From the NCBI RefSeq assembly GCF_021165935.1, contig NZ_CP088953.1, forward strand, positions 3,147,501-3,211,500: a stretch of DNA of 64,000 nt, written 5' to 3'. The notes under the pieces were generated by a model, which was given only the letters and a program-made list of their open reading frames with translations, did not search any database and was not told the DNA's origin. Below, piece by piece: positions 1 through 64,000 of this stretch; the stretch's first letter is position 1; each line of letters opens with the position of its first letter. The position numbers and the translations under genes were made by a program. This DNA is from Microbulbifer elongatus. Its GTDB lineage: Bacteria; Pseudomonadota; Gammaproteobacteria; Pseudomonadales; Cellvibrionaceae.

Positions 1-306
1 TGCAAATTGTTTGGCATAGTGCGCGGGCCGCCCGGACGCGGCGGGGACAATGGCCACAGTTGGGTAAGCGGCAGGGACTGAATCGATAAATGCCTGATAG
101 ACCGGCCGGTTATCACTGCGCAGGGCGCCACCCACAATCAGCAACCGTCCAGTGCCAGTTGCAGGGTTCACTCGAGAGTTCTCTCGCGCGTTACTTTCCG
201 CCTTCGATGTTGCCGCGACATCCTGCTGCTCAGTGTTGCACCCAAGCGAGAAAATGCAGGCTGCCAACAAGCAAAGGCGAGACACAATTGAAACATTCAC
301 ACACAT
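1..306 (-). CDS. Cyanophycinase-like lipoprotein, N-terminal part (cut by left window edge)
   Basis: An open minus-strand frame runs from an ATG at 306 to base 1 without a stop, giving 102 codons. Residues 1-23 form a lipoprotein signal peptide ending in the lipobox FSLGC. A short low-complexity spacer follows. Then comes a start that fits peptidase family S51 (cyanophycinase/dipeptidase E fold), with the patterns RLLIVGGALRSDN and VAIVPAASG. The catalytic Ser lies beyond the edge, so the family call rests only on the N-terminal strand pattern. The start overlaps the end of the AraC gene by 10 bases, which suggests translational coupling, and GAGTGG lies just upstream. The protein is probably a surface- or periplasm-anchored second cyanophycinase. 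Another S51-like peptidase is the alternative. Confidence 0.7.
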   Translation of the reverse strand, partial: MCVNVSIVSRLCLLAACIFSLGCNTEQQDVAATSKAESNARENSRVNPATGTGRLLIVGGALRSDNRPVYQAFIDSVPAAYPTVAIVPAASGRPAHYAKQFA

Positions 307-704
307 AATTCCACTCGCAAGTAGTCTGAATTTACCGGTCGAAAGCAGTACCGATGAGCGACCTCTGCCCGCTCCCCCAGCATGCGCTCGGCGCGGGGGC
401 TGCGCCCGTAGGTTTCGCGAAACGAGCGGCTGAAATGCGACGCGGAGCGAAACCCACACTGCAATCCCACCTCTTCAATGGTCAGCGCTGTTTCAAATAA
501 CAGTGCTCGCGCCCGCTGTAATCGCAATTCCCGGTAATAGCGCGCCGGCAATACCGCTTTAAAGCGAAAAAAAATACGCTCCAGCTTCTTTACTGAAATA
601 TTCAGGTACTCGGCCAACTCTCCTGTCCGCAATGGCTCGGAAAGATTGTTGCGCATCAGTACCAGGGCTTCTTCCAGTAATTGCTCGTCTCGTAATCTGG
701 CCAC
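297..704 (-). CDS. AraC/GlxA-type transcriptional regulator, DNA-binding domain only
   Basis: This 135-residue protein consists almost entirely of an AraC C-terminal domain. The first helix-turn-helix lies at about residues 25-50 (LRTGELAEYLNISVKKLERIF). The second lies at about 75-105 and carries the signature IEEVGLQCGFRSASHFSRSFRETYG. GlxA-family members usually exceed 300 residues and have an N-terminal amidotransferase-like sensor domain, which is absent here. The GTG start at 704 is preceded by a strong GGGGGAG ribosome-binding site 13 bases after the isoaspartyl dipeptidase stop, so this looks like a genuine short gene and not a remnant. As the penultimate cistron of the cyanophycin operon it is the likely local regulator. 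How it would sense an inducer is not visible. Confidence 0.8.
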   Translation of the reverse strand: MARLRDEQLLEEALVLMRNNLSEPLRTGELAEYLNISVKKLERIFFRFKAVLPARYYRELRLQRARALLFETALTIEEVGLQCGFRSASHFSRSFRETYGRSPRAERMLGERAEVAHRYCFRPVNSDYLRVELCV

Positions 705-717
705 GACTCCCCCTTAT

Positions 718-1890
718 TTAAGAATCGCGCGATGTTGCGGGCCCCTGTCGGTCGAACAGCTGCCAGCGGCCACACGCCATCACATGGGTAATCAGAAACC
801 GCTCCGGATCCACCAGCATCAAATCGGCATCGCGACCGGTGGCCACCTGCCCCTTGTGCTTGAGGCCAACCGCGCGCGCGGGATTGCGGGTCACCACCTG
901 CAATGCCGTGGTTAGCTCCACACCCTCGTCTTTCACCGCGCGGCGCAACTCATCAAACAGACTGGCACTGGACCCGATTTCCAGATCCTGCAGCTGCCCC
1001 TGATCGCAAAAATTGGTCAAAGAGCCCTGGGCATCCGAGGAGAACGTCAATTGGCCCGCCGGCGCACCCTGCTCCAGGGCCATCTTGAGTGCGCGGCTCG
1101 CGCGCATTTCACCACTGGCCAGTATTTCATCGGTGGTCGATGTGGTGAAATCAATAAAACCACCAGCCCGGGCAAATTCCACACCGTGAGCCAGTAGTGA
1201 CTCGTTGCGGTTCATATGGGTGGGGTAGAACTGGGTAATCGGTATCTCGGAGTTTTCCACCGCATCGAACAACGGCGTCAGGCGACCCGCGCCGTCACCC
1301 ACGTGCACACTGACCACGCCCCCCTTGCCACTGAGCAGACCGGCCACGCGCGCGTCGGCGGCAATACGCACCAGCTCTTCGCGGGTAGGATGGGAAGAAC
1401 GGTGATCGGAAATGGCCAGCTCACCCACACCAATCACGTTGCTGACCAGCATGATGTCACTGCGAACACTGCCCGTGAGGGTGTTCACCGGCACCTGGTA
1501 GGACCCCGTTTGCATGTAGCAGGTCAGGCCCAGGGCTTCGAGCGCACGTGCCTTGCCGTACATTTCGTTGAGCGTGCGGGTAATCGCATCGGTACCAAGC
1601 GCACCAATGACCGTGGTCACGCCGTTATACAGCGCATCCCGCACATCCAGCTCCGGGGTGCGCGAAGCAAAGCCGCCCTCCCCGCCACCGCCACTGATAT
1701 GCACCAGGGTGTCCACCATACCCGGCATCAACCAGGCACCATCGGCATCGACCACATCGCCCAGACTGTGTGGCAACTCAATATTTTGATCGATCTTTGC
1801 GATCCGCCCACCAGCGACCAGTACATCGCAGAGACCCAATTTGTGGGGCGCAAAAACCTGAGCGTTTTTTATCAGTACGATTGAAGACAT
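718..1890 (-). CDS. iadA: Isoaspartyl dipeptidase (beta-aspartyl peptidase, amidohydrolase family)
   Basis: This 390-residue protein resembles E. coli IadA, which hydrolyses beta-aspartyl dipeptides in the cytoplasm. Recognisable parts are the N-terminal IKNAQVFAP strand, the GGGGEGGFASRTPE loop, SDHRSSHP, and metal or substrate residues H196, H225 (PTHMNRN) and D286 (FSSDAQGS). Two positions differ from E. coli: the first His of the HxH motif is Leu62 (DTLVH), and a Glu (E157, VGELAISDHRS) sits where the carboxylated Lys is expected. The ATG at 1890 is preferred over an in-frame TTG at 1899. The gene follows the YfcC carrier by 18 bases. In this context the substrate is probably beta-Asp-Arg released from cyanophycin. 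Confidence 0.85.
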   Translation of the reverse strand: MSSIVLIKNAQVFAPHKLGLCDVLVAGGRIAKIDQNIELPHSLGDVVDADGAWLMPGMVDTLVHISGGGGEGGFASRTPELDVRDALYNGVTTVIGALGTDAITRTLNEMYGKARALEALGLTCYMQTGSYQVPVNTLTGSVRSDIMLVSNVIGVGELAISDHRSSHPTREELVRIAADARVAGLLSGKGGVVSVHVGDGAGRLTPLFDAVENSEIPITQFYPTHMNRNESLLAHGVEFARAGGFIDFTTSTTDEILASGEMRASRALKMALEQGAPAGQLTFSSDAQGSLTNFCDQGQLQDLEIGSSASLFDELRRAVKDEGVELTTALQVVTRNPARAVGLKHKGQVATGRDADLMLVDPERFLITHVMACGRWQLFDRQGPATSRDS

Positions 1891-1908
1891 ATTGAACAAC
1901 TTAGAAAT

Positions 1909-3420
1909 TTAAAAACCCGCCGCTGCAGCGATTATCACCGCCGTCGACGCGAGCAGGAAAAGTCCGGCCTGAAGTGGCAATACAAAGCGCACCCACACGC
2001 CCCAATCCAGGCGCGCGGCGCCCAGGCAACCCATCAGTGCTGCGGAGGTCGGAACAATAATATTGGTGAGGCCATCACCCAGCTGGAATGCCAGGACCGC
2101 GGTCTGTCGGGTAACCCCAACCAGATCCGCTAACGGTGCCATGATGGGCATGGTCAATGCCGCCTGGCCGGAGCCGGACGTAATGAAAAAATTGAATACG
2201 GTCTGAAATGCCAGCATAAACCAAGCCGAGACAGTGCCAGATACGTTAGAGAGGCCATTGCCCGCAGCATGCAAAATGGTATTCAGGATACTCGCGCCTT
2301 CGGGATCGTCACCGCCCAACAGCAGCACGATACCCTTGGCGAAAGCCACCACCATGGCTGCCGGCAGCAGTTGCTGCGCACCTTCCTTAAAGGCCGCCGC
2401 CGCCTTATTGGGTGTAAGGCCATTGAGCCCGAACAGAATCGCCACCGCAGCAATCACAATACCCATGGTGAAAAACTGCGAAGCAATTTCCGGCAGGAAA
2501 TAACTGCGTTCCACGACGCCCCAGATCATCCACGCAATACCGGCCAGGAACAGCAGCAACACCCAACCATCGCCGCGCACCATGGTTTTCAAGGCACCAA
2601 GCGAGGTGGTCTTATCGCGGAATACGCGATCGGAGTTGAACGCCAGCGACTGATTCGGCCGCGCCTGTACACGGCGCGCGTACCATATGGTGTAGGTGGA
2701 AAGACCGACGGTGGCGATTAGCCACAACGCCATGCGCGGGATACTCCCGGACATCAGCGGCACCCCGGCGATACCCTGAGCAATACTTACTCCAAACGGG
2801 TTCATCCAGGAAGTGGCAAAGCCCACCTGAGTGGCAACATAAGTCACCAGCAGCGCCGTGATACTGTCGTATCCCATGGAAATCAGCAGAGGCACCAGGA
2901 TGAGAGTGAATGGAATGACCTCCTCACCCATGCCAAATACCGCACCGCCCAGGGAAAACAGAAAACACAGAATGGCGAGATACCAGTGGCCCGCATCGCG
3001 ATTGCGCGCAATCACCTGAAACAGACCGCGTTCCACAGAGCCACTGGCGAAAATCAGGCCAAAGGCACCGCCGGTGAGCAGAATAAACGCGAAGACACCA
3101 ATAGACGCGCCCCACTTGGTGCCGGACACCATGCCCTCGAAGGCGAAATTGAGAAATCCAATACCGCCGCCCTCAGCAAACAATGACATGCCCGCGGGCG
3201 CATCACCCACTTGCTGGTAAGTGGCCGGATCGATCACCGTACGCTCACTGCCGTTCACCTGTTGAGTCACTGTCTCGAAGGTGCCCGCCGGAATCAAAAA
3301 GTTCAGCGCGAAAGCCAACAGGGCAACACCCAACAAGATCAGATAGGTGTCTGGCATGGACCAGGTTTTAATCGCCGAACGCTCGGTGTCGTGACTGGAT
3401 TCCACTTCACTTGTGTGCAT
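1909..3420 (-). CDS. YfcC-family inner-membrane carrier (basic amino acid/peptide transporter-like)
   Basis: A polytopic membrane protein of about 503 residues with 11-13 hydrophobic segments, beginning around residue 25 (TYLILLGVALLAFALNFLIP). It matches the YfcC/C4-dicarboxylate anaerobic carrier (DcuC-like) superfamily. Typical stretches are GGAFGLIFASG, GMGEEVIPFTLILVPL and a C-terminal GSGQAALTMPIMAPLADLVG followed by QLGDGLTNIIVPTSAALMG. YfcC proteins are usually linked to arginine/ornithine or other amino acid transport. Here the protein is placed to import beta-Asp-Arg or arginine. The ATG at 3420 is chosen; an in-frame TTG at 3435 is the alternative, and neither has a clear ribosome-binding site. 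A terminator-like hairpin lies between this gene and the receptor gene upstream. Confidence 0.82.
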   Translation of the reverse strand: MHTSEVESSHDTERSAIKTWSMPDTYLILLGVALLAFALNFLIPAGTFETVTQQVNGSERTVIDPATYQQVGDAPAGMSLFAEGGGIGFLNFAFEGMVSGTKWGASIGVFAFILLTGGAFGLIFASGSVERGLFQVIARNRDAGHWYLAILCFLFSLGGAVFGMGEEVIPFTLILVPLLISMGYDSITALLVTYVATQVGFATSWMNPFGVSIAQGIAGVPLMSGSIPRMALWLIATVGLSTYTIWYARRVQARPNQSLAFNSDRVFRDKTTSLGALKTMVRGDGWVLLLFLAGIAWMIWGVVERSYFLPEIASQFFTMGIVIAAVAILFGLNGLTPNKAAAAFKEGAQQLLPAAMVVAFAKGIVLLLGGDDPEGASILNTILHAAGNGLSNVSGTVSAWFMLAFQTVFNFFITSGSGQAALTMPIMAPLADLVGVTRQTAVLAFQLGDGLTNIIVPTSAALMGCLGAARLDWGVWVRFVLPLQAGLFLLASTAVIIAAAAGF

Positions 3421-3435
3421 AAAGGGATACCGCAA

Positions 3436-3477
3436 ATAAAAGAAAAGGTCGGCAGACCCGCAACCGCGGGCCTGCCG
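3436..3477 (-). terminator. Intrinsic terminator or attenuator between receptor and carrier genes
   Basis: On the minus strand a 12-bp stem (CGGCAGGCCCGC / GCGGGTCTGCCG, one G-T pair) with a GGTT loop is followed by ACCTTTTCTTTT. It begins about 25 bases after the TonB receptor stop. It probably ends most receptor transcripts and lets some read through into the carrier, dipeptidase and regulator genes. Confidence 0.75.
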
Positions 3478-3501
3478 AGATCAGCTCCTGTGAAACGCTG
3501 A

Positions 3502-6375
3502 TTAAAAGGCGTAGCCATAGCTCAGGGTATAGAAACGGCCCAGAGAGTTGTGGTTGAAGTGATCCACATTGGCTCCGGTACCCAGCACCAGCGGCGGCTC
3601 TTCATCCAGCAGGTTGTTGACCCGCAGGCTCAGCCAGCTGCCGTTGTCGAAGTCACGGGCAACACTGAGATCAAAGGTCAGCCAGCTGTCCACTTCCACG
3701 TTACCCTCATCATCGAAGTTTACGCGCGACAGGAAGTACTCGGCACCCGGCTCAAGGAGAGCGCCCAGAGTGCGAGAGTCCGGGTCATCACGGTAGCTGT
3801 GGGTGTAACGGGCGGACAGAGTGGTTGACCAGTCCTCGTAGCGCCAACGCAGGGAGCTGTTTGCCAACCAGCGTGGGTAGGTATAGTTGCCGGCCTCACT
3901 GACGATGCCCAGGGCATCCGAGGGAAGTTTGTCGAACTCAGCCAGGTAGGTGCCATCGAGAGTAAGACGGAAACTGCCCCAATTTTCAGTTTCAAAGTAT
4001 TGGGTCAGCGCCATATCGACACCACTGGTCTTCTGCCAACCGAGGTTGGACAACTGGAAGTGAGCATCAACCACAAAACCAGAACCATCGACCTCGAGAC
4101 CCGGCTGTCCAGTGGGCAGCTCACCCTCACCAACCACGGCGAAATCGCCGTTAAGGGCACGCAGGATGAAATCATCCTCTTCGACACCAATCAGGTTCTC
4201 GTGCTCGATATTCCAGTAGTCGATGCTAATTTCGGTATCGGCGGTCGGTTTCAGCAGGAAGCCCGCACCCCAAGTGGTCGCAGTTTCCGGCTCGAGATCA
4301 TTATTGCTGACCGCTTCCGAAAGCAGTGCTTCGCCGGTTTCATCAGCAAAACCGTCACAGGCCTCGGGAGTCACACTGCAATCCACACGATAGCTCGACA
4401 ACAGTGTACCGGCACCCACCTGAGCCAGCGACGGCGCACGGAAGGATGTAGACCAGTTGCTGCGGAAAATAATTGCATCGTTGAAGGCGTGGCGCAGTGC
4501 CACTTTCGGGTTGGCATCACCACCAAAGCTGTCGTAGTGGTCATAACGCAAGGCGACCTGCAGTTCCGTATCCGCCGCCAGCGGAATCATCTGCTCCATA
4601 TACACCGCCCACTGGTTGCGCGATGCATCGGCAGAGGTGGAGCTGAAACCGAGGATCGGCTCAGGATTCAGAGTGGTAGAAACCGCATCTCCTGAGGGAA
4701 CATCGACGACTGTCTCACGGCGGAACTCACCGCCAAACGCGACTTGAATCGCGCCAGCAGGCAGTTCGATCCAGCTGCCAGAAATATTACCGTCGATCGC
4801 GTAAAGATTGGATTCACCGCTGCGCTTGGCGTCGGTGCGAACGAACTGGTCAATGGCATCCACTTGATCGACCTGGCCACCAAATGGATTGTACCAAGCA
4901 GTAGTCTTGCCCAGATCTTCACAGGTTTCTCCGGAACCATAACTGGATCTGTTCGGGGACTGCATATCCACTTCCCAGCGATCAACTACAGTGCCGTCGG
5001 AACACAGATTACCAACCAATGCATTGATAAACGGCTCGGACTTATACAGTCCAGAGATTCCGCGCTGTTCAGACTCACTGCGCCCCACGTTGGCAGCAAC
5101 TTCCCAGTTCCAGTCGTTCACCTCACCGCGCAACCCGGAAACCATACGCACCGACTGGTTTTCTACTTCAACAGCGCGTGCATCGGGGAACTTACCCCAG
5201 GCGAAAATGGGATAGCCATAAAAATCGGTAAAGTCGTAGGGAGCAAAACCTCGCAATTCCTGTTCTGCGGCAACATCCACAATATCCTGCGCCAGGGCTT
5301 CCGGCCACAGCGGACTTTCCGGGTCGACCGGAACATAGCTAAAGTTTGCAGGAGCGGAAGTTCCACGAGACTCGCTCGTCTGCATCATGAAAGTATTGAA
5401 CCACTCCAGATTGTCGGAGATGTCGTAATTAAAAGTCGCTACAACACTGGCACTTTCGTACTCGTCCTGGGTCGCAGATACAGCGTTGGTGTTGAACTCA
5501 CAGTACTCACCCAGACGACCGGTCTTGAGCTGGTCCGCTGGACACCCTGCGGCACCAGACTCAGCTTGGTCAAAGCTGATGCCATCGTTGTACAGGAAAA
5601 AGTCGTCGTTAAAACTTGGATAAGTACCCTGCTGGCTCGGACGTACGGAATTCGCTGTCAGTTGGCGATCGCGATCGTACATCGCTTTGCGCGAGAACAG
5701 GTCAACCACCACCATGGTATGGCTACGCTCACCTTCGCGGCCCCAAACCCAGTTCAGGTTGTATTTGCCTTCGTCACTACCGGCAGTGGAATTGCCGTGG
5801 GTCAGGGAAACTTCACTGCCAGTAAAGTCGTCGCGCAGAACAAAGTTCACCACACCGGCAACCGCATCCGCACCGTAGGTGGCCGCTGCACCGCTGGGCA
5901 GCACTTCCACACGCTCAATCGCAGACAGTGGGATGGAGTTTACGTCGACAAAAGATTCCTGGCCCTTGGCAAAAGAGCTGACCGAAACGCGACGACCATT
6001 TACGAGTACCAGGGTAGAACTTGCACCCAGGCCGCGCAGAGATACACCTGCGGCACCGACTGGGGTGCTACTGGAGAGCGCACCGGAAGTGGCGGTAGAG
6101 AATGTGCCGCTGCCGCCGCCGGTCTGAGATAGCTGCTGCAGAATCTCGATAGGGGATGTTGCGCCGGACGCTTCGATATCGTCGCGATTGATTTGAACGA
6201 CCTGTACCGCGCCTTCGGCGTCCAGGCCCTTGATGTGGGTACCGGTAACCACCACTTCCTCTACCGCATCCGCGACTTGCGGTGCTTCCTGCGCGAAGGT
6301 CAGCGCACTGCCACCGACCAGTGAGCAACTAACGGCGAGGCGAATTGCTTTGTATAGCTGGGTTCTGTTATTCAT
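3502..6375 (-). CDS. TonB-dependent outer-membrane receptor, candidate cyanophycin-product receptor
   Basis: This 957-residue receptor has a signal peptide (MNNRTQLYKAIRLAVSCSLVGGSALTFAQ), then EEVVVTGTHIKG, a plug domain at about residues 40-170 (SLRGLGASSTLVLVNGRRV, IERVEVLPSGAAATYGADAVAGVVNFV) and a long beta-barrel. The barrel ends in an aromatic-terminated strand (FYTLSYGYAF), as is usual for insertion by the BAM machinery. The start at 6375 is set by a strong TTGGAGGGA ribosome-binding site; the frame opens upstream, but that extension lacks both a site and a leader. The gene lies between a secreted cyanophycinase and a carrier plus isoaspartyl dipeptidase, so the likely ligand is cyanophycin fragments or beta-Asp-Arg. 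Ligand specificity is inferred from context only. Confidence 0.88.
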   Translation of the reverse strand: MNNRTQLYKAIRLAVSCSLVGGSALTFAQEAPQVADAVEEVVVTGTHIKGLDAEGAVQVVQINRDDIEASGATSPIEILQQLSQTGGGSGTFSTATSGALSSSTPVGAAGVSLRGLGASSTLVLVNGRRVSVSSFAKGQESFVDVNSIPLSAIERVEVLPSGAAATYGADAVAGVVNFVLRDDFTGSEVSLTHGNSTAGSDEGKYNLNWVWGREGERSHTMVVVDLFSRKAMYDRDRQLTANSVRPSQQGTYPSFNDDFFLYNDGISFDQAESGAAGCPADQLKTGRLGEYCEFNTNAVSATQDEYESASVVATFNYDISDNLEWFNTFMMQTSESRGTSAPANFSYVPVDPESPLWPEALAQDIVDVAAEQELRGFAPYDFTDFYGYPIFAWGKFPDARAVEVENQSVRMVSGLRGEVNDWNWEVAANVGRSESEQRGISGLYKSEPFINALVGNLCSDGTVVDRWEVDMQSPNRSSYGSGETCEDLGKTTAWYNPFGGQVDQVDAIDQFVRTDAKRSGESNLYAIDGNISGSWIELPAGAIQVAFGGEFRRETVVDVPSGDAVSTTLNPEPILGFSSTSADASRNQWAVYMEQMIPLAADTELQVALRYDHYDSFGGDANPKVALRHAFNDAIIFRSNWSTSFRAPSLAQVGAGTLLSSYRVDCSVTPEACDGFADETGEALLSEAVSNNDLEPETATTWGAGFLLKPTADTEISIDYWNIEHENLIGVEEDDFILRALNGDFAVVGEGELPTGQPGLEVDGSGFVVDAHFQLSNLGWQKTSGVDMALTQYFETENWGSFRLTLDGTYLAEFDKLPSDALGIVSEAGNYTYPRWLANSSLRWRYEDWSTTLSARYTHSYRDDPDSRTLGALLEPGAEYFLSRVNFDDEGNVEVDSWLTFDLSVARDFDNGSWLSLRVNNLLDEEPPLVLGTGANVDHFNHNSLGRFYTLSYGYAF

Positions 6376-6672
6376 TTTTATTCCCTCCAAGAGATCTACT
6401 CTGGTTTGCAATGATTATGAAATTTCTCTAGTTCTCTGCGAAACGTACTTTTCTACCGCACGCGCCTCGAAAGGCGGCAGACTTGACCGATCGTTCCGGA
6501 GGGGTCGGGCGCAATTTTTACAGCAGGCTTCCCGCAGCCGGCAACGCCGCGCGAGCAACCACAGGACAACCCTGACAGCAGTGTTAGGTAAGCAAATTAG
6601 GGGCGGAGATACTCCGACTCATAGCTTCCATGCACCCGGCAAACACAAACATCGTGCTTCACGGTGCCGCAC

Positions 6673-6689
6673 CCTCGGTCAGACCGAGG
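6673..6689. promoter_or_regulatory. Perfect 17-bp palindrome, possible operator
   Basis: CCTCGGTC-A-GACCGAGG has perfect 8-bp arms around a single central base. It lies about 300 bases upstream of the receptor start, inside the long intergenic region. No T-tract follows on either side, so an operator is more likely than a terminator. The binding protein is unknown. Confidence 0.35.
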
Positions 6690-7045
6690 TTTGGAAGCTA
6701 CTCGTCGAACCACTCGCTGAGGTAGTAGTCGGAGGAGCAGCGCTGAACAGCAATGAGTTGAGTCATTTTGCTAATCGTCTTTGCGCTTGAATTTATTCTG
6801 GAGCCGCCGGTCACTATGACCAACAAAATTCACATATTTTTTATCACGCTGAAAAAAACCTGTAAAGCGTTTATTCGGCAGAGGAAGACTTCAACCCAGA
6901 AAAAAGTCACCGCCGAATATGCTGCGTTTTTCCTTGCAGAGAGGCGCGTTTTCCCCAGAAAACACAGAACCGTGCGCAATAGAGCGCGGCGGGCAAATTT
7001 TTCTAAGGAATGAAAATCTCAGCCTAAGCACTTTCGATGAAATGG

Positions 7046-7069
7046 CCGGGAAGCCATCTCGGCTCCCGG
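7046..7069 (-). terminator. Hairpin downstream of cyanophycinase
   Basis: The inverted repeat CCGGGAAGCC-ATCTC-GGCTCCCGG (nine pairs and one bulged A) starts about 36 bases past the cyanophycinase stop. No uridine tract follows on the minus strand, so termination by it is uncertain. Confidence 0.4.
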
Positions 7070-7105
7070 TACTAAGACCATACGGTCGGACTATGTTAAA
7101 CCCGG

Positions 7106-8512
7106 TTACTCGTACGGCTGATTGATATAGAAGCTGGACGACCGCCCATCAATCCCAATGAGCTTTCCGTTCACGGTGGTCTGTCCCGTGAGAATATTGA
7201 ACGCATCAAATTCGGAGAGCTTGTAGCGCACTACGTCTTCGTAGATGACCGGCTGACCACAAACCGCCTGGGTGCGACTGGTCTGTGCACCTTCCCGCAA
7301 GACATACACATGGCCGTTACCATCGACAACACCGTTACCGTCTTCGGTAAAATAGATAGATGTAGCCTCATCCACTCCAATGCCGCTGATGCCCGCAGGT
7401 AGTCCGGCCATAAAGGCCATCAGTCGACCCATACGGTCGCGCTCAGCGAAGTGGGTATCCACGATCACCGACTGCATCACCGGGGTGGTAAGAAAGTTTG
7501 AGGAGATGTTTATGTACTCATGGCAGAGATCGCTTACCGCCTCAGCGGAGTAGGCCCCAAGTACGCCATCCGGGTCATAGATGTGCTCAGACTGCACCGC
7601 CGCGCCAGCGGAAGTACCGCCCAGAACAGCACCTCTGGCGATCACATCATCGAGCGCCTGTTGTAGCGCAGTGCCCTGCCACTGATTGAGGTAATCGGAC
7701 TGATCACCTCCAGCAATCCAGACAAACTCCGCGGAACGCACCGCCCACTCGACATAAGGATCGTTGGCATACTGAACGCGGTCGACCATGAGGGTCTCAA
7801 CGGAATCTGCATTGAGCAGGTTTTTCAGGTAATCGTTGTAACCGTCACTCCCGCTGGTGCGCAACACAACCACATCACCACCACCCAGCTTGGGGGCAAC
7901 ACGCCGCGTGAAAGCGGCATCGACATCAGTACCGCCACCCATAACCAACAGGCCACCCTGGGATTGCGTGACACAGATGTCTTCGGCATTGCCCGTCATA
8001 TAGTTTGTTAGACCACCGGGCTTACTGGGGCGAGAGCCAAGACCGCAGTCGTCACCACCACTACTGGAACCACCACCGGAACTGCCGCCACTACTACCGG
8101 AACTGGAGCCAGGGATTCCGTCCACTGTCAGAGTGTAATCACCGCGGCCTTTATAGCGGGTCACTTTCAGGGTGTAGAGTCCATCACCAGCCACGGACAC
8201 ACTGGCGGCTTCCGGCCGGTTGCTGGTTTCCGCGCTGTAGAGACGACTTGAGGCATCGTATAGGTGCCAGTCAAAGTCGTCACCACTGCTGTGGTCGAGG
8301 GAAATATTCAGAATCGACGCCGAAGTAACATCGAAGTGGTACCAGTCCTGATCGCGACGATTTGCAATGGAACCAGCAACCGGCTGTGCCGAGCAGACGG
8401 GGCCGCTGGCATCGGATTCCGAATCGTTGGACTCACTTTCTACAGAAATACAGGCCAGAGATACCTGACTCATTGCAGAAAGAATAAATAACGCGGCTAG
8501 CTTGCCTTTCAT
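7106..8512 (-). CDS. Secreted cyanophycinase with N-terminal PPC domain (peptidase S51)
   Basis: This 468-residue exported enzyme has a signal peptide (1-20, ending SQVSLA). A PPC-type beta-sandwich follows at about residues 38-131 (QDWYHFDVTSAS, LKVTRYKGRGDYTLTVDG), then a Ser/Gly linker at about 134-153. The cyanophycinase domain spans about 165-468. Family landmarks are LLVMGGGTDVD, the GGDQSDYL loop, the nucleophile motif GGTSAGAA with Ser301, and DTHFAERDRMGRL. Cyanophycinases cleave the Asp-Arg polymer cyanophycin to beta-Asp-Arg dipeptides. The PPC domain and linker may hold the enzyme on insoluble granules, which is inference. AAGGAGC lies just before the ATG at 8512. The gene has its own upstream region and starts the locus. 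Confidence 0.9.
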   Translation of the reverse strand: MKGKLAALFILSAMSQVSLACISVESESNDSESDASGPVCSAQPVAGSIANRRDQDWYHFDVTSASILNISLDHSSGDDFDWHLYDASSRLYSAETSNRPEAASVSVAGDGLYTLKVTRYKGRGDYTLTVDGIPGSSSGSSGGSSGGGSSSGGDDCGLGSRPSKPGGLTNYMTGNAEDICVTQSQGGLLVMGGGTDVDAAFTRRVAPKLGGGDVVVLRTSGSDGYNDYLKNLLNADSVETLMVDRVQYANDPYVEWAVRSAEFVWIAGGDQSDYLNQWQGTALQQALDDVIARGAVLGGTSAGAAVQSEHIYDPDGVLGAYSAEAVSDLCHEYINISSNFLTTPVMQSVIVDTHFAERDRMGRLMAFMAGLPAGISGIGVDEATSIYFTEDGNGVVDGNGHVYVLREGAQTSRTQAVCGQPVIYEDVVRYKLSEFDAFNILTGQTTVNGKLIGIDGRSSSFYINQPYE

Positions 8513-8741
8513 GGGCGCTCCTTGATAGTCGTTATTGTTGTGCTGCCGATTACATCCCCTACCCGCACTGCGTGAGGTAGGTTGGGTAGAGGTCTCGGGA
8601 CACCTTTAATGAACGACACGGCGCATTGCCGGCGCAATAGCGAGGGATAAAACAGGCAAGTAGACGGAAAAATAAGAACATTATGGCAATTTTATGCGCC
8701 AATTCCGCATTTTATACACAGCAATCAAGGTCGCGTGCGGC

Positions 8742-9050
8742 TTAGATCCCGCAATCCAACGCATCGAGAAGCATATGCATAATCAAACCAATACCCAGCC
8801 AGCGCACAGGCTTCCAGGGAAGAAACATCATCGCACCGTACAGGGATATGGGGAGCATTTTATGGAGCGGATGGAAATTGATACTACAACGATCGGGATC
8901 GTAAATCGGAGTCGCCAGCAAATGATCCAGGTCCACCAGATTTGCCGCCAACATAAACAGCGCGGCTTTTTTCCAGTCGTCGCGAAAGAAAAACCAGGCA
9001 ATGGCAAGAGGTACCAGGAAATGTAAAACAATATGCAAATAACTAAACAT
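8742..9050 (-). CDS. DUF6122-type small membrane protein
   Basis: A 102-residue membrane protein with three or four hydrophobic helices and a conserved-looking HxxxH/D pattern (LHIVLHFLVPLAIAWFF, NLVDLDHLLA, HPLHKMLP). It resembles the DUF6122 family, whose function I do not know. The ATG overlaps the stop of the upstream GntR gene as TGATG, so the two are translationally coupled. Confidence 0.7.
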   Translation of the reverse strand: MFSYLHIVLHFLVPLAIAWFFFRDDWKKAALFMLAANLVDLDHLLATPIYDPDRCSINFHPLHKMLPISLYGAMMFLPWKPVRWLGIGLIMHMLLDALDCGI

Positions 9051-9724
9051 CAGTGCGGCATTAACTCTTCTGCGGAAATGGAACCCAGGCCTTCTTCAAT
9101 ATCCTGGCGAATGGCGGTGCGCACCGCCTGCTCATCTTTTCTGGCAATGGCCTCAACCAGGTCCTGATGTCGGTCCGGCAGCTCCTGCACACCGAAGCGC
9201 TGGAAGACCAGATGTTGCAACGGCGCTGTTTGTAGCCACAGACTTTCGATGAGGGACAGGATGATGTGGGGGCGCCCGAGGCGGTAGAGGGTAAAGTGAA
9301 ACTCGAGGTTACCGGTCACGTATTCCTGAATATCGTTCTTTTCAAGGGCACCGGTTACCCGATCATCCAGCGCGCGCAGCGTCTCCAGTTCCGCGTCGCC
9401 AACATGTGGCAGAGCCTGTACGGCGGCTTGGCACTCCAGGGCCACCCGCGCCGCGCAGATTTCATCCAGCTTTTCCCGGGTCATGATGGGGACGGTGACC
9501 CGCCGGGTATCCGACAGCTCCAGCGCCCGCTCCGAGGTCAGGCGTCGCAGCGCCTCGCGCACCGGCATCGGGCTGCAATCCAGCTCCGCGGCGAGACCGC
9601 GAATGGTGATGGGGTTACCGGGCAAAAACTGGCCACGCAAAATGGCGTCCCGCACCTGGTAATAGACCCGCTCTTGCGTGGTGCGGAATTCTTCCTGCGG
9701 CTCGGTAAATTCGGCGTCTTTCAC
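9050..9724 (-). CDS. GntR-family regulator, FadR/FCD subfamily
   Basis: A 224-residue regulator. The N-terminal winged helix lies at about residues 15-80 (VRDAILRGQFLPGNPITIRGLAAELDCSPMPVREALRRL). An all-helical FCD ligand-binding domain lies at about 88-215 and has metal-binding-type residues (EFHFTLYRL, RHQDLVEAI). FCD regulators usually respond to small organic acids. Nothing in the neighbourhood fixes the ligand. It is coupled to the DUF6122 gene and lies 77 bases downstream of the patatin-like gene. Confidence 0.88.
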   Translation of the reverse strand: MKDAEFTEPQEEFRTTQERVYYQVRDAILRGQFLPGNPITIRGLAAELDCSPMPVREALRRLTSERALELSDTRRVTVPIMTREKLDEICAARVALECQAAVQALPHVGDAELETLRALDDRVTGALEKNDIQEYVTGNLEFHFTLYRLGRPHIILSLIESLWLQTAPLQHLVFQRFGVQELPDRHQDLVEAIARKDEQAVRTAIRQDIEEGLGSISAEELMPH

Positions 9725-9801
9725 TGGCGGCCTTTCACTATTGTTCCTGCGGTGGAGGATTCAGCCCCACAGCCAGCAATACGTACCGCTAGTGCATGGG
9801 C

Positions 9802-10914
9802 CTAGGCGGACATAGCCAGCTTGTGCGGAGCCTGGTCACTGCCAACTTCAATCAGTTCGTTGGCAATGGCGCCAGTTTGCCACAATTCGAAGAAATCCTC
9901 CGCTACCTGTTTGCCCGCCTCGGTTACCGTGTTCCAGTATTTGAGGCGCTCTTCCGTCGACAGCTTTACGAAGTCGTCGCGGTCGGGAATCTTGCCGAAG
10001 GGCAGCTTTGCCACCCAGGACGGCGATGGCGCCACCAGTATGACATTCTCCATGGCACCCCCACGCACCCAGCGCCAACGCAGACTCTTGTCAAACCACC
10101 CCGGCACCATATACGGGAAGAAATGGGGGTAGAGCACCAGCCCTTGCGGGTGCTGGAAGCCGAGATCAAAGTGGTAATCGGTAATCCCGCCATCGCGGTA
10201 GTTGCCCGCCGGGGCTCCGGCTGGGGTGGGCACGCCGGCCATCACCAGGGGTATAGATCCGCTGGCTAGCACCGCCGGGCAGACGTTGTCCGCGCAGAGC
10301 CGGGTATTCACCGTACTGAGATTGCGAAACGCCACACTCGGCAGCTCTCCGGAATGAAACACCACCCGGTCCCAGAAGGCGCGCAGGCTGCGACGAGTGA
10401 CCGCATTCGCCAGAGCAGACGCCAGCAGGGCCGGGCCCAACAGCGCTTTCCTTTCACTGGCCAGAGGCCCGCGCCCCCGTACCGTCACAAAGTGGCTGCG
10501 CCACACCGGATTACCCGCCACTTGCTGGGCACCCTCTTCCCCCAGCACATCCAACAGGATCTTTTCGCCAGCGCCAGTAATCTCGGCTGGCAACGGCCGG
10601 TCGCTGGCGTAGGTCTGGTTGACATAGCCGTACTCAAGTTTCTCCAGCGCCGCCATCGGGTTGGCGGTGGCGTAACACATGTTGCGAAAACTGCCGATCG
10701 ACGAGCCGAGCGTCGCAATGGGCGTTTTGCGACCGCGGAAAAACTCACCGATCAAAACCCGGTCCAACTGGCTGATCGACAACCACTTGGGACCACCAGA
10801 TGCCCCCACGAGGGTGGATACCATATCCTGGTTCAGCCCCTCGTCCCGCACCCGCCGGGCCGCGCCGGCACCGGCGAGGATCACACAGCTTCTGGATTTA
10901 CTCCGATTTACCAT
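9802..10914 (-). CDS. Patatin-like phospholipase family protein
   Basis: A 370-residue protein with the patatin Ser-Asp dyad layout. A glycine-rich oxyanion region (LVGASGGPKWL) is followed by the nucleophile elbow G70-S-S-I-G74 (catalytic Ser72) and by the Asp motif DGG at D241 (YRDGGITDYHFD). No signal peptide is evident, so cytoplasmic or peripheral membrane action is likely. Patatins hydrolyse acyl ester bonds of phospholipids or other lipids; the substrate cannot be told. The gene is 65 bases from gloA, on the same strand. Confidence 0.8.
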   Translation of the reverse strand: MVNRSKSRSCVILAGAGAARRVRDEGLNQDMVSTLVGASGGPKWLSISQLDRVLIGEFFRGRKTPIATLGSSIGSFRNMCYATANPMAALEKLEYGYVNQTYASDRPLPAEITGAGEKILLDVLGEEGAQQVAGNPVWRSHFVTVRGRGPLASERKALLGPALLASALANAVTRRSLRAFWDRVVFHSGELPSVAFRNLSTVNTRLCADNVCPAVLASGSIPLVMAGVPTPAGAPAGNYRDGGITDYHFDLGFQHPQGLVLYPHFFPYMVPGWFDKSLRWRWVRGGAMENVILVAPSPSWVAKLPFGKIPDRDDFVKLSTEERLKYWNTVTEAGKQVAEDFFELWQTGAIANELIEVGSDQAPHKLAMSA

Positions 10915-10979
10915 TTTGACTCTCAGCTCACTACAGCCTGCTCAATTGTTGCAGCCACCGGCGCCCGGATGCGCGCCGG

Positions 10980-11420
10980 TTACCACTCGCCGGTATTTTC
11001 CATGGACGCCCAGGGTTCCTGCGGCGGCAGAGCATCACCCTTTTGCAGCAGTTCGATAGAAATGTTGTCCGGGGAGCGTACAAACGCCATATGGCCGTCC
11101 CGCGGCGGACGGTTGATGGTGCCCCCCATGTCCATCAGGCGCTGGCAGGTCTCATAGATATTGTCCACCCGGTAGGCCAGGTGGCCAAAGTTACGGCCGC
11201 CGGAGTAAGTCTCCGGATCCCAGTTGTAGGTCAGCTCGAGGCACGGGCGGGTGTCGACATCCGCCGTATCCTTGTCCCCGGGTGCGGCGAGAAATATCAG
11301 TGTAAAACGGCCTATTTCATAATCATTGCGTTTGACCTCGTACAGGCCCAGCTTGTCGCAATAAAATTCCAGGGACTTCTCCAGATCACTAACACGCACC
11401 ATTGTGTGCAAATATTCCAC
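10980..11420 (-). CDS. gloA: Lactoylglutathione lyase (glyoxalase I)
   Basis: A 146-residue single-chain VOC protein with two beta-alpha-beta-beta-beta modules. It shows the glyoxalase I metal ligand pattern: His5 (LHTMVRV), Glu in CLELTYNW, His in FGHLAYRV and Glu in SIELLQKG. It isomerises the methylglyoxal-glutathione hemithioacetal to S-lactoylglutathione in the cytoplasm. The [17 protein letters not shown] stretch is characteristic. It diverges from the PLP-enzyme gene at 11509. Confidence 0.9.
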
Positions 11421-11508
11421 TGCAACGCCTCCTTTGCGGGATTACAATCCCGGTACATCAAATAACGAGCGATAATTTAATCGCCCCACCAAAAGTTACC
11501 AGAGCGAA

Positions 11509-12687
11509 ATGTATCAAAAATACTATCGACATTTTTTACAGGCCGCCCAAAAAGCGGCCTCCCCTGGCTGCGACCTGCCGGTCCTGCATATGGCCTGCCA
11601 TTCCCACCACTACTGGGCGGACGTGACCCTGGATGCGGTAAACGCCTACTGGCAGGATGCCGCGACCATGGCCGACTCAAAGTGGGAGAAGATCTTCGGC
11701 GAGAAGATACCCGCCTTCCAGCGGGCTATCGCAGCCACGCTCAACCTGCCCGCACCCGAGCAGATCGCCCTGGCGCCCAATACCCACGAGCTGGTATTCC
11801 GACTGCTCAGCGCCTTCGACTTGGCTGAACCCCTGCGTATCCTTACCACCGACGGCGAATTCTACAGTTTTGCACGGCAATTGTTGCGTTTCGAAGAACT
11901 GCCCAATGTGCAGGTCACCCGCATCCCCACCCGGCCCTACGCCACCCTGGCGGAGCGGTTTGATGAAGAACTGCAATCCGGCCAGTACCAGCTCGCTTAC
12001 GCCAGCCAGGTATTCTTTGATTCCGGCGTCGCCTTCCCCGACCTGCTGACACTCGCCGAGCGCAAGCCAGAAACCACGGAAATGGTGATCGATGGCTACC
12101 ACGGCTTTTTTGCCCGGCCTACCGATCTCGCAGCTGTAGCGGATAAAGTGTTCTACACCGCAGGATCCTATAAGTATCTCGGCGCCGGTGAAGGCATGTG
12201 TTTCATGAGCATTCCCCTTGGGTGCCAACTGCGACCACTGAATACCGGCTGGTTTGCCGAGATGGCGGAGCTGGAAAACCGCGGCGAAGGCGTGGAATTT
12301 GGCAACGACTGGCTGCGCTTTGCCGGGGCCACCATGGACTACTCCCCCCTATACAAAGCACTGGCAGTGCTGGATCTCTACCAGCAGGAAGGGTTGACCG
12401 TGGACGTCATTCACCGGTATGTGCAGCAACGCCAACAACACTTCCTGCAAGCGATGGATGGGGCCGACCACCAGACGCTCAACCGGCACAACCTGATCGC
12501 CCACGATCTGGAGGATGGCCACGGACATTTCTTCACCTTCCGTTGCAGCAGCGCCGACGCTGCAGAACAGCTTCAGCGGGAACTCCGGAAAAAAAATGTA
12601 CTGTGTGATCGACGCCAGCACCTGCTGCGCCTCGGCTTCGCCCTGTACCACCCGGAAAACGAAACTTTCACACGCCTGTTCACCTGA
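11509..12687 (+). CDS. Kynureninase-like PLP-dependent aminotransferase class V fold protein
   Basis: A 392-residue fold-type I PLP enzyme. The cofactor site is visible as D195-x-x-H198 (VIDGYHGFF) and Lys222 in SYKYLGAGEG, the pattern of kynureninases and related class V enzymes. NTHELVFRLL corresponds to the phosphate-binding region. Kynureninase itself is usually about 415 residues and lies near other kyn genes, none of which are here, so the substrate is open. The ATG at 11509 follows AGAGCGAA. The gene diverges from gloA. Confidence 0.78.
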   Translation: MYQKYYRHFLQAAQKAASPGCDLPVLHMACHSHHYWADVTLDAVNAYWQDAATMADSKWEKIFGEKIPAFQRAIAATLNLPAPEQIALAPNTHELVFRLLSAFDLAEPLRILTTDGEFYSFARQLLRFEELPNVQVTRIPTRPYATLAERFDEELQSGQYQLAYASQVFFDSGVAFPDLLTLAERKPETTEMVIDGYHGFFARPTDLAAVADKVFYTAGSYKYLGAGEGMCFMSIPLGCQLRPLNTGWFAEMAELENRGEGVEFGNDWLRFAGATMDYSPLYKALAVLDLYQQEGLTVDVIHRYVQQRQQHFLQAMDGADHQTLNRHNLIAHDLEDGHGHFFTFRCSSADAAEQLQRELRKKNVLCDRRQHLLRLGFALYHPENETFTRLFT

Positions 12688-12755
12688 TATTCATCTTTTT
12701 GGCGCCACAATGGCCGCCGTCACGAGAAGTACTATTGGCAACATAAGGATTCGCC

Positions 12756-13481
12756 ATGCACAAGACCATGAAGCTTTTCTCCGCTGGCCTGATCGCGGGC
12801 CTCGCTATTTTTGCAACCGGATGTGGGAACGACGCTGAGAAGCGCCCCCAGGGTACACTGATCAGCATCTCCGCTCAGGGAGAGGCGAGCCAGGTGCCGG
12901 ATATCGCGAATATCTCAGCCGGGGTGGTGACCGAGGCGGACGAAAGCCAGGCCGCCATGCAGGCCAATGCCGAGCAGATGGAAAAAGTCATGCGGGCCAT
13001 CAAAAAAGCCGGCATCGATGAGAAAGATGTCCAGACCAGCGGTATCAGTCTCAATCCGCGCTACGACTTTCAGCCAAACCGCGAACGCAAAATCATCGCC
13101 TATCAGGCCCGCAACAGTGTCAGTATTACTGTGCGTAAACTGGATGACCTGAGCAAAGTGATCGACGCACTGACGGCCGAGGGCGCCAACCAGATCCACG
13201 GCCCCAGCTTCTCCATCGACGACCCGGAGCCCCTGCTGACAGAAGCCCGTGAAAAAGCCCTGAAAATGGCTCAGGTGCGGGCAGACGCTTACGCGGAAGC
13301 ACTGGGTACCAAGGTGCGTAGAATCGTGAGCATTTCTGAGGGAAGCCACGGCGGTATGCCGCGCCCAATGGTAATGCGCGCTGAAGGCGCCATGGCCAAA
13401 GACAGTGCCAGCACGCCGGTGGCATCGGGGGAGACTTCGGTATCAGTGAATGTGGAACTGGTATTCGAGTTAGCCAAGTAA
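12756..13481 (+). CDS. SIMPL-domain (DUF541, YggE-like) lipoprotein
   Basis: A 241-residue protein with a lipoprotein signal ending FATGC at about residue 23. A SIMPL/DUF541 domain fills the rest: ISISAQGEASQVPDIANISAGVVTE, then YQARNSVSITVRKLDDLSKVIDAL, and a C-terminal SVSVNVELVFEL. This family includes E. coli YggE, linked to oxidative-stress tolerance, but its biochemical role is unclear. AAGGATT precedes the ATG. The asparagine at C+2 would favour outer-membrane sorting. Confidence 0.85.
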   Translation: MHKTMKLFSAGLIAGLAIFATGCGNDAEKRPQGTLISISAQGEASQVPDIANISAGVVTEADESQAAMQANAEQMEKVMRAIKKAGIDEKDVQTSGISLNPRYDFQPNRERKIIAYQARNSVSITVRKLDDLSKVIDALTAEGANQIHGPSFSIDDPEPLLTEAREKALKMAQVRADAYAEALGTKVRRIVSISEGSHGGMPRPMVMRAEGAMAKDSASTPVASGETSVSVNVELVFELAK

Positions 13482-13524
13482 GACTTAGGGAACCTCTGAT
13501 CAAGTACCTTGCAGCGGATGAGAA

Positions 13525-13549
13525 GGTGGCGCTACTGGGTAGCGCCACC
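13525..13549. terminator. Perfect 11-bp hairpin between convergent genes
   Basis: GGTGGCGCTAC-TGG-GTAGCGCCACC is a perfect 11-bp stem with a 3-base loop. It sits between the ends of the SIMPL lipoprotein (plus) and the amidohydrolase (minus). There is no T-tract, so it may be a factor-dependent or bidirectional transcript end. Confidence 0.45.
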
Positions 13550-13572
13550 GCCGCCAACCGAGTCCGAGCCCG

Positions 13573-14871
13573 CTACTCGGGCTGTTTGTAGACCTCACCA
13601 CCTTTCATCACAAACCGGACCCGCTCCAGCGCGGTAATATCTTCCAAAGGGTTGCCAATCACCGCCACCATATCCGCCCACTTACCCGGTGCAATACTGC
13701 CCAGCTCATCCTGCACCTGTAGCAGCTGGGCTGCATTCCAGGTGGCGGAACGGATCGCGTCGGCCGGGCTCATGCCACCCTGTACCATCAGCGCAAACTC
13801 TTTGGCGTTGTCCCCGTGCCGACTGACCCCGGTGTCGGTGCCAAAGGCAATTTTCACACCCTTCTTGTGCGCCCGATGGAAGGTCTCCTGAATCAGCGGG
13901 CCGATTTTGGCCGCCTTGGTACGGACCAATTCCGGAAAGAAACCATCCACCGCAGCCTTCTGCGTGACCCAGTCACCAGCGAGCAGGGTGGGCACATACC
14001 AGGTGCCGTGATCCACCATCATCCCCATGGTTTCATCGTCCATATAGGTGCCGTGCTCGATGGAATCCACACCTGCGCGAATCGCCCGCTGCATCCCCTC
14101 TTTGCCGTGGGCATGCACCGCCACAGTAAAACCGTAGTCTTTGGCAGTCTCGACAACCGCTTCCACCTCATCCTGCATAAACTGCGGGTTCTGGCCACTT
14201 TTGGCCACACTCAGCACACCACCGGTCGCGGTGATTTTGATCAGATCGGCGCCGTCCTTGTATCGTTGACGCACCGCCTGCCGGGCGCTGGCCACCCCGT
14301 TGACTACCCCTTCCGCCGGGCCGGGGCTCCCCATCAGGTCATGCCGGTGTCCGTTAGTGGGGTCTGCGTGACCACCCGTCGTGGCGATGGACTTTCCCGC
14401 GGTATAGATTCGCGGCCCCACAATGTCGCCGCGGTTGATCGCATTGCGCAGGCTGACAGTCACGTTTCCACTATCACCGAGATCGCGCACCGTCGTAAAA
14501 CCGGCCTTCAGGGTACGCTCAGCGGTATTGACCGAGCGCAGGGTGTAATCCGCCGGGTTCCAGGTAAAAGCCTCGGTATAGGTACGTGGCCCAAACTCAT
14601 ATGCGAGGTGGGTGTGCATGTCCATCAGACCGGGCAGAACAGAGAAGGCTCGGAGATCAATCACCCGCTCACCTTCCCGTTGATTGAACCCCCGCTCCAC
14701 AGATTCCACCTTGCCATCCACAATGTGTACCGTGCGTTTTTTCAGCAGACGGCCCTTTTCACTGTCGAACAGCCAGCCTGCCTGCACGGCAATGTGTTGC
14801 GCCTGCAGCGAGGTGGCGAAGAATGTCAGAGTGACCGCGAGCATCACACGGAAACCGGGTAAACGGTTCAT
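13573..14871 (-). CDS. Exported metal-dependent amidohydrolase (Xaa-Pro dipeptidase/imidazolonepropionase-like)
   Basis: A 432-residue amidohydrolase with a Sec signal peptide ([18 protein letters not shown]). Metal ligands are visible: HxH in [14 protein letters not shown], Lys in [10 protein letters not shown], His in [10 protein letters not shown] and SIEHGTYMD, and Asp in [11 protein letters not shown]. Relatives act on dipeptides with C-terminal Pro, Arg or Lys, or on other amides. The substrate here is unknown and it probably acts in the periplasm. The start at 14871 is supported by a GAGGCG site and the immediate signal peptide; the frame also allows 14913. Confidence 0.85.
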
Positions 14872-15003
14872 CTGGCGCCTCAGTCCGGTAAGAAGGTAGG
14901 TTATTTGGGTCATGGAATTTCCGGCCTTTACGGGGCCAAGCAGAGGCCGCCCCGGTATTATCGATTTTCAGGTCCGGTGCAATTTACCGTAATCCAAGAC
15001 CAT

Positions 15004-15036
15004 AAAAAAAGCCCGGAGCGGTATGCACCGGGCTTT
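15004..15036 (-). terminator. Intrinsic terminator of the M16 protease gene
   Basis: On the minus strand, AGCCCGG pairs with CCGGGCT around an 11-base loop, followed by a run of seven T residues. It lies about 20 bases after the stop at 15057. Confidence 0.85.
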
Positions 15037-15056
15037 ATATGTGTAAAAACTGGCAC

Positions 15057-17900
15057 TCAGTTGGTGGGTAACACCTCCACCGGCCCCAGGTTCAACGCCT
15101 CGATAGGCTTCTGGATTTTCTTCAGATCCCCCACCACCAACCAGGTAAACTGATCTGGGGCCAGGTATTGTTTTGCCGCCTGCTCCACCTGCTCTTTGGT
15201 CAGTGCCGCCACACGATCCGGGTAATCGGCGATATATTGCGCGGGCAGCCCCTTCTCCACCTGCCAGGCGATACTGGACAGCAACTGACCTTTGGTCTGG
15301 AATCGCGCACTCTGCTTCAGAACCTCGTCATCCTTGTAGTCGTTCAGCTCGCTGTCTTTGATCGGGCGCTTGCCGAGGTAATCCTGATACTCCTTAACCA
15401 ACTCTTTCATGGCCGCAGCGGTCTTGTCCGTTTGCACAGGGGCCACCACGATATACGGACGCTGGGCTTCCGCGTCCATGGAAACAGCCCGCGCACCATA
15501 GGACCAGTGCTTGTCCTCACGTAGGTTCATATTGATACGCGAGGTAAATTTTCCGGCAATGGCCGAGGCCATCGCATCGAATGCCTCTGCGCCTTCCGCG
15601 CTCCAGGGCGGCATCACCAGGCCGGCCATGATATAGCTCTGCTGCGCGCCCGGACGATCCAGTAAATACACCCGCGGCTTCGGTGGTCTCTCGACCATCG
15701 GGATGTCCAGCGGTGGCAAGGCGTCCGCCGGCGCTGTCCAGTTTCCAAGAGTTTCATTCAGCAGCTTTTCAATTTCTGCGCGGGTAACATCACCAACCAC
15801 AACCAGCTGTGCGTTGTCTGGGCGCAACCAGGTGCGGTGAAACTGCACCAGATCTTCACGGGTAATGGATTCGATCGCCTCGGGCGTCCCGGAGCCGGTG
15901 AGCGGGGCTCCGTAGGGATGATTTTCACCATACAGCAAAGGCGGCAATTTGCGCATTGCCAACCCCTGGGGTTGCGCCTCCTCCTGCCGAATGGCGTCGA
16001 GCCAATTGGATTTGACCCGCTTCAGATCCTCTTCCGGGAAAAGCGGGCTAGAAATCACATCACGAAACAACTCCAGAGATGGCTTCAGCTGGGACTTGAG
16101 CGCACTGAAACTCAGGGTGTTGTAGTCCAGCCCACTGCTGGCACCGATGCTTGCGCCCAGCTCTTCCTGGCGTGCGCTGAAGGACAGACTGTCGTACTCC
16201 CCCGCCCCCTCACTCAACATCCGCGCCGCCATCGAAGCCAGCCCGGGCGTTTCCCCGTCGGCGGCAGCACCGCTGCGGAACTGCAGGCTCATAAACACGG
16301 CGGGCGTATCGTGACGCTCAGCCAATACCACTTTCAACCCGTTCTCCAGAGTAAATACCTGCTGCTCCGGCAACGCCAGATCGACGGTTTTATCAATGGC
16401 CGGCAAGGCGCTGCGATCAACCTCCTTTCCGGAAGTGGAGTAATCCTCTTTGGGAGATATGATCAGGGTGAACTGCTCGGATGTCAGCCACTCCTGGGCG
16501 ACATTCTGCACGTCGGCCTCTGACACCTTGGCGTAGTCATCCAACCCGTCGATCAGGGCTCCCGGATCACCATAGTAGAACTCTGAACGGGCGAGGATGT
16601 CCGTTTTGCCACCGAAGCCCCCTATTTTCTCCAACCCTTTTACCAGACTGGCAAACTCACTCTGCTTGATCCGGCGCAACTCTTGTGCATTGATGCCATT
16701 GCGCACGAACTCGTCCAACTCCTGATCAAGCAGCGTCTCCACGTTTTCTACAGACTGACCAGGCTTTACATCAACCATGATGATCAGCTGACCTGCCAGT
16801 TGTCGGCCATAGTAGAAAGCACTGACACTGGTGGCGACCTGCTCATCCCGCACCAGACGGCGGTAGAGCCATGAATTCTTGCGGTTTGCGAGCAGCGAGG
16901 TCATCAGGTCGAGCGCATTTTCTTCTTCGCTACCGATCGCCGGCACATTCCAGACTTTGTAAATACGCGTCTGGGGAACCTGATCGGTGATGACCTTGCG
17001 CTTTTCAACCTGCGTGGGCAACTCCCAGTTCTCGAGTTTCGGTGGCACAGCGGTGCTGGGGATATTGCCGAAATATTGGCGCGCCTTTTCCATGGCTTCG
17101 GCCACGGTAATATCACCGGCAATTACCAGAATCGCGTTAGCGGGCTGATAGTAATCAGTAAACCACTGCTTGACATCTTCCAGGCTGGCATTGTCCAGAT
17201 CCTGCATAGACCCGATCGTGGTCCAGGAGTACGGGTGATCCGACGGAAAGGTCGCACGGGCGATTTCCTCGAACGCGGTGCCGTAGGGGGCGTTCTCGCC
17301 CTGACGCTTTTCGTTTTTCACGACACCGCGCTGTTCGTCCAGTTTTTCCTGACTGATCGCGCCCTTGAAGTGACCCATGCGGTCCGACTCCATCCACAGC
17401 GCCATATCCAGAGCACCGACAGGAACGGTTTCAAAATAATTGGTGCGGTCATTGTTTGTTGTGCCGTTCATATCGGTGGCACCGGAGCGCTGGAACGGTT
17501 CGAAATATTCCCCGGGGAAATTTTCCGACCCATTAAACATCAAGTGCTCGAACAAGTGGGCAAATCCGGTTTTGCCGGGCGGCTCGTCCTTGGACCCCAC
17601 CTTGTACCAGATATTAATGGCGACAACCGGTGCCTTGTGATCCTCGTGCACGATCACCGTCAGGCCGTTGCTCAGCACCTCTCTGTGAAAGGGAAGCTCG
17701 ATATCCGGCGCCTTCACAAACGCGGCATTTCCGCTGGCAGCCGCCTTGCTGCTGGCGGCCGCCTGCTTGTCCACGGTGAGCGCTTTGTGCACGTTATCTT
17801 CACTACTCGCGCTGCCCTGATGCCGATCACAGCCGGCCAAAGCAAACAGCAATAAGGATGCACACAAAGATAAAATCAGCCGGGAAAAACGCATATCCAT
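15057..17900 (-). CDS. Double-domain M16 zinc metalloprotease, lipoprotein
   Basis: A 947-residue pitrilysin-family protease. A lipoprotein signal ends in LAGC at about residue 24. The first M16 domain carries the inverted zinc motif H115-L-F-E-H119 (AHLFEHLMFNGSENFPG) and the downstream Glu region (QRGVVKNEKRQ). The second M16 half, from about residue 500, lacks an HxxEH motif and forms the inactive clam-shell partner, as in other two-part M16 enzymes (about 900-960 residues). It probably degrades oligopeptides in the periplasm or at the outer membrane. It has its own terminator. Confidence 0.9.
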   Translation of the reverse strand: MDMRFSRLILSLCASLLLFALAGCDRHQGSASSEDNVHKALTVDKQAAASSKAAASGNAAFVKAPDIELPFHREVLSNGLTVIVHEDHKAPVVAINIWYKVGSKDEPPGKTGFAHLFEHLMFNGSENFPGEYFEPFQRSGATDMNGTTNNDRTNYFETVPVGALDMALWMESDRMGHFKGAISQEKLDEQRGVVKNEKRQGENAPYGTAFEEIARATFPSDHPYSWTTIGSMQDLDNASLEDVKQWFTDYYQPANAILVIAGDITVAEAMEKARQYFGNIPSTAVPPKLENWELPTQVEKRKVITDQVPQTRIYKVWNVPAIGSEEENALDLMTSLLANRKNSWLYRRLVRDEQVATSVSAFYYGRQLAGQLIIMVDVKPGQSVENVETLLDQELDEFVRNGINAQELRRIKQSEFASLVKGLEKIGGFGGKTDILARSEFYYGDPGALIDGLDDYAKVSEADVQNVAQEWLTSEQFTLIISPKEDYSTSGKEVDRSALPAIDKTVDLALPEQQVFTLENGLKVVLAERHDTPAVFMSLQFRSGAAADGETPGLASMAARMLSEGAGEYDSLSFSARQEELGASIGASSGLDYNTLSFSALKSQLKPSLELFRDVISSPLFPEEDLKRVKSNWLDAIRQEEAQPQGLAMRKLPPLLYGENHPYGAPLTGSGTPEAIESITREDLVQFHRTWLRPDNAQLVVVGDVTRAEIEKLLNETLGNWTAPADALPPLDIPMVERPPKPRVYLLDRPGAQQSYIMAGLVMPPWSAEGAEAFDAMASAIAGKFTSRINMNLREDKHWSYGARAVSMDAEAQRPYIVVAPVQTDKTAAAMKELVKEYQDYLGKRPIKDSELNDYKDDEVLKQSARFQTKGQLLSSIAWQVEKGLPAQYIADYPDRVAALTKEQVEQAAKQYLAPDQFTWLVVGDLKKIQKPIEALNLGPVEVLPTN

Positions 17901-17994
17901 TGTCTATTAGCCTGATTCTCTGGGAGCGCCACGAAAATCGAAAGGTCACTGGTGATGGGATTTTAGCGAATACTACGCGACTAACAGTGTAGGC

Positions 17995-18019
17995 AAAAAA
18001 GCGGGCGCCGTAGCGCCCG
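17995..18019 (-). terminator. Intrinsic terminator downstream of leucine dehydrogenase
   Basis: On the minus strand the perfect stem CGGGCGC-TACG-GCGCCCG is followed by C and six T residues, about 90 bases after the dehydrogenase stop. Confidence 0.85.
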
Positions 18020-18106
18020 AAGAATACCTCACAGAGAGACGACATGTCGTCAGAGGAATACGGTAAGCCCTGACCTCGTGGGACAGGGCAAAATCAGGAA
18101 GGGAAA

Positions 18107-19195
18107 TCAGGCAGCGGCAGAATCTGCGCCGTCCAGCGCATCTTTGTGGCCAAAGCGCTCTTCTGCAACGCGGTCAGCGACCTGAGCGGTGGTATCGCCC
18201 GTCTCATCGGCGCGCTGGAACACCTCGTCCATGGTGGTCGCGATACTTTCGATATGGGTCTTGACCTGAGCGGCGTCGTACTCCCCCTGCTCCTGACCCA
18301 ATTGCTGGTAATACACATCAATGATGCCGCCAGCGTTGATCACATAGTCCGGGGCGTAAAGAATGCCGCGCTCTTTCAGAACCTGAGCGTGACGCTCTTC
18401 CGCCAGCTGGTTGTTCGCGGCCCCGGCAATGGCGCCCACCTTGAGGCGGTCGATAGTGCTGTCATTGAGGATGGCACCCAGGGCACAGGGGGCAAACAGG
18501 TCCACATCCAGATCGAAAATCTCGTCGGCGCCAACAGCGGTGGCGCCCAACTCATTCACTGCACGATCGATGTTGTCCTGGAAAATATCCGTGACAAACA
18601 GTTCGGCACCCGCTTCTTTCAGCAGTTTGCCGAGACGGAAACCCACATTGCCCACCCCCTGAATGGAGACCTTCATACCGTTCAGATCGGTGCGTCCCCA
18701 ACGGTGGGTGGCGGCGGCCTTCAGACCTACAAATACCCCGTAAGCGGTGGACGGAGAGGGATCACCGCCGTGTTCCTGACCGGAAATCACACCGGATACA
18801 TATTTACTGCGCTCGCCAATGATTTTCATATCGGCCACGCTGGTGCCACTGTCTTCCGCGGTGATATAGCGCCCCCCCAGGGTATTCAGGAAATCGCCCA
18901 TGGCACGCAGCAGTTCCGGAGTTTTCTGCTTGCGCGGGTCACCAATAATGACCGACTTACCGCCACCCAGCTTCAGACCGGCCATAGCCGATTTGTAGGT
19001 CATGCCTCGGGACAGGCGCAGTACATCGTTCAGCGCTTCACCGTCATCCGCGTATGGCCACATACGACACCCGCCGAGTGCGGGACCTAGATTGGTGTTG
19101 TGCACCGCGATAATCGCTTTCAGACCGCTTTTGGCGTCATGATAAAAAGCAACTTCTTCGTGGTTGTCGTAGGCAGGATGGGAAAAAATACTCAT
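18107..19195 (-). CDS. Leucine dehydrogenase (Glu/Leu/Phe/Val dehydrogenase family)
   Basis: A 362-residue NAD-dependent amino acid dehydrogenase. The catalytic-domain signature is [24 protein letters not shown], with both lysines present. The Rossmann fold has [13 protein letters not shown] at about residues 180-195, and [12 protein letters not shown] follows. It interconverts leucine or valine with 2-oxo acids and ammonium. The length fits leucine dehydrogenases (about 345-365) more than hexameric GDHs. The ATG at 19195 is chosen because GGAGAGGA lies at proper spacing; the in-frame ATG at 19201 is too close to it. Confidence 0.88.
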
Positions 19196-19563
19196 TTGCA
19201 TTCCTCTCCAGAGGGCGGAATTTCTACGGCGCCAGGCGCGGCCGATTTTGTCGGCACAACCCGCAACCGCGATTTATTGTAGGCCACTAAGAATATAGCC
19301 AGCAGACGCAGATTATCATTGCGATCTTTGCCGAAATTACCAGTCAGCCACCAAACACATCCTACTTTTACCGGCAACATAGGACAAGTCGTTCGCCAGC
19401 AACCGCGCAGGCGCACTGGTCACTTTTCATTCACCAGAATCCGCATTATTCCGCAGCAAGAGCGCCCGAAAACTGGTCTGGAAACCCTCGTCTGGTAGAA
19501 TCCGCGCCCTGATGCGGTCTTCCGCCCACTCCCCTTTACCGACAGAGTTACAGAGATCTGGTT
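19196..19563. other. Divergent intergenic region
   Basis: The 368 bases separate leucine dehydrogenase (minus) from the RNase II-family gene (plus) and must hold both promoters. No clear -10/-35 pair, hairpin or small gene stands out. Confidence 0.4.
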
Positions 19564-21513
19564 ATGCTCAATGCCGACGCCCTCAAGCAGCTTTCCCAGC
19601 TGAAGACCGATATCCGCTCCACCAAGGAATTTGCTGAAGGCCGCGTGCGTGGCGCCAATGGCAAGTTTGGCTTTGTGGTCCTGGACGACGGGCGTGAGGC
19701 CTTTCTCCCGCCGGCGGAAATGGACCGGGTTTTTCCCGGTGACCGGGTAAAGGTGAGCCTGACCGAAGAAGACAAAGGCAAACTCTCCGCAGAGCTGGAC
19801 AGCCTGATCGCTTCAGATCTCGACTATCTGGTGGGGCAATATGTGCAACGAGGGCAGGGTCACTTTATACAGCCCAACGAACACGGCCTTTCCCGCTGGA
19901 TTTTCCTGCCCCCCAAGGCTCGCGGTAAAGCTCAGCCCGGGGAATTCATTGCCTGCAGTATCACCCGCCATCCGTTCAAGGACGGCAAATCCCAGGCGAA
20001 AGTCGAGAAAATTATCGGCAAACCGGATATGGCAGGCATCGAGCATGCCTTTGTTGTCGCACAGCACCGTTTGCCCAATGAATTCAGCCCCGCCGCCCTG
20101 GCCCAGGCCGAAGAAATTCCTGCACAACTGGCGGCAGTGTGTGCAAACCGCAAAGACCTCTCCGATCTGGGGTTTGTCACCATCGATGCCGAAAGCACCC
20201 GCGATATGGACGATGCCATCGCGGTCACCAAACGTGAGAGCGGCTGGGAGCTGCACATTGCGATTGCTGACCCATCCAGCCTGATCGAACCCGAAAGCCC
20301 CCTGGATAAAGAAGCGCGTGCGCGGGCCAACAGCGTCTATCTGGCGGGCGAGACCATCCCCATGCTGCCCGCCAACCTGTGTGAAAACAGCTTCTCCCTG
20401 CTCGCAGGAGAACAGCGCCCGGCCCTGGTGTTGCACATTGCAGTGGGCGAAGACGGCGCCCTGAACGGTTTTGACTACGAATTTGCTGCCATTCGCTCTC
20501 AGCACAAATTCAGTTACGCCCAGGTGGCCCGCTTTATTGACGGCGACGCCAGTGCGGTCCCGACAGAGCAGCATACGGCACTGGGCGAGCTGAATGCGTT
20601 GAGTAAGGTCCGTGCCCAGTACCGTGCCGGCCATTCACTGGTTATGGAAGATCGCCCGGACTACGACCTGATTCTGAATGCACAACGGAAAATCGAGCGC
20701 ATCGAAAAGCAGGAGCGCTCTTCCGCACAGCGCATGGTGGAAGAAGCCATGCTGGCGGCCAATATCTGTGCCGGCGAAAAACTCGCCGCGCTCGGCGGCG
20801 GCTGCTTCTCGGTCCACCTGGGGTTCCGCGACGAGCGCATGGCGGAGATCCGCGCGCTACTGAAAGAGGCTATGCCCGAGTTTGCGGAACAGGACTTACA
20901 CCAGCTGGATGTGTACCTGAATCTGGTCAAGACGCTCGAATCCCAAAGTGATGACGAGTCAAAGAATGTGCTGGCCGTCCTCAAGCGCATGCTGCGCCCT
21001 GGCGAACTGTCGGGTAATGCGGCTGCCCACCTGGGGCTGGGGCTGGCCCACTACGCCACAGTGACCTCGCCAATTCGAAAATTCAACGACCTGCACAATC
21101 ACCGGGTATTGCGCGCCGCCGCCGACCAGGCCACCCTGCCCGCTTTCAACAGCGAAGACGGTGAATCACTGCAGCAGAGTGTCACTACCGGCAGGCAGGC
21201 GGATCGCGCGCTGCAGCAATGGCTCTACTGCCAGTTCCTGGAAAGCAAAACCGGAGAAGTCTTTACCGGTAAAATCACCCTGGTAAACGGCGCCGGCATC
21301 GGGGTCCGCCTCGACGACAATGGCATCAATGGGTTTGTGCGGTTTAACAGCAAAAAGAATCCCTTCGAGTTTGATGGCAAACGGTTGCGCATCACCCGTG
21401 GTGAAGAGCGTTTCCAGCTGGACCAGGAGGTACAGGTGAAAATTGCGGCAGTAGACACCGAGAAACGCCGCATTGCATTTGAGCTGGTCACCGAAACCGC
21501 GACTGCCAAATAA
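19564..21513 (+). CDS. RNase II/RNase R-family 3'-5' exoribonuclease
   Basis: A 649-residue protein of the RNB family, close to RNase II in length (E. coli Rnb 644, RNase R over 800). An N-terminal OB/cold-shock segment (GRVRGANGKFGFVVLDDGREAFLPP) is followed by the RNB catalytic domain. The Mg-binding motif is IDAESTRDMDDAIAV, with ARARANSVYLAGETIPMLP after it. A C-terminal S1 domain starts at about residue 575 (KTGEVFTGKITLVNGAGIGVRL). It degrades single-stranded RNA processively in the cytoplasm. The gene stands alone. Confidence 0.9.
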   Translation: MLNADALKQLSQLKTDIRSTKEFAEGRVRGANGKFGFVVLDDGREAFLPPAEMDRVFPGDRVKVSLTEEDKGKLSAELDSLIASDLDYLVGQYVQRGQGHFIQPNEHGLSRWIFLPPKARGKAQPGEFIACSITRHPFKDGKSQAKVEKIIGKPDMAGIEHAFVVAQHRLPNEFSPAALAQAEEIPAQLAAVCANRKDLSDLGFVTIDAESTRDMDDAIAVTKRESGWELHIAIADPSSLIEPESPLDKEARARANSVYLAGETIPMLPANLCENSFSLLAGEQRPALVLHIAVGEDGALNGFDYEFAAIRSQHKFSYAQVARFIDGDASAVPTEQHTALGELNALSKVRAQYRAGHSLVMEDRPDYDLILNAQRKIERIEKQERSSAQRMVEEAMLAANICAGEKLAALGGGCFSVHLGFRDERMAEIRALLKEAMPEFAEQDLHQLDVYLNLVKTLESQSDDESKNVLAVLKRMLRPGELSGNAAAHLGLGLAHYATVTSPIRKFNDLHNHRVLRAAADQATLPAFNSEDGESLQQSVTTGRQADRALQQWLYCQFLESKTGEVFTGKITLVNGAGIGVRLDDNGINGFVRFNSKKNPFEFDGKRLRITRGEERFQLDQEVQVKIAAVDTEKRRIAFELVTETATAK

Positions 21514-21658
21514 GGGCGCTTGCCGCCCTTTCCTGCCCGTCGGCAGCGCCCGGTCGCCGACACTGAAAGACAACACTTCCCGCCACGAGCCAAAAGCCCG
21601 TGGCCGTCATCGGCCCCACACCCCGGGGCCGGTGAACCACGTTCAACAAGGAAACATC

Positions 21659-23131
21659 ATGTCGACCATTGCAGAACTGAACCCGACGCCACTGTGGAAA
21701 CATTTCGCCAAACTGTGTGAAATCCCGCGCCCATCCAAGCATGAAGACAAAGTGGTGGCGTATATCGTCGATTTCGCGAAAAATCGCGGTCTCGACGTCA
21801 AGCTCGATCAGATCGGCAATATCATCATCAAGAAACCCGCCACCCCCGGTATGGAAGATCGCAAGACGCTGGCCATGCAGAGTCATGTGGACATGGTGCC
21901 GCAGAAAAATGCCGATACCGATCATGACTTTCTCACCGACCCCATCAAGGCCTACGTGGATGGCGAGTGGGTAACCGCTGACGGCACCACGCTCGGTGCT
22001 GATAATGGCATTGGCGTCGCGGCCATTCTTGCACTGCTGGAATCGACGGATATTCCTCACCCGCCGCTCGAAGCCCTGCTGACCATTGATGAAGAAGCGG
22101 GAATGACCGGCGCCAAGCACCTGCAGCCGGGCCATTTCGAGGCGGACCTGCTACTGAACCTGGACACCGAAGACGAAGGCGAACTGTATGTAGGCTGCGC
22201 AGGTGGCGTAGACGTCAATGTTTCCCTGCCATACACCGCAACCCCCATCGAGGCCGACCATCTGGCCTTCAAACTGAGCGTGCGCGGCCTGCGTGGCGGC
22301 CACTCCGGTCTCGACATCGATAAAGGGCGTGGCAACGCCAACAAGATCGCCAACCGCATTATCGACACGGCGCGGCGGCAGATCCCGGAATTGCGTATCG
22401 CCAGCCTTGATGGCGGCAGTCTGCGGAATGCCATCCCGCGGGAGTCTTTCAGCGTGATTACGGTATCGCAGGAGAACTCCGCTCTGCTCCAGGAGATCGC
22501 TCTGCAGACCAGCGCAGTGATCAAAGGCGAATTCGACAACGAACCCAAGCTGGATATCACCCTGGAAGCCACTGACACGCCGTCGAGCACAATGGACGTG
22601 GCAACTCAGGAAAAACTGATTCACTGTATCCGCTGCTGCCCCAATGGCGTTGAACGTATGAGCACCGCACTGGAAGGCATCGCCGACACTTCAAACAACC
22701 TCGCCCGCGTCGTGACGGAAACCACTGACAGCGGCAACAGCCAGGTTCGGATCCAGTGCCTGGTGCGCAGCCTTTCCGACAGCGCCCGTGACGAACACGG
22801 ATTGAATGTCGCCGCCGCCTTCGCGCTCGCAGGCGCCGAGACCAGCCTCGACAACGCCTACCCGGGCTGGACGCCCAATATGCAGTCACCGCTGCTGGCG
22901 CTGATGAAACAGGTCTATCAGCAAATGGAAGGCAAGGCGCCGGAAGTCAAAGTGATTCACGCCGGCCTTGAATGCGGTTTGCTCGCCAAGCCTTACCCAA
23001 ATTGGGACATGGTCTCCTTTGGCCCCACCATCCGCCGCGCCCATTCCCCGGAAGAGCGGGTACACATTCAGAGCGTGGCCAATTTCTGGGACTACTTTGT
23101 CAAAGTGGTTGCTGCAATTCCGCAGAAATAA
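21659..23131 (+). CDS. pepD: Aminoacyl-histidine dipeptidase (peptidase D, M20 family)
   Basis: A 490-residue cytosolic dipeptidase with the M20 layout: MQSHVDMVPQKN (metal His and Asp), GTTLGADNGIGVA (bridging Asp), TIDEEAGMTGA (catalytic and metal Glu), then NLDTEDEGELYVGCAGG and a C-terminal HAGLECGLL. It is close to E. coli PepD in length (485). PepD cleaves dipeptides including carnosine-like and L-Ala-L-Glu. The start at 21659 follows AAGGAAACATC; the longer open frame upstream lacks support. Confidence 0.93.
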   Translation: MSTIAELNPTPLWKHFAKLCEIPRPSKHEDKVVAYIVDFAKNRGLDVKLDQIGNIIIKKPATPGMEDRKTLAMQSHVDMVPQKNADTDHDFLTDPIKAYVDGEWVTADGTTLGADNGIGVAAILALLESTDIPHPPLEALLTIDEEAGMTGAKHLQPGHFEADLLLNLDTEDEGELYVGCAGGVDVNVSLPYTATPIEADHLAFKLSVRGLRGGHSGLDIDKGRGNANKIANRIIDTARRQIPELRIASLDGGSLRNAIPRESFSVITVSQENSALLQEIALQTSAVIKGEFDNEPKLDITLEATDTPSSTMDVATQEKLIHCIRCCPNGVERMSTALEGIADTSNNLARVVTETTDSGNSQVRIQCLVRSLSDSARDEHGLNVAAAFALAGAETSLDNAYPGWTPNMQSPLLALMKQVYQQMEGKAPEVKVIHAGLECGLLAKPYPNWDMVSFGPTIRRAHSPEERVHIQSVANFWDYFVKVVAAIPQK

Positions 23132-23149
23132 ACTGCATCTGCTTCAAAC

Positions 23150-23178
23150 AAGGCCCGGCCAGCACGCTGGGCCTTTTT
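23150..23178 (+). terminator. Intrinsic terminator of pepD
   Basis: GGCCC pairs with GGGCC around a 12-base loop that can extend the stem, and TTTTT follows at 23174. It lies about 20 bases after the pepD stop. Confidence 0.8.
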
Positions 23179-23231
23179 GTATTCCAGTAATAATCGGGGG
23201 AGAATAAGACAAACCGGATAGGTAGACCAAT

Positions 23232-23699
23232 ATGACTCCCGCAATCAAAGCCGCCGAAAAAGCGAAAGTGAAATTCCAGATTCACGAATATTCCCATGAT
23301 CCGGCGGCGGAATCCTACGGCCTGGAAGCGGCGGAAAAGCTGGGGCTCGCACCGCAACGGGTGTTTAAGACCCTGGTGGTATCCCTGGATGGAAAATCGC
23401 TGGCGGTAGCGGTGCTACCGGTGGAAGACCAGCTCAATATGAAATTGATCGCCAGAGCCACGGGAGCCAAGAAAGCGATCATGGCCGATAAAAACGCGGT
23501 AACGCGCTCTTCCGGCTATGTACTTGGCGGTGTCAGCCCACTGGGACAGAAAAAGACATTACCGACGTTCCTCCACGTTTCCGCGGAGTCCGAGGACACT
23601 ATTTTTGTCAGTGCCGGCCGCCGCGGGCTGGAGATCGAGCTGGCACCGGGCGATCTATTGCGTTTGACCCGAGGAACGTTTGCCTCGCTGACAAGCTGA
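23232..23699 (+). CDS. ybaK: Cys-tRNA(Pro)/Cys-tRNA(Cys) deacylase
   Basis: A 155-residue YbaK/EbsC protein that trans-edits mischarged Cys-tRNA(Pro). Family marks are FQIHEYSHDP, RVFKTLVVSLDG with the conserved Lys, KKAIMADKNAVTRSSGYVLGGVSPLG, and FVSAGRRGLEIELAP near the C-terminus. The length matches the family. The ribosome-binding site is weak (GGTAGACC). Confidence 0.92.
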   Translation: MTPAIKAAEKAKVKFQIHEYSHDPAAESYGLEAAEKLGLAPQRVFKTLVVSLDGKSLAVAVLPVEDQLNMKLIARATGAKKAIMADKNAVTRSSGYVLGGVSPLGQKKTLPTFLHVSAESEDTIFVSAGRRGLEIELAPGDLLRLTRGTFASLTS

Positions 23700-23757
23700 C
23701 CGCAGTAACCGAGCCCCGGAAAACTACGCAAGTCATAATGAGATTCAGGAGCAGTGT

Positions 23758-24396
23758 ATGAGCACCTATGAATGGCTGTTGTTCGACCTTGACGGGACCC
23801 TGAGTGACCCTGCAGAGGGTTTCGTGAACTCCATGAACCACGCTCTGCAGTTCTACAACTATGCACCTCGGCCCGCCGCCCAATTGACCCCTCATATCGG
23901 CCCACCTCTGGAGGTGACCCTCGCACACCTCACTGGCTCCGCAGACCGCACCCACGTTCGCGCCCTGGTCGATAAATACCGCGAGCGCTACGGTGAAACC
24001 GGCTATGCGGAAAATACCCTGTACCCCGGCATCACCGACATGCTGCAGCAATTGAGCAGTATCGACGGCATTCGCCTCGGTGTGTGCACTTCGAAGCGGG
24101 CCGACTTTGCCAGCCGCATCCTCGAGCAATTTGAGCTACACCACTATTTTGAATTTGTCAGTGGCGGCGACGTGGGCGTCGCAAAATGGCAGCAGCTCGG
24201 GAAACTGATCGAAGAAAAGCGAATTGGTCAGCGCACCCTGATGATCGGCGACCGTCACTTCGATCTGTCCGCAGCCGCGCGAAACGGCCTGCCCAGTGCC
24301 GGCGTTCTCTGGGGGTACGGATCGAAGGAGGAACTCGACCAACACACCCCCGCCTACCTGTTCCATCACCCGTCCGAAATCCTGAACATTTTCTGA
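23758..24396 (+). CDS. HAD-superfamily phosphatase (phosphoglycolate phosphatase-like)
   Basis: A 212-residue HAD IA hydrolase. Motif I is LFDLDGTLSDPAEGF with both aspartates, motif II is VCTSKR, and motif IV is MIGDRHFDLSAA. The cap inserted after motif I (about residues 18-80) is helical. The best family fit is Gph/5'-nucleotidase-like, acting on small phosphomonoesters; the exact substrate cannot be inferred. AGGAGCAG precedes the ATG. Confidence 0.85.
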   Translation: MSTYEWLLFDLDGTLSDPAEGFVNSMNHALQFYNYAPRPAAQLTPHIGPPLEVTLAHLTGSADRTHVRALVDKYRERYGETGYAENTLYPGITDMLQQLSSIDGIRLGVCTSKRADFASRILEQFELHHYFEFVSGGDVGVAKWQQLGKLIEEKRIGQRTLMIGDRHFDLSAAARNGLPSAGVLWGYGSKEELDQHTPAYLFHHPSEILNIF

Positions 24397-24439
24397 CTTC
24401 TACTGTCCGACCGTGCACACCAAAATAAGAGGAAGCCTC

Positions 24440-24751
24440 GTGAAACGCTTTGCCCTGATCCTTTCCTTCGCCCTGCTCTCCGGTTGTGGCACCGTGACCA
24501 CGCTGACCAGCTCTGACTCCGAAATCGCCCGAGACCTGAGACAGAAAAACTCCGGCTGTGTGAGTATGCCCCGGGTCTACAGTGGTGTTGCCTACAATAT
24601 GTGCAAATTGAATTCCAATGGCACCTCCATTTACTTCGCCCCCCTGTTGGGCGTTTACCTGGTCGATAGCGTATTTTCAGCAGCCACCGATACCGTCGTA
24701 CTGCCTTACACCATCTATGCACAGAATGAACAGGGCAGTGTAAACCTGTAG
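24440..24751 (+). CDS. YceK/YidQ-like small lipoprotein
   Basis: A 103-residue protein read from GTG at 24440, which has AGAGGAAG at good spacing; an upstream ATG at 24413 would place a charged extension before the signal. The lipobox is LLSGC, followed by a Cys-containing domain (GCVSMPRVYSGVAYNMC) and the YceK-like ending DTVVLPYTIYAQ. Function unknown; probably outer-membrane anchored. Confidence 0.75.
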   Translation: MKRFALILSFALLSGCGTVTTLTSSDSEIARDLRQKNSGCVSMPRVYSGVAYNMCKLNSNGTSIYFAPLLGVYLVDSVFSAATDTVVLPYTIYAQNEQGSVNL

Positions 24752-24881
24752 AATTTTCAACCGCTCTTCACCGGTTGCGCAAACGATCCGGGAACCACTG
24801 GTCTCGACTACGGCTGGTTCCCGCCCCACTTACATCGCATAATGCGCGGCCCAAATTCCAAACTGACTCCTGGCCTGCTGT

Positions 24882-25874
24882 ATGTGGTTTAAGAACCTGC
24901 GCGTATACCGCCTCACCCGTGAATTCACACTTTCCGCCGAGCAATTGAACGAAATGCTCGAACCAGACACCTTCACCCCTTGTGGTAGCCAGGACATGGC
25001 CCGCTACGGCTGGGTACCACCTCTGGGACGCCACGGCACCGAGCTGGTTCACGCGGCCAATGGCTACCTGATGGTCTGCGCGAAAAAGCAGGAAAAAGTG
25101 ATTCCCGCGGCGGTGGTGAACGAAAAAGTAGAAGAGATGGCTCTGGCCATTTCCGAGAAAGAAGCCCGCAGTGTCGGCCGTAAAGAGCGGCAGAACCTGA
25201 AGGACGAAGTGTTGCTGGAAATGCGCCCTAAGGCCTTCGCACGCTCCAGACTGCAGTTTGCCTATATCGACCCCAAAGACGGCTGGATTGTGGTCAACGC
25301 ATCTTCGGCGAAGGCCGCCGAAGAGCTGCTGGAAAACCTCCGCGAAGCTATCAGCAGCCTTTCTGTCGTGCCGCTGACCGCGAAGAATATCCCCCAGCAA
25401 TCCATGACCCACTGGCTCACGGCGCCGGAAGCCCCCACCCACTTCGAGTTCGGCCATGAATGCGAATTACGTGACCCGCAGGAGTCCGGCAGCGTGATCC
25501 GCTGCAAGAACCAGGATCTGTGTGCGGAAGAAATTCACAACCACCTTCTGGCCGGAATGCAGGTCCACAAGCTTGGCCTGATCTGGCGCGACGGCGTGGA
25601 GCTGATGGTGGACGATCAACTGGCCATCAAGCGGCTGAAGTTCAGTGACGCGGTCACCGAGAAAGCGGACAACGCCGACGCGGACAATGCGGCCCAGCGC
25701 TTCGATATTGAATTTTCCGTAATGACCCTGGAGATTTCTGCCCTGCTGAAGGATCTGCTCCGCGCCTTTGGCGGTCTCAATACGGATACCGCCAGCGTCG
25801 ATGAGATCGTTGCCCGTGCGAGTCACGAAGAGCGCGCGCAGCAGCTCAGCAGTGAAGTAGAAGAAGTGGTGTAA
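24882..25874 (+). CDS. rdgC: Recombination-associated protein RdgC
   Basis: A 330-residue RdgC (E. coli 303). Diagnostic stretches are MWFKNLRVYRLT, GWVPPLGRHG, RSRLQFAYIDPKDGWIVVNASS and KRLKFSDAV. RdgC forms a ring-shaped dimer that binds duplex DNA and limits RecA activity. The extra length is at the C-terminus, which is Glu-rich. The gene stands alone. Confidence 0.93.
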   Translation: MWFKNLRVYRLTREFTLSAEQLNEMLEPDTFTPCGSQDMARYGWVPPLGRHGTELVHAANGYLMVCAKKQEKVIPAAVVNEKVEEMALAISEKEARSVGRKERQNLKDEVLLEMRPKAFARSRLQFAYIDPKDGWIVVNASSAKAAEELLENLREAISSLSVVPLTAKNIPQQSMTHWLTAPEAPTHFEFGHECELRDPQESGSVIRCKNQDLCAEEIHNHLLAGMQVHKLGLIWRDGVELMVDDQLAIKRLKFSDAVTEKADNADADNAAQRFDIEFSVMTLEISALLKDLLRAFGGLNTDTASVDEIVARASHEERAQQLSSEVEEVV

Positions 25875-26069
25875 AGCGGGCGAAAACTCGCCACTGGCGA
25901 CCGCCCGGTTTCAGTGAAACTGTTCCGAGGCGGGAATACCAGTGGATACCTCAGAAGAATACCTCAGAGCGAGCCAGTGATCCTCAGACCGCGCTGAGAC
26001 ACTACGGATTCGCTGTGAGGTTCCCTAAGCTGGTCTCGGTATTCACTACCGAAGTCTCGGGGCTGGCCT

Positions 26070-26594
26070 ATGAAATACTGGAAAACCCTCCAAAGATCCT
26101 TCCGTACCCTCCTCTCCTCAACGGCGCTACGGTCCCTCTTCCTCACCGGGTCTCTGGCCGTATCACTTACACTGACCGGTTGCGCCAGCCCGCCTGCGCA
26201 CAATAATGCCGCTGCCACACTGGCTCAATATCGCACTTTTGGCCTCGCACCAGTGAGTGGTGGCAACGGACGCGCCATGTCGCTGGCACAGAACGAAGTT
26301 TCGCGGCAACTGATCTCCCGCGGGATGGTACCGAGCAGCAATCCCGATCTGCTGGTGACGGTACAGGTTCGCGCGTACCCGACACGTCAGATGCCGGTAG
26401 GTGCCCCATACGCCAGCGTAAGACAGTCCTCAACCGAGGGTATTCTGACAATCGACCTTGTTGATGCACGCCAGAAGCAACTGGTATGGCAAGGCCGTAC
26501 GGTGGATCCGATCACCCGGGAAGTGCTGAATAATCCGCAACGGGCAATGGATAAAGCGGTGGATGAAGCCTTCAGAAGCCTTCCGTCGCGCTAG
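26070..26594 (+). CDS. DUF4136 lipoprotein
   Basis: A 174-residue protein with a long signal segment ending LTLTGC at about residue 38. A DUF4136-type domain follows (LAQYRTFGLAPVSG, NPDLLVTVQVRAYPT, GILTIDLVDARQKQLVWQGRTVDP) and ends ADEAFRSLPSR-like. Such lipoproteins are widespread in proteobacteria and of unknown function. The C-terminal DPITREVLNNPQRAMDKAVDEAF is typical of the family. GGGGCTGG lies before the ATG. Confidence 0.82.
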   Translation: MKYWKTLQRSFRTLLSSTALRSLFLTGSLAVSLTLTGCASPPAHNNAAATLAQYRTFGLAPVSGGNGRAMSLAQNEVSRQLISRGMVPSSNPDLLVTVQVRAYPTRQMPVGAPYASVRQSSTEGILTIDLVDARQKQLVWQGRTVDPITREVLNNPQRAMDKAVDEAFRSLPSR

Positions 26595-26607
26595 TGAACG
26601 GTCCCCT

Positions 26608-26818
26608 GATGGCCGCGAACTGCCGAATGCTGTTCATTGAACGCAGCTGAGGACGAAGGTGACGATACCGGGCGCGGTCTTTTGAGACCGTCACCGCCAT
26701 AAATGGCGGTGCAGAGCCCCACGGATGGGTTTACGGCCTGTCTCACAAGGCCGCACCCGGGAGCGACGCCGCCACAAAATGACTTCAGTGAACGGCATCG
26801 CGCGAACAGCGGCCATTT
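26608..26818. repeat. MITE-like inverted-repeat element
   Basis: Imperfect inverted repeats of about 36 bases bound the element. The left end (ATGGCCGC...ATGCTGTTCATTGAA, 26608-26640) matches the reverse complement of the right end (ATGGCCGC...ATGCCGTTCACTGAA). The inner ATGCYGTTCAYTGAA resembles the terminal repeat of the IS4 element at 29678 (ATGCTGTTCACTTAAG). The core contains a 9-bp stem (CACCGCCAT-AA-ATGGCGGTG, 26692-26711). No transposase is present. It lies between a DUF4136 gene and the 3' end of gnd. Confidence 0.5.
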
Positions 26819-26828
26819 ATTGCGAGGA

Positions 26829-28349
26829 TCAGACCTTCTTCATCGGCCGGCCGGACTCCCCCCAGAGGACGTGATACTTTTCCTGCTCTGGTTTATCCAC
26901 GCGCGAGAAGGTGTGCGCGCCGAAGAAGTCCCGTTGTGCCTGCAGCAGATTGGCCGGGAGCGATTCGCGGCGGAAGGCGTCGTAGTAGCTAAGCGCGGAA
27001 GACAGCGCCGGGACCGGAATACCGCCGATGGTGGCATCGGCCACCGCGCGGCGCCAGTTACCCTGGTGGTTGGCGATCTGCTCGATAAAGAAATCATCCA
27101 GCAGTAGATTGGACAGTTTGACGTCCCGCTCGTAGGCGTCACTGATGGACTGCAGGAATACGGCACGGATAATACATCCGGCGCGCCAGATGCGCGCGAT
27201 CTCGGCAAAATTCAGTTCCCAACCCTGCTCCCGTGCAGCCAGCTTCATCAGGTCGAAACCCTGAGCATAGACACAGATCTTTGCACAGTAGAGGGCGTCG
27301 TGGAGCTGCTCGATGACTTCTTTGCGCTTGTCCTCTGGCACCGGCGACACTTCCGGCCCCACCAGTTTTTTCGCCGCGCGGCCACGCAAAACCTTGCGTG
27401 TCGACAGGGAACGGGAGAATACAGCTTCCGCGATACTCGGCGCCGGACAGCCCACCTGCAGCGCTCCTACCGCAGTCCAGAGACCAGTGCCCTTCTGGCC
27501 CGCGCGATCGAGGATCACGTCCACCAGCGGCTCTCCAGTAACTGAATCCTTGGTGTCGAGGACTTCCGCACTGATATCAATCAGGTAGCTGTTCAGAACG
27601 CCCTTGTTCCACTCCCGCAACACACCGGCAATCTCCGCCGGCGTCATTTCCAGCGCACTGCGCATCACATCGTAGACTTCGCAGATCATCTGCATATCGG
27701 CGTATTCAATGCCGTTATGCACCATTTTCACAAAGTGGCCGGAACCAATCGGGCCGATATAGGCCGCACAGGGGTCCCCCACTTTCACCGGATTGCCCGG
27801 TTCGAAGCGCTCGATAGGCTGGCCAGTTTTTGGATCCACTTTGGCGGCGATCGCATGCCAAACCGGCTCGATCCGCGCCCAGGCGTAGCGGTCACCACTG
27901 GGCATCAGTGATGGCCCGAAGCGAGCCCCTACCTCACCGCCGGAGACCGCGGTGGTAAAGAAGATGAGCTTGCCTTCGTAGCGCTTGCAGCGCTGCACGG
28001 AGTCGGTCCACAGGCTGTTGCCAGTGTCGATGACGATATCGTCCGCCTGCAGACCCGCATCCAACAGCTTGTTGCACACGTCGTCTACCGGGGCACCGGC
28101 GGGCACCGAGAGAATCACCAGGTGTGGCGCCTTTACCCGGGAAAGCAGCTCGGTGTAGGAGTTGCATACCTCCACCCGCGGGGCCCTGTCGCCGCGTTCA
28201 CGGGCATCCTGCTCAAGCAGTGCATCCAGCCGGCTGTGGTCGAGATCAAAGGCACACACACGGTATCCGTTATCCACCAGGTTGAGGATCAGATTCTTCC
28301 CCATTACGCCGGCGCCGATAAAGCCGATATCGCAGAGTGTTTCTTTCAT
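26829..28349 (-). CDS. gnd: 6-phosphogluconate dehydrogenase, decarboxylating
   Basis: A 506-residue enzyme of the pentose phosphate pathway that converts 6-phosphogluconate and NADP to ribulose-5-phosphate and CO2. The N-terminal Rossmann motif is GFIGAGVMGKNLILNL, and the substrate motifs are VSGGEVGARFGPSLMPSG and GHFVKMVHNGIEYADMQ. The C-terminal domain has DRAGQKGTGLWT. The start at 28349 is fixed by GGAGATCTAC. The frame extends about 100 codons upstream, but that part is not protein-like. No zwf neighbour is present. Confidence 0.94.
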   Translation of the reverse strand: MKETLCDIGFIGAGVMGKNLILNLVDNGYRVCAFDLDHSRLDALLEQDARERGDRAPRVEVCNSYTELLSRVKAPHLVILSVPAGAPVDDVCNKLLDAGLQADDIVIDTGNSLWTDSVQRCKRYEGKLIFFTTAVSGGEVGARFGPSLMPSGDRYAWARIEPVWHAIAAKVDPKTGQPIERFEPGNPVKVGDPCAAYIGPIGSGHFVKMVHNGIEYADMQMICEVYDVMRSALEMTPAEIAGVLREWNKGVLNSYLIDISAEVLDTKDSVTGEPLVDVILDRAGQKGTGLWTAVGALQVGCPAPSIAEAVFSRSLSTRKVLRGRAAKKLVGPEVSPVPEDKRKEVIEQLHDALYCAKICVYAQGFDLMKLAAREQGWELNFAEIARIWRAGCIIRAVFLQSISDAYERDVKLSNLLLDDFFIEQIANHQGNWRRAVADATIGGIPVPALSSALSYYDAFRRESLPANLLQAQRDFFGAHTFSRVDKPEQEKYHVLWGESGRPMKKV

Positions 28350-28626
28350 GTAGATCTCCAGTGCACAGAGTTGGTTGCCGCGGGGCGGGCAGGCATGGTG
28401 CCCCTGCTCAAAGGGCGCGGAGTATAGCAATCGAACCGGCGCACCGGGAGCGCATTTTGCACCTGAGCCCATTGTAGTAACCACAAAGCACATTGACCGG
28501 TTTACACCCGGCGACAGTGGTTGCGGCCCATTGACTCGCGGGTAAACTGTCGTCAGGGCACCCGAGCCACCGCCCTGCTCTCTATTCAATTGCGTGGCGT
28601 ACCACACCTGACCAGCGAGACAACGG

Positions 28627-29151
28627 ATGGCCAGCCAACCACATAACGTGAACCGCACATTCTACCGGGCGCCCTGGAGCCGGCAGCTGCAACTGCTTAC
28701 CCTTCTGTGCAGCGTCATCCTGCTGGGGATCAGTTTCGCGCTGCTACTGCATACCCCGGCGGAAGCACCGGCCATTTACCAGCTGGGTATCTGGATTCCA
28801 CTGCTCACTCTGGTACTGAGTGCCGTGTTCGCGGTGCGCGGATATCAGCTGGAAGACCAGCACCTGTACATTGTGCGCCCCGGGTGGCGCAGCCGGCTGT
28901 GTCTGGCGCAATTACAGGCTGTGACTGTGGATTCAGCGGCCATGGACGGGTCCATCCGCCTGTTTGGCAATGGCGGCCTGTTTGCGTACCTGGGGCTGTT
29001 TAGAAACAGTAAACTCGGCCGCTATCGCGCCTATGCCACAGACACCGCCCGCAGTGTGGTGCTGCACCTGCCGACACAGACGGTAGTGGTCACACCGGAC
29101 AACCCGTCGGAATTTGCCAGGCAAGCGGAAAAGTCGATTGCCATGGGCTGA
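28627..29151 (+). CDS. Membrane protein with bacterial PH-like domain
   Basis: A 174-residue protein with two transmembrane helices at about residues 22-42 and 52-70, followed by a PH-like beta domain ([62 protein letters not shown]). The layout fits small PH-domain membrane proteins of unknown function. It diverges from gnd and is followed by the interrupted lipase gene. Confidence 0.65.
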
Positions 29152-29664
29152 ACCCCGGATAAAAGCACGCCCCATGCAAGTACCGGATCATTTCATTCAC
29201 CCCGTACGCGGACCTCGACAAATGAAAATGCTTACCGCTATTTTTCTGTCAGTGACCCTACTGCTCCCGGCACTGACCCGTGCCCATACAGGCGATTGTG
29301 TGATCCTGTTGCATGGACTGGCGCAGTCGAAAAACGCCATGAGAAAGCTGGATACCGCTATTTCAGCGGCGGGTTTTACTACGGTAAACGTGAACTACCC
29401 ATCGACGGACCACCCGATCGAAGCACTGGCAGGCCCGGCCATTGCTCCGGCGCTGGATCGTTGCGCCGTCCTGACCGGCAGTGCGCAGCATCGGGACACC
29501 GCCGTCGCCTCCGGTTCGGTGCCTGCACCACGGGTTCACTTCGTCACCCACTCTATGGGCGGCATTCTCGTGCGCCAGTACCTGAGCAAGGTGAAAGTGG
29601 AAAATCTGGGGCGCGTCGTCATGCTGGGACCACCCAATCAGGGTAGCGAAGTGGTGGACAACCT

Positions 29665-29677
29665 CGGCCGGGTACCG
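29665..29677. repeat. Left target-site duplication of the IS4 element
   Basis: CGGCCGGGTACCG, identical to 31099-31111, flanks the element directly. Confidence 0.9.
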
Positions 29678-29686
29678 TAATGCTGT

Positions 29687-30181
29687 TCACTTAAGCGGAG
29701 CGGCACGACGATTCACCGGATAGCGGGTTTTGCTGATCTTTACCGTCCTCGGCCTAGAAGGCCGAGGACGGTCCTCTAAAAACAGGTTCCCAATCCCCGC
29801 CCTAAGCTCCGATAAGCGCGCTCCAGTCCTTGATAATGGCTGAGCCGCGGCCATGACAATCAGCTGCGCAGCAATATACTGGCATGCGAACTTAAAGCGT
29901 ATCCTGGCTGGGTTTCCCCCGTGAGCGACCGCTGCCTGGCTTGCCTCTCGACGTATCACGTTGTACGCCAACAGTAGCCCCCACACTTCCTGATAAACCA
30001 GTTCCACGGTCTTGCTACGTAGGGTGACGGCGTTGTGCTGCATGGAACTTTTGATGTCACGGAAGCCGATTTCGATTTCCCAGCGCTCTTGGTAGAGCTT
30101 CGCGACGGCTTTAGTGCCGTAAGTATCTGCCGGTAGCGAGGTAAATACCGTTTTGTTTTTGCCATTATGCTTGTAACTCAC
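29687..30181 (-). pseudogene. IS4 transposase, C-terminal part (frameshifted)
   Basis: This frame gives the C-terminal part of the transposase and holds the IS4 signature Y-(2)-R-(3)-E-(6)-K in YQERWEIEIGFRDIK, including the third catalytic acidic residue. Its true upstream continuation reads through 30236 (PQARKRNPALPEYWEVRAV), but it is out of frame with the N-terminal part. Its stop lies inside the left terminal repeat. Confidence 0.85.
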
Positions 30182-31017
30182 TGCTCGAACTTCCCAGTAC
30201 TCGGGAAGGGCCGGATTGCGCTTCCGAGCCTGGGGGAGACCTTCATTCGCAGTAGTCGATCATTTTTGTTGTAGACCTCCACTGTCTCACTGACCAGGCC
30301 TTTGCGCTCGGGGATCAGCCAGTGGCGTTGCGTGTTCTGATCCGCCCACCGCAGCAAAAGGTCTGCACTCCAAAAACCCTTATCAAACAGGGTTACGGAG
30401 GCTTCCGGCACCTGATTCATAAACTCATCGGCCAGGCGTATTTCGCTGCGTCGGTAAGGGCTTAGCTCTGCATTCAGAAGTACATGTGAACGTACGTTCA
30501 TTAGAGCAACCAGGCGCATAAGAGGGTACGGAGTTTGCCGGTTTGTGCTCGTGTTACCGGAGCCAAAATGATCTCGCAGCTCAGGAGTATCTTGAGTGCG
30601 CAACAGCGCGCCATCGACAGCGAGAACTTGCAATCCTCGCCATTCATCTTCGGGGTAACGCTCATGTCCCCAGTGCACCCCGGTACGTTGAAATAGCCAC
30701 TGAACGGGGTTAGCACCAAGACGCTGTCGCGCCTTTGATACCCCGCTTGGGGCCAACAGGCTATCGTTCGCGAGCCCCTGAGCACAGATATTGAGCCTGC
30801 GGGCAACTTCTGAGACCGGTTCATTCCTGAACAGGGCCATGCCCAGCACGAGCCAGAGTACCTGATCGGCGGGAAGTCGACGGCGGCGAATAGTGGCTTG
30901 CGAGGATAACTGCAGAGCGGAATCCACCCATTCAACGGGAATGTTCTGGGTGAAGGTACTCAGGTCACAGAAGGACTGGAGGGCATCAATATCGAAGAGA
31001 GACTGCTGAAGAGACAC
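30178..31017 (-). pseudogene. IS4 transposase, N-terminal part (frameshifted)
   Basis: A 279-residue frame with an N-terminal helical domain and the first two catalytic aspartates, D135 (LAVDGALL) and D212 (LFDKGFW). After the KVSP residues the sequence leaves the family frame at a run of five C on the minus strand (30232-30236). Adding one C there would restore a single protein of roughly 445 residues. The first frame then ends at 30178. Either the transposase is dead, the run is a sequencing error, or the site slips; no classical slippery heptamer is seen. Confidence 0.85.
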
Positions 31018-31098
31018 AAAAAAATCCGGTTTCCTGATCTGGAAACCGGATTTTCCGGGGCCCCACCTTAGGCTGCAATGCTTAAGTGAACAGCATTA

Positions 31099-31111
31099 CG
31101 GCCGGGTACCG
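31099..31111. repeat. Right target-site duplication of the IS4 element
   Basis: CGGCCGGGTACCG, identical to 29665-29677. Keeping one copy restores the lipase reading frame. Confidence 0.9.
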
Positions 31112-31553
31112 GGGTTTCACTTTATTTTTGGCGACGCGGGGCTGCAACTGGGCACCGGAAAAATGAGCGTGCCGAACAAGCTCGGAGCGGCCAACTTTGA
31201 TCTCGGTATTATCGCCGGTACGCGCAGTATCAACCCCACCCTGTCAACGATGCTGCCAGACCGGGACGACGGCAAGGTGAGCGTCGCGCGCACCCGCGTT
31301 GAGGGCATGGACGATCACCTGGAAATGCCCGTCACTCACGTATTTATGATGAAAAATCCCAAGGTGATTGCACAGGTCATCCACTATCTCCAGCATGGCA
31401 AGTTTGCGCGCGCCGCTGAAGACAACGCCCAGTAAACGCTGGATACAAGCCCACCTCTGCCAACACCCGCTGACATAGCCGATCACAGACGACTGAATTC
31501 GCACCCCGCAAACTACACTGAGTGGCTCAGACGTTTATCGAGCGGGGTATTCC

Positions 31554-32057
31554 GTGCAGCCAACGTACACGGCTTTTCAGAAACGGCTTCGCCCGGGCAC
31601 CGCCCGGGTGCTTACCTGTCTGTTTCTTGTATCGCCCCCCCCACTTCTTCAGGCCCAGGAAGGACAGGCCTCCTCGCCAGTCCACCAGACCGTGGAAGCC
31701 CCGCGCTCCAGTGCGAAAAAGATCCAGCTACATAAACGGGCCAACAGTCCATTCGAATCCGCCGGTGTCAAAGGCAGTGTCACCGGCGAGAACGCCATTG
31801 AGTACCTGATAGAGGCGAAAACCGGGCAGTCCCTGGAACTGGATCTGCGCAGCGACCACGCCCTGGCCGGGTACCGGATTACCGCACCTGCGGCGCCCCG
31901 TGCGCTCCACCATGGCCAGGGCCGCCACTCGGTGTATTCCGGCACCCTGCCCCGGGATGGAACCTACCGGGTGCTTGTCTACCTTCTGGACGCCGCGGCG
32001 AAAAACGGGGATCGCGCGGAGTTTTTTCTGAATATCCGGATTCGGAATCCGGGCTGA
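31554..32057 (+). CDS. Secreted beta-sandwich protein (PPC/lysozyme-inhibitor-like), unknown function
   Basis: A 167-residue protein read from GTG at 31554. A signal peptide (LTCLFLVSPPPLLQAQ) is followed by a low-complexity stretch and one beta-sandwich domain: GSVTGENAIEYLIEAKTGQSLELDL, then YSGTLPRDGTYRVLVYLLDAAAKNGDRAEFFLNIRI. This strand pattern is shared by PPC-like domains and g-type lysozyme inhibitors, so a periplasmic inhibitor or binding role is possible but unproven. It lies just upstream of the MscS gene and may be co-transcribed. Confidence 0.55.
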   Translation: MQPTYTAFQKRLRPGTARVLTCLFLVSPPPLLQAQEGQASSPVHQTVEAPRSSAKKIQLHKRANSPFESAGVKGSVTGENAIEYLIEAKTGQSLELDLRSDHALAGYRITAPAAPRALHHGQGRHSVYSGTLPRDGTYRVLVYLLDAAAKNGDRAEFFLNIRIRNPG

Positions 32058-32072
32058 AGCCAGGTGGCCGCA

Positions 32073-33029
32073 ATGCAACAAAACCCCGGCGATAAAGCGA
32101 GTGAAGTCGATGCGGATCTGACGGAGGCCATTGGCCAGGTCGACAGTTGGGTGGATGGCGCCGTAAAACTGCTGCCGAATTTTGCCGTCGCGCTGGTTGT
32201 ACTGATCGTTTTCTACGGTACCGGCGCTCTGCTCAAATTCCTGATTCGTCGCCACCTCAAACGCCGCGACCGCTCAAACCTCGGGGACGTACTGGGAGGC
32301 CTGGTGAAGTGGGGAGTCACGCTGGTAGGCCTGCTCCTCGCTGCAACCATCGTCATGCCGAGCCTGAAACCCGGGGACCTGATTGCCGGCCTCGGGGTTG
32401 GCTCTGTGGCCATCGGTTTCGCGTTTAAGGATATTTTGCAAAACTGGCTCGCCGGCCTGCTGATTCTGATCCGGCAGCCGTTTGAAGTGGGTGATCAGAT
32501 CCAGGTATCGGACTACGAAGGGACGGTGAAGCGTATCGAAACCCGCGCAACCGTGATCAATACCTACGACGGCCAGCGCGTAATGATCCCGAACAGCGAT
32601 ATCTATACCAACGCGATCCTGGTGAAGACCGCCCGTGCCTTCCGGCGCAGTGATTACGAAATTGGTATTGGCTATAGCGACAATATCAGCGAGGCCTGCG
32701 ATGTGATCCTGCAGACCCTTCGAGGGATCGACGGAATTGAAAAGAAACCGGCACCGGAGGCCCTACCCTGGGAGCTGGACGCAAGCTGGGTGACGATTCG
32801 CGCCCGCTGGTGGACCAATAGCCGGCAGACGGACGTCACCCACGTCCGTGCTCGCGTGATCGAAGCGGTGAAAGAGGCACTTGATGAAGCGGGCATTGAT
32901 ATGCCGTTTGAGACTCAGGTTCACCTGTTTCACGACCAGACCGATGAATCCGACGGACAACGGGGAGTGCAGCGGGAAGGATGGCCCGCAGGCAAGCGCA
33001 CTGCGGACCCATCAAACAGAAATTCGTAG
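32073..33029 (+). CDS. MscS-family mechanosensitive ion channel
   Basis: A 318-residue small-conductance channel with three N-terminal transmembrane helices; the pore helix is LIAGLGVGSVAIGFAFKDILQN. The MscS beta domain follows (GLLILIRQPFEVGDQIQVSDYEGTVKRIETRATVINTYDGQRVMIPNS), and then an alpha/beta C-terminal domain. It releases solutes on hypo-osmotic shock at the inner membrane. The ATG at 32073 has AGGTGG at good spacing; a GTG at 32064 is the alternative. It converges on trpS. Confidence 0.92.
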   Translation: MQQNPGDKASEVDADLTEAIGQVDSWVDGAVKLLPNFAVALVVLIVFYGTGALLKFLIRRHLKRRDRSNLGDVLGGLVKWGVTLVGLLLAATIVMPSLKPGDLIAGLGVGSVAIGFAFKDILQNWLAGLLILIRQPFEVGDQIQVSDYEGTVKRIETRATVINTYDGQRVMIPNSDIYTNAILVKTARAFRRSDYEIGIGYSDNISEACDVILQTLRGIDGIEKKPAPEALPWELDASWVTIRARWWTNSRQTDVTHVRARVIEAVKEALDEAGIDMPFETQVHLFHDQTDESDGQRGVQREGWPAGKRTADPSNRNS

Positions 33030-33034
33030 GTCCC

Positions 33035-34042
33035 TCAGCGGATTTTGCGGATACCCACTGCCTCGCGTAATTTCTCCAGAAACGGCGCCGAGTAAGCGCG
33101 CGCTTTCTCAGCGCCCTTTTCCAGCTCCAATTCAATCTGTGCCGGGTTTGCCAGCAGCTCGTTGTAGCGCTCACGGGCTTCGCCAATCTGACCATTGATC
33201 AGCTCAAACAGCTGCTTCTTGGACTCCCCCCAGGCGATACCGTCGGCGAACGCCTGACGCATCTCTGCAGTCTGTTCCGGGGTGGCAAAGGCCTGCCAGA
33301 TCTGGAAAACGGTGGAGGTATCCGGGTCCTTCGGCTCACCCGGTTCCAGCAGATTGGTCTTGATCTTGTTAATGTGCTTTTTCAGCTGCTTTTCTGTCAG
33401 GAACAACGGGATGGTATTGCCGTAGCTCTTACTCATCTTGCGGCCGTCGAGCCCCTGCAGCACCGCCACGTTGTCGTCCACCACTGCCTCGGGCAGGGCG
33501 AAGTGCTCACCGTAGTGATGATTGAAACGCGCCGCAATATCGCGCGCCATTTCAATATGTTGAATCTGATCCTTGCCCACAGGAACCTTGTTGGCATTGA
33601 ACATCAGAATATCCGCAGCCATCAGTACCGGGTAACTGTACAGGCCCATGGTGATACCAAAATCCGAATCCTGACCGTCATCGCGGTTGGCATCCACCGC
33701 CGCCTTATAGGCGTGAGCGCGATTCATCAGACCCTTCGCGGTCTGGCAGGTAAGCAGCCAGGTCAGCTCCGGAATCTCGACAATGTCGGACTGGCGATAA
33801 AACACCACGTTATCGGTGTTCAATCCCAATGCCAGCCAGGTTGCCGCAATCTCCCGGGTGGACTGGTGGACCTGTTCCGGGTCGTGACATTTGATCAGCG
33901 CGTGATAGTCCGCCAGAAAATAGAAAGACTGATTATTTTCGTCCTGACTGGCGGCAATGGCCGGGCGAATGGCGCCCACGTAGTTACCCAGGTGGGGAGT
34001 GCCGGTGGTGGTAATACCGGTCAAAACTCGCTGCTTACTCAT
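33035..34042 (-). CDS. trpS: Tryptophan--tRNA ligase
   Basis: A 335-residue class I aminoacyl-tRNA synthetase. The HIGH-type motif is [15 protein letters not shown] and the KMSKS motif is [12 protein letters not shown]. The tryptophan pocket region [22 protein letters not shown] is typical. It charges tRNA(Trp) in the cytoplasm. The start at 34042 follows AAGGACTT; the frame stays open upstream without a site. Confidence 0.95.
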
Positions 34043-34127
34043 AAGTCCTTGAAATTCCGTACTTAAAGTTGTCTGTCGGCTGATCTGAGGGCCGCATGAT
34101 ACCTGTTTCCAGCAGTGGGTTGTACGC

Positions 34128-35237
34128 TCACCGCACCTTCTGCTCTGCGCAGCTTCGCAACCGCGCTTCATAGACATCAGCCAGCGCTGTCCAGCTCAGA
34201 CGCTGCACCTCAGGTACATCCAGTGGCTGGTTACCCTGTACGCGCCCGGCGCAGTCCAGCATCGCCGTACTCAGGCTGGCTGCGCAGGACGCCACATCGT
34301 CCCCGTAACGCCAGCCACCCTCTCCAAACCACTCCGGGTAGGCGAGGCTGTCCGGCGTCAGCGGCTGGCACCCCGCCGCCACAGCTTCCAGTACTGACAG
34401 TCCCTGGAAATCGTGCCGTGCGGTAGAGATCACCCCATGGCTTTCCCCCAGTAGACGCCGGTATTCAGAGAGTTCCGCCTGATAACCCCAGGCCCCGAGT
34501 GCTCCAAGATTTTCCAGCAACCTCCGTATCTGCACGAACTCTGGTGGCTGACGGCGGAATTGCTGACCAACCACATGGCAGGTAAACGGTATTTCTGCGC
34601 GCCCGAAATGGCGCAACGCCGCGAGCAAAATATCTGGCCCCTTGTCGTATTCCCAGCGGTGATTCCAGATAAACGTAGGCCGCGATGGCCTGGCCTGCTG
34701 CACTTCGAAGACGGTGCTTTCCAGCGGTACAGGTAACACACTGGATTTTTTTGCGATCTCATCGCAAATGCCTGGGGGCACCGCGTCGGGCAACCGGTTT
34801 AGCAGCTCCCCCGCCCCTTCCAGCATAGTGTTGCGGTTGTATTCCGAATTAAACAGCACCAGATCCGCACACAGGGCGGTGTAGATATTCAGTATCTGCG
34901 GCTCCACCGAGGCCACCGCATCTTCACTGCGCGGATAATCGAACTGATTCTCATGGAAATACACTGCCGTTGGCACCTGCGCCAGGGCGGGTACCAACCC
35001 CCGCAACGCCGCCAGATCGACCATCGACGTGGCGATCACCAGATCCCAGGACTGGGCCAACTGTTCCCGCGCCTCTCCCCGCCCCCAGCTCAGGCTATTA
35101 CCGCGCACTCGCCAACTGAAAAATCGCGGTGGCAGGGTGAGCTGTGTCCATTGCCAATGCGGGAGGGCAGACACAAGGCCGCGCCGCCAGCGCTTGTGGC
35201 TGTCGGCGTCGTAGGCGGAAAGCAGGAGAACGTTCAA
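34128..35237 (-). CDS. tRNA-queuosine alpha-mannosyltransferase-like glycosyltransferase (DUF3524)
   Basis: A 369-residue GT4-fold protein. The N-terminal DUF3524 part reads [33 protein letters not shown] and [11 protein letters not shown]. The C-terminal GT4 half has [38 protein letters not shown] and PEWF. This arrangement matches vertebrate GTDC1/QTMAN and its bacterial homologues, which mannosylate queuosine in tRNA(Asp). In bacteria the activity is inferred from homology. It lies 28 bases downstream of a dehydrogenase gene. Confidence 0.8.
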
Positions 35238-35265
35238 AACAGGCCGGTCAGCTCGGCAACATCAC

Positions 35266-36150
35266 TTAGTCGAAATTTCGCAGATTGGTCAGCCTCGCAA
35301 ACAGACTGGACGTATCCCAGCGGCCACCACCGAGCGCCTGTACCTCGCTGTAGAACTGATCCACCAGCGCGGTGACCGGTAACAGGGCGCCATTCTTCTG
35401 AGCTTCGTCCAGTACAATGGCCAGGTCTTTACGCATCCAGTCCACGGCAAAACCGTGTTCATACTCACCGGCCAGCATGGTCTTGTAGCGGTTTTCCATC
35501 TGCCAGCTCTGCGCTGCACCTTTGGAAATCACTTCCACCACCTGTTCTGGATCCAGACCGGCGGCCCTGGCGAAATGCAGCCCTTCCGACAACCCTTGCA
35601 CCAGCCCGGCAATGCAGATCTGATTAACCATTTTGCACAACTGACCACTGCCCACCGGGCCAAGCAGGTTTACCGCACGGGCATAGCAGTTCAGCAGTGG
35701 GGTCACGCGCTGATAGTCCGCGTCTTCGCCACCGACCATGATGGTGAGCGCACCGTTTTCCGCGCCCGCCTGCCCACCGGATACCGGCGCATCCAGAAAG
35801 CCGATATTGCGTCCGGCAGCCTCAGCGGCGAGTACCCGTGCCACATTGGCGGATGCGGTCGTGTGATCGACAAACAGACTGCCAGCGGCCATTCCGTGAA
35901 ATGCCCCGCTTTCTCCAAGGGTGACCTGGCGCAGGTCGTCGTCATTGCCCACACAGCAGAATACGAAATCGGCCCCCGCAGCCGCCTTGGCCGGAGTATC
36001 GAACGCTTCCCCGGCGTAGTGATCCAGCCACCGCGCGGCGCGGCTGGCTGTACGGTTATATACCTGAACCCTGTGCCCGGCGCGGGAAAGAAACCCCGCC
36101 ATGGGAAACCCCATCACACCGAGCCCGATAAATGCCACTGTCGCTGTCAT
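35266..36150 (-). CDS. 3-hydroxyisobutyrate dehydrogenase-family NAD(P)-dependent oxidoreductase
   Basis: A 294-residue beta-hydroxyacid dehydrogenase. The N-terminal Rossmann motif is GLGVMGFPMAGFL, the substrate motif is DAPVSGGQAGAENGALTIMVGG, and the catalytic Lys is in GSGQLCKMVNQICIAG. Members reduce or oxidise 3-hydroxyisobutyrate, tartronate semialdehyde or succinic semialdehyde. The exact substrate is not resolved, and no valine-degradation genes lie nearby. Confidence 0.88.
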   Translation of the reverse strand: MTATVAFIGLGVMGFPMAGFLSRAGHRVQVYNRTASRAARWLDHYAGEAFDTPAKAAAGADFVFCCVGNDDDLRQVTLGESGAFHGMAAGSLFVDHTTASANVARVLAAEAAGRNIGFLDAPVSGGQAGAENGALTIMVGGEDADYQRVTPLLNCYARAVNLLGPVGSGQLCKMVNQICIAGLVQGLSEGLHFARAAGLDPEQVVEVISKGAAQSWQMENRYKTMLAGEYEHGFAVDWMRKDLAIVLDEAQKNGALLPVTALVDQFYSEVQALGGGRWDTSSLFARLTNLRNFD

Positions 36151-36212
36151 AGAAATTCCTGAACCTTGTGTGTTGCCGGCCGTACCACCCGATTACCGCC
36201 CCGGAAGCCGGA

Positions 36213-37013
36213 TCAACGGGAAAAAATAAGCCAGATCAGGGCACCACCCAAAAGCAGCCGATAAATCGCAAAAGGTGCCATTCCGATACGACTGATGAAT
36301 TGAAGAAAGAAGTGGATACAGAGATATGCGCTGATCCCGGATAGCACCACCCCCAGAAAAATACTTCCCCAGGGCACGGATTGGGTACCGAGCAGCTCGA
36401 GGGTCAGTAACAGAGCACTCAGGGAAATGACCGGGATCGACATCAGAAACGAAAAGCGCGCGGCCGCTTCCCGCTTCATCCCCAGCATCAGGCCCGCGGT
36501 CATGGTGATCCCTGAGCGCGACGTGCCGGGAATCAGAGCAATTGCCTGGGCGGCCCCGATCAGAAGTGCCTTCTTCCAGTTGAGCTGCCCGATATCATCG
36601 CGGCGCTTGCCATATACGTCCGCCCACCATAGCAGTAACCCGAAAAGGATAGTGGTGGCCGCAATCACCGCCGACGAGCGCAGGTGTTCCTCAATAAAGT
36701 CCTTGAACGCGAGCCCCACCAGGCCCGCCGGGATGGTAGCCAGTACAATCAGCCAGGCGAGTCGGCCGTCGTCGGAAAACTGGCCGCTTCTAAAACCACC
36801 AAGACCGTCGCAGATCAGCTGCCAAACGTCCTTGCGGAAATACACCAGCACCGCGATCAACGAGCCGAAATGCACCGCCACATCGAAGGCCAGCCCCTGA
36901 TCAGGCCAGCCCAATACCTGATTTGGCAGAATCAGGTGCGCGGAGCTGGAGATGGGTAAAAATTCGGTAATTCCCTGAATGAGCGCCAGGATGACAATCT
37001 GAAAGGTTTCCAT
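36213..37013 (-). CDS. uppP: Undecaprenyl-diphosphate phosphatase
   Basis: A 266-residue polytopic membrane enzyme that recycles undecaprenyl pyrophosphate for cell-wall synthesis. Catalytic signatures are [17 protein letters not shown] (Glu- and Ser-rich loop) and [17 protein letters not shown] (phosphate-binding Arg loop). About eight transmembrane helices are visible. It lies 22 bases downstream of tsaB, likely in one operon. Confidence 0.95.
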
Positions 37014-37035
37014 ACTTTTCTACTGCGGTTGGATG

Positions 37036-37764
37036 TTATTTTGCCGGGCGAATGCGCTCGCGCTTCTTCCACGTGATTTCATTGCGCAGGTAGGCCGGCT
37101 CCAAAGCATCCGCAGAAACCGCGGCTCCCTGCTTCCACAGATCCGCGGCCAGTGCAGCAATATCCTGTGCGTGAATCGCGGCATCCAGCGTCAGCTGAGC
37201 CGGGTTCAGGTCAGCCAGCGGCGGATACTGCCAGCCAGGACCGGCGGCCAGTATCGGCGCACGGGGCTCGGACGGAGCAATATACTTGCCGGTAACCAGT
37301 GCAGACACCACCTGATCCGGTGCGGATACCCGATCTTCAATCTGTGCCACGCCCGGTTTGGCGGCGTCATAAAGGCCCCAGTAAACCTCCTGCATACGCG
37401 CGTCCAGCGCCGCCAGAACCGGGAGCGGCTTCGCAAGCCAGCCCGGATTCTCGCGCACTGCGCCGCGGGCAAGTGCCGACAGGCTGGACACCGGGACTAC
37501 CGGCTTATCCGCGGCGAACGCCAGCCCCTGTACACAGCTGATCGCGATACGCAGACCGGTAAATGACCCGGGGCCCCTGCTGACCGCCAGTGCATCAATC
37601 TGGGAAAGGCTGGACTGCCCTTCCGCCAGTATCTGGTCCACCATAGGTAGCAAGCGGCGGGTGTGATCGCGCTCGGCACGGACAAAGGCCTCACGCACCT
37701 CGCCCTGATCGTAAAGGGCCACGGAGCAGGCGCCGGAAGTGGTATCAATAGCGAGGATTTTCAA
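37036..37764 (-). CDS. tsaB: tRNA threonylcarbamoyladenosine biosynthesis protein TsaB
   Basis: A 242-residue ASKHA-fold pseudo-peptidase that scaffolds TsaD in making t6A at position 37 of ANN-decoding tRNAs. Marks are ILAIDTTSGACSVAL, HTRRLLPMVDQIL and the conserved block RGPGSFTGLRIAISCVQGLAF. The length is slightly above E. coli TsaB (231). It is followed closely by uppP. Confidence 0.93.
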   Translation of the reverse strand: MKILAIDTTSGACSVALYDQGEVREAFVRAERDHTRRLLPMVDQILAEGQSSLSQIDALAVSRGPGSFTGLRIAISCVQGLAFAADKPVVPVSSLSALARGAVRENPGWLAKPLPVLAALDARMQEVYWGLYDAAKPGVAQIEDRVSAPDQVVSALVTGKYIAPSEPRAPILAAGPGWQYPPLADLNPAQLTLDAAIHAQDIAALAADLWKQGAAVSADALEPAYLRNEITWKKRERIRPAK

Positions 37765-37953
37765 CAGACAGTCCTATTTTCCGTGTAGCTCGATGCGATT
37801 TCGCGACGCTCGGGGTGCCCAGTCGTGCTGGTGGCTTGCAGGGCCTGTACCAGCCCCGACCTCCCCCGGGGCAGGATCGCGCGCCGGTATTCCGGGCGAA
37901 TTGTGGCACGGCCAGCTGTAAACGCAACTGGCGACCGCTTCGGGGAGCCATAA

Positions 37954-37985
37954 ACAAAAAGCCCCGGAACCGGGTTCCAGGGCTT
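37954..37985 (-). terminator. Intrinsic terminator after the AlgP-like gene
   Basis: On the minus strand the stem AGCCCtGGAACC / GGTTCCgGGGCT (one mismatch) is followed by TTTTTG, about 50 bases beyond the stop at 38033. Confidence 0.75.
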
Positions 37986-38032
37986 TCGGGTAGGGACCCG
38001 GGGAAGGGTCACACTAAATCAGTCACTACTGC

Positions 38033-38803
38033 TCACGCTTTTTTGGGCGGACGACCGCGGCGACCAGCCGCTTTTTTGACCTCTGCCTTGGGTGGGCGGC
38101 CACGACGGGCGGATTTTTTCGGCGTGGACTTCACGGATTTGGTTGCCGCTTTTCTCGCCGCCGCCTTTTTGGTGGTGGTGGATTTTTTCGGCCGGCCGGC
38201 CGATTTCTTCACCGCCTTCTTCTTACTGGCTTTCTTGGCCGCCTTCTTGGCTTCCGCCTTCGCCTTCGCTGCAGCCTTTTTCTCCATCGCCTTCGCTTTC
38301 GCGGCGGCTTTCTTCGCCGCGGCTTTCACCTTGGCGGTGGCCTTCTTCTCTGCCGCTTTTACTTTCTTGGCATCGGCCTTGGAACGGGACTTCTTCCAGC
38401 GGGCCTCGAAGGCTTTCAGCGCCTTACTCAGATCCTTATCCGCTTTACTGGATAATTTCTCGGCCAGATCAGAAACCGATTTTTTGGCAGACTCCTCTGC
38501 CTGACGCACGGCATCCATCGCATTGGCTTTCGCCAGACCCAGCTTGGCCTCGGCAAGCTTGGCGCGCTGCTCACGCAGCTTTGCATTGGCCGCTGTCAGC
38601 GACTTTTTAGCCGCCGCGGTGTTGGACTTTTGTACCCGGGCGCGGGCTTTACCAACGCGATCGAGCTGGGCATCCAGCGATTTCGCAGCGGCATCCACTG
38701 CTTTCTGGGCCTTGGTTACCACCGGTGAAGCGGTGACGGAGGCTTTGGCGGCCGGTTTTGCTACCCGTTTTGCCTTAGCCTTTTTCTTTGCGACTCGTGC
38801 CAT
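38033..38803 (-). CDS. AlgP/histone H1-like Lys/Ala-rich DNA-binding protein
   Basis: A 256-residue, strongly basic protein. Residues 1-130 carry a helical, possibly coiled-coil part (LDAQLDRVGKARARVQKSN, ANAKLREQRAKLAEAKLGLAKAN). From about 135 on it is a low-complexity Lys/Ala tail. The tail ends in three AT-hook-like motifs (AGRPKK, RRGRPPK, GRRGRPPKK). It resembles Pseudomonas AlgP (AlgR3), a histone H1-like protein linked to alginate gene control. Nucleoid binding is likely, targets unknown. Such tails vary in length between strains. Confidence 0.75.
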   Translation of the reverse strand: MARVAKKKAKAKRVAKPAAKASVTASPVVTKAQKAVDAAAKSLDAQLDRVGKARARVQKSNTAAAKKSLTAANAKLREQRAKLAEAKLGLAKANAMDAVRQAEESAKKSVSDLAEKLSSKADKDLSKALKAFEARWKKSRSKADAKKVKAAEKKATAKVKAAAKKAAAKAKAMEKKAAAKAKAEAKKAAKKASKKKAVKKSAGRPKKSTTTKKAAARKAATKSVKSTPKKSARRGRPPKAEVKKAAGRRGRPPKKA

Positions 38804-39084
38804 CCCTTGTCTCCTCTTTCTCTATTAAAGAAGTCACTGTTCACACTGAATTGTGTATCGACCAAGCGTGAAGAATTGAGAGCAGCCCAGCCATTGAAAA
38901 TGACACGGCTGTATCAAAGTTAATAAAAAAAAGAGGGTTTGCAAGAAAAAAAGATTAAAAACAACCAAATTTCACAAAAAATTGGATTTTTTTTGGGATT
39001 TCACAGAATTCTCACAGGAATACCGTCAAATCCCCAAAGATACTCCCCTCAAACGGAAGTCGGGAAGCACGGATTAATTTAATT
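38804..39084. other. AT-rich intergenic region upstream of the AlgP-like gene
   Basis: The 281 bases are far more AT-rich than the surroundings. On the minus strand CCAATTTTTTGTGAAATTTGG is followed by TTGTTTTTAATCTTTTTTTC, which could end hemH transcription. The AlgP-like promoter probably lies in the same stretch. Confidence 0.4.
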
Positions 39085-40098
39085 TCAGCGCACAGGTTCC
39101 GGGAAGACGCCCGGCAAACGATCCCGTACCACCGCCTCCAACGCCCGCAAATGATCCTCGCGGGCGTTCAATGCTGGAATATATCGATACTCACTCCCCC
39201 CGGCATCAATAAAATTAGCGCGATTCTCTACCGCGATTTCCTCCAGGGTTTCGAGGCAGTCGGCGGAAAATGCCGGGCAGATGACATCCACACTGGCCAC
39301 TCCGTTTTTCCCCCACTCGATCAGGGTTTTATCGGTATACGGCTGGAGCCATTCCGCTTTTCCGAAGCGAGACTGGAAGGTGATCTCCCACTTTTCCCGG
39401 GGCAGCTCCAGCACCTCAGCCAGACGTTCTGCAGTCCCACAACACTGGTCGTAGTAGGGATCACCTTTGCGAATATTTGCCTTGGGAATCCCGTGAAACG
39501 ACATCATCAGTTTCTCGGCCGCGCCCTGCGCCGCCCAATGCTCGCGTACCGAATTGGCCAGTGCCTCAATATACAGAGGGTGCTGCCAGTACTCGTGGAC
39601 TACGGAAATATCCGGCACATTGCGACTATTGCGCACGATCTCCGCCACCTGATCGTAGATCGCTCCAGTGGTGGTGGCGGAATACTGGGGATACAGGGGC
39701 AACACGGTGAACTGACGGACCCCCTCCCCGGACAGGCGGGTAACCGTATCCGCCAGCGAGGGGCCACCGTAGGTCATGGCGTAGGTTACTGTAAACTGGT
39801 CACTGACCGCGCTCAGCCGCTGCTGCAACAACGCCACCTGCCGCTGAGTGTAAAACACGATGGGGGAGCCACTGACATTCTCACCATCCAGCCCCTGATT
39901 CCAGATCTCCTCGTAAGCGGGGGCTATTTTGGCAGGGCGAAACGGCAACACGAAGAGGTTGAGAATCATGGCCCATAACGGGCGGGGGATCTCGACTACC
40001 CGAGGGTCAGAGAGAAACGCTTTGAGAAACTGTCGAACGGCCTTGGGGGTTGGCTCGGCGGGGGTCCCCAGGTTCATCAGAATGATTGCGTGCGCCAT
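39085..40098 (-). CDS. hemH: Ferrochelatase
   Basis: A 337-residue enzyme that inserts Fe(II) into protoporphyrin IX, the last step of haem synthesis. Key residues are the catalytic His in LMMSFHGIPKAN and the Glu in CPAFSADCLETLEEI. The N-terminal ILMNLGTPAEPTPKAVRQFL and QYSATTTGA are also typical. No Fe-S cluster cysteine cluster is seen at the C-terminus. Confidence 0.94.
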   Translation of the reverse strand: MAHAIILMNLGTPAEPTPKAVRQFLKAFLSDPRVVEIPRPLWAMILNLFVLPFRPAKIAPAYEEIWNQGLDGENVSGSPIVFYTQRQVALLQQRLSAVSDQFTVTYAMTYGGPSLADTVTRLSGEGVRQFTVLPLYPQYSATTTGAIYDQVAEIVRNSRNVPDISVVHEYWQHPLYIEALANSVREHWAAQGAAEKLMMSFHGIPKANIRKGDPYYDQCCGTAERLAEVLELPREKWEITFQSRFGKAEWLQPYTDKTLIEWGKNGVASVDVICPAFSADCLETLEEIAVENRANFIDAGGSEYRYIPALNAREDHLRALEAVVRDRLPGVFPEPVR

Positions 40099-40262
40099 TT
40101 TGCGATACGCTCCTCTTTCGGCATAAATGCGGCTGGGCGGGATGGATGTAAAGTATTCCAGAAACCCGCAAAAAAGTATTTAACGGCTTTTTAAGCGAGC
40201 TGATAAATCATCACAATGGGATGCGGCGCCCCCAAGACGTCACCTGGGCTTCTCTCAGGCAC

Positions 40263-40290
40263 AAAAAAAGCTCCCGAGGGAGCTTTTTTT
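40263..40290. terminator. Bidirectional intrinsic terminator downstream of adk
   Basis: AAAAAAAGCTCCC-GA-GGGAGCTTTTTTT is a near-perfect palindrome with an A-tract before and a T-tract after the stem, so it can work on both strands. It lies about 50 bases past the adk stop and separates adk from hemH. Confidence 0.9.
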
Positions 40291-40339
40291 CAGCGCACAC
40301 AGGACGCTTTCGCGCCGCTGCAGCCAGTCATTCGCAGGA

Positions 40340-41011
<672 letters not shown>

Positions 41012-41243
41012 TCATGCCGAGGCAATTATTGATTATCCCAAGCCGGTGATTCCGGTGGCGCCCCGAGAAAAGAGCGCTACCTTACACTTTGCCCCCACAC
41101 AGAACAAGCCCGCATGTGGTCAGGCCGAATCAGGTAATTTTTTTACAAATTTCCAGCTAATTAAAGCAGATCGCCTCTCTTCCCACGGAAATTGTTATTC
41201 GCCCGAAGGAGGCTGCCTGCTTCACCGAAGAATTCGGCCGCAG

Positions 41244-42074
41244 TCAACCGGTCTCCGGCCCCTGGTCGCGGGCGGTTTTCGCGGCATCCCACAGGCGATC
41301 CAGCTCTTCCAGGGAGACATCCGCCGGTTGCTGATCGCGCGCCGCGAGCGCCGCTTCCACCGCGCCAAATCGCTGCTCAAATTTCCGATTGCTCTGACGC
41401 AGCGCTGTCTCCGGGTCGAGCTTCAGATGACGCGCGACATTGACACAGGAGAACATCAGATCCCCCAGTTCCTCCCGCGCATGCGCCTGGTCGCCACTGG
41501 CGATGGCTTCGCGCAATTCACGCAGCTCTTCTTCAACTTTTTCGAGTACGCCGTGAATATCCGGCCAGTCGAAACCCACTTGCGACGCGCGTTTCTGCAA
41601 CTTTGCCGCCCGGGTCAGGGCCGGCAATCCGGTGGCGACGCCAGCCAGTGTGCCGCCCTCCCCTTTTTTCGCCCGCTCGGCCGCTTTGATCGCTTCCCAG
41701 TTGGCTTTTACCTGCTGCTCATCCAGTTCCGCCGACTGATTTTCGCCGTACAGGTCTCCGGAAGGGAACACATGTGGATGGCGACGAACGAGCTTGCGCA
41801 CCAGCGTATCGACGATACGGGAGAAGTCGAAGTGCCCGTCTTCGCGCCCTAATTGCGCGTAGAAAATCACCTGGAACAGCAGGTCGCCCAACTCTTCGTG
41901 CAGATGCTCAAAATCTTCCTGCTCGATGGCTTCCGCAACTTCATAGGCCTCTTCGATCGTAGAGGGCACTATGCTGGCAAAGCTCTGCTTGAGATCCCAG
42001 GGACAACCGCCATCGGGATTGCGCAGTTGCGCCATCAGATACTGCAGGTCTTCAACGCTGTAGGTTTGCTTCAT
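41244..42074 (-). CDS. mazG: Nucleoside triphosphate pyrophosphohydrolase
   Basis: A 276-residue tandem MazG protein. The N-terminal domain has CPWDLKQSFASIVPSTIEEAYEVAEAI and EELGDLLFQVIFYA; the second has KVEEELRELREAI and EELGDLMFSCVNVARHL. It hydrolyses NTPs to NMP and pyrophosphate and in E. coli lowers ppGpp after starvation. It sits 30 bases downstream of relA, the usual gammaproteobacterial arrangement. Confidence 0.95.
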   Translation of the reverse strand: MKQTYSVEDLQYLMAQLRNPDGGCPWDLKQSFASIVPSTIEEAYEVAEAIEQEDFEHLHEELGDLLFQVIFYAQLGREDGHFDFSRIVDTLVRKLVRRHPHVFPSGDLYGENQSAELDEQQVKANWEAIKAAERAKKGEGGTLAGVATGLPALTRAAKLQKRASQVGFDWPDIHGVLEKVEEELRELREAIASGDQAHAREELGDLMFSCVNVARHLKLDPETALRQSNRKFEQRFGAVEAALAARDQQPADVSLEELDRLWDAAKTARDQGPETG

Positions 42075-42104
42075 ATTCGGTTCGCTTTGCGGTGCCGTCC
42101 GGCA

Positions 42105-44357
42105 TCAGTGCAGAATACGCCGCTTGGCAGAGGCCACATTGGGCAGCTGATTGATGCGGTGAAGCACCTGACTCAACTCTTCAAAGTTGTGGATCTCCGC
42201 GGTGATTACCATATCCACGGTGTGCTTGTGCTTGTTGGAATGGGTCTGCATCGCGGTAATATTGATGCGCTGGCTATCGAGCATGGTTGTCACATCCCGC
42301 AGCAGGCCATGGCGATCGTAGGCCTCCACCATGATTTCCACCGAATAGACCTCTGTGGGCTTCTCCGCCCATTCTACCTGCAGAATACGCTCGGGCTCCT
42401 CCGACTGCATACGCAGCATATTCGCGCAGTCCTTGCGGTGGATGGAAACCCCACGGCCGAGGGTGATGTACCCCATGATTTCATCACCCGGTAACGGATT
42501 GCAGCAGCGGGCGATATGCGTCAGCAGGTTACCGACACCGTCGATGTAAACATCGGCCTGCCCTTCCCGCGCCACCGGCGCAGTGAGGGACAGTACCGGT
42601 TCGCCCTTCTCGACCTTGATCATCCGCTGGGCGGCGTTCAGTACCTGTCCAACGCCGATATCCCCCGCACCGACGGCAGCGTAGAGGTCATCGAGCGAGT
42701 GCATATTGAGTTTTTTCGCCAGCTTTTCGAAATCAAAGTCCGCCAGTGCCAGGCGCTTGAATTCGCCATCCAGAATGGTGCGCCCCTCTGCCACATTCTG
42801 ATCCCGCGCCTGCATCTTAAACCAGTGAATGACCTTGGCTCTTGCCCGCGAGGTGGTGATATATCCCATACTGCGGGAAATCCAGTCGCGACTGGGGGCC
42901 TCGCGCTTGCCGGTCAATATCTCCACCTGGTTGGCGGTCTGCAGCTCGTGGTTGAGTGGAACGATACGGCCATCCACCTTGGCCCCGCGGCAGCGGTGTC
43001 CGATCTCTGTGTGAATCTTGTAGGCAAAATCGAGCGGAGTCGCACCCCTGGGCAGATCCACCACGTGGCCATCGGGAGTGAATACATAAATCCGGGTATC
43101 CACATCACTCGCCTGCAGGTCATCCTGCAGTGGGTTTCCGCCCACTTCTTCATGCCAGTCGAGCACCTGGCGCAGCCAGGAGATTTTCTGTTCGTAACCG
43201 TCCTGACCTTCCAACTGACCGGATTTCTTATCCGTTCCTTTATACCGCCAGTGGGCGCAGACTCCGTACTCGGCTTCCTCGTGCATGGCAAAGGTGCGGA
43301 TCTGGACTTCCAGCACCTTACGATCCGGGCCAATTACCGCGGTATGCAGCGAGCGGTAGCCATTCTCTTTCGGCGACGCGATGTAGTCGTCAAACTCGTT
43401 GGGAATATTGCGCCACAGGTTGTGCACGATACCGAGCACCGCGTAGCAGTCGCGCACTGTCGGCACCAGAATGCGCACCGCGCGAATATCATAGACTTGA
43501 GAAAAGCCAATATTCTTGCGACGCATCTTCCGCCAGATACTGTAGATATGCTTGGCGCGACCAAATACCTCGCCTTCAATATCCGCCTTGTGCAACTCGT
43601 TGCGCAGCAGGTTCAGTACATCGTCGATGTATTCCTGCCGGGCGAGGCGCTTCTCGTCCAGCAGGCGGGCAATCTGCATGTAGTCGTCGGGTTCGAGGTA
43701 GCGGAAAGCGAGGTCTTCCAGCTCCCACTTGATATGGCCGATCCCCAGGCGATGAGCGAGCGGCGCGTAGACGTCGGCCACCTCGCGGGCCACGCGACGG
43801 CGCTTGGCTTCATCGGCTTTTTTTGACGCGCGAATCGCGCAGGTGCGCTCCGCCAGTTTGATCAACGCAACCCGAACATCATCCACCAGGGCTACCAGCA
43901 TCCGGCGGATATTTTCCGAGTGTTCCTCAACGGCGCCACTCTGGTTCTCTTCACCGGTGTCCGCACTGCGATTGCGGATCACCGCCATCTGCAAGACGCC
44001 GCGAATCAGCTTGGCGATGGTCTCGCCCATTTCGCTTTCAACGGTCTTCAGCGAAAGCCGCTTCTCCCGTACTGCGCGATACAGCATGGCCGCACACAGG
44101 GCTTCGCCGTCGATCTGCAGGTCCGCGAGAATCTCCACCATTTCCAGACCAGTAAGAAAACTGCTGGCGCCCTCCGCCCAGATATTCTCGGCCTCAATGG
44201 CTTTTTGCTCCGCTTCTTCGCTGATTTCTACAGCTTTGCGAAGATTGACGAGTGTGCCCCCGTCCAGTTTGGCGATCGCCTGTATATGGCGCAACCAGGC
44301 TTCCCGGTCCAGGGTCCCGTCTTCCAGACGCGGATAATTTTTTCTGACTTGTACCAA
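42105..44357 (-). CDS. relA: GTP pyrophosphokinase RelA ((p)ppGpp synthetase I)
   Basis: A 750-residue RelA. The N-terminal pseudo-hydrolase lacks the HDxxED motif (it reads CAAMLYRAVREKRL), so it is probably synthetase-only. The synthetase domain is present (RAKHIYSIWRKMRRKN, YDIRAVRILVPTVRDCYAVLG, PKENGYRSLHTAVIG). TGS (IYVFTPDGHVVDLPRGATPLDFAY), a zinc-finger/helical part (HIARCCNPLPGDEIMGYIT) and a C-terminal ACT domain follow. It makes (p)ppGpp on ribosomes stalled by uncharged tRNA. The apparent start is TTG at 44357, giving the usual MVQVR beginning. Confidence 0.94.
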   Translation of the reverse strand: MVQVRKNYPRLEDGTLDREAWLRHIQAIAKLDGGTLVNLRKAVEISEEAEQKAIEAENIWAEGASSFLTGLEMVEILADLQIDGEALCAAMLYRAVREKRLSLKTVESEMGETIAKLIRGVLQMAVIRNRSADTGEENQSGAVEEHSENIRRMLVALVDDVRVALIKLAERTCAIRASKKADEAKRRRVAREVADVYAPLAHRLGIGHIKWELEDLAFRYLEPDDYMQIARLLDEKRLARQEYIDDVLNLLRNELHKADIEGEVFGRAKHIYSIWRKMRRKNIGFSQVYDIRAVRILVPTVRDCYAVLGIVHNLWRNIPNEFDDYIASPKENGYRSLHTAVIGPDRKVLEVQIRTFAMHEEAEYGVCAHWRYKGTDKKSGQLEGQDGYEQKISWLRQVLDWHEEVGGNPLQDDLQASDVDTRIYVFTPDGHVVDLPRGATPLDFAYKIHTEIGHRCRGAKVDGRIVPLNHELQTANQVEILTGKREAPSRDWISRSMGYITTSRARAKVIHWFKMQARDQNVAEGRTILDGEFKRLALADFDFEKLAKKLNMHSLDDLYAAVGAGDIGVGQVLNAAQRMIKVEKGEPVLSLTAPVAREGQADVYIDGVGNLLTHIARCCNPLPGDEIMGYITLGRGVSIHRKDCANMLRMQSEEPERILQVEWAEKPTEVYSVEIMVEAYDRHGLLRDVTTMLDSQRINITAMQTHSNKHKHTVDMVITAEIHNFEELSQVLHRINQLPNVASAKRRILH

Positions 44358-44410
44358 TGGTCTAACTCGCGGTTACAAGGATCTTATTCTGATGCGATGG
44401 CTTGTCGAGT

Positions 44411-45313
44411 TCATGCATCCCGTTGGGCATCAAACAGACCGGAAGACAGATACCGATCGCCCCGGTCACAGATGATCGCGACGATGGTGGCATTCTCCAC
44501 TGCTGCGGATATTTTCAGGGCCCCCGCCACGGCACCCCCAGAGGAGACACCACAGAAAATACCCTCTTCCCGCGCCAGGCGGCGCGTCATGGCCTCGGCT
44601 TCCGCCTGACTGATATCCATGACCCGATCCACTTCCTCGGGCACGAAGATCTTCGGCAGGTAAGCCTGGGGCCAGCGTCGGATTCCGGGAATGGACGAGC
44701 CTTCGGTGGGCTGCAGGCCAATAATCTGAACATCGGGGTTCTGCTGCTTCAGGTAGCGACCACACCCCATAATCGTTCCTGTGGTGCCCATGGAAGACAC
44801 AAAGTGCGTGATCTGACCGCCGGTCTGACGCCAGATCTCCGGGCCCGTGCTGTCGATATGTGCGCTGGGATTGTCCCGGTTGGAGAACTGGTCCAGCACC
44901 AGCCCCCGGCCTTCCGCCTGCATTTGTAGTGCCAGGTCCCGCGCCCCTTCCATACCCTGTTCGGCGGTCACCAGGATCAACTCGGCGCCGTAGGCGGTCA
45001 TCGCCGCCTTGCGTTCTTCGGTGGCACTCTCGGGCATAATCAGGATCAGGCGATAGCCCTTGATGGCCGCCGCCATGGCCAGTGCAATACCGGTGTTACC
45101 ACTGGTTGCCTCGATCAGGGTGTCTCCCGGCGTAATCTGCCCGCGGGCTTCTGCGCGACTGATCATCGACAACGCGGGCCGGTCCTTCACCGACCCCGCA
45201 GGATTATTGCCCTCCAGCTTGAGCAGCAACGTATTACTGGTGTCTCCTTGCAGTCGCTGCAAGCGCACCAGTGGCGTATTGCCAACGCAGTCGGCAATCG
45301 TCGGATATTCCAT
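44411..45313 (-). CDS. cysM: Cysteine synthase B (O-acetylserine sulfhydrylase)
   Basis: A 300-residue PLP fold-type II enzyme. The cofactor Lys lies in NPAGSVKDRPALSMI, the substrate loop is EATSGNTGIALAMAAA, and the phosphate loop is SSMGTTGTIMGCGRYL. It makes cysteine (or S-sulfocysteine) from O-acetylserine. The start at 45313 gives MEYPTIADCVGNTPLVRLQ, matching the family beginning; upstream ATGs at 45331 and 45379 add unlikely residues. It is followed by relA at 53 bases and diverges from the hybrid kinase. Confidence 0.93.
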   Translation of the reverse strand: MEYPTIADCVGNTPLVRLQRLQGDTSNTLLLKLEGNNPAGSVKDRPALSMISRAEARGQITPGDTLIEATSGNTGIALAMAAAIKGYRLILIMPESATEERKAAMTAYGAELILVTAEQGMEGARDLALQMQAEGRGLVLDQFSNRDNPSAHIDSTGPEIWRQTGGQITHFVSSMGTTGTIMGCGRYLKQQNPDVQIIGLQPTEGSSIPGIRRWPQAYLPKIFVPEEVDRVMDISQAEAEAMTRRLAREEGIFCGVSSGGAVAGALKISAAVENATIVAIICDRGDRYLSSGLFDAQRDA

Positions 45314-45538
45314 AGTCAACTTCAGGTCCATCGCTTGGTACATAGAACGCGTCAATGGGCGTTTCAAGGGGCGGCCCATGGGATAGGCGGGCGCACATTC
45401 TACCTGCCCGCGGGCCTGGCTGCGAATCCGGACCCGAATACCTGGCCACTGACAAGGTTAAATGGGGCTGGTTTCTGCTGTCAGCGCAGGTAGAATCGGA
45501 CAAAAATAACACAATCGATACAGGCGCGATCAGGCAAC

Positions 45539-48454
45539 ATGGTTCACCCCACCTCCTCAGATCCGACATCCACGTCGCAAAGCCGGCGCCGCAAAAGCAA
45601 GCGCAGACTGTCGCTGCGGGCGCTACTGTTCCGCTATGCCATGACCCCCGCGCTGATCCTGGCTGTACTGCTCTGCCTGCTGTTCACCCTGCAGCAAATG
45701 AGCGACCGGCGTGACCTGTTGTTGAGTCACTGTCGCGCAAGCGCCGAGCAGCTGGTGGAACTGATTCATCTGAGCGATGGCTACGCCTTCGAAGAGCGGA
45801 TCCAGTGGCTGGACAAGAGCCTGATGGCACTGATGCTGGAGCGGGACATGATCCGCTCGGTACAGCTGTACCGGGCAGACCGGAACAGCGAGGGTGTCGA
45901 GGAGTTCAAGCTGATTTCCAGCGTAGGGCCGCGCCCGCGTACCACGTTTACTGCTGACGAACTGCGCGGCAAATCCGCGCATGTGCACGAGGACCTGAAA
46001 AGCCTGCAGGTACTGCAGCCCCTGATCGGCGAAGATGCCAACTGCTGGCTGAGCATTGAGCTGCACCGCCCCTACTTCCTGGTCGGCACCTATCAAGTGG
46101 CTCTGGTGGGGTTGGTGGGGCTGATCATCTGCAGCCTGGTGGCGCTGGTCTGGGCGGTGGCCATGTCGGAACGCGCCTCCCGCAGCATGGATCGGATCAA
46201 GGAATCCCTGCGCACGATCGGGACCGGTAAATTTGCTACCCGCGTCCCCAACTCCCACAACCTGGAGCTGTTCCAACTGGGGGAGGAAATCAACCAGATG
46301 GCGCGCAACCTGGCTGAGTACCACCGCGATTACCAGGAAGGGCTCCACCAGACCATGGAAGACCTGCGTCAGTCTCTGGACGCCATGGAAGAACAGAATA
46401 TCGGGCTGGAAATCGCGCGTAAAAAAGCCGAGGAAAACAGCCGGGTGAAATCCACCTTCCTGGCCAATACCAGTCACGAAATCCGCACCCCACTCAACGG
46501 CATTATCGGATTCACCAACCTTTTGCTGAAAACAGAGGTCGATCAGCTGCAGCACGATTACCTGCAGACAATTCTGCGCTCTTCCGAGAACCTGCTTACG
46601 TCGATCAATGACATTCTCGACTTTTCCCGCATCGAATCCGGCAATCTGGTGCTCGACCACAGTCCCATGAACCTGGGGCAGGTATTGGAGGAAACACTGC
46701 AGATACTCGCGCCCTACGGCTACGAGCACAATCTGGAGCTGGTTCCCTTTGTCGATCCGCAATTACCGCCTTCTCAAATCGGCGATCCGCTGCGCATCAA
46801 ACAGATCCTGACCAATCTGGTGAGCTCGGCGATCCGGTGCTCGGAAAACGGCAGTATTCCGGTACGGATCGCCGTGTTGAGTGGCAAGGAATCAGAGCTG
46901 ATGGTCCGCATCAGTATTACCGACAACGGCAAGCGCTGTGACGAGCAGTGTCGCCACGAGCTGAGGCTAATGCTGACCGGCACCGCCAGTCAGCAGCAGT
47001 TGTCCAACAGCGGCATGGGGCTGGGTATTGCCCGGAACCTGGTGCAGTCCATGCAGGGGGAAATCAGTCTCGACGACAATGACCAGGGCGGCTGCACATA
47101 CTGGATCCAGCTGCCGCTGACCATCGACCGCAATCGCATTGGCGTAACGCGCGAACAGTTCCCCGGCTGCCGCCTGCTGCTGGTGGACCCGAACCCCATG
47201 ACCCGCCAGCAGATCTACCAGCAACTGTCTTACTGGCGTGCGGCCCCCCTGGAACACACCGATGGTGAAAACCTGGTGCCTGCCGTCGAGCAGATGTGGC
47301 GCCACGACGCCCTGCCCGACGGGCTTATTATCGACACGGCCCTCGCCGACAATGATTTCGACAATTTTATCAGTACTGTGCAGCAACTGATCGACACCTA
47401 TCAGTGCCGGGTCATTATCCAGGGATCACCGGTGGATCTGCGTCGCTGCTACGACGCGCTGCGCACCCGGGTGCTCGCCTTCCTCGCCAAACCGGTCAGC
47501 CGCGAAGGCCTGTTGCGTGCTCTCAAGCGCGCGGTCCCTCAGCAGGCGCAGTCACGCCCACAGACCGGCACCTTTCCGGCTCTGCCCTGGCCCACCCAGC
47601 CCCGCGTTCTGGTGGTAGACGACTACGAAGCCAACCGACGCTTAATGGGTGAACTCCTCCGCGCCCAGCATATCGAAGCGACCCTTGCCGACAGCGGTGA
47701 GGAGGCACTGCGACTGTGGCGAGAGCAGCATTTCGATATGATCTTCATGGACATCCAGATGCCGGGGCTCGATGGCATCGCCACCACCCAGACGATCCGC
47801 AGCGAAGAGTGCGGGCGGCGCACGCCGGTGATCGCCCTTACCGCGCACGCGGGCACGGAAGAAAAGTCGCGGCTGCTGAGTGCCGGCCTCGACGACTACC
47901 TCAGCAAGCCGGTTAGCGAGAGCCAGTTGACGCACACGGTAAAACGCTGGATGGAAGTGAGCGCTCCCGGCGACACCGCGCGCCCGCTGACGACCCTGAT
48001 GGAGCCGCGACTGGTAGACATCACAGAAAGCCTCAATCTGGCGAACCAGGATGGGCGGCTCGCGCGGGACCTTCTGCGCATGCTGCTGAAAGGACTGCAC
48101 GAAGACGAGCAGGAGCTGGCCAGAATGGCGCAAAGTGGTGACTACCTGGCAATGTTCGAGCGCGTGCACCGGCTGCATGGGGGCTGCTGCTACTGCGGTG
48201 TACCGCGCCTGCGCACCGCCACCGAACAGTTACAGGAGCTGTTGCGACCATTGCAGGAGAAACAACCGAATAGCGGGTCGCCGACCACCCCTTCCGCCGT
48301 TGGTGAGCACCTGGACAGAACAGCCTTCGACGCAGCCTACCAGCTGGTGCGTAAAGAGGTGCGCGGGCTACGGGACTGGGCTGCAGACCAGGACCTGGAT
48401 GCCCTGTTTGGGTTGGAGTGCGCAGAAAACTCCGCAGAGTCCCGGAGCAGCTGA
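45539..48454 (+). CDS. barA: BarA/GacS-type hybrid sensor histidine kinase with degenerate ATP-binding domain
   Basis: A 971-residue hybrid kinase. Two transmembrane helices (about 32-52 and 183-205) flank a periplasmic domain. HAMP (about 205-260), HisKA with His313 (NTSHEIRTPLNG), HATPase (about 415-530), a degenerate receiver (about 540-665), a canonical receiver (about 685-800, phosphoacceptor Asp738 in FMDIQMPG) and an HPt domain with His877 (RVHRLHGG) follow. The order and neighbours (cysM, relA) match GacS/BarA, which controls Csr small RNAs through GacA/UvrY. The N-box second Asn is Ser430 (NLVSSAIRC) and the G1 box is DNGKR at 462-466 instead of DxGxG; the G2 box GMGLGIA is kept. Confidence 0.88.
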   Translation: MVHPTSSDPTSTSQSRRRKSKRRLSLRALLFRYAMTPALILAVLLCLLFTLQQMSDRRDLLLSHCRASAEQLVELIHLSDGYAFEERIQWLDKSLMALMLERDMIRSVQLYRADRNSEGVEEFKLISSVGPRPRTTFTADELRGKSAHVHEDLKSLQVLQPLIGEDANCWLSIELHRPYFLVGTYQVALVGLVGLIICSLVALVWAVAMSERASRSMDRIKESLRTIGTGKFATRVPNSHNLELFQLGEEINQMARNLAEYHRDYQEGLHQTMEDLRQSLDAMEEQNIGLEIARKKAEENSRVKSTFLANTSHEIRTPLNGIIGFTNLLLKTEVDQLQHDYLQTILRSSENLLTSINDILDFSRIESGNLVLDHSPMNLGQVLEETLQILAPYGYEHNLELVPFVDPQLPPSQIGDPLRIKQILTNLVSSAIRCSENGSIPVRIAVLSGKESELMVRISITDNGKRCDEQCRHELRLMLTGTASQQQLSNSGMGLGIARNLVQSMQGEISLDDNDQGGCTYWIQLPLTIDRNRIGVTREQFPGCRLLLVDPNPMTRQQIYQQLSYWRAAPLEHTDGENLVPAVEQMWRHDALPDGLIIDTALADNDFDNFISTVQQLIDTYQCRVIIQGSPVDLRRCYDALRTRVLAFLAKPVSREGLLRALKRAVPQQAQSRPQTGTFPALPWPTQPRVLVVDDYEANRRLMGELLRAQHIEATLADSGEEALRLWREQHFDMIFMDIQMPGLDGIATTQTIRSEECGRRTPVIALTAHAGTEEKSRLLSAGLDDYLSKPVSESQLTHTVKRWMEVSAPGDTARPLTTLMEPRLVDITESLNLANQDGRLARDLLRMLLKGLHEDEQELARMAQSGDYLAMFERVHRLHGGCCYCGVPRLRTATEQLQELLRPLQEKQPNSGSPTTPSAVGEHLDRTAFDAAYQLVRKEVRGLRDWAADQDLDALFGLECAENSAESRSS

Positions 48455-48477
48455 AACCCGTCAATGCCGGGGGGAAA

Positions 48478-49248
48478 TCAATCCGCGCTGTATACCTGAC
48501 GGAACAGCTCGCGACTTTTCAGCGGGCGATGCCCGAGTAAGGGGCCCAACAACAGCCGGGTCAGACGTTTGGCATCGGCGAGCGGATGCCCCCGCCCCCC
48601 TTCGCCGCGCTCACATTGCGCACCCTCTGCAAGCCACTGCGCCACTTGCAATAGTTGCCCGCCGCCAAAATCTGCTCCGCGCGGTGTCTGCCCCGGCGGT
48701 ATCACCACAGGAATGAACCCATCCTCCTGGGTCAACCGGTACACCCTGTCCGGCCGTATTACCGCCCCTTCGATGGCACAGTAATCCAGCTCCGGACAGC
48801 TACCCAACGCCTGCAACAGATGCAGCTCAAACAACCGCAGCGGTGGCTCCAGTTCCTCACTGGAATCACCGGACAACTCCGCCAACTGTTGCAGCAAATC
48901 CTGATACGCGGCGAAAACAGACACCAGGCTTTCCCCTTCCGGCATCAGCCGAACCAGCAACTCATTGGCGTACAGCCCCGCGTAGACCGCGCGCCCTTTC
49001 AGCCAGAGTGGCTGACCCGCGTTCTCCAGAGGCCCGAGCGTCTTGAGGTCGTGGCGCCCCAGCAGAGTCACCAGTAATGGCGTGAAGGGTTGCAGGGCGC
49101 GCTGGCGACGCTGCTTGTCACGGCGCGCGCCTTTGGCAATGCAGGCAATGCGCCCGTAATCCGGGGTCAACAGTTCCAGTATCAGACTGGAGTCCCGAAA
49201 CGGGCGGGAGTGGAGAATATAGGCAGGTTGCGGAGGCAGCTGTTGCAC
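48478..49248 (-). CDS. recO: DNA repair protein RecO
   Basis: A 256-residue RecO that, with RecF and RecR, loads RecA onto SSB-coated gaps. The N-terminal OB fold reads PAYILHSRPFRDSSLILELLTPDYGRIACIAKGAR, and the helical C-terminal part includes LRLFELHLLQALGSCPELDYCAI. The zinc-finger cysteines of some RecO proteins are not obvious. It is 17 bases downstream of era. pdxJ, the usual next gene in many relatives, is absent. Confidence 0.93.
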   Translation of the reverse strand: MQQLPPQPAYILHSRPFRDSSLILELLTPDYGRIACIAKGARRDKQRRQRALQPFTPLLVTLLGRHDLKTLGPLENAGQPLWLKGRAVYAGLYANELLVRLMPEGESLVSVFAAYQDLLQQLAELSGDSSEELEPPLRLFELHLLQALGSCPELDYCAIEGAVIRPDRVYRLTQEDGFIPVVIPPGQTPRGADFGGGQLLQVAQWLAEGAQCERGEGGRGHPLADAKRLTRLLLGPLLGHRPLKSRELFRQVYSAD

Positions 49249-49265
49249 GGCAAATTGCCGAAGGG

Positions 49266-50177
49266 TTACTGTTTATCGACGTAGCCGAGGCTGCGCAGCG
49301 CGCGCTCGTCGTCGGACCAGCCAGATTTCACCTTCACCCACAGGTTCAGCATCACCTTGCTGTCAAACAGCTTCTCCATATCCAGCCGGGCCTGCTGGCC
49401 GATCTGCTTGATGCGCTCACCCTTGGTGCCGATCAGAATGCGTTTCTGGCCGTTGCGTTCCACCAGTATTGCCGCACTGATGTGCAGCACTTTGCCTTCC
49501 TGGGAAAACTCTTCCACTTCCACAGTGACCGCATAGGGGATCTCCGCGCCCAACTGGCGCATCACCTTCTCGCGCACGATTTCTGCAGCGAGAAAACGGG
49601 AACTGCGGTCGGTAATCTGGTCTTCTTCAAAGAAGTGCATGCCTTCCGGCAGGCGCTCGACGATCACATCTTCCAGAGACTGCAGGTTGGAGGTACGCAG
49701 CGCTGAGATCGGCACGATTTCCGCATCCGGGAAGCGCTCCTGTAATGCCTGCAGCTGAGGGAGCAGCGCATTCTTATCCTGCAACTGGTCCACCTTGTTC
49801 ACTGCGACGATCAGTGGACATTTGAGCCCTCGCAGCTTTTGTGCCACCAGCTCGTCCCCTTCGGTCCAGCGCGCTGGCTCCACCACAAAGACCACCACGT
49901 CCACATCCCGGGTGGAACTGATGGCCGCGCGATTCATATAGCGGTTGATCGCCTTTTCCTCCCCGGCGTGAAGCCCGGGGGTGTCCACAAAGATGATCTG
50001 GTGCTGCCCGTCGGTCTTGATCCCCAGCATATTGTGCCGGGTAGTCTGGGGCTTGCGGGAGGTAATACAGATCTTCTGCCCCAGCATATGGTTCAGCAGC
50101 GTCGATTTCCCCACATTGGGGCGGCCGACAATCGCGACATAGCCGCAGCGGGACGTGGAGGTATTGGGTTCGCTCAA
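49266..50177 (-). CDS. era: GTPase Era
   Basis: A 303-residue GTPase that binds 16S rRNA and aids 30S assembly. G motifs are G1 [10 protein letters not shown]3 DTPG and G4 NKVD. The C-terminal KH domain has [34 protein letters not shown]. It follows rnc in the usual rnc-era-recO order. Confidence 0.97.
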
Positions 50178-50260
50178 GGGAATCTCCGAGCTGGTCGAAT
50201 GGGCCCGCCGCGTGGCGGGCCGGTCAGTATTGGCAATGCGACTTGCTGCCGATTATAGGC

Positions 50261-50941
50261 TCAGCCCTGCCCGGTCAGTCGCGCGTAGGCTTCAGTGGCG
50301 GCGGCTTTTTCTGCCGCCCGGCGGTTTCCGGCAATACCCTTGGCGGGTTCGCTCAAGCCGGACACCCGGCACTCCACCACAAACTGCTGAGAGTGCTCCT
50401 CTCCCGCCACTTCTACCACGGTGTAATCCGGAAGCGGCTTCTGCCGGGCCTGTAACCACTCCTGCAGACGGGTTTTTGGATCTTTCGCGGTTTCCAGCGA
50501 AAGGCTTTGCAGGCGCGGCGCAAACCAGGCGAGAACCCGCTCCCGGGCCGCTTCAAATCCGGAATCCAGATAGATGGCGCCGATAATCGCCTCTACCGCA
50601 TCGGCAAGAATCGAGGCGCGGCGATGACCGCCACTTTTCATTTCCCCTTCCCCAAGCCGCAGGCACTCGCCGAGCTCGAGCTCCCGTGCCACCTTGGCCA
50701 GAGTCTCGCCACTGACCAGTTGCGCACGCAGGCGACTCATCTGACCTTCACGGCCATCGGGAAATTTTTCAAACAGCGCCGCACTGATGGTAAACCCGAG
50801 AATCGAGTCGCCGAGGAATTCCAGCCGTTCATTGTTACGGCTGCCATGAGAGCGGTGGGTAAGTGCCAGGTCAAGCAATTCCGCCCGGGTAAACTGGTAT
50901 CCCAGGCGGTTGCCCAACCGTTGCAGATGGAGGTCTGTCAC
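50261..50941 (-). CDS. rnc: Ribonuclease III
   Basis: A 226-residue double-strand-specific endoribonuclease that processes rRNA precursors and some mRNAs. The catalytic signature is [13 protein letters not shown], with further metal ligands in [19 protein letters not shown] dsRNA-binding domain occupies about residues 155-224 ([20 protein letters not shown]). It starts 3 bases after the DUF4845 stop. Confidence 0.97.
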
Positions 50942-50944
50942 CGG

Positions 50945-51397
50945 TTAATAGTCGTCTCGCTTGCGAAATTGCTCAAGATCCACGAGTGGCTCGCAGCAGA
51001 GCTCGGGCTTGGCAGTATTCAGTTGTTTATCGAATTTCATCACCACATCCACATTGTGGAACAGCGGTTGACGAAGCTCGTAGTTGATGCTGACCAGAGT
51101 ACTGTCGGCACCGCGAATAATCCTGACCGAGTTGACCGGTTCACCACGCACGTTATTGATGGTGAAGAAGCGGTCCAGCTCGCGCTTGATTTCGGTATTG
51201 CTCATTTCGCGGATGCCCGCATTCTGAGACAGGGAATGCAGCCCCTCTTCGACGAAGTGCGCATCCACGTAGGCCGGCCCCATTTTGGAGACAACGGTCA
51301 AGCCAAAACCGAATACCGCAATAATCGCCAGCCAGCCCCAGTAGCTCATGCCCCGCTGGCCCGCCATGCTGCGTGAAATCTGTGTATTCAATGCCAT
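50945..51397 (-). CDS. DUF4845 single-pass membrane protein
   Basis: A 150-residue protein with one N-terminal transmembrane helix at about residues 18-37 (GMSYWGWLAIIAVFGFGLTVV) and a small periplasmic domain. Between lepB and rnc, this small gene is conserved in many pseudomonads and relatives; its function is unknown. Spacing to rnc is 3 bases, so it is translated with it. Confidence 0.85.
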   Translation of the reverse strand: MALNTQISRSMAGQRGMSYWGWLAIIAVFGFGLTVVSKMGPAYVDAHFVEEGLHSLSQNAGIREMSNTEIKRELDRFFTINNVRGEPVNSVRIIRGADSTLVSINYELRQPLFHNVDVVMKFDKQLNTAKPELCCEPLVDLEQFRKRDDY

Positions 51398-51421
51398 GTC
51401 GATCTACCGATTGTTATCGTT

Positions 51422-52195
51422 TTAATCAATGCCCCCTACCCGGTCAAAGCTGGGTAGGCTCAGTAGTTTCTCCCAATGCATCCAGATTGCAAAGGCTTTG
51501 CCGACAATGTCTTCCTCGGGTACAAAGCCCCACTTGCGGCTGTCGAGACTGTTGTCACGGTTATCACCCACCATGAAATAGTGGCCTTCCGGGACTTTCA
51601 GGGTCCGGATATTACCAAACGGACCGGGGCGGCTCTGTTTTGCGGTCAGATGACGGTGCCCACCGAGGGTTTCCCATAGCAGCTCGCGGCCGGGGTTCTC
51701 CGTGTCGAAGCGGATAAACTCCTGGGGCATTGCCTCGCCATTGATGTACAGCTGGTTGTTCACGATACGAATCTCGTCCCCCGGCAATCCGATGACCCGC
51801 TTGATGTAGTAGGTCTCGTTCATGTGCGGAGGGAAGAACACCATCACATCGCCACGCTTGGGTTCGCCGATATCCATTACCTTGGTACGGCTTACCGGCA
51901 GGCGCAGGCCATAGGCAAACTTGTTGACCAGGATAAAGTCTCCCACTTCCAGGGTGGGATCCATGGAGGCAGACGGGATCTGAAAGGGCTCGACCACAAA
52001 GGAGCGCAGCACGAACACAATCGCCAGAACCGGGAAGAAAGACTTGGCGTACTCCACTGCCACCGGTTCCTGTACCGGCTGCCCTTTCGCCGCCTGCGCC
52101 TTGCGCCCGCGGGCGAGAAACAGTGCATCAAACAGCCAGATCACCCCTGTCACCACAACCAGCAACAGCAAAATTAGGGGGAAGTTGATATCCAT
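51422..52195 (-). CDS. lepB: Signal peptidase I
   Basis: A 257-residue membrane peptidase that removes Sec/Tat signal peptides at the periplasmic face. Two N-terminal transmembrane helices precede the catalytic Ser in IPSASMDPTLEVGDFILVNKF. The catalytic Lys lies in YYIKRVIGLPGD, and GHYFMVGDNRDNSLDSR is box E. It lies about 97 bases downstream of lepA. Confidence 0.96.
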   Translation of the reverse strand: MDINFPLILLLLVVVTGVIWLFDALFLARGRKAQAAKGQPVQEPVAVEYAKSFFPVLAIVFVLRSFVVEPFQIPSASMDPTLEVGDFILVNKFAYGLRLPVSRTKVMDIGEPKRGDVMVFFPPHMNETYYIKRVIGLPGDEIRIVNNQLYINGEAMPQEFIRFDTENPGRELLWETLGGHRHLTAKQSRPGPFGNIRTLKVPEGHYFMVGDNRDNSLDSRKWGFVPEEDIVGKAFAIWMHWEKLLSLPSFDRVGGID

Positions 52196-52291
52196 TCAGT
52201 TGTCTCTTTCCGACTGCTTCTTATTGGATGTAGCCGGAGGTCACCCGGGACCCCGGCCACTGAACGTCAATTCTGCCAGATTATGGACGCA

Positions 52292-54097
52292 TCAATTGTC
52301 CACTTTGAGCACCGCAAGGAAGGCATCCTGTGGCACTTCGACTTTGCCCAGCTGCTTCATACGGCGCTTACCGGCCTTCTGCTTCTCCAGCAGTTTCTTC
52401 TTACGGGTCACGTCGCCACCATAACACTTGGCGGTGACGTTTTTGCGCAGGGCTTTCACCGTGGTACGGGCAACCACCTGGCCACCGATAGCGGCCTGAA
52501 TCGCCACATCGAACATCTGCCGTGGAATCAGCTCCTTCATTTTTTCTGCCAGGGCACGACCGCGTTGTTGCGCGTTGTCCCGATGCAGAATCACCGCCAG
52601 AGCGTCCACCCGCTCGCCGTTGATCAGGATATCAAGGCGCACCAGTTTTGCCGGGTCAAAGCGCACAAAGTTGTAATCCAGTGAGGCAAAGCCGCGGCTC
52701 ACGGACTTGAGACGGTCGAAGAAGTCCATGACCACTTCACTCATGGGCAGCTCGTAGCGCAGGGAGACCTGCCCGCCCACATATTGCATATCTTTCTGGA
52801 TACCGCGTTTTTCCACACACAGGGTAATCACATTACCCAGGTAATCCTGCGGCACCAGAATATTGGCTTCCACGATGGGCTCACGCATCTCTTCGATCTG
52901 CCCCAGGTCGGGCATGCGTGAGGGGTTATCCATATTGACGATATCGCCGTTGGTCAGTTCCACCTCGTAGACCACCGTTGGCGCAGTGGTGATCAGATCC
53001 AGATTGTACTCGCGCTCCAGACGCTCCTGGATAATCTCCATGTGCAGCATACCGAGAAAGCCACAACGGAAGCCAAAGCCCAGGGCGTCGGAGGTCTCCG
53101 GCTCGTAGAACAGGGAGGCGTCGTTCAGGGAGAGTTTGTCCAGGGCATCCCGGAAGGCTTCATAGTCATCAGAGCTTACGGGGAACAGGCCGGCATACAC
53201 CTGCGGTTTGACCCGCTGGAAGCCCGGCAGCATTTCCACGGCATCCGAATCCTTGGCGTGCGTCAGGGTGTCGCCCACCGGCGCCCCGTGAATGTCCTTG
53301 ATACCCGCCACAACAAAGCCCACTTCACCGGCCTTGAGCTCGCCGGTTTCCTTGCGCTTGGGGGTAAACACACCAACACTATCCACCACATGGGCGCGGC
53401 CGATGGACTTGGTGACGATTTTGTCTTTGTTCTTCAGGGTGCCCTGAACCACCCGCACCAGCGACACAACCCCCAGGTAGCTGTCGAACCAGGAATCGAT
53501 AATCAGCGCCTGCAGCGGGGCTTCCACATCCCCTTGCGGCGGTGGTACCAGACGCACCAGGTCTTCCAGCACGTCTTCGATACCCAGACCGGACTTGGCG
53601 CTACAGCGGGTCGCCTCGGTGGCGTCGATCCCGATAATGTCTTCGATTTCTTCCGCGACTTTCTCCGGCTCGGCCTGGGGCAGATCCATCTTGTTCAGAA
53701 CCGGGATCACTTCCAGGCCCTGCTCGATCGCGGTGTAACAGTTGGCGACGGATTGCGCCTCTACCCCCTGGGCCGCGTCCACCACCAGCAGTGCGCCCTC
53801 ACAGGCCGCCAGTGAGCGGGATACTTCGTAGGAAAAGTCCACGTGCCCGGGGGTATCAATAAAGTTCAGCTGATAGGTTTTGCCGTCGCGGGCTTTGTAG
53901 TCCAGAGTCACGCTCTGGGCCTTGATGGTGATGCCCCGTTCCCGCTCGATGTCCATACTATCGAGTACTTGCGCCGCCATCTCACGGTCAGTCAGGCCAC
54001 CACACACCTGGATAAAGCGGTCTGCGAGGGTGGATTTGCCGTGGTCGATGTGGGCAATAATGGAAAAGTTGCGGATATGGGAGAGATCAGTGGCCAC
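52292..54097 (-). CDS. lepA: Elongation factor 4 (LepA)
   Basis: A 601-residue translational GTPase. G1 is [14 protein letters not shown]3 DTPGHVDF and G4 NKMD. The LepA-specific C-terminal domain ends with [28 protein letters not shown]. It acts on ribosomes, with roles in 30S biogenesis and translation under stress. It heads lepB in the usual order. Confidence 0.97.
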
Positions 54098-54227
54098 TGC
54101 GAGGATAAAACCTTTTAAAAATCAGTGAGTTAATGGGCGGACCGGGCCGCGCTGTGGGCGCAAGTCTAACAGGTTGCGCAAAAAGTGCATCCAATCTGTC
54201 TACAACCCTCGGGACTGTTGGCCTCGG

Positions 54228-54261
54228 GCAAGTTGAGGGCATGGTGGTGCCCTCAGCTTGC
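54228..54261. terminator. Strong hairpin after mucD
   Basis: GCAAGTTGAGGGCA pairs with TGCCCTCAGCTTGC (14 positions, with one G-U possible in RNA) around a 6-base loop. It lies about 27 bases past the mucD stop. No T-tract follows on the minus strand, so it may protect or end the transcript by another route. Confidence 0.5.
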
Positions 54262-54287
54262 GCCCCTCACATGATCTTTCGCCGCGG

Positions 54288-55697
54288 TCATTCCTCCTCG
54301 ATCTGAATGGTGCGGAAGGTGGGCTGGCCGCCGCGGAAGAAGCGGATCGGCAGCAACTCGCCCTTCGGCAGCTTCTTCACCACCTTTTCGTAATCCGACA
54401 GGGACTCCACCTGCTCGAAACCCAGCTGAGCGATGATGTCACCACTGCGCAAGCCGGCATTGGCACCCGCCTTACCGGGCACCACCTGCTTCACCATGAC
54501 TCCGCTTTCCACTCCCAGGCGCTGCTTGAGGCTGTCGGGAATCTCATCGACGACCAGCCCCAGACGGCCGCCCACATCACTGGTGGCCGGTGCACTGGCC
54601 TGCTGCTGACCGTCGTCATCACCCGGCAGCGCACCCACACGCACCTTCAACTTGCGCTCTTTACCTTCCCGCATCAGCAGCACCGGCACTTCCGCCCCCG
54701 GGCGGGTCCGACCGACAACGTGGGGAAGATCACCGGACATCAGGATCTTCTGGCCATCGAAGCGCATGATGATATCGCCCACCTGAATGCCGGCCTTGTC
54801 CGCTGGCGAACCGGCTTCCAGTTGGCCTACCAGCGCACCCGCGGGCTTGCCAAGTCCCATGGCGGTAGCGAGCTTGCGGTCCACATCCTGAATACCCACG
54901 CCCAGCCAGCCGCGATCGACCCGGCCCTTCTCTTTCAGCTGGGCAACCACGTCCTGGGCAAGACTCGCGGGAATCGCAAATGACAGGCCGATGGAACCCC
55001 CGCTGCGGGTGTAGATCTGGGAATTGATCCCCACCACTTCGCCGTTCAGGTTGAACAGCGGGCCACCGGAGTTACCCGGATTGATCGCCACATCGGTCTG
55101 GATAAATGGAACATAGTTCTCGCGGCTTTCGTTGGGGATGCTGCGCCCCATGGCACTGACAATGCCGGCGCTGGCGGAGTAATCCAGGCCAAACGGGGAG
55201 CCGATGGCCACCACCCACTCACCCACCTTGATGGTTTCCGAATCGCCCCAGCGCACCGTGGGCAGGTTTTCCCCTTCCACCTTCAGCAGGGCCAGATCGG
55301 AACGGGGATCGGTCCCCACCACCTTGGCATCGTACTCCCGGCGATCGGTCAGGGTGACACGGACTTCGTCCGCCCCGTCGACCACATGATTGTTTGTGAC
55401 CACATAGCCATCATCGGAAATGATGAATCCCGACCCCATACTGGCTACCGGGCGCTGCTGGCGCTGACGGGGCTCCAGCAGGTGCCGAAAGATGTCTGGA
55501 ATTTCCTGCTGGTACTGCGGCGGCATCGAATTGCGGGAAACGCGATTGCGCTCCACGGTGTTGATCTTCACCACCGCCGGCGAATTCTGCTCGATAAGGT
55601 CGGTGAGTTCCGGCAACCCGCGGGCAAACGCCGCAGTCGAAACAAGGAAACAAAGCGCAATCAAGAATTGCGAACAGCGTGCAACCATATGTGTCAC
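54288..55697 (-). CDS. mucD: DegQ/MucD-family periplasmic serine endoprotease
   Basis: A 469-residue HtrA protease. A signal peptide (QFLIALCFLVSTAAFARG) precedes a trypsin-like domain with the triad His104 (TNNHVVDGAD), Asp134 (SDLALLKV) and Ser210 (NPGNSGGPLF). Two PDZ domains follow (about 285-370 and 385-465). It degrades misfolded envelope proteins and dampens sigma-E signalling. Here it is cut off from rpoE-rseABC by two murein-peptide genes. Confidence 0.94.
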   Translation of the reverse strand: MTHMVARCSQFLIALCFLVSTAAFARGLPELTDLIEQNSPAVVKINTVERNRVSRNSMPPQYQQEIPDIFRHLLEPRQRQQRPVASMGSGFIISDDGYVVTNNHVVDGADEVRVTLTDRREYDAKVVGTDPRSDLALLKVEGENLPTVRWGDSETIKVGEWVVAIGSPFGLDYSASAGIVSAMGRSIPNESRENYVPFIQTDVAINPGNSGGPLFNLNGEVVGINSQIYTRSGGSIGLSFAIPASLAQDVVAQLKEKGRVDRGWLGVGIQDVDRKLATAMGLGKPAGALVGQLEAGSPADKAGIQVGDIIMRFDGQKILMSGDLPHVVGRTRPGAEVPVLLMREGKERKLKVRVGALPGDDDGQQQASAPATSDVGGRLGLVVDEIPDSLKQRLGVESGVMVKQVVPGKAGANAGLRSGDIIAQLGFEQVESLSDYEKVVKKLPKGELLPIRFFRGGQPTFRTIQIEEE

Positions 55698-55892
55698 CCC
55701 TGATAAGCCCTTTTACTAATATGCAGAAAATACATTTTGAATCCGCAGCCTTTTGGTTATCACTCAGTGTTATCCGCGAAGGCTGCTAAAACGGCCGGGA
55801 GCACCATAGAACCCCAGCCCGTGACACCCTATTAGTTGGGCATTACGTTAAAAAGTTCGCATTCCCCAGTGTAAAACAGTGTTAAGGATTGC

Positions 55893-56642
55893 ATGACAGC
55901 CCCAAAACAACCTATCCGCCAACAGCCCCCCGCCCCTGTTCGCCTGCGACCGCGGACACAACGGGGCCTGTTCCATACACAGAGACTGCAATATGGCCAG
56001 TCCGCCCTGGGTGCGCCGCTATTCTACTTCCCCGCCGAGGCCTGCGATGAGAACACCGGGCTGGTGATGGCCGGCACCCATGGCGACGAAGTGGCCGCGG
56101 TGGTGACCCTCTCCTGTGCCCTGCGCTCTCTGGAAGCGGGCCTGTTGCGCCACCATGTGATACTGGCGGTCAACCCTGACGGCTGCCAGCTGGGGGTCCG
56201 TTCCAATGCCCGCGGCGTCGACCTGAATCGTAACTTTGCCACCATCAACTGGAAACCCGACGGTACCGTGTACCGCTGGAACAGCGCCGCGGACGAACGG
56301 GATGTCTATCTGTCCAGCGGCGACCGTCCGGGCTCCGAACCGGAAACCCAGGCCCTGTGCCGGCTGGTGCGGGAGTTGAACCCCGCCTGGATGGTTTCTA
56401 TCCACGAGCCCCTGGCCTGCGTGGAAGATCCCCTGCAGAGCCCCCTGGGGCACTGGCTGGCGGAGCGTATCGAGCTGCCCCTGGTTACCGAACTGGGCTA
56501 CCAGACCCCGGGATCCTTCGGCACCTGGTGTGCGGAAAACGAACACCCCTGCATCACTCTGGAATTTCCGCCGATTTCCGCAGACGTCGCCAGCGAGGAA
56601 TACCTGCAAGTGATGACCGACCTGCTGTGCTATCGCCCGTGA
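55893..56642 (+). CDS. mpaA: Murein tripeptide amidase MpaA (M14 zinc carboxypeptidase)
   Basis: A 249-residue enzyme that cleaves the gamma-D-Glu-meso-DAP bond of murein tripeptide in recycling. Zinc ligands are His63 and Glu66 (AGTHGDEVAAV) and a His in VSIHEPLACV. NPDGCQ, NARGVDLNRNF and the catalytic Glu in ITLEFPP complete the site. No signal peptide is seen, so it is cytoplasmic. It converges on a dipeptide epimerase gene. Confidence 0.9.
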   Translation: MTAPKQPIRQQPPAPVRLRPRTQRGLFHTQRLQYGQSALGAPLFYFPAEACDENTGLVMAGTHGDEVAAVVTLSCALRSLEAGLLRHHVILAVNPDGCQLGVRSNARGVDLNRNFATINWKPDGTVYRWNSAADERDVYLSSGDRPGSEPETQALCRLVRELNPAWMVSIHEPLACVEDPLQSPLGHWLAERIELPLVTELGYQTPGSFGTWCAENEHPCITLEFPPISADVASEEYLQVMTDLLCYRP

Positions 56643-56681
56643 GGATCGGCGGCCAGCAGGTTTCTCCCAACCCCGTTGCAC

Positions 56682-57662
56682 TCAGGTCCAGAACACCCGT
56701 CCATCAATGAACTGTAGCGGGTTTACATCTTTCGCCAGCCAGGTGGGCCCATCCAGGTCGATAAAGCGCGCGCGCTCTCCAAGGGGCCAGGCCGCGCGAA
56801 TTGCCCGCGACGTGCACAGCATACAGCCGAGCATCAGTTCGAACCCCTGGGCACTGGCCGTTTCAGCCAGCAACAGGGCCTCCTGCAGCCCACCGGTCTT
56901 ATCCAACTTGATATTCACCATATCGTAGCGCCCCCTGAGTTTCGGCAGATCGGCGCGGGTGTGACAGCTCTCATCGGCACAGATTGGCAGCGGGTGCCGG
57001 AAGGTGCCCAGTATCCGATCCTCGCCCACCGGCAGTGGCTGCTCCAACATCGATACGCCCTGCTCGGCCAGCTTTTCACACAGCGCGGGCAAGCCCTCTG
57101 GCGACCAGGCCTCATTGGCATCAATCACCAGCTCGCACCCCGGTGCCGCACGGCGCACGGCCATCACCCGCTCCAGTATCTGCTGACGATCCAGCTTTAG
57201 CTTGAGCACCGATATACCGGCTCTGCCAGCGGCCAGCGCCGCCTCCGCCATGGCTTCGGGCTCGGCAATGACCAGTGTCTGTACCGTCGGCAACGATTCG
57301 GGGCCAGCAAAGCCATCGCCACTCGCCTTTGCCGCCCAGTCCGCCAGGGCACAATCCACGGCATTGCGCGCGGCGCCGGCAGGCATCAGAACCTGCAATT
57401 GATCGCGGGTAATGCCGCGCTGCAGCGCGGGCAATACCGAGTGGATTTCCGCGAGCACCGACTCCAGGCTTTCCCCGTAGCGGGGATATGGGGTGCACTC
57501 TCCAACCCCAGTCACGCCGCCGGAGTGGACTTCGACCACCACCACGCGCGCTTCGGTACGCGCGCCACGGGAAATCACGAAAGCCGTTTTAAGCGGCCAG
57601 CTTTCCGCGTAACACTGCCCCTCAAACCGCCGGGGCCTGTCTGCCGCTCCCTGCATTGCCAT
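56682..57662 (-). CDS. L-Ala-D/L-Glu (dipeptide) epimerase, enolase superfamily
   Basis: A 326-residue muconate-lactonizing-type enolase-superfamily enzyme. The catalytic lysine pair is in VLKLKLDRQQ, metal ligands are in VIDANEAW, MLEQPLP and ICADESCHT, and the opposite-face Lys is in MVNIKLDKTGG. It epimerises L-Ala-D-Glu to L-Ala-L-Glu so peptidases can use it. The start at 57662 has AGAGGCAGGG; the frame extends further upstream without support. It works logically with mpaA next door. Confidence 0.88.
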   Translation of the reverse strand: MAMQGAADRPRRFEGQCYAESWPLKTAFVISRGARTEARVVVVEVHSGGVTGVGECTPYPRYGESLESVLAEIHSVLPALQRGITRDQLQVLMPAGAARNAVDCALADWAAKASGDGFAGPESLPTVQTLVIAEPEAMAEAALAAGRAGISVLKLKLDRQQILERVMAVRRAAPGCELVIDANEAWSPEGLPALCEKLAEQGVSMLEQPLPVGEDRILGTFRHPLPICADESCHTRADLPKLRGRYDMVNIKLDKTGGLQEALLLAETASAQGFELMLGCMLCTSRAIRAAWPLGERARFIDLDGPTWLAKDVNPLQFIDGRVFWT

Positions 57663-57869
57663 CCCTGCCTCTCCGGTCCACTCGATTATTACTTTGCGCT
57701 GCCGCGGTAGTGCGCACCAACGGGTCAGCAATCAGTGTAGAAACTGGTGGGGAATCAGCGGGCAAATCCCCGCATAAATCTGCGGAAAAGTGCAAAGAAA
57801 CAGATAGCGGCGCGCGGTGCACCAGCGGACGGGAATTAGCGAGATAGGAAGGTGCCGCGCACCGTGCGT

Positions 57870-58343
57870 TCAGTGGACGGGCGAAACAGGGATGGCGCAG
57901 GGACTACCCTGCTCACGGCGCAGAAACTGGGGCTCATACGCAGAGTTGCCCCGCTGGAAATAACTGTAGAGGCGCACCATCACAGCGCCCGCTCCCAGAC
58001 CGAGCGCGGCGCCGGCAATCGCCAGCGGCTCAGACCCCAGAGTCTGTCCGGCCAGGGCACCCAACACCAGCGCCACCAGTGGTGCCAGGTAAACCACCAG
58101 CGAACTGGTTGCCAGAGCGCGCTCTCCGATACCAATCACGACAGTGTCGTGCAGCTGCAGGGTCGCCATCTCAGCAGGAGGCACCTGTACCCGCACACGA
58201 GAGGCACTGGCCCAGAAATCACCGAGCAGGCCGGTGCCGCAGCCGGACTTGGCCGCACAGCCGTGGCAGCCGCTGCGCTGCACCGTTTCCACCCAGACGG
58301 CAGAATCTTCGATCGCAACGATTTTGCCACGCTCTTCAATCAT
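57870..58343 (-). CDS. rseC: SoxR-reducing/RseC-family protein
   Basis: A 157-residue membrane protein. The N-terminal beta segment carries four Cys (SGCHGCAAKSGCGTG), followed by two transmembrane helices (SSLVVYLAPLVALVLGALAG and a second one). RseC/MucC modulates sigma-E activity and helps keep SoxR reduced in E. coli. It starts 16 bases after rseB. Confidence 0.9.
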   Translation of the reverse strand: MIEERGKIVAIEDSAVWVETVQRSGCHGCAAKSGCGTGLLGDFWASASRVRVQVPPAEMATLQLHDTVVIGIGERALATSSLVVYLAPLVALVLGALAGQTLGSEPLAIAGAALGLGAGAVMVRLYSYFQRGNSAYEPQFLRREQGSPCAIPVSPVH

Positions 58344-58359
58344 GTGCTGACGCTTCCGG

Positions 58360-59409
<1,050 letters not shown>

Positions 59410-59467
59410 TATGCATCGGTTCGTTGCGCACCCGGACGGAGCCGGTGTGATCCACCGGCCACCGCTC

Positions 59468-60166
59468 TTACTCTGACGGCCGTTCGCCGTAGGTGGCACG
59501 GGCGTGCGGCACCATACCCTGACTGCCCACACGCGCCGCCTGCTCAGAGTGCTCCACCATGACCCGGTTGAGATGTCGCATCAACTCCGGGGTGGGAACC
59601 ATTTGCACCTGCGGTGCCGGGCCAACCCGCTGCTCCGGAACCAACTGGGGCGCGGTACTCACTGCACGGGTATTCAGTGTCGGGGCCAGGAAGCCGCTTG
59701 GCTGCGGCATGGAGGCCACCGGTGCCTGCTGTGGACGCTCGCTTTCCGCCACCAGGTCGTCCTGAGTTTGCGGAGCCTGCATCTGCTGCACTCCGAGCAC
59801 CGCAGCAAACGCCACGGTTGCCGCCACGGCTCCGCGGGACAGCGGGCGCCACCAGCGGCTGCGCGTCACATCGTGATGGGTATCGTTGGCCGGTGCCGGC
59901 TCTGCAGACTGCAGCGGCGGCTCCTCGGCAATAGCGGCGGAAATACTGGCGGCGAGACCGAGATCGACCGGGGCTACCTTCTCACCGCGCATGACACTGG
60001 CGGCCAGCTGGTAACGGGACCAGCGCTCGTTCAATTCACCACCAGAAGCGCTGCTCGCGGCATCACTTTCTTTGAGCAGACGCTGAATTTCCAGCTCACT
60101 GGCTTCGCCATCCATAAAGGCGGATAGCGATTCATTCAGACGCTGCTGATGATTCCCGTGCGACAT
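59468..60166 (-). CDS. rseA: Anti-sigma-E factor RseA/MucA
   Basis: A 232-residue single-pass anti-sigma factor. The N-terminal cytoplasmic sigma-binding domain reads ESLSAFMDGEASELEIQRLL and WSRYQLAASVMRGE. The transmembrane helix lies at about residues 110-130 (GAVAATVAFAAVLGVQQ), and the rest is periplasmic and binds RseB. The ATG at 60166 is chosen because AAAGAGGG lies at good spacing; a TTG at 60175 is too close to it. Confidence 0.92.
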   Translation of the reverse strand: MSHGNHQQRLNESLSAFMDGEASELEIQRLLKESDAASSASGGELNERWSRYQLAASVMRGEKVAPVDLGLAASISAAIAEEPPLQSAEPAPANDTHHDVTRSRWWRPLSRGAVAATVAFAAVLGVQQMQAPQTQDDLVAESERPQQAPVASMPQPSGFLAPTLNTRAVSTAPQLVPEQRVGPAPQVQMVPTPELMRHLNRVMVEHSEQAARVGSQGMVPHARATYGERPSE

Positions 60167-60463
60167 ACGGGTCAACCCTCTTTCAGTGCAATTCTCTGGA
60201 TGCTGTGGAACCTCTGGAAGCCGGGGCAGTGCACGGGCTGAATCAAAGGTTGCCTATTACATCCTGTTTGTTAATACGTCAGACCGGGGCCTGTCGGAAA
60301 AGTTTTATCTGGCAGGCAAATTTTGTGTGAATTCGTCGAAAATTTTATCTGCCGTCCCGGTCACAGGATAGATTTAGACCAGACGCCCTTCAGGGCCGGT
60401 GGTCTTGAAACAAAACTGACTAAAGAATAGCCAACGCCAACGCGTCCTCGCCTGTCAGCCCGC
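60167..60463. other. Intergenic region between rpoE and rseA
   Basis: The 297 bases between rpoE and rseA are longer than in most relatives, where the two genes nearly touch. No gene, hairpin with a T-tract or clear promoter was found in it. Confidence 0.4.
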
Positions 60464-61078
60464 CTAACCGCGACCATCTACCGGTTCCGGTTCACCGGCC
60501 ATTGTCGCCTGTACCGCACGATCAATGGATTCCCGCGCGCGGAAAATACGCGAGCGCACGGTACCTACCGGGCATCCCATCACCTCGGCGATTTCCTCAT
60601 AGCTCAGCCCTTCCATCTCCCGCAGGGTTACCGCGGAGCGCAGATCTTCCGGGAGCTCGCGGATAGCGCGATGCACTGCAGCTTCGAGCTGGTCGCGGAA
60701 CAGCTGGTTTTCGGGGGTCTCGTTGTCCCGCAGCAGGTCTGCGCCGGAATAGAACTCTGCATCCTCAAGATCCACATCCGAAGACGGCGGGCGGCGGCTG
60801 CGCGATACCAGATGGTTCTTGGCCGTATTGATGGCGATGCGATACATCCAGGTATAAAAAGCGCTTTCCCCACGGAAATTGCCCAGCGCCCGGTACGCCT
60901 TGATAAAGGCCTCCTGCACCACATCGTTTACTTCGGCGTGATCGTTGATATAGCGGCTGACCACCGCCATGATCTTGTGTTGGTATTTCAGCACCAGCAG
61001 GTCAAAGGCGCGCTTGTCGCCTTTCTGAACCCGCTCAACCAGCTGGCGATCACTTGGTGACGCCTGTTGCCCTGTCAT
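60464..61078 (-). CDS. rpoE: ECF sigma factor RpoE/AlgU
   Basis: A 204-residue extracytoplasmic-stress sigma factor. Region 2 has FDLLVLKYQHKIMAVV and DVVQEAFIKAYRAL; region 4 has LREMEGLSYEEIAEVMGCPVGTVRSRIFRARE. It directs envelope-stress genes and, in pseudomonads, alginate. Its own promoter carries a sigma-E-like site. It diverges from nadB, as in many gammaproteobacteria. Confidence 0.96.
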   Translation of the reverse strand: MTGQQASPSDRQLVERVQKGDKRAFDLLVLKYQHKIMAVVSRYINDHAEVNDVVQEAFIKAYRALGNFRGESAFYTWMYRIAINTAKNHLVSRSRRPPSSDVDLEDAEFYSGADLLRDNETPENQLFRDQLEAAVHRAIRELPEDLRSAVTLREMEGLSYEEIAEVMGCPVGTVRSRIFRARESIDRAVQATMAGEPEPVDGRG

Positions 61079-61142
61079 CCCCTACTCCAAACCGCTGCTC
61101 TGGCGCCGGAGTGCGCCCAAGCCAAGCTTATTCTGTTGTGTC

Positions 61143-61171
61143 CAAGACACCGGATTTTGGTCATAAGTTCC
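61143..61171 (-). promoter_or_regulatory. Sigma-E-type promoter of rpoE (autoregulatory)
   Basis: On the minus strand GGAACTT (61171-61165) is followed after 17 bases by TCTTG (61147-61143). The -35 element matches the sigma-E/AlgU consensus exactly and the -10 matches partly (consensus TCTGA). It is about 70 bases upstream of the rpoE start. Confidence 0.65.
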
Positions 61172-61234
61172 TGACAAATCGGTAATTTTTGAAGATGGCG
61201 TATACTACGCGCCCCCAAATATGAATAAAACTCC

Positions 61235-62878
61235 ATGCGAGAGAAGGCAAACGGATCTGTGACCCCCAACGAGAATCACTACGACGTCCTGGTTATTGGC
61301 AGTGGCGCTGCTGGCTTGACCCTGGCTCTGCACCTGGCAGAGCGCCACCGTGTGGCACTGCTTTCCAAACAGCGCCTGCAGGACGGCTCCACCTGGTTTG
61401 CCCAGGGCGGTATCGCCGGTGTACTGGATGAGGCTGACTCCGTAGACGCACATATAGCGGATACATTAGATGCCGGAGCCGGACTCTGCCACCCGGACGC
61501 GGTACGTTTTACCGTGGAAAACGGCCGCGACGCCATTCACTGGCTGATTAACCAGGGGGTAGATTTCACCCGCGAGGAAGATGGTGACTACCACCTGACC
61601 AAAGAAGGCGGCCACAGTCACCGCCGCATCATTCACAGTGCCGATGCCACCGGGCGCGCGGTACACAGCACCCTGATTGAGCGGGTACGCAGCACCCCCA
61701 ATATCGACTGCTTCGAGCACCATATCGCGCTGGATCTGATACGCCAGCCGGACGCCTCCACCGGCCGCTTCCGCTGTGCCGGCTCCTACGTGTACAACAA
61801 GCAAACCGAAGAGGTCGAGGTGTTCCAGGGCAAAGCGGTGGTATTGGCCACCGGCGGCGCCGCCAAAGCCTACCTGTATACCAGCAATCCGGACGGGGCC
61901 AGTGGCGACGGTATCGCCATGGCCTGGCGCGCCGGTTGCCGGGTGGCAAATATGGAATTCAACCAGTTCCACCCCACCTGCCTGTACCACCCCAAAGCCA
62001 AGTCCATGCTGATTACCGAGGCGCTGCGCGGCGAAGGCGCCGTGCTGAAGCTACCCAATGGCGAGCGCTTTATGCACCACTTCGACAAGCGTGGCGAACT
62101 GGCGCCCCGGGACATCGTCGCCCGGGCTATCGACCATGAGATGAAACGCCTGGGCGCAGACTGCGTCTATCTCGACATCTCCCACAAGGATCCGGAGTTC
62201 GTGCGCGAGCACTTCCCAACGGTGTACAGGACCTGCCTGAAATACGGTATCGATATCACCCGCGAGGCCATACCGGTGGTTCCGGCCGCCCACTACACCT
62301 GTGGAGGCGTGATGGTGGACCAGCACGGTCGCAGTGATCTGGACCAGTTGTATGCCATCGGCGAGACCACCTTTACCGGCCTGCACGGCGCTAACCGCCT
62401 GGCCAGTAATTCTCTGCTGGAATGCGTGGTGTACGCGCGCTCCGCCGCCATGCATATCGACAGCACCATCGATCAGGTGGCACCGCCCAGAGCCGCCCTG
62501 GCCTGGGATGCATCGCGCGTGACCGATTCCGATGAAGACGTGGTGATCTCGCACAACTGGGATGAGCTGCGCCGCTTTATGTGGGACTTCGTGGGGATTG
62601 TACGCACCCGCAAGCGCCTGTTGCGGGCGGAGCACCGGGTGAAACTGCTGCAGCAGGAAATTCTGGAGTTCTACGCAAACTACCGCATCACCAGCGACCT
62701 GATTGAACAGCGCAATCTCGCAGTGGTATCGGAACTGATTATCCGCTCCGCCCTGGATCGCCGGGAGAGCCGCGGGCTGCACTATTCACTGGACTACCCG
62801 GGGCTGCGGGAACTGGCCATGGATACCATTCTGGTACCGGAAAACTTCGCGGATCAGCGACATTTTATCGGCCCCTGA
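61235..62878 (+). CDS. nadB: L-aspartate oxidase
   Basis: A 547-residue FAD enzyme that oxidises L-aspartate to iminoaspartate, the first step of NAD synthesis. FAD binding is at [17 protein letters not shown], with [17 protein letters not shown], a helical cap, [25 protein letters not shown] and [21 protein letters not shown]. The length is close to E. coli NadB (540). It diverges from rpoE. Confidence 0.96.
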
Positions 62879-62895
62879 AGCCACAACCGCTCCGC

Positions 62896-63420
62896 TCAGC
62901 GGGAATAGCGCAGAGCGACCAGCAGACGCCGCCAGTCATCCGCACCGGCGGCGTCCCGGGCGAACACCAGCCGCAAACGCCGCCCCTGCAGATCCCGCCC
63001 GTTGATCACGATCAGCCAGCGCCACAGGGTCAACTCCCCGGTCAGCTGAAATTCCCGCCGCGCGCCGCCGCGCCGGTGCCAATACCAACGTCGTTCCGAG
63101 GTGCTGAGGCGCCCCACATAGGCCTGCAGGCGGCGCCACTCCAGGACACCATACACCGCAATCACCGGCATCAACACGGCCACGGCAGGCCAGGGAAGGC
63201 GAGAAACCAGCAACAGGAGACTGGCCTGCAGAAGGACAAGGGGCAGAGAAATGTGCAGCAGACGCGACGGTGCCATCTCGCACACCAGTCGCGCGCTGCG
63301 CTCCACAGGCTGCGCTTTCGCAGACTGAGGCGGAGTGGCTGCAGCGGGGGAGACAGCGGGCGCGGAACGCCCTCCCGGGTTACTCCTGCAGGCCGGTGTT
63401 GTCGCGGATGATCTGGACAA
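62896..63420 (-). CDS. YgfX-family membrane protein
   Basis: A protein of up to 174 residues with two adjacent transmembrane helices (ISLPLVLLQASLLLLVSRL and WPAVAVLMPVIAVYGVLEW) and a basic C-terminal beta domain (GELTLWRWLIVINGRDLQGRRLRLVFARDA). Size, fold and place next to sdhE fit YgfX (CptA), which is reported to affect cytoskeletal proteins and flavinylation. The start is uncertain: TTG 63420 overlaps sdhE by 41 bases; GTG 63306 and ATG 63276 are alternatives. Confidence 0.75.
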   Translation of the reverse strand: MSRSSATTPACRSNPGGRSAPAVSPAAATPPQSAKAQPVERSARLVCEMAPSRLLHISLPLVLLQASLLLLVSRLPWPAVAVLMPVIAVYGVLEWRRLQAYVGRLSTSERRWYWHRRGGARREFQLTGELTLWRWLIVINGRDLQGRRLRLVFARDAAGADDWRRLLVALRYSR

Positions 63421-63625
63421 TATGCTTCAACTCCGGATCTTGCGGATCCTCCCGGCGCAAAAACCAGGCGAACAGGTCCTGATCCTGCTCGTCCAGCAGT
63501 CTGATATAGCGCTGCTTGTCGTCCTCGGAAAGCGTCTCGTACACATTCTCAAGAAACGGCAGCAGCACCAGGTCCAGCTCCAACATGCCGCGACGGCTGG
63601 CCCAAAACAGGCGGTTGCGATCCAT
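63380..63625 (-). CDS. sdhE: Succinate dehydrogenase flavinylation factor SdhE
   Basis: An 81-residue SdhE (YgfY) that aids covalent FAD attachment to SdhA and FrdA. The family motif is present as ASRRGMLELDLVL (RGxxE), followed by the helical bundle (ENVYETLSEDDKQRYIRLLDEQDQDLFAWFL). The length matches (about 85). It diverges from ygfZ and overlaps ygfX. Confidence 0.94.
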   Translation of the reverse strand: MDRNRLFWASRRGMLELDLVLLPFLENVYETLSEDDKQRYIRLLDEQDQDLFAWFLRREDPQDPELKHIVQIIRDNTGLQE

Positions 63626-63801
63626 ACTTCGTACTCAAGCCACAATTCAAAGTGCGCGCAGTATAGCGGTAGTTGAAATCCCGCGGCAAAACCCCAAATT
63701 AGTCATCTACCCAGACGCAGCATGCCGCGTCACAGAAAACACCAGTCAAGCGGGTGGGCCCTCTCTTCTACCCCATCAATATTTCAGGCAGCGAGTTCAG
63801 C

Positions 63802-64000
63802 ATGGATCAACAGCAGTGGCAGGATTTTCTCGGCAACCAGGGCGCAAGCTGGCAGAACGGCTCCGCTCTGTTCCCCGGCGGAGACAGCGCAGACGGCGGG
63901 CAGTTGCAACTGACGGATCTCAGCCCCATGGGCGCCATCTATGTAGCCGGCCCAGACAGCCAGAAATTCCTCCAGGGCCAGCTGACCTGCGATCTGGTTA
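63802..64000 (+). CDS. ygfZ: tRNA-modifying/Fe-S cluster repair protein YgfZ, N-terminal part (cut by window edge)
   Basis: An open plus-strand frame from ATG 63802 to the window end gives 66 codons. It contains LQLTDLSPMGAIYVAGPDSQKFLQGQLTCDLV, the conserved N-terminal block of the folate-binding GcvT-like protein YgfZ, which supports Fe-S enzymes such as MiaB. The position next to sdhE is usual. The Cys motif lies beyond the edge. Confidence 0.85.
   Translation, partial: MDQQQWQDFLGNQGASWQNGSALFPGGDSADGGQLQLTDLSPMGAIYVAGPDSQKFLQGQLTCDLV

Follow-up and report, generated by a model that had tools for sequence, protein, structure and literature searches.

The window, a 64,000-nt stretch of the Microbulbifer elongatus genome (contig NZ_CP088953.1), opens with six genes read on the minus strand, from position 8512 to position 1. 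In reading order they encode an S51 peptidase with an N-terminal PPC domain (CphPPC; 7106..8512, 468 aa), a TonB-dependent receptor (TBDR; 3502..6411, 969 aa from TTG 6411), a YfcC-type inner-membrane carrier of the DcuC family (1909..3435, 508 aa), an isoaspartyl dipeptidase IadA of the form termed here LxH (718..1899), a short AraC-family regulator with a DNA-binding domain only (297..704, 135 aa) and a lipoprotein-like cyanophycinase (CphLipo; ~450 aa), whose 5′ part lies in the window (1..306, start at ~306) and whose gene runs on to position 16454 of stretch L003. All six frames are open, and Pfam and NCBIfam profile matches bear out the identities given to these same-strand genes in the earlier note. 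Gaps of 66 nt (TBDR-YfcC), 9 nt (YfcC-IadA) and 13 nt (IadA-AraC), together with an overlap of ~10 nt between the AraC and CphLipo genes, mark the last five genes as a tight unit, with the CphPPC gene, 694 nt from that of TBDR, standing apart. Two further same-strand genes, for a class-III aminotransferase and a glutamine-synthetase-like protein, follow CphLipo beyond the window. Across the genus, TBDR, a cyanophycinase over cut-off and IadA are found in the same 20 of 48 genomes, and the remaining 28 have none of the three, save one weak cyanophycinase match (28 bits). This all-or-none distribution, and the repetition of the gene order in other genera, argue that the cluster is not a chance arrangement.

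S51 cyanophycinases are marked by the nucleophile motif GTSAGA and a DxHF motif, both present in the two S51 enzymes of the cluster and in their solved relatives; DxHF is kept in 48 of the 49 S51 proteins across all loci. CphPPC (motifs GGDQ, GGTSAGA and DTHFAERDR) matches PF03575 (46.4 bits) and PF04151 (29.9 bits) over cut-off but scores 91.3 bits against the cyanophycinase profile TIGR02069, under its cut-off of 126.6. It contains a Ser/Gly linker, and its nearest solved relatives are the cyanophycinase 7uqv and collagenase PPC domains. We therefore describe it as a probable cyanophycinase, and one that is probably exported, given its hydrophobic N-terminal segment. CphLipo exceeds the TIGR02069 cut-off (187.5 bits) and matches the solved cyanophycinases 7uqv, 3en0 and 7uqw; its lipobox is recognised by pattern only, as are the export calls made here, and is absent from some relatives. 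N-terminal hydrophobicity of at least 2.0, a threshold picked after the values were seen, is found in 30 of the 32 S51 proteins of LxH loci versus none of 17 in the loci of glutamate-bridge HxH enzymes.

The TBDR has plug and β-barrel domains over the Pfam cut-offs, and its probable start is ATG 6375 (957 aa), which is preceded by GGAGG. Its AlphaFold model is modest (mean pLDDT 62.3, pTM 0.63), with barrel strands present and the plug poorly modelled. Soon past its stop codon lies a GC-rich RNA hairpin of 13 bp and then CCTTTTCTTT (3449..3478, minus strand; 5478-5449 in stretch L004, offset 2000), with a folding energy of −35.2 kcal/mol over 70 nt (z −6.1); z is at or below −2.6 at this position in 13 of the 15 loci folded. 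A terminator scan returned 15 sites where 12.6 were expected, an excess small enough that only this single strong hairpin was followed. The sigma-70 promoter scan was uninformative, with fewer sites (3) than expected by shuffling (5.4), and no known RNA element from Rfam was matched in window positions 1-12000. The carrier scores 642.8 bits against NF008611 (cut-off 500), and a whole-word literature search on YfcC gave only fungal strain numbers among the 15 matches listed of 117. The AraC regulator consists of the helix-turn-helix part; longer relatives of 312-327 aa occur in loci L009-L013 and L018, and of these L009, the relative that was scanned, shows in its N-terminal part a weak match to DJ-1/PfpI that stays under cut-off.

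IadA matches TIGR01975 with 461.6 bits (cut-off 331.25) and is the one protein over that cut-off in its genome. The earlier note had taken it for the standard enzyme, a view that does not hold: within the codons for VDTLVHI (1696..1716), the Leu codon at 1707-1705 (Leu65 in TTG numbering) stands where the HxH metal motif has its first His, a zinc ligand retained in all five solved IadA chains aligned, which presumably represent three proteins. This IadA thus lacks the HxH motif of a binuclear centre, and we regard it as a family relative with an altered metal site. Type I IadA is represented by FiBAP (PMC7774594) and the Colwellia enzyme (PMC5517026). Zn2 in FiBAP has four protein ligands, including H61, the first His of HxH. 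The LxH enzyme is of the same family as type I and shares its glutamate metal bridge and remaining active-site residues, but has Leu in place of H61. The Leu form occurs in 101 of 152 rows of one alignment and at 61 of 86 loci, and in each of the two trees it occupies one side of a single branch (SH-aLRT 98 and 99), which rules out that it arose by faulty sequencing or is peculiar to one species. Nor has a substitute metal ligand arisen elsewhere, since His, Asp, Glu and Cys are all absent from the 11 group-specific residues. An IadA branch in which the zinc motif begins with Leu instead of His is new in this analysis, and no paper on it appeared among the matches listed.

To place these genes in context we surveyed 86 gammaproteobacterial loci anchored on IadA, of which 61 carry LxH and 18 glutamate-bridge HxH enzymes. 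Fifty-six of the 61 LxH genes lie near uptake genes, arginine-catabolic genes or a GbdR-like regulator (in two cases the regulator alone) and a single one (L115) near a cyanophycin synthetase gene, whereas 16 of the 18 glutamate-bridge HxH genes lie near the synthetase and none near uptake, arginine-catabolic or GbdR-like genes. No strict rule follows: L115 is an exception to an association of LxH with absence of CphA, 34 of the 61 LxH loci have no TBDR, and four have none of the gene types sought. TBDR orthologues adjoin YfcC and IadA in the other 27 LxH loci, with YfcC in 27/27 and an S51 gene in 26/27, the last (L102) being a cut 3.8-kb contig; among the 34 loci lacking a TBDR an S51 gene is found in three. 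Put the other way, the receptor is present in 26 of 29 LxH loci with a cyanophycinase versus 1 of 32 without (the cut contig), a coupling for which Fisher's test gives p 7e-13, a value that is too strong because the species are related. The coupling suggests that the receptor imports oligomers. YfcC adjoins IadA in 32 of the 61 LxH loci and in two Bacillaceae loci. One genome (G887) carries both forms of the enzyme, an LxH IadA within a TBDR locus and an HxH IadA next to CphA. In a further set of 24 genomes, the neighbour of the LxH gene is either an arginine-type ABC binding protein or a GbdR-like regulator, the latter accompanied by AST genes in some cases; cyanophycinase matches are absent from 22 of these genomes and under cut-off in the other two.

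Cyanobacteria, among others, store nitrogen and arginine in dense form as cyanophycin, and to our knowledge its import by outside bacteria has not been demonstrated experimentally. We consider it likely that the locus is an operon for scavenging cyanophycin of foreign origin. No cyanophycin synthetase (CphA1) over cut-off is found in the genome (12 partial matches, scoring at most 74.6 bits where the cut-off is 850), which fits scavenging. The earlier note, which had proposed cyanophycin utilisation with outer-membrane import, named linkage of receptor and carrier to cyanophycinase in this genome alone as one outcome that would overturn it; the linkage instead recurs in several gammaproteobacterial families, with TBDR, YfcC and IadA together in 27 of 50 loci of a survey anchored on YfcC, and its proposal is supported. 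In the predicted route, CphPPC, once exported, would shorten insoluble cyanophycin outside the cell, and the TBDR would draw soluble oligomers across the outer membrane using TonB energy. CphLipo may then finish the oligomers to β-Asp-Arg in the periplasm, YfcC would move the dipeptide into the cytoplasm, and LxH IadA would split it into Asp and Arg, while the hairpin 3′ of the TBDR gene could keep the receptor message above that of the downstream genes. The genes and their motifs, the export-like S51 N-termini, the lack of a synthetase over cut-off, the conserved order, the all-or-none distribution among the genus genomes, the TBDR-cyanophycinase coupling and the lost zinc ligand are observed here; all substrates, locations beyond export, transport directions, regulation and the activity of LxH IadA are predicted. 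Two points count against the route: β-Asp-Arg should be small enough for porins, so that a TBDR is not strictly needed, and an Asparaginase_2/IaaA-type enzyme encoded elsewhere in the genome could split the dipeptide instead. Also counted against it were the sub-threshold TIGR02069 score of CphPPC, the lack of a universal lipobox among CphLipo relatives, YfcC-IadA pairs without cyanophycinase in Bacillaceae and Shewanella, and the missing SusD-like gene discussed below.

The ligand of the receptor might instead be the dipeptide β-Asp-Arg, or something unrelated, for instance a metal complex, with cyanophycin digested wholly outside the cell. This would suit the similarity of the receptor to siderophore, colicin I and B12 receptors, for which all family matches fall under curated cut-offs, as well as the predicted exported PPC-type cyanophycinase. 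The receptor nevertheless tracks cyanophycinase across both loci and genus genomes. In the stretches taken, it is also missing from all 18 LxH loci that have an ABC binding protein of the arginine type, and we regard this explanation as unlikely. It is more doubtful still that the locus serves β-aspartyl peptides in general, such as the isoaspartyl peptides of aged protein, with cyanophycin incidental: YfcC-IadA pairs do occur with no cyanophycinase in the stretch, in two Bacillaceae loci (L019 and L020, 21 kb) and alone in two Shewanella loci (L036 and L052), but the S51 gene accompanies all but one of the TBDR-YfcC-IadA loci of the IadA-anchored set, DxHF is kept almost throughout, and many other LxH genes adjoin arginine-type genes. 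The account in PMC10206079 that IadA and IaaA enzymes of cyanophycin clusters are promiscuous would also agree with a general role.

Loss of one of the four Zn2 protein ligands (FiBAP naming, PMC7774594) could have left LxH IadA dead or repurposed as an amidohydrolase, with the IaaA-type enzyme encoded elsewhere making the final cut, and two LxH genes show further damage or change, with an in-frame stop in L120 and Tyr at the S289 position in L106. Yet the ten other metal and substrate residues, all retained here, are invariant in 101 of 101 LxH rows, unlike the pattern of a dead enzyme, and in many families LxH genes persist beside uptake genes; a dead or repurposed enzyme is thus improbable. 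In NagA, zinc is bound by Glu, His and His. We tentatively suggest, as one joint possibility that we hold with less than even confidence, that LxH IadA makes up a third class of isoaspartyl dipeptidase, with a single firmly held zinc bound in this way or a loosened second metal, tuned to β-Asp-Arg; that it may mark bacteria living on the cyanophycin of others or its dipeptide, with HxH enzymes serving the cell's own polymer or protein repair; and that its partner TBDR may represent a family of receptors specialised for a storage polymer of the polyamide type. The LxH branch offers a natural test of the idea that an amidohydrolase with a binuclear centre could give up one metal ligand yet stay in use, its neighbours predict its substrate, and LxH versus HxH may provide a metagenome marker parting cyanophycin eaters from makers.

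SusCD-type polysaccharide utilisation loci combine a depolymerase, TonB-energised import, periplasmic finishing and an inner-membrane carrier, roles that are also predicted here. The cluster, likened to such loci in the earlier note, may work like one but is not one, as no SusD-like lipoprotein was matched among the nine window proteins and two downstream proteins scanned, and the proposed substrate is a polyamide. The concept of a cyanophycin utilisation locus is partly in print already. The term was applied to cyanophycinase genes clustered with iadA and a transporter, serving to scavenge cyanophycin (Ben Hania et al. 2017, as cited in PMC10206079), a combination also found here; beside that locus, as portrayed in the citing paper, we note YfcC as the carrier, a pair of S51 enzymes, LxH IadA and a dedicated TBDR. 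In Citromicrobium sp. JLT1363 a TBDR gene lies near a cyanophycinase gene and cyanophycin was proposed as substrate (PMC3400609); these two genes are shared with our cluster, although the case is one genome and no carrier or dipeptidase is named in the passages concerned. The present analysis adds a carrier, a candidate family of receptors and a well-delimited set of genes, in a genus whose species either have or lack the block.

A literature search on CphZ/AotO did not find the protein in the best 20 of 2,332 matches, which were swamped by unrelated words. In the Pseudomonas aot operon, an arginine-type ABC transporter is linked to the β-Asp-Arg dipeptidase CphZ/AotO, which belongs to a protein family different from IadA. 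A similar linkage of transporter and dipeptidase recurs in our survey, but with LxH IadA as the enzyme near the arginine-type binding protein, in 18 loci.

The window covers 3,147,501-3,211,500 of a single contig of 4.2 Mb. On its minus strand six genes form a block that encodes, in transcription order, an S51 peptidase carrying a PPC domain (8512-7106), a TonB-dependent receptor (TBDR; 6411-3502), a YfcC carrier (3435-1909), the isoaspartyl dipeptidase IadA (1899-718), an AraC regulator of 135 residues (704-297) and a lipoprotein-like S51 enzyme, which starts near 306 and continues beyond the window. The 694 nt between the PPC-S51 and TBDR genes are followed by gaps of 66 (TBDR/YfcC), 9 (YfcC/IadA) and 13 nt (IadA/AraC), and the AraC and lipoprotein-like S51 genes overlap. 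Beyond the latter, on the same strand, lie genes for a class-III aminotransferase and a glutamine-synthetase-like protein, a pair present in 11 of 12 Microbulbifer-labelled loci in the YfcC-found set and seen in none of the loci compared outside Microbulbifer; the aminotransferase alone is found close by in L016 (38% identity), L106 and L120, and both genes are placed outside the core block. The AraC regulator is 312-327 aa long in six relatives (loci L009-L013 and L018; a weak DJ-1/PfpI match in L009 falls under the cut-off) and 135-155 aa in the window's own clade (L004-L008, L014), in which the DNA-binding part stands alone and the same flanking genes are kept. Elsewhere in the window, a 392-aa open frame (11509-12687) resembles a PLP-dependent enzyme by eye, with no Pfam match at 0.001.

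The earlier note had read these genes as a candidate cyanophycin-utilisation locus with a dedicated receptor and carrier, and a search for the same gene set elsewhere bore out the linkage. A YfcC scan, in which the closest named relatives of the window's carrier were from Microbulbifer, the presumed host genus, gave 50 loci, and TBDR, YfcC and IadA occur together in 27, with an S51 gene within the stretch in 25 of these; the stretches of the other two (L023, L053) both start less than 400 bases from the TBDR. The S51 gene lies downstream of IadA in 15 loci, of which 12 are from Microbulbifer, one is from Pseudomaricurvus and two are from bins; ten loci from Colwelliaceae and Shewanella carry a longer S51 gene that is transcribed divergently from the TBDR. 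The remaining 23 comprise four with YfcC-IadA only (two Bacillaceae, two Shewanella), an Ignavibacteria contig with S51-YfcC, two with a distant opposite-strand TBDR and no IadA, and 16 with YfcC alone. When each of 48 genus genomes was searched, TBDR, cyanophycinase above cut-off and IadA were each found in 20, the identical 20 genomes, with a weak S51 match (28 bits) in one more. A second S51 match of 90-101 bits, taken for the PPC type, occurs in 19 of the 20; in the exception, G913, the TBDR match is incomplete too. This shows the three genes are gained or lost together in the genus, which could reflect inheritance of one linked block; absent from 28 of the 48 genomes, the block is therefore not a core trait.

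Alignment of the window's IadA with those of 31 loci revealed Leu in place of the first His of the HxH zinc motif (LxH) in 30 of 32 sequences, the two retaining His being from Bacillaceae. In FiBAP, excerpts of PMC7774594 give this residue (H61) as a Zn2 ligand along with H63, E156 and D285, and it is kept in all five solved IadA chains aligned, including the Colwellia enzyme 5xgx. Enlarging the alignment to 152 rows with the best 120 of 5116 database matches gave 101 Leu and 51 His rows, separated by a single branch (SH-aLRT 98), with ten further metal and substrate residues invariant in all 152. NagA offers a comparison for a mononuclear (single-metal) site. The weakest links of the proposed mechanism are the substrates of the TBDR and of YfcC and the number of metals, one or two, in the LxH enzyme. 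Among LxH enzymes of the wider survey, that of L106 has Tyr at the S289 position, and that of L120 (9111-10419) contains an in-frame stop, a pseudogene or an assembly error.

For that survey, every IadA match with E 1e-60 or better was taken from three genome samples, which contributed 8 of 369 genomes (class), 24 of 244 (order) and 52 of 295 (order of G348), giving, after removal of repeats, 86 loci, none dropped and the window's own (L004) included; neighbours were named by NCBIfam on representatives only, and stretch lengths vary, some contigs being short (L102, L160). Beside the 61 LxH enzymes with a Glu metal bridge we found YfcC in 32, S51 in 29, TBDR in 27, an arginine-type ABC binding protein in 18, a GbdR-like AraC regulator in eight (two short-form, L004 and L103), arginine succinyltransferase in six and cyanophycin synthetase (CphA) in one. 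An uptake gene, arginine-catabolic gene or regulator thus adjoins 56 of 61, the regulator being the sole scored neighbour in two (L104, L108); four loci have no scored neighbour (L131, L145, L168, L170). None of these uptake, arginine or regulator genes was seen near the 18 HxH Glu-bridge enzymes, 17 of which have S51, 16 CphA and one nothing (L172), nor any scored neighbour near the seven HxH Lys-bridge enzymes, a class under-sampled because of the search's bias towards relatives of the query. Both types occur in genome G887: its LxH gene belongs to a TBDR-S51-YfcC locus (L165), and its HxH gene (L173) neighbours CphA and an S51 enzyme whose N-terminus does not look like an export signal.

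In a quick-method tree of 83 loci (fragmentary L102, L120 and L142 excluded), LxH is confined to one side of a single branch (SH-aLRT 99) and so may have arisen once. On this tree 10 changes are required for the S51-YfcC context, of which well-supported branches force at least six, and four for the ABC context, at least two of them forced; LxH neighbours, as reconstructed, have switched several times, mostly within uptake and arginine use. With a single origin, the link between LxH and scavenging counts as one event and cannot be called causal, the main weakness of the argument. At L105, L107, L109 and L110 the LxH IadA adjoins a GbdR-like AraC regulator and AstA, AstB, AstC and AstD, which suggests that beta-Asp-Arg feeds directly into arginine breakdown there. 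The related LxH genes of L131 and L145 have a methionine sulfoxide reductase gene immediately downstream (called by Pfam and by look, respectively) and lack nearby uptake genes, hinting at a protein-repair role there.

TBDR and S51 occur together in 26 of the 61 LxH loci, S51 without TBDR in three, neither in 31 and TBDR without S51 only in the cut contig L102. Two of the three, both with YfcC, may have replaced the receptor: L133 encodes beside S51 a 1022-residue protein (12612-15680) that contains a carboxypeptidase-regulatory-like domain and matches TBDRs weakly, and L132 has a large 981-residue protein of unclear kind (1943-4888) where the TBDR is expected; the third, L115, contains CphA. 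Loci of the ABC and regulator/AST groups lack this TBDR, and 22 of their 24 genomes lack a cyanophycinase match and would use the dipeptide only. Since the TBDR accompanies S51 while these presumed dipeptide-only groups are without it, its substrate is probably oligomers. S51 export parallels this pattern: at a hydrophobicity threshold of 2.0 near the N-terminus, set after the values were known, 30 of 32 S51 proteins pass in LxH loci versus 0 of 17 in HxH loci. The S51 of L138 has a signal-peptide look by eye and a low score, and that of L115 has no such look.

Both S51 enzymes of the block have a hydrophobic N-terminus, match solved cyanophycinases and retain the GGTSAGA nucleophile motif, GGDQ and DxHF; the lipoprotein-like enzyme scores above the curated cyanophycinase cut-off (187.5 versus 126.6 bits) and PPC-S51 below it (91.3 bits). 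The LAC Cys after the PPC-S51 signal is compatible with a lipobox; as a second Cys 19 residues further is conserved together with it among the relatives listed with an N-terminus, a disulphide is equally probable, and this enzyme is assigned as putatively exported, no more. In the lipoprotein-like enzyme the lipobox is absent from some relatives, e.g. L015 and L017. A divergent S51-like protein of ~340 aa also lies near the locus in L106 (6250-7266), where a search found no DxHF pattern, and in L016 (14441-15472).

The locus type is already known in part from earlier cyanophycinase-cluster and TBDR papers. Excerpts of PMC10206079 report that, of 52 genomes with cyanophycinase and isoaspartyl dipeptidase genes but without cphA1, 45 have the two clustered, often accompanied by amino-acid transporters, attribute a cyanophycin utilisation locus to Ben Hania et al., and describe the assayed Leucothrix IadA as promiscuous; 8dqn, an HxH protein in our alignment with solved chains, is presumably its structure. 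Portions of other papers place a TBDR close to a cyanophycinase (PMC3400609), describe a Thalassotalea cyanophycinase and another, putatively secreted, from Pseudoalteromonas, with no receptor named (PMC7564069, PMC2536512), and note, for a soda-lake bacterium and Salinivirga, two S51 proteins, of which one bears a secretion domain (PMC6243061). Neither the LxH branch nor the coupling of receptor to cyanophycinase turned up in the literature searched for this locus.

Immediately 3' of the TBDR stop lies a 13-bp GC stem. We folded 18 post-TBDR sites and shuffle-tested 15 (L007, L010 and L013 omitted), of which 13 gave z <= -2.6; the exceptions were L018 (z -1.4) and L017 (z -0.15), and in L017 TBDR and YfcC abut. 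The hairpin keeps its position across families while its sequence varies between them, consistent with a role in partial termination or in stabilising the message, which would yield more receptor than carrier.
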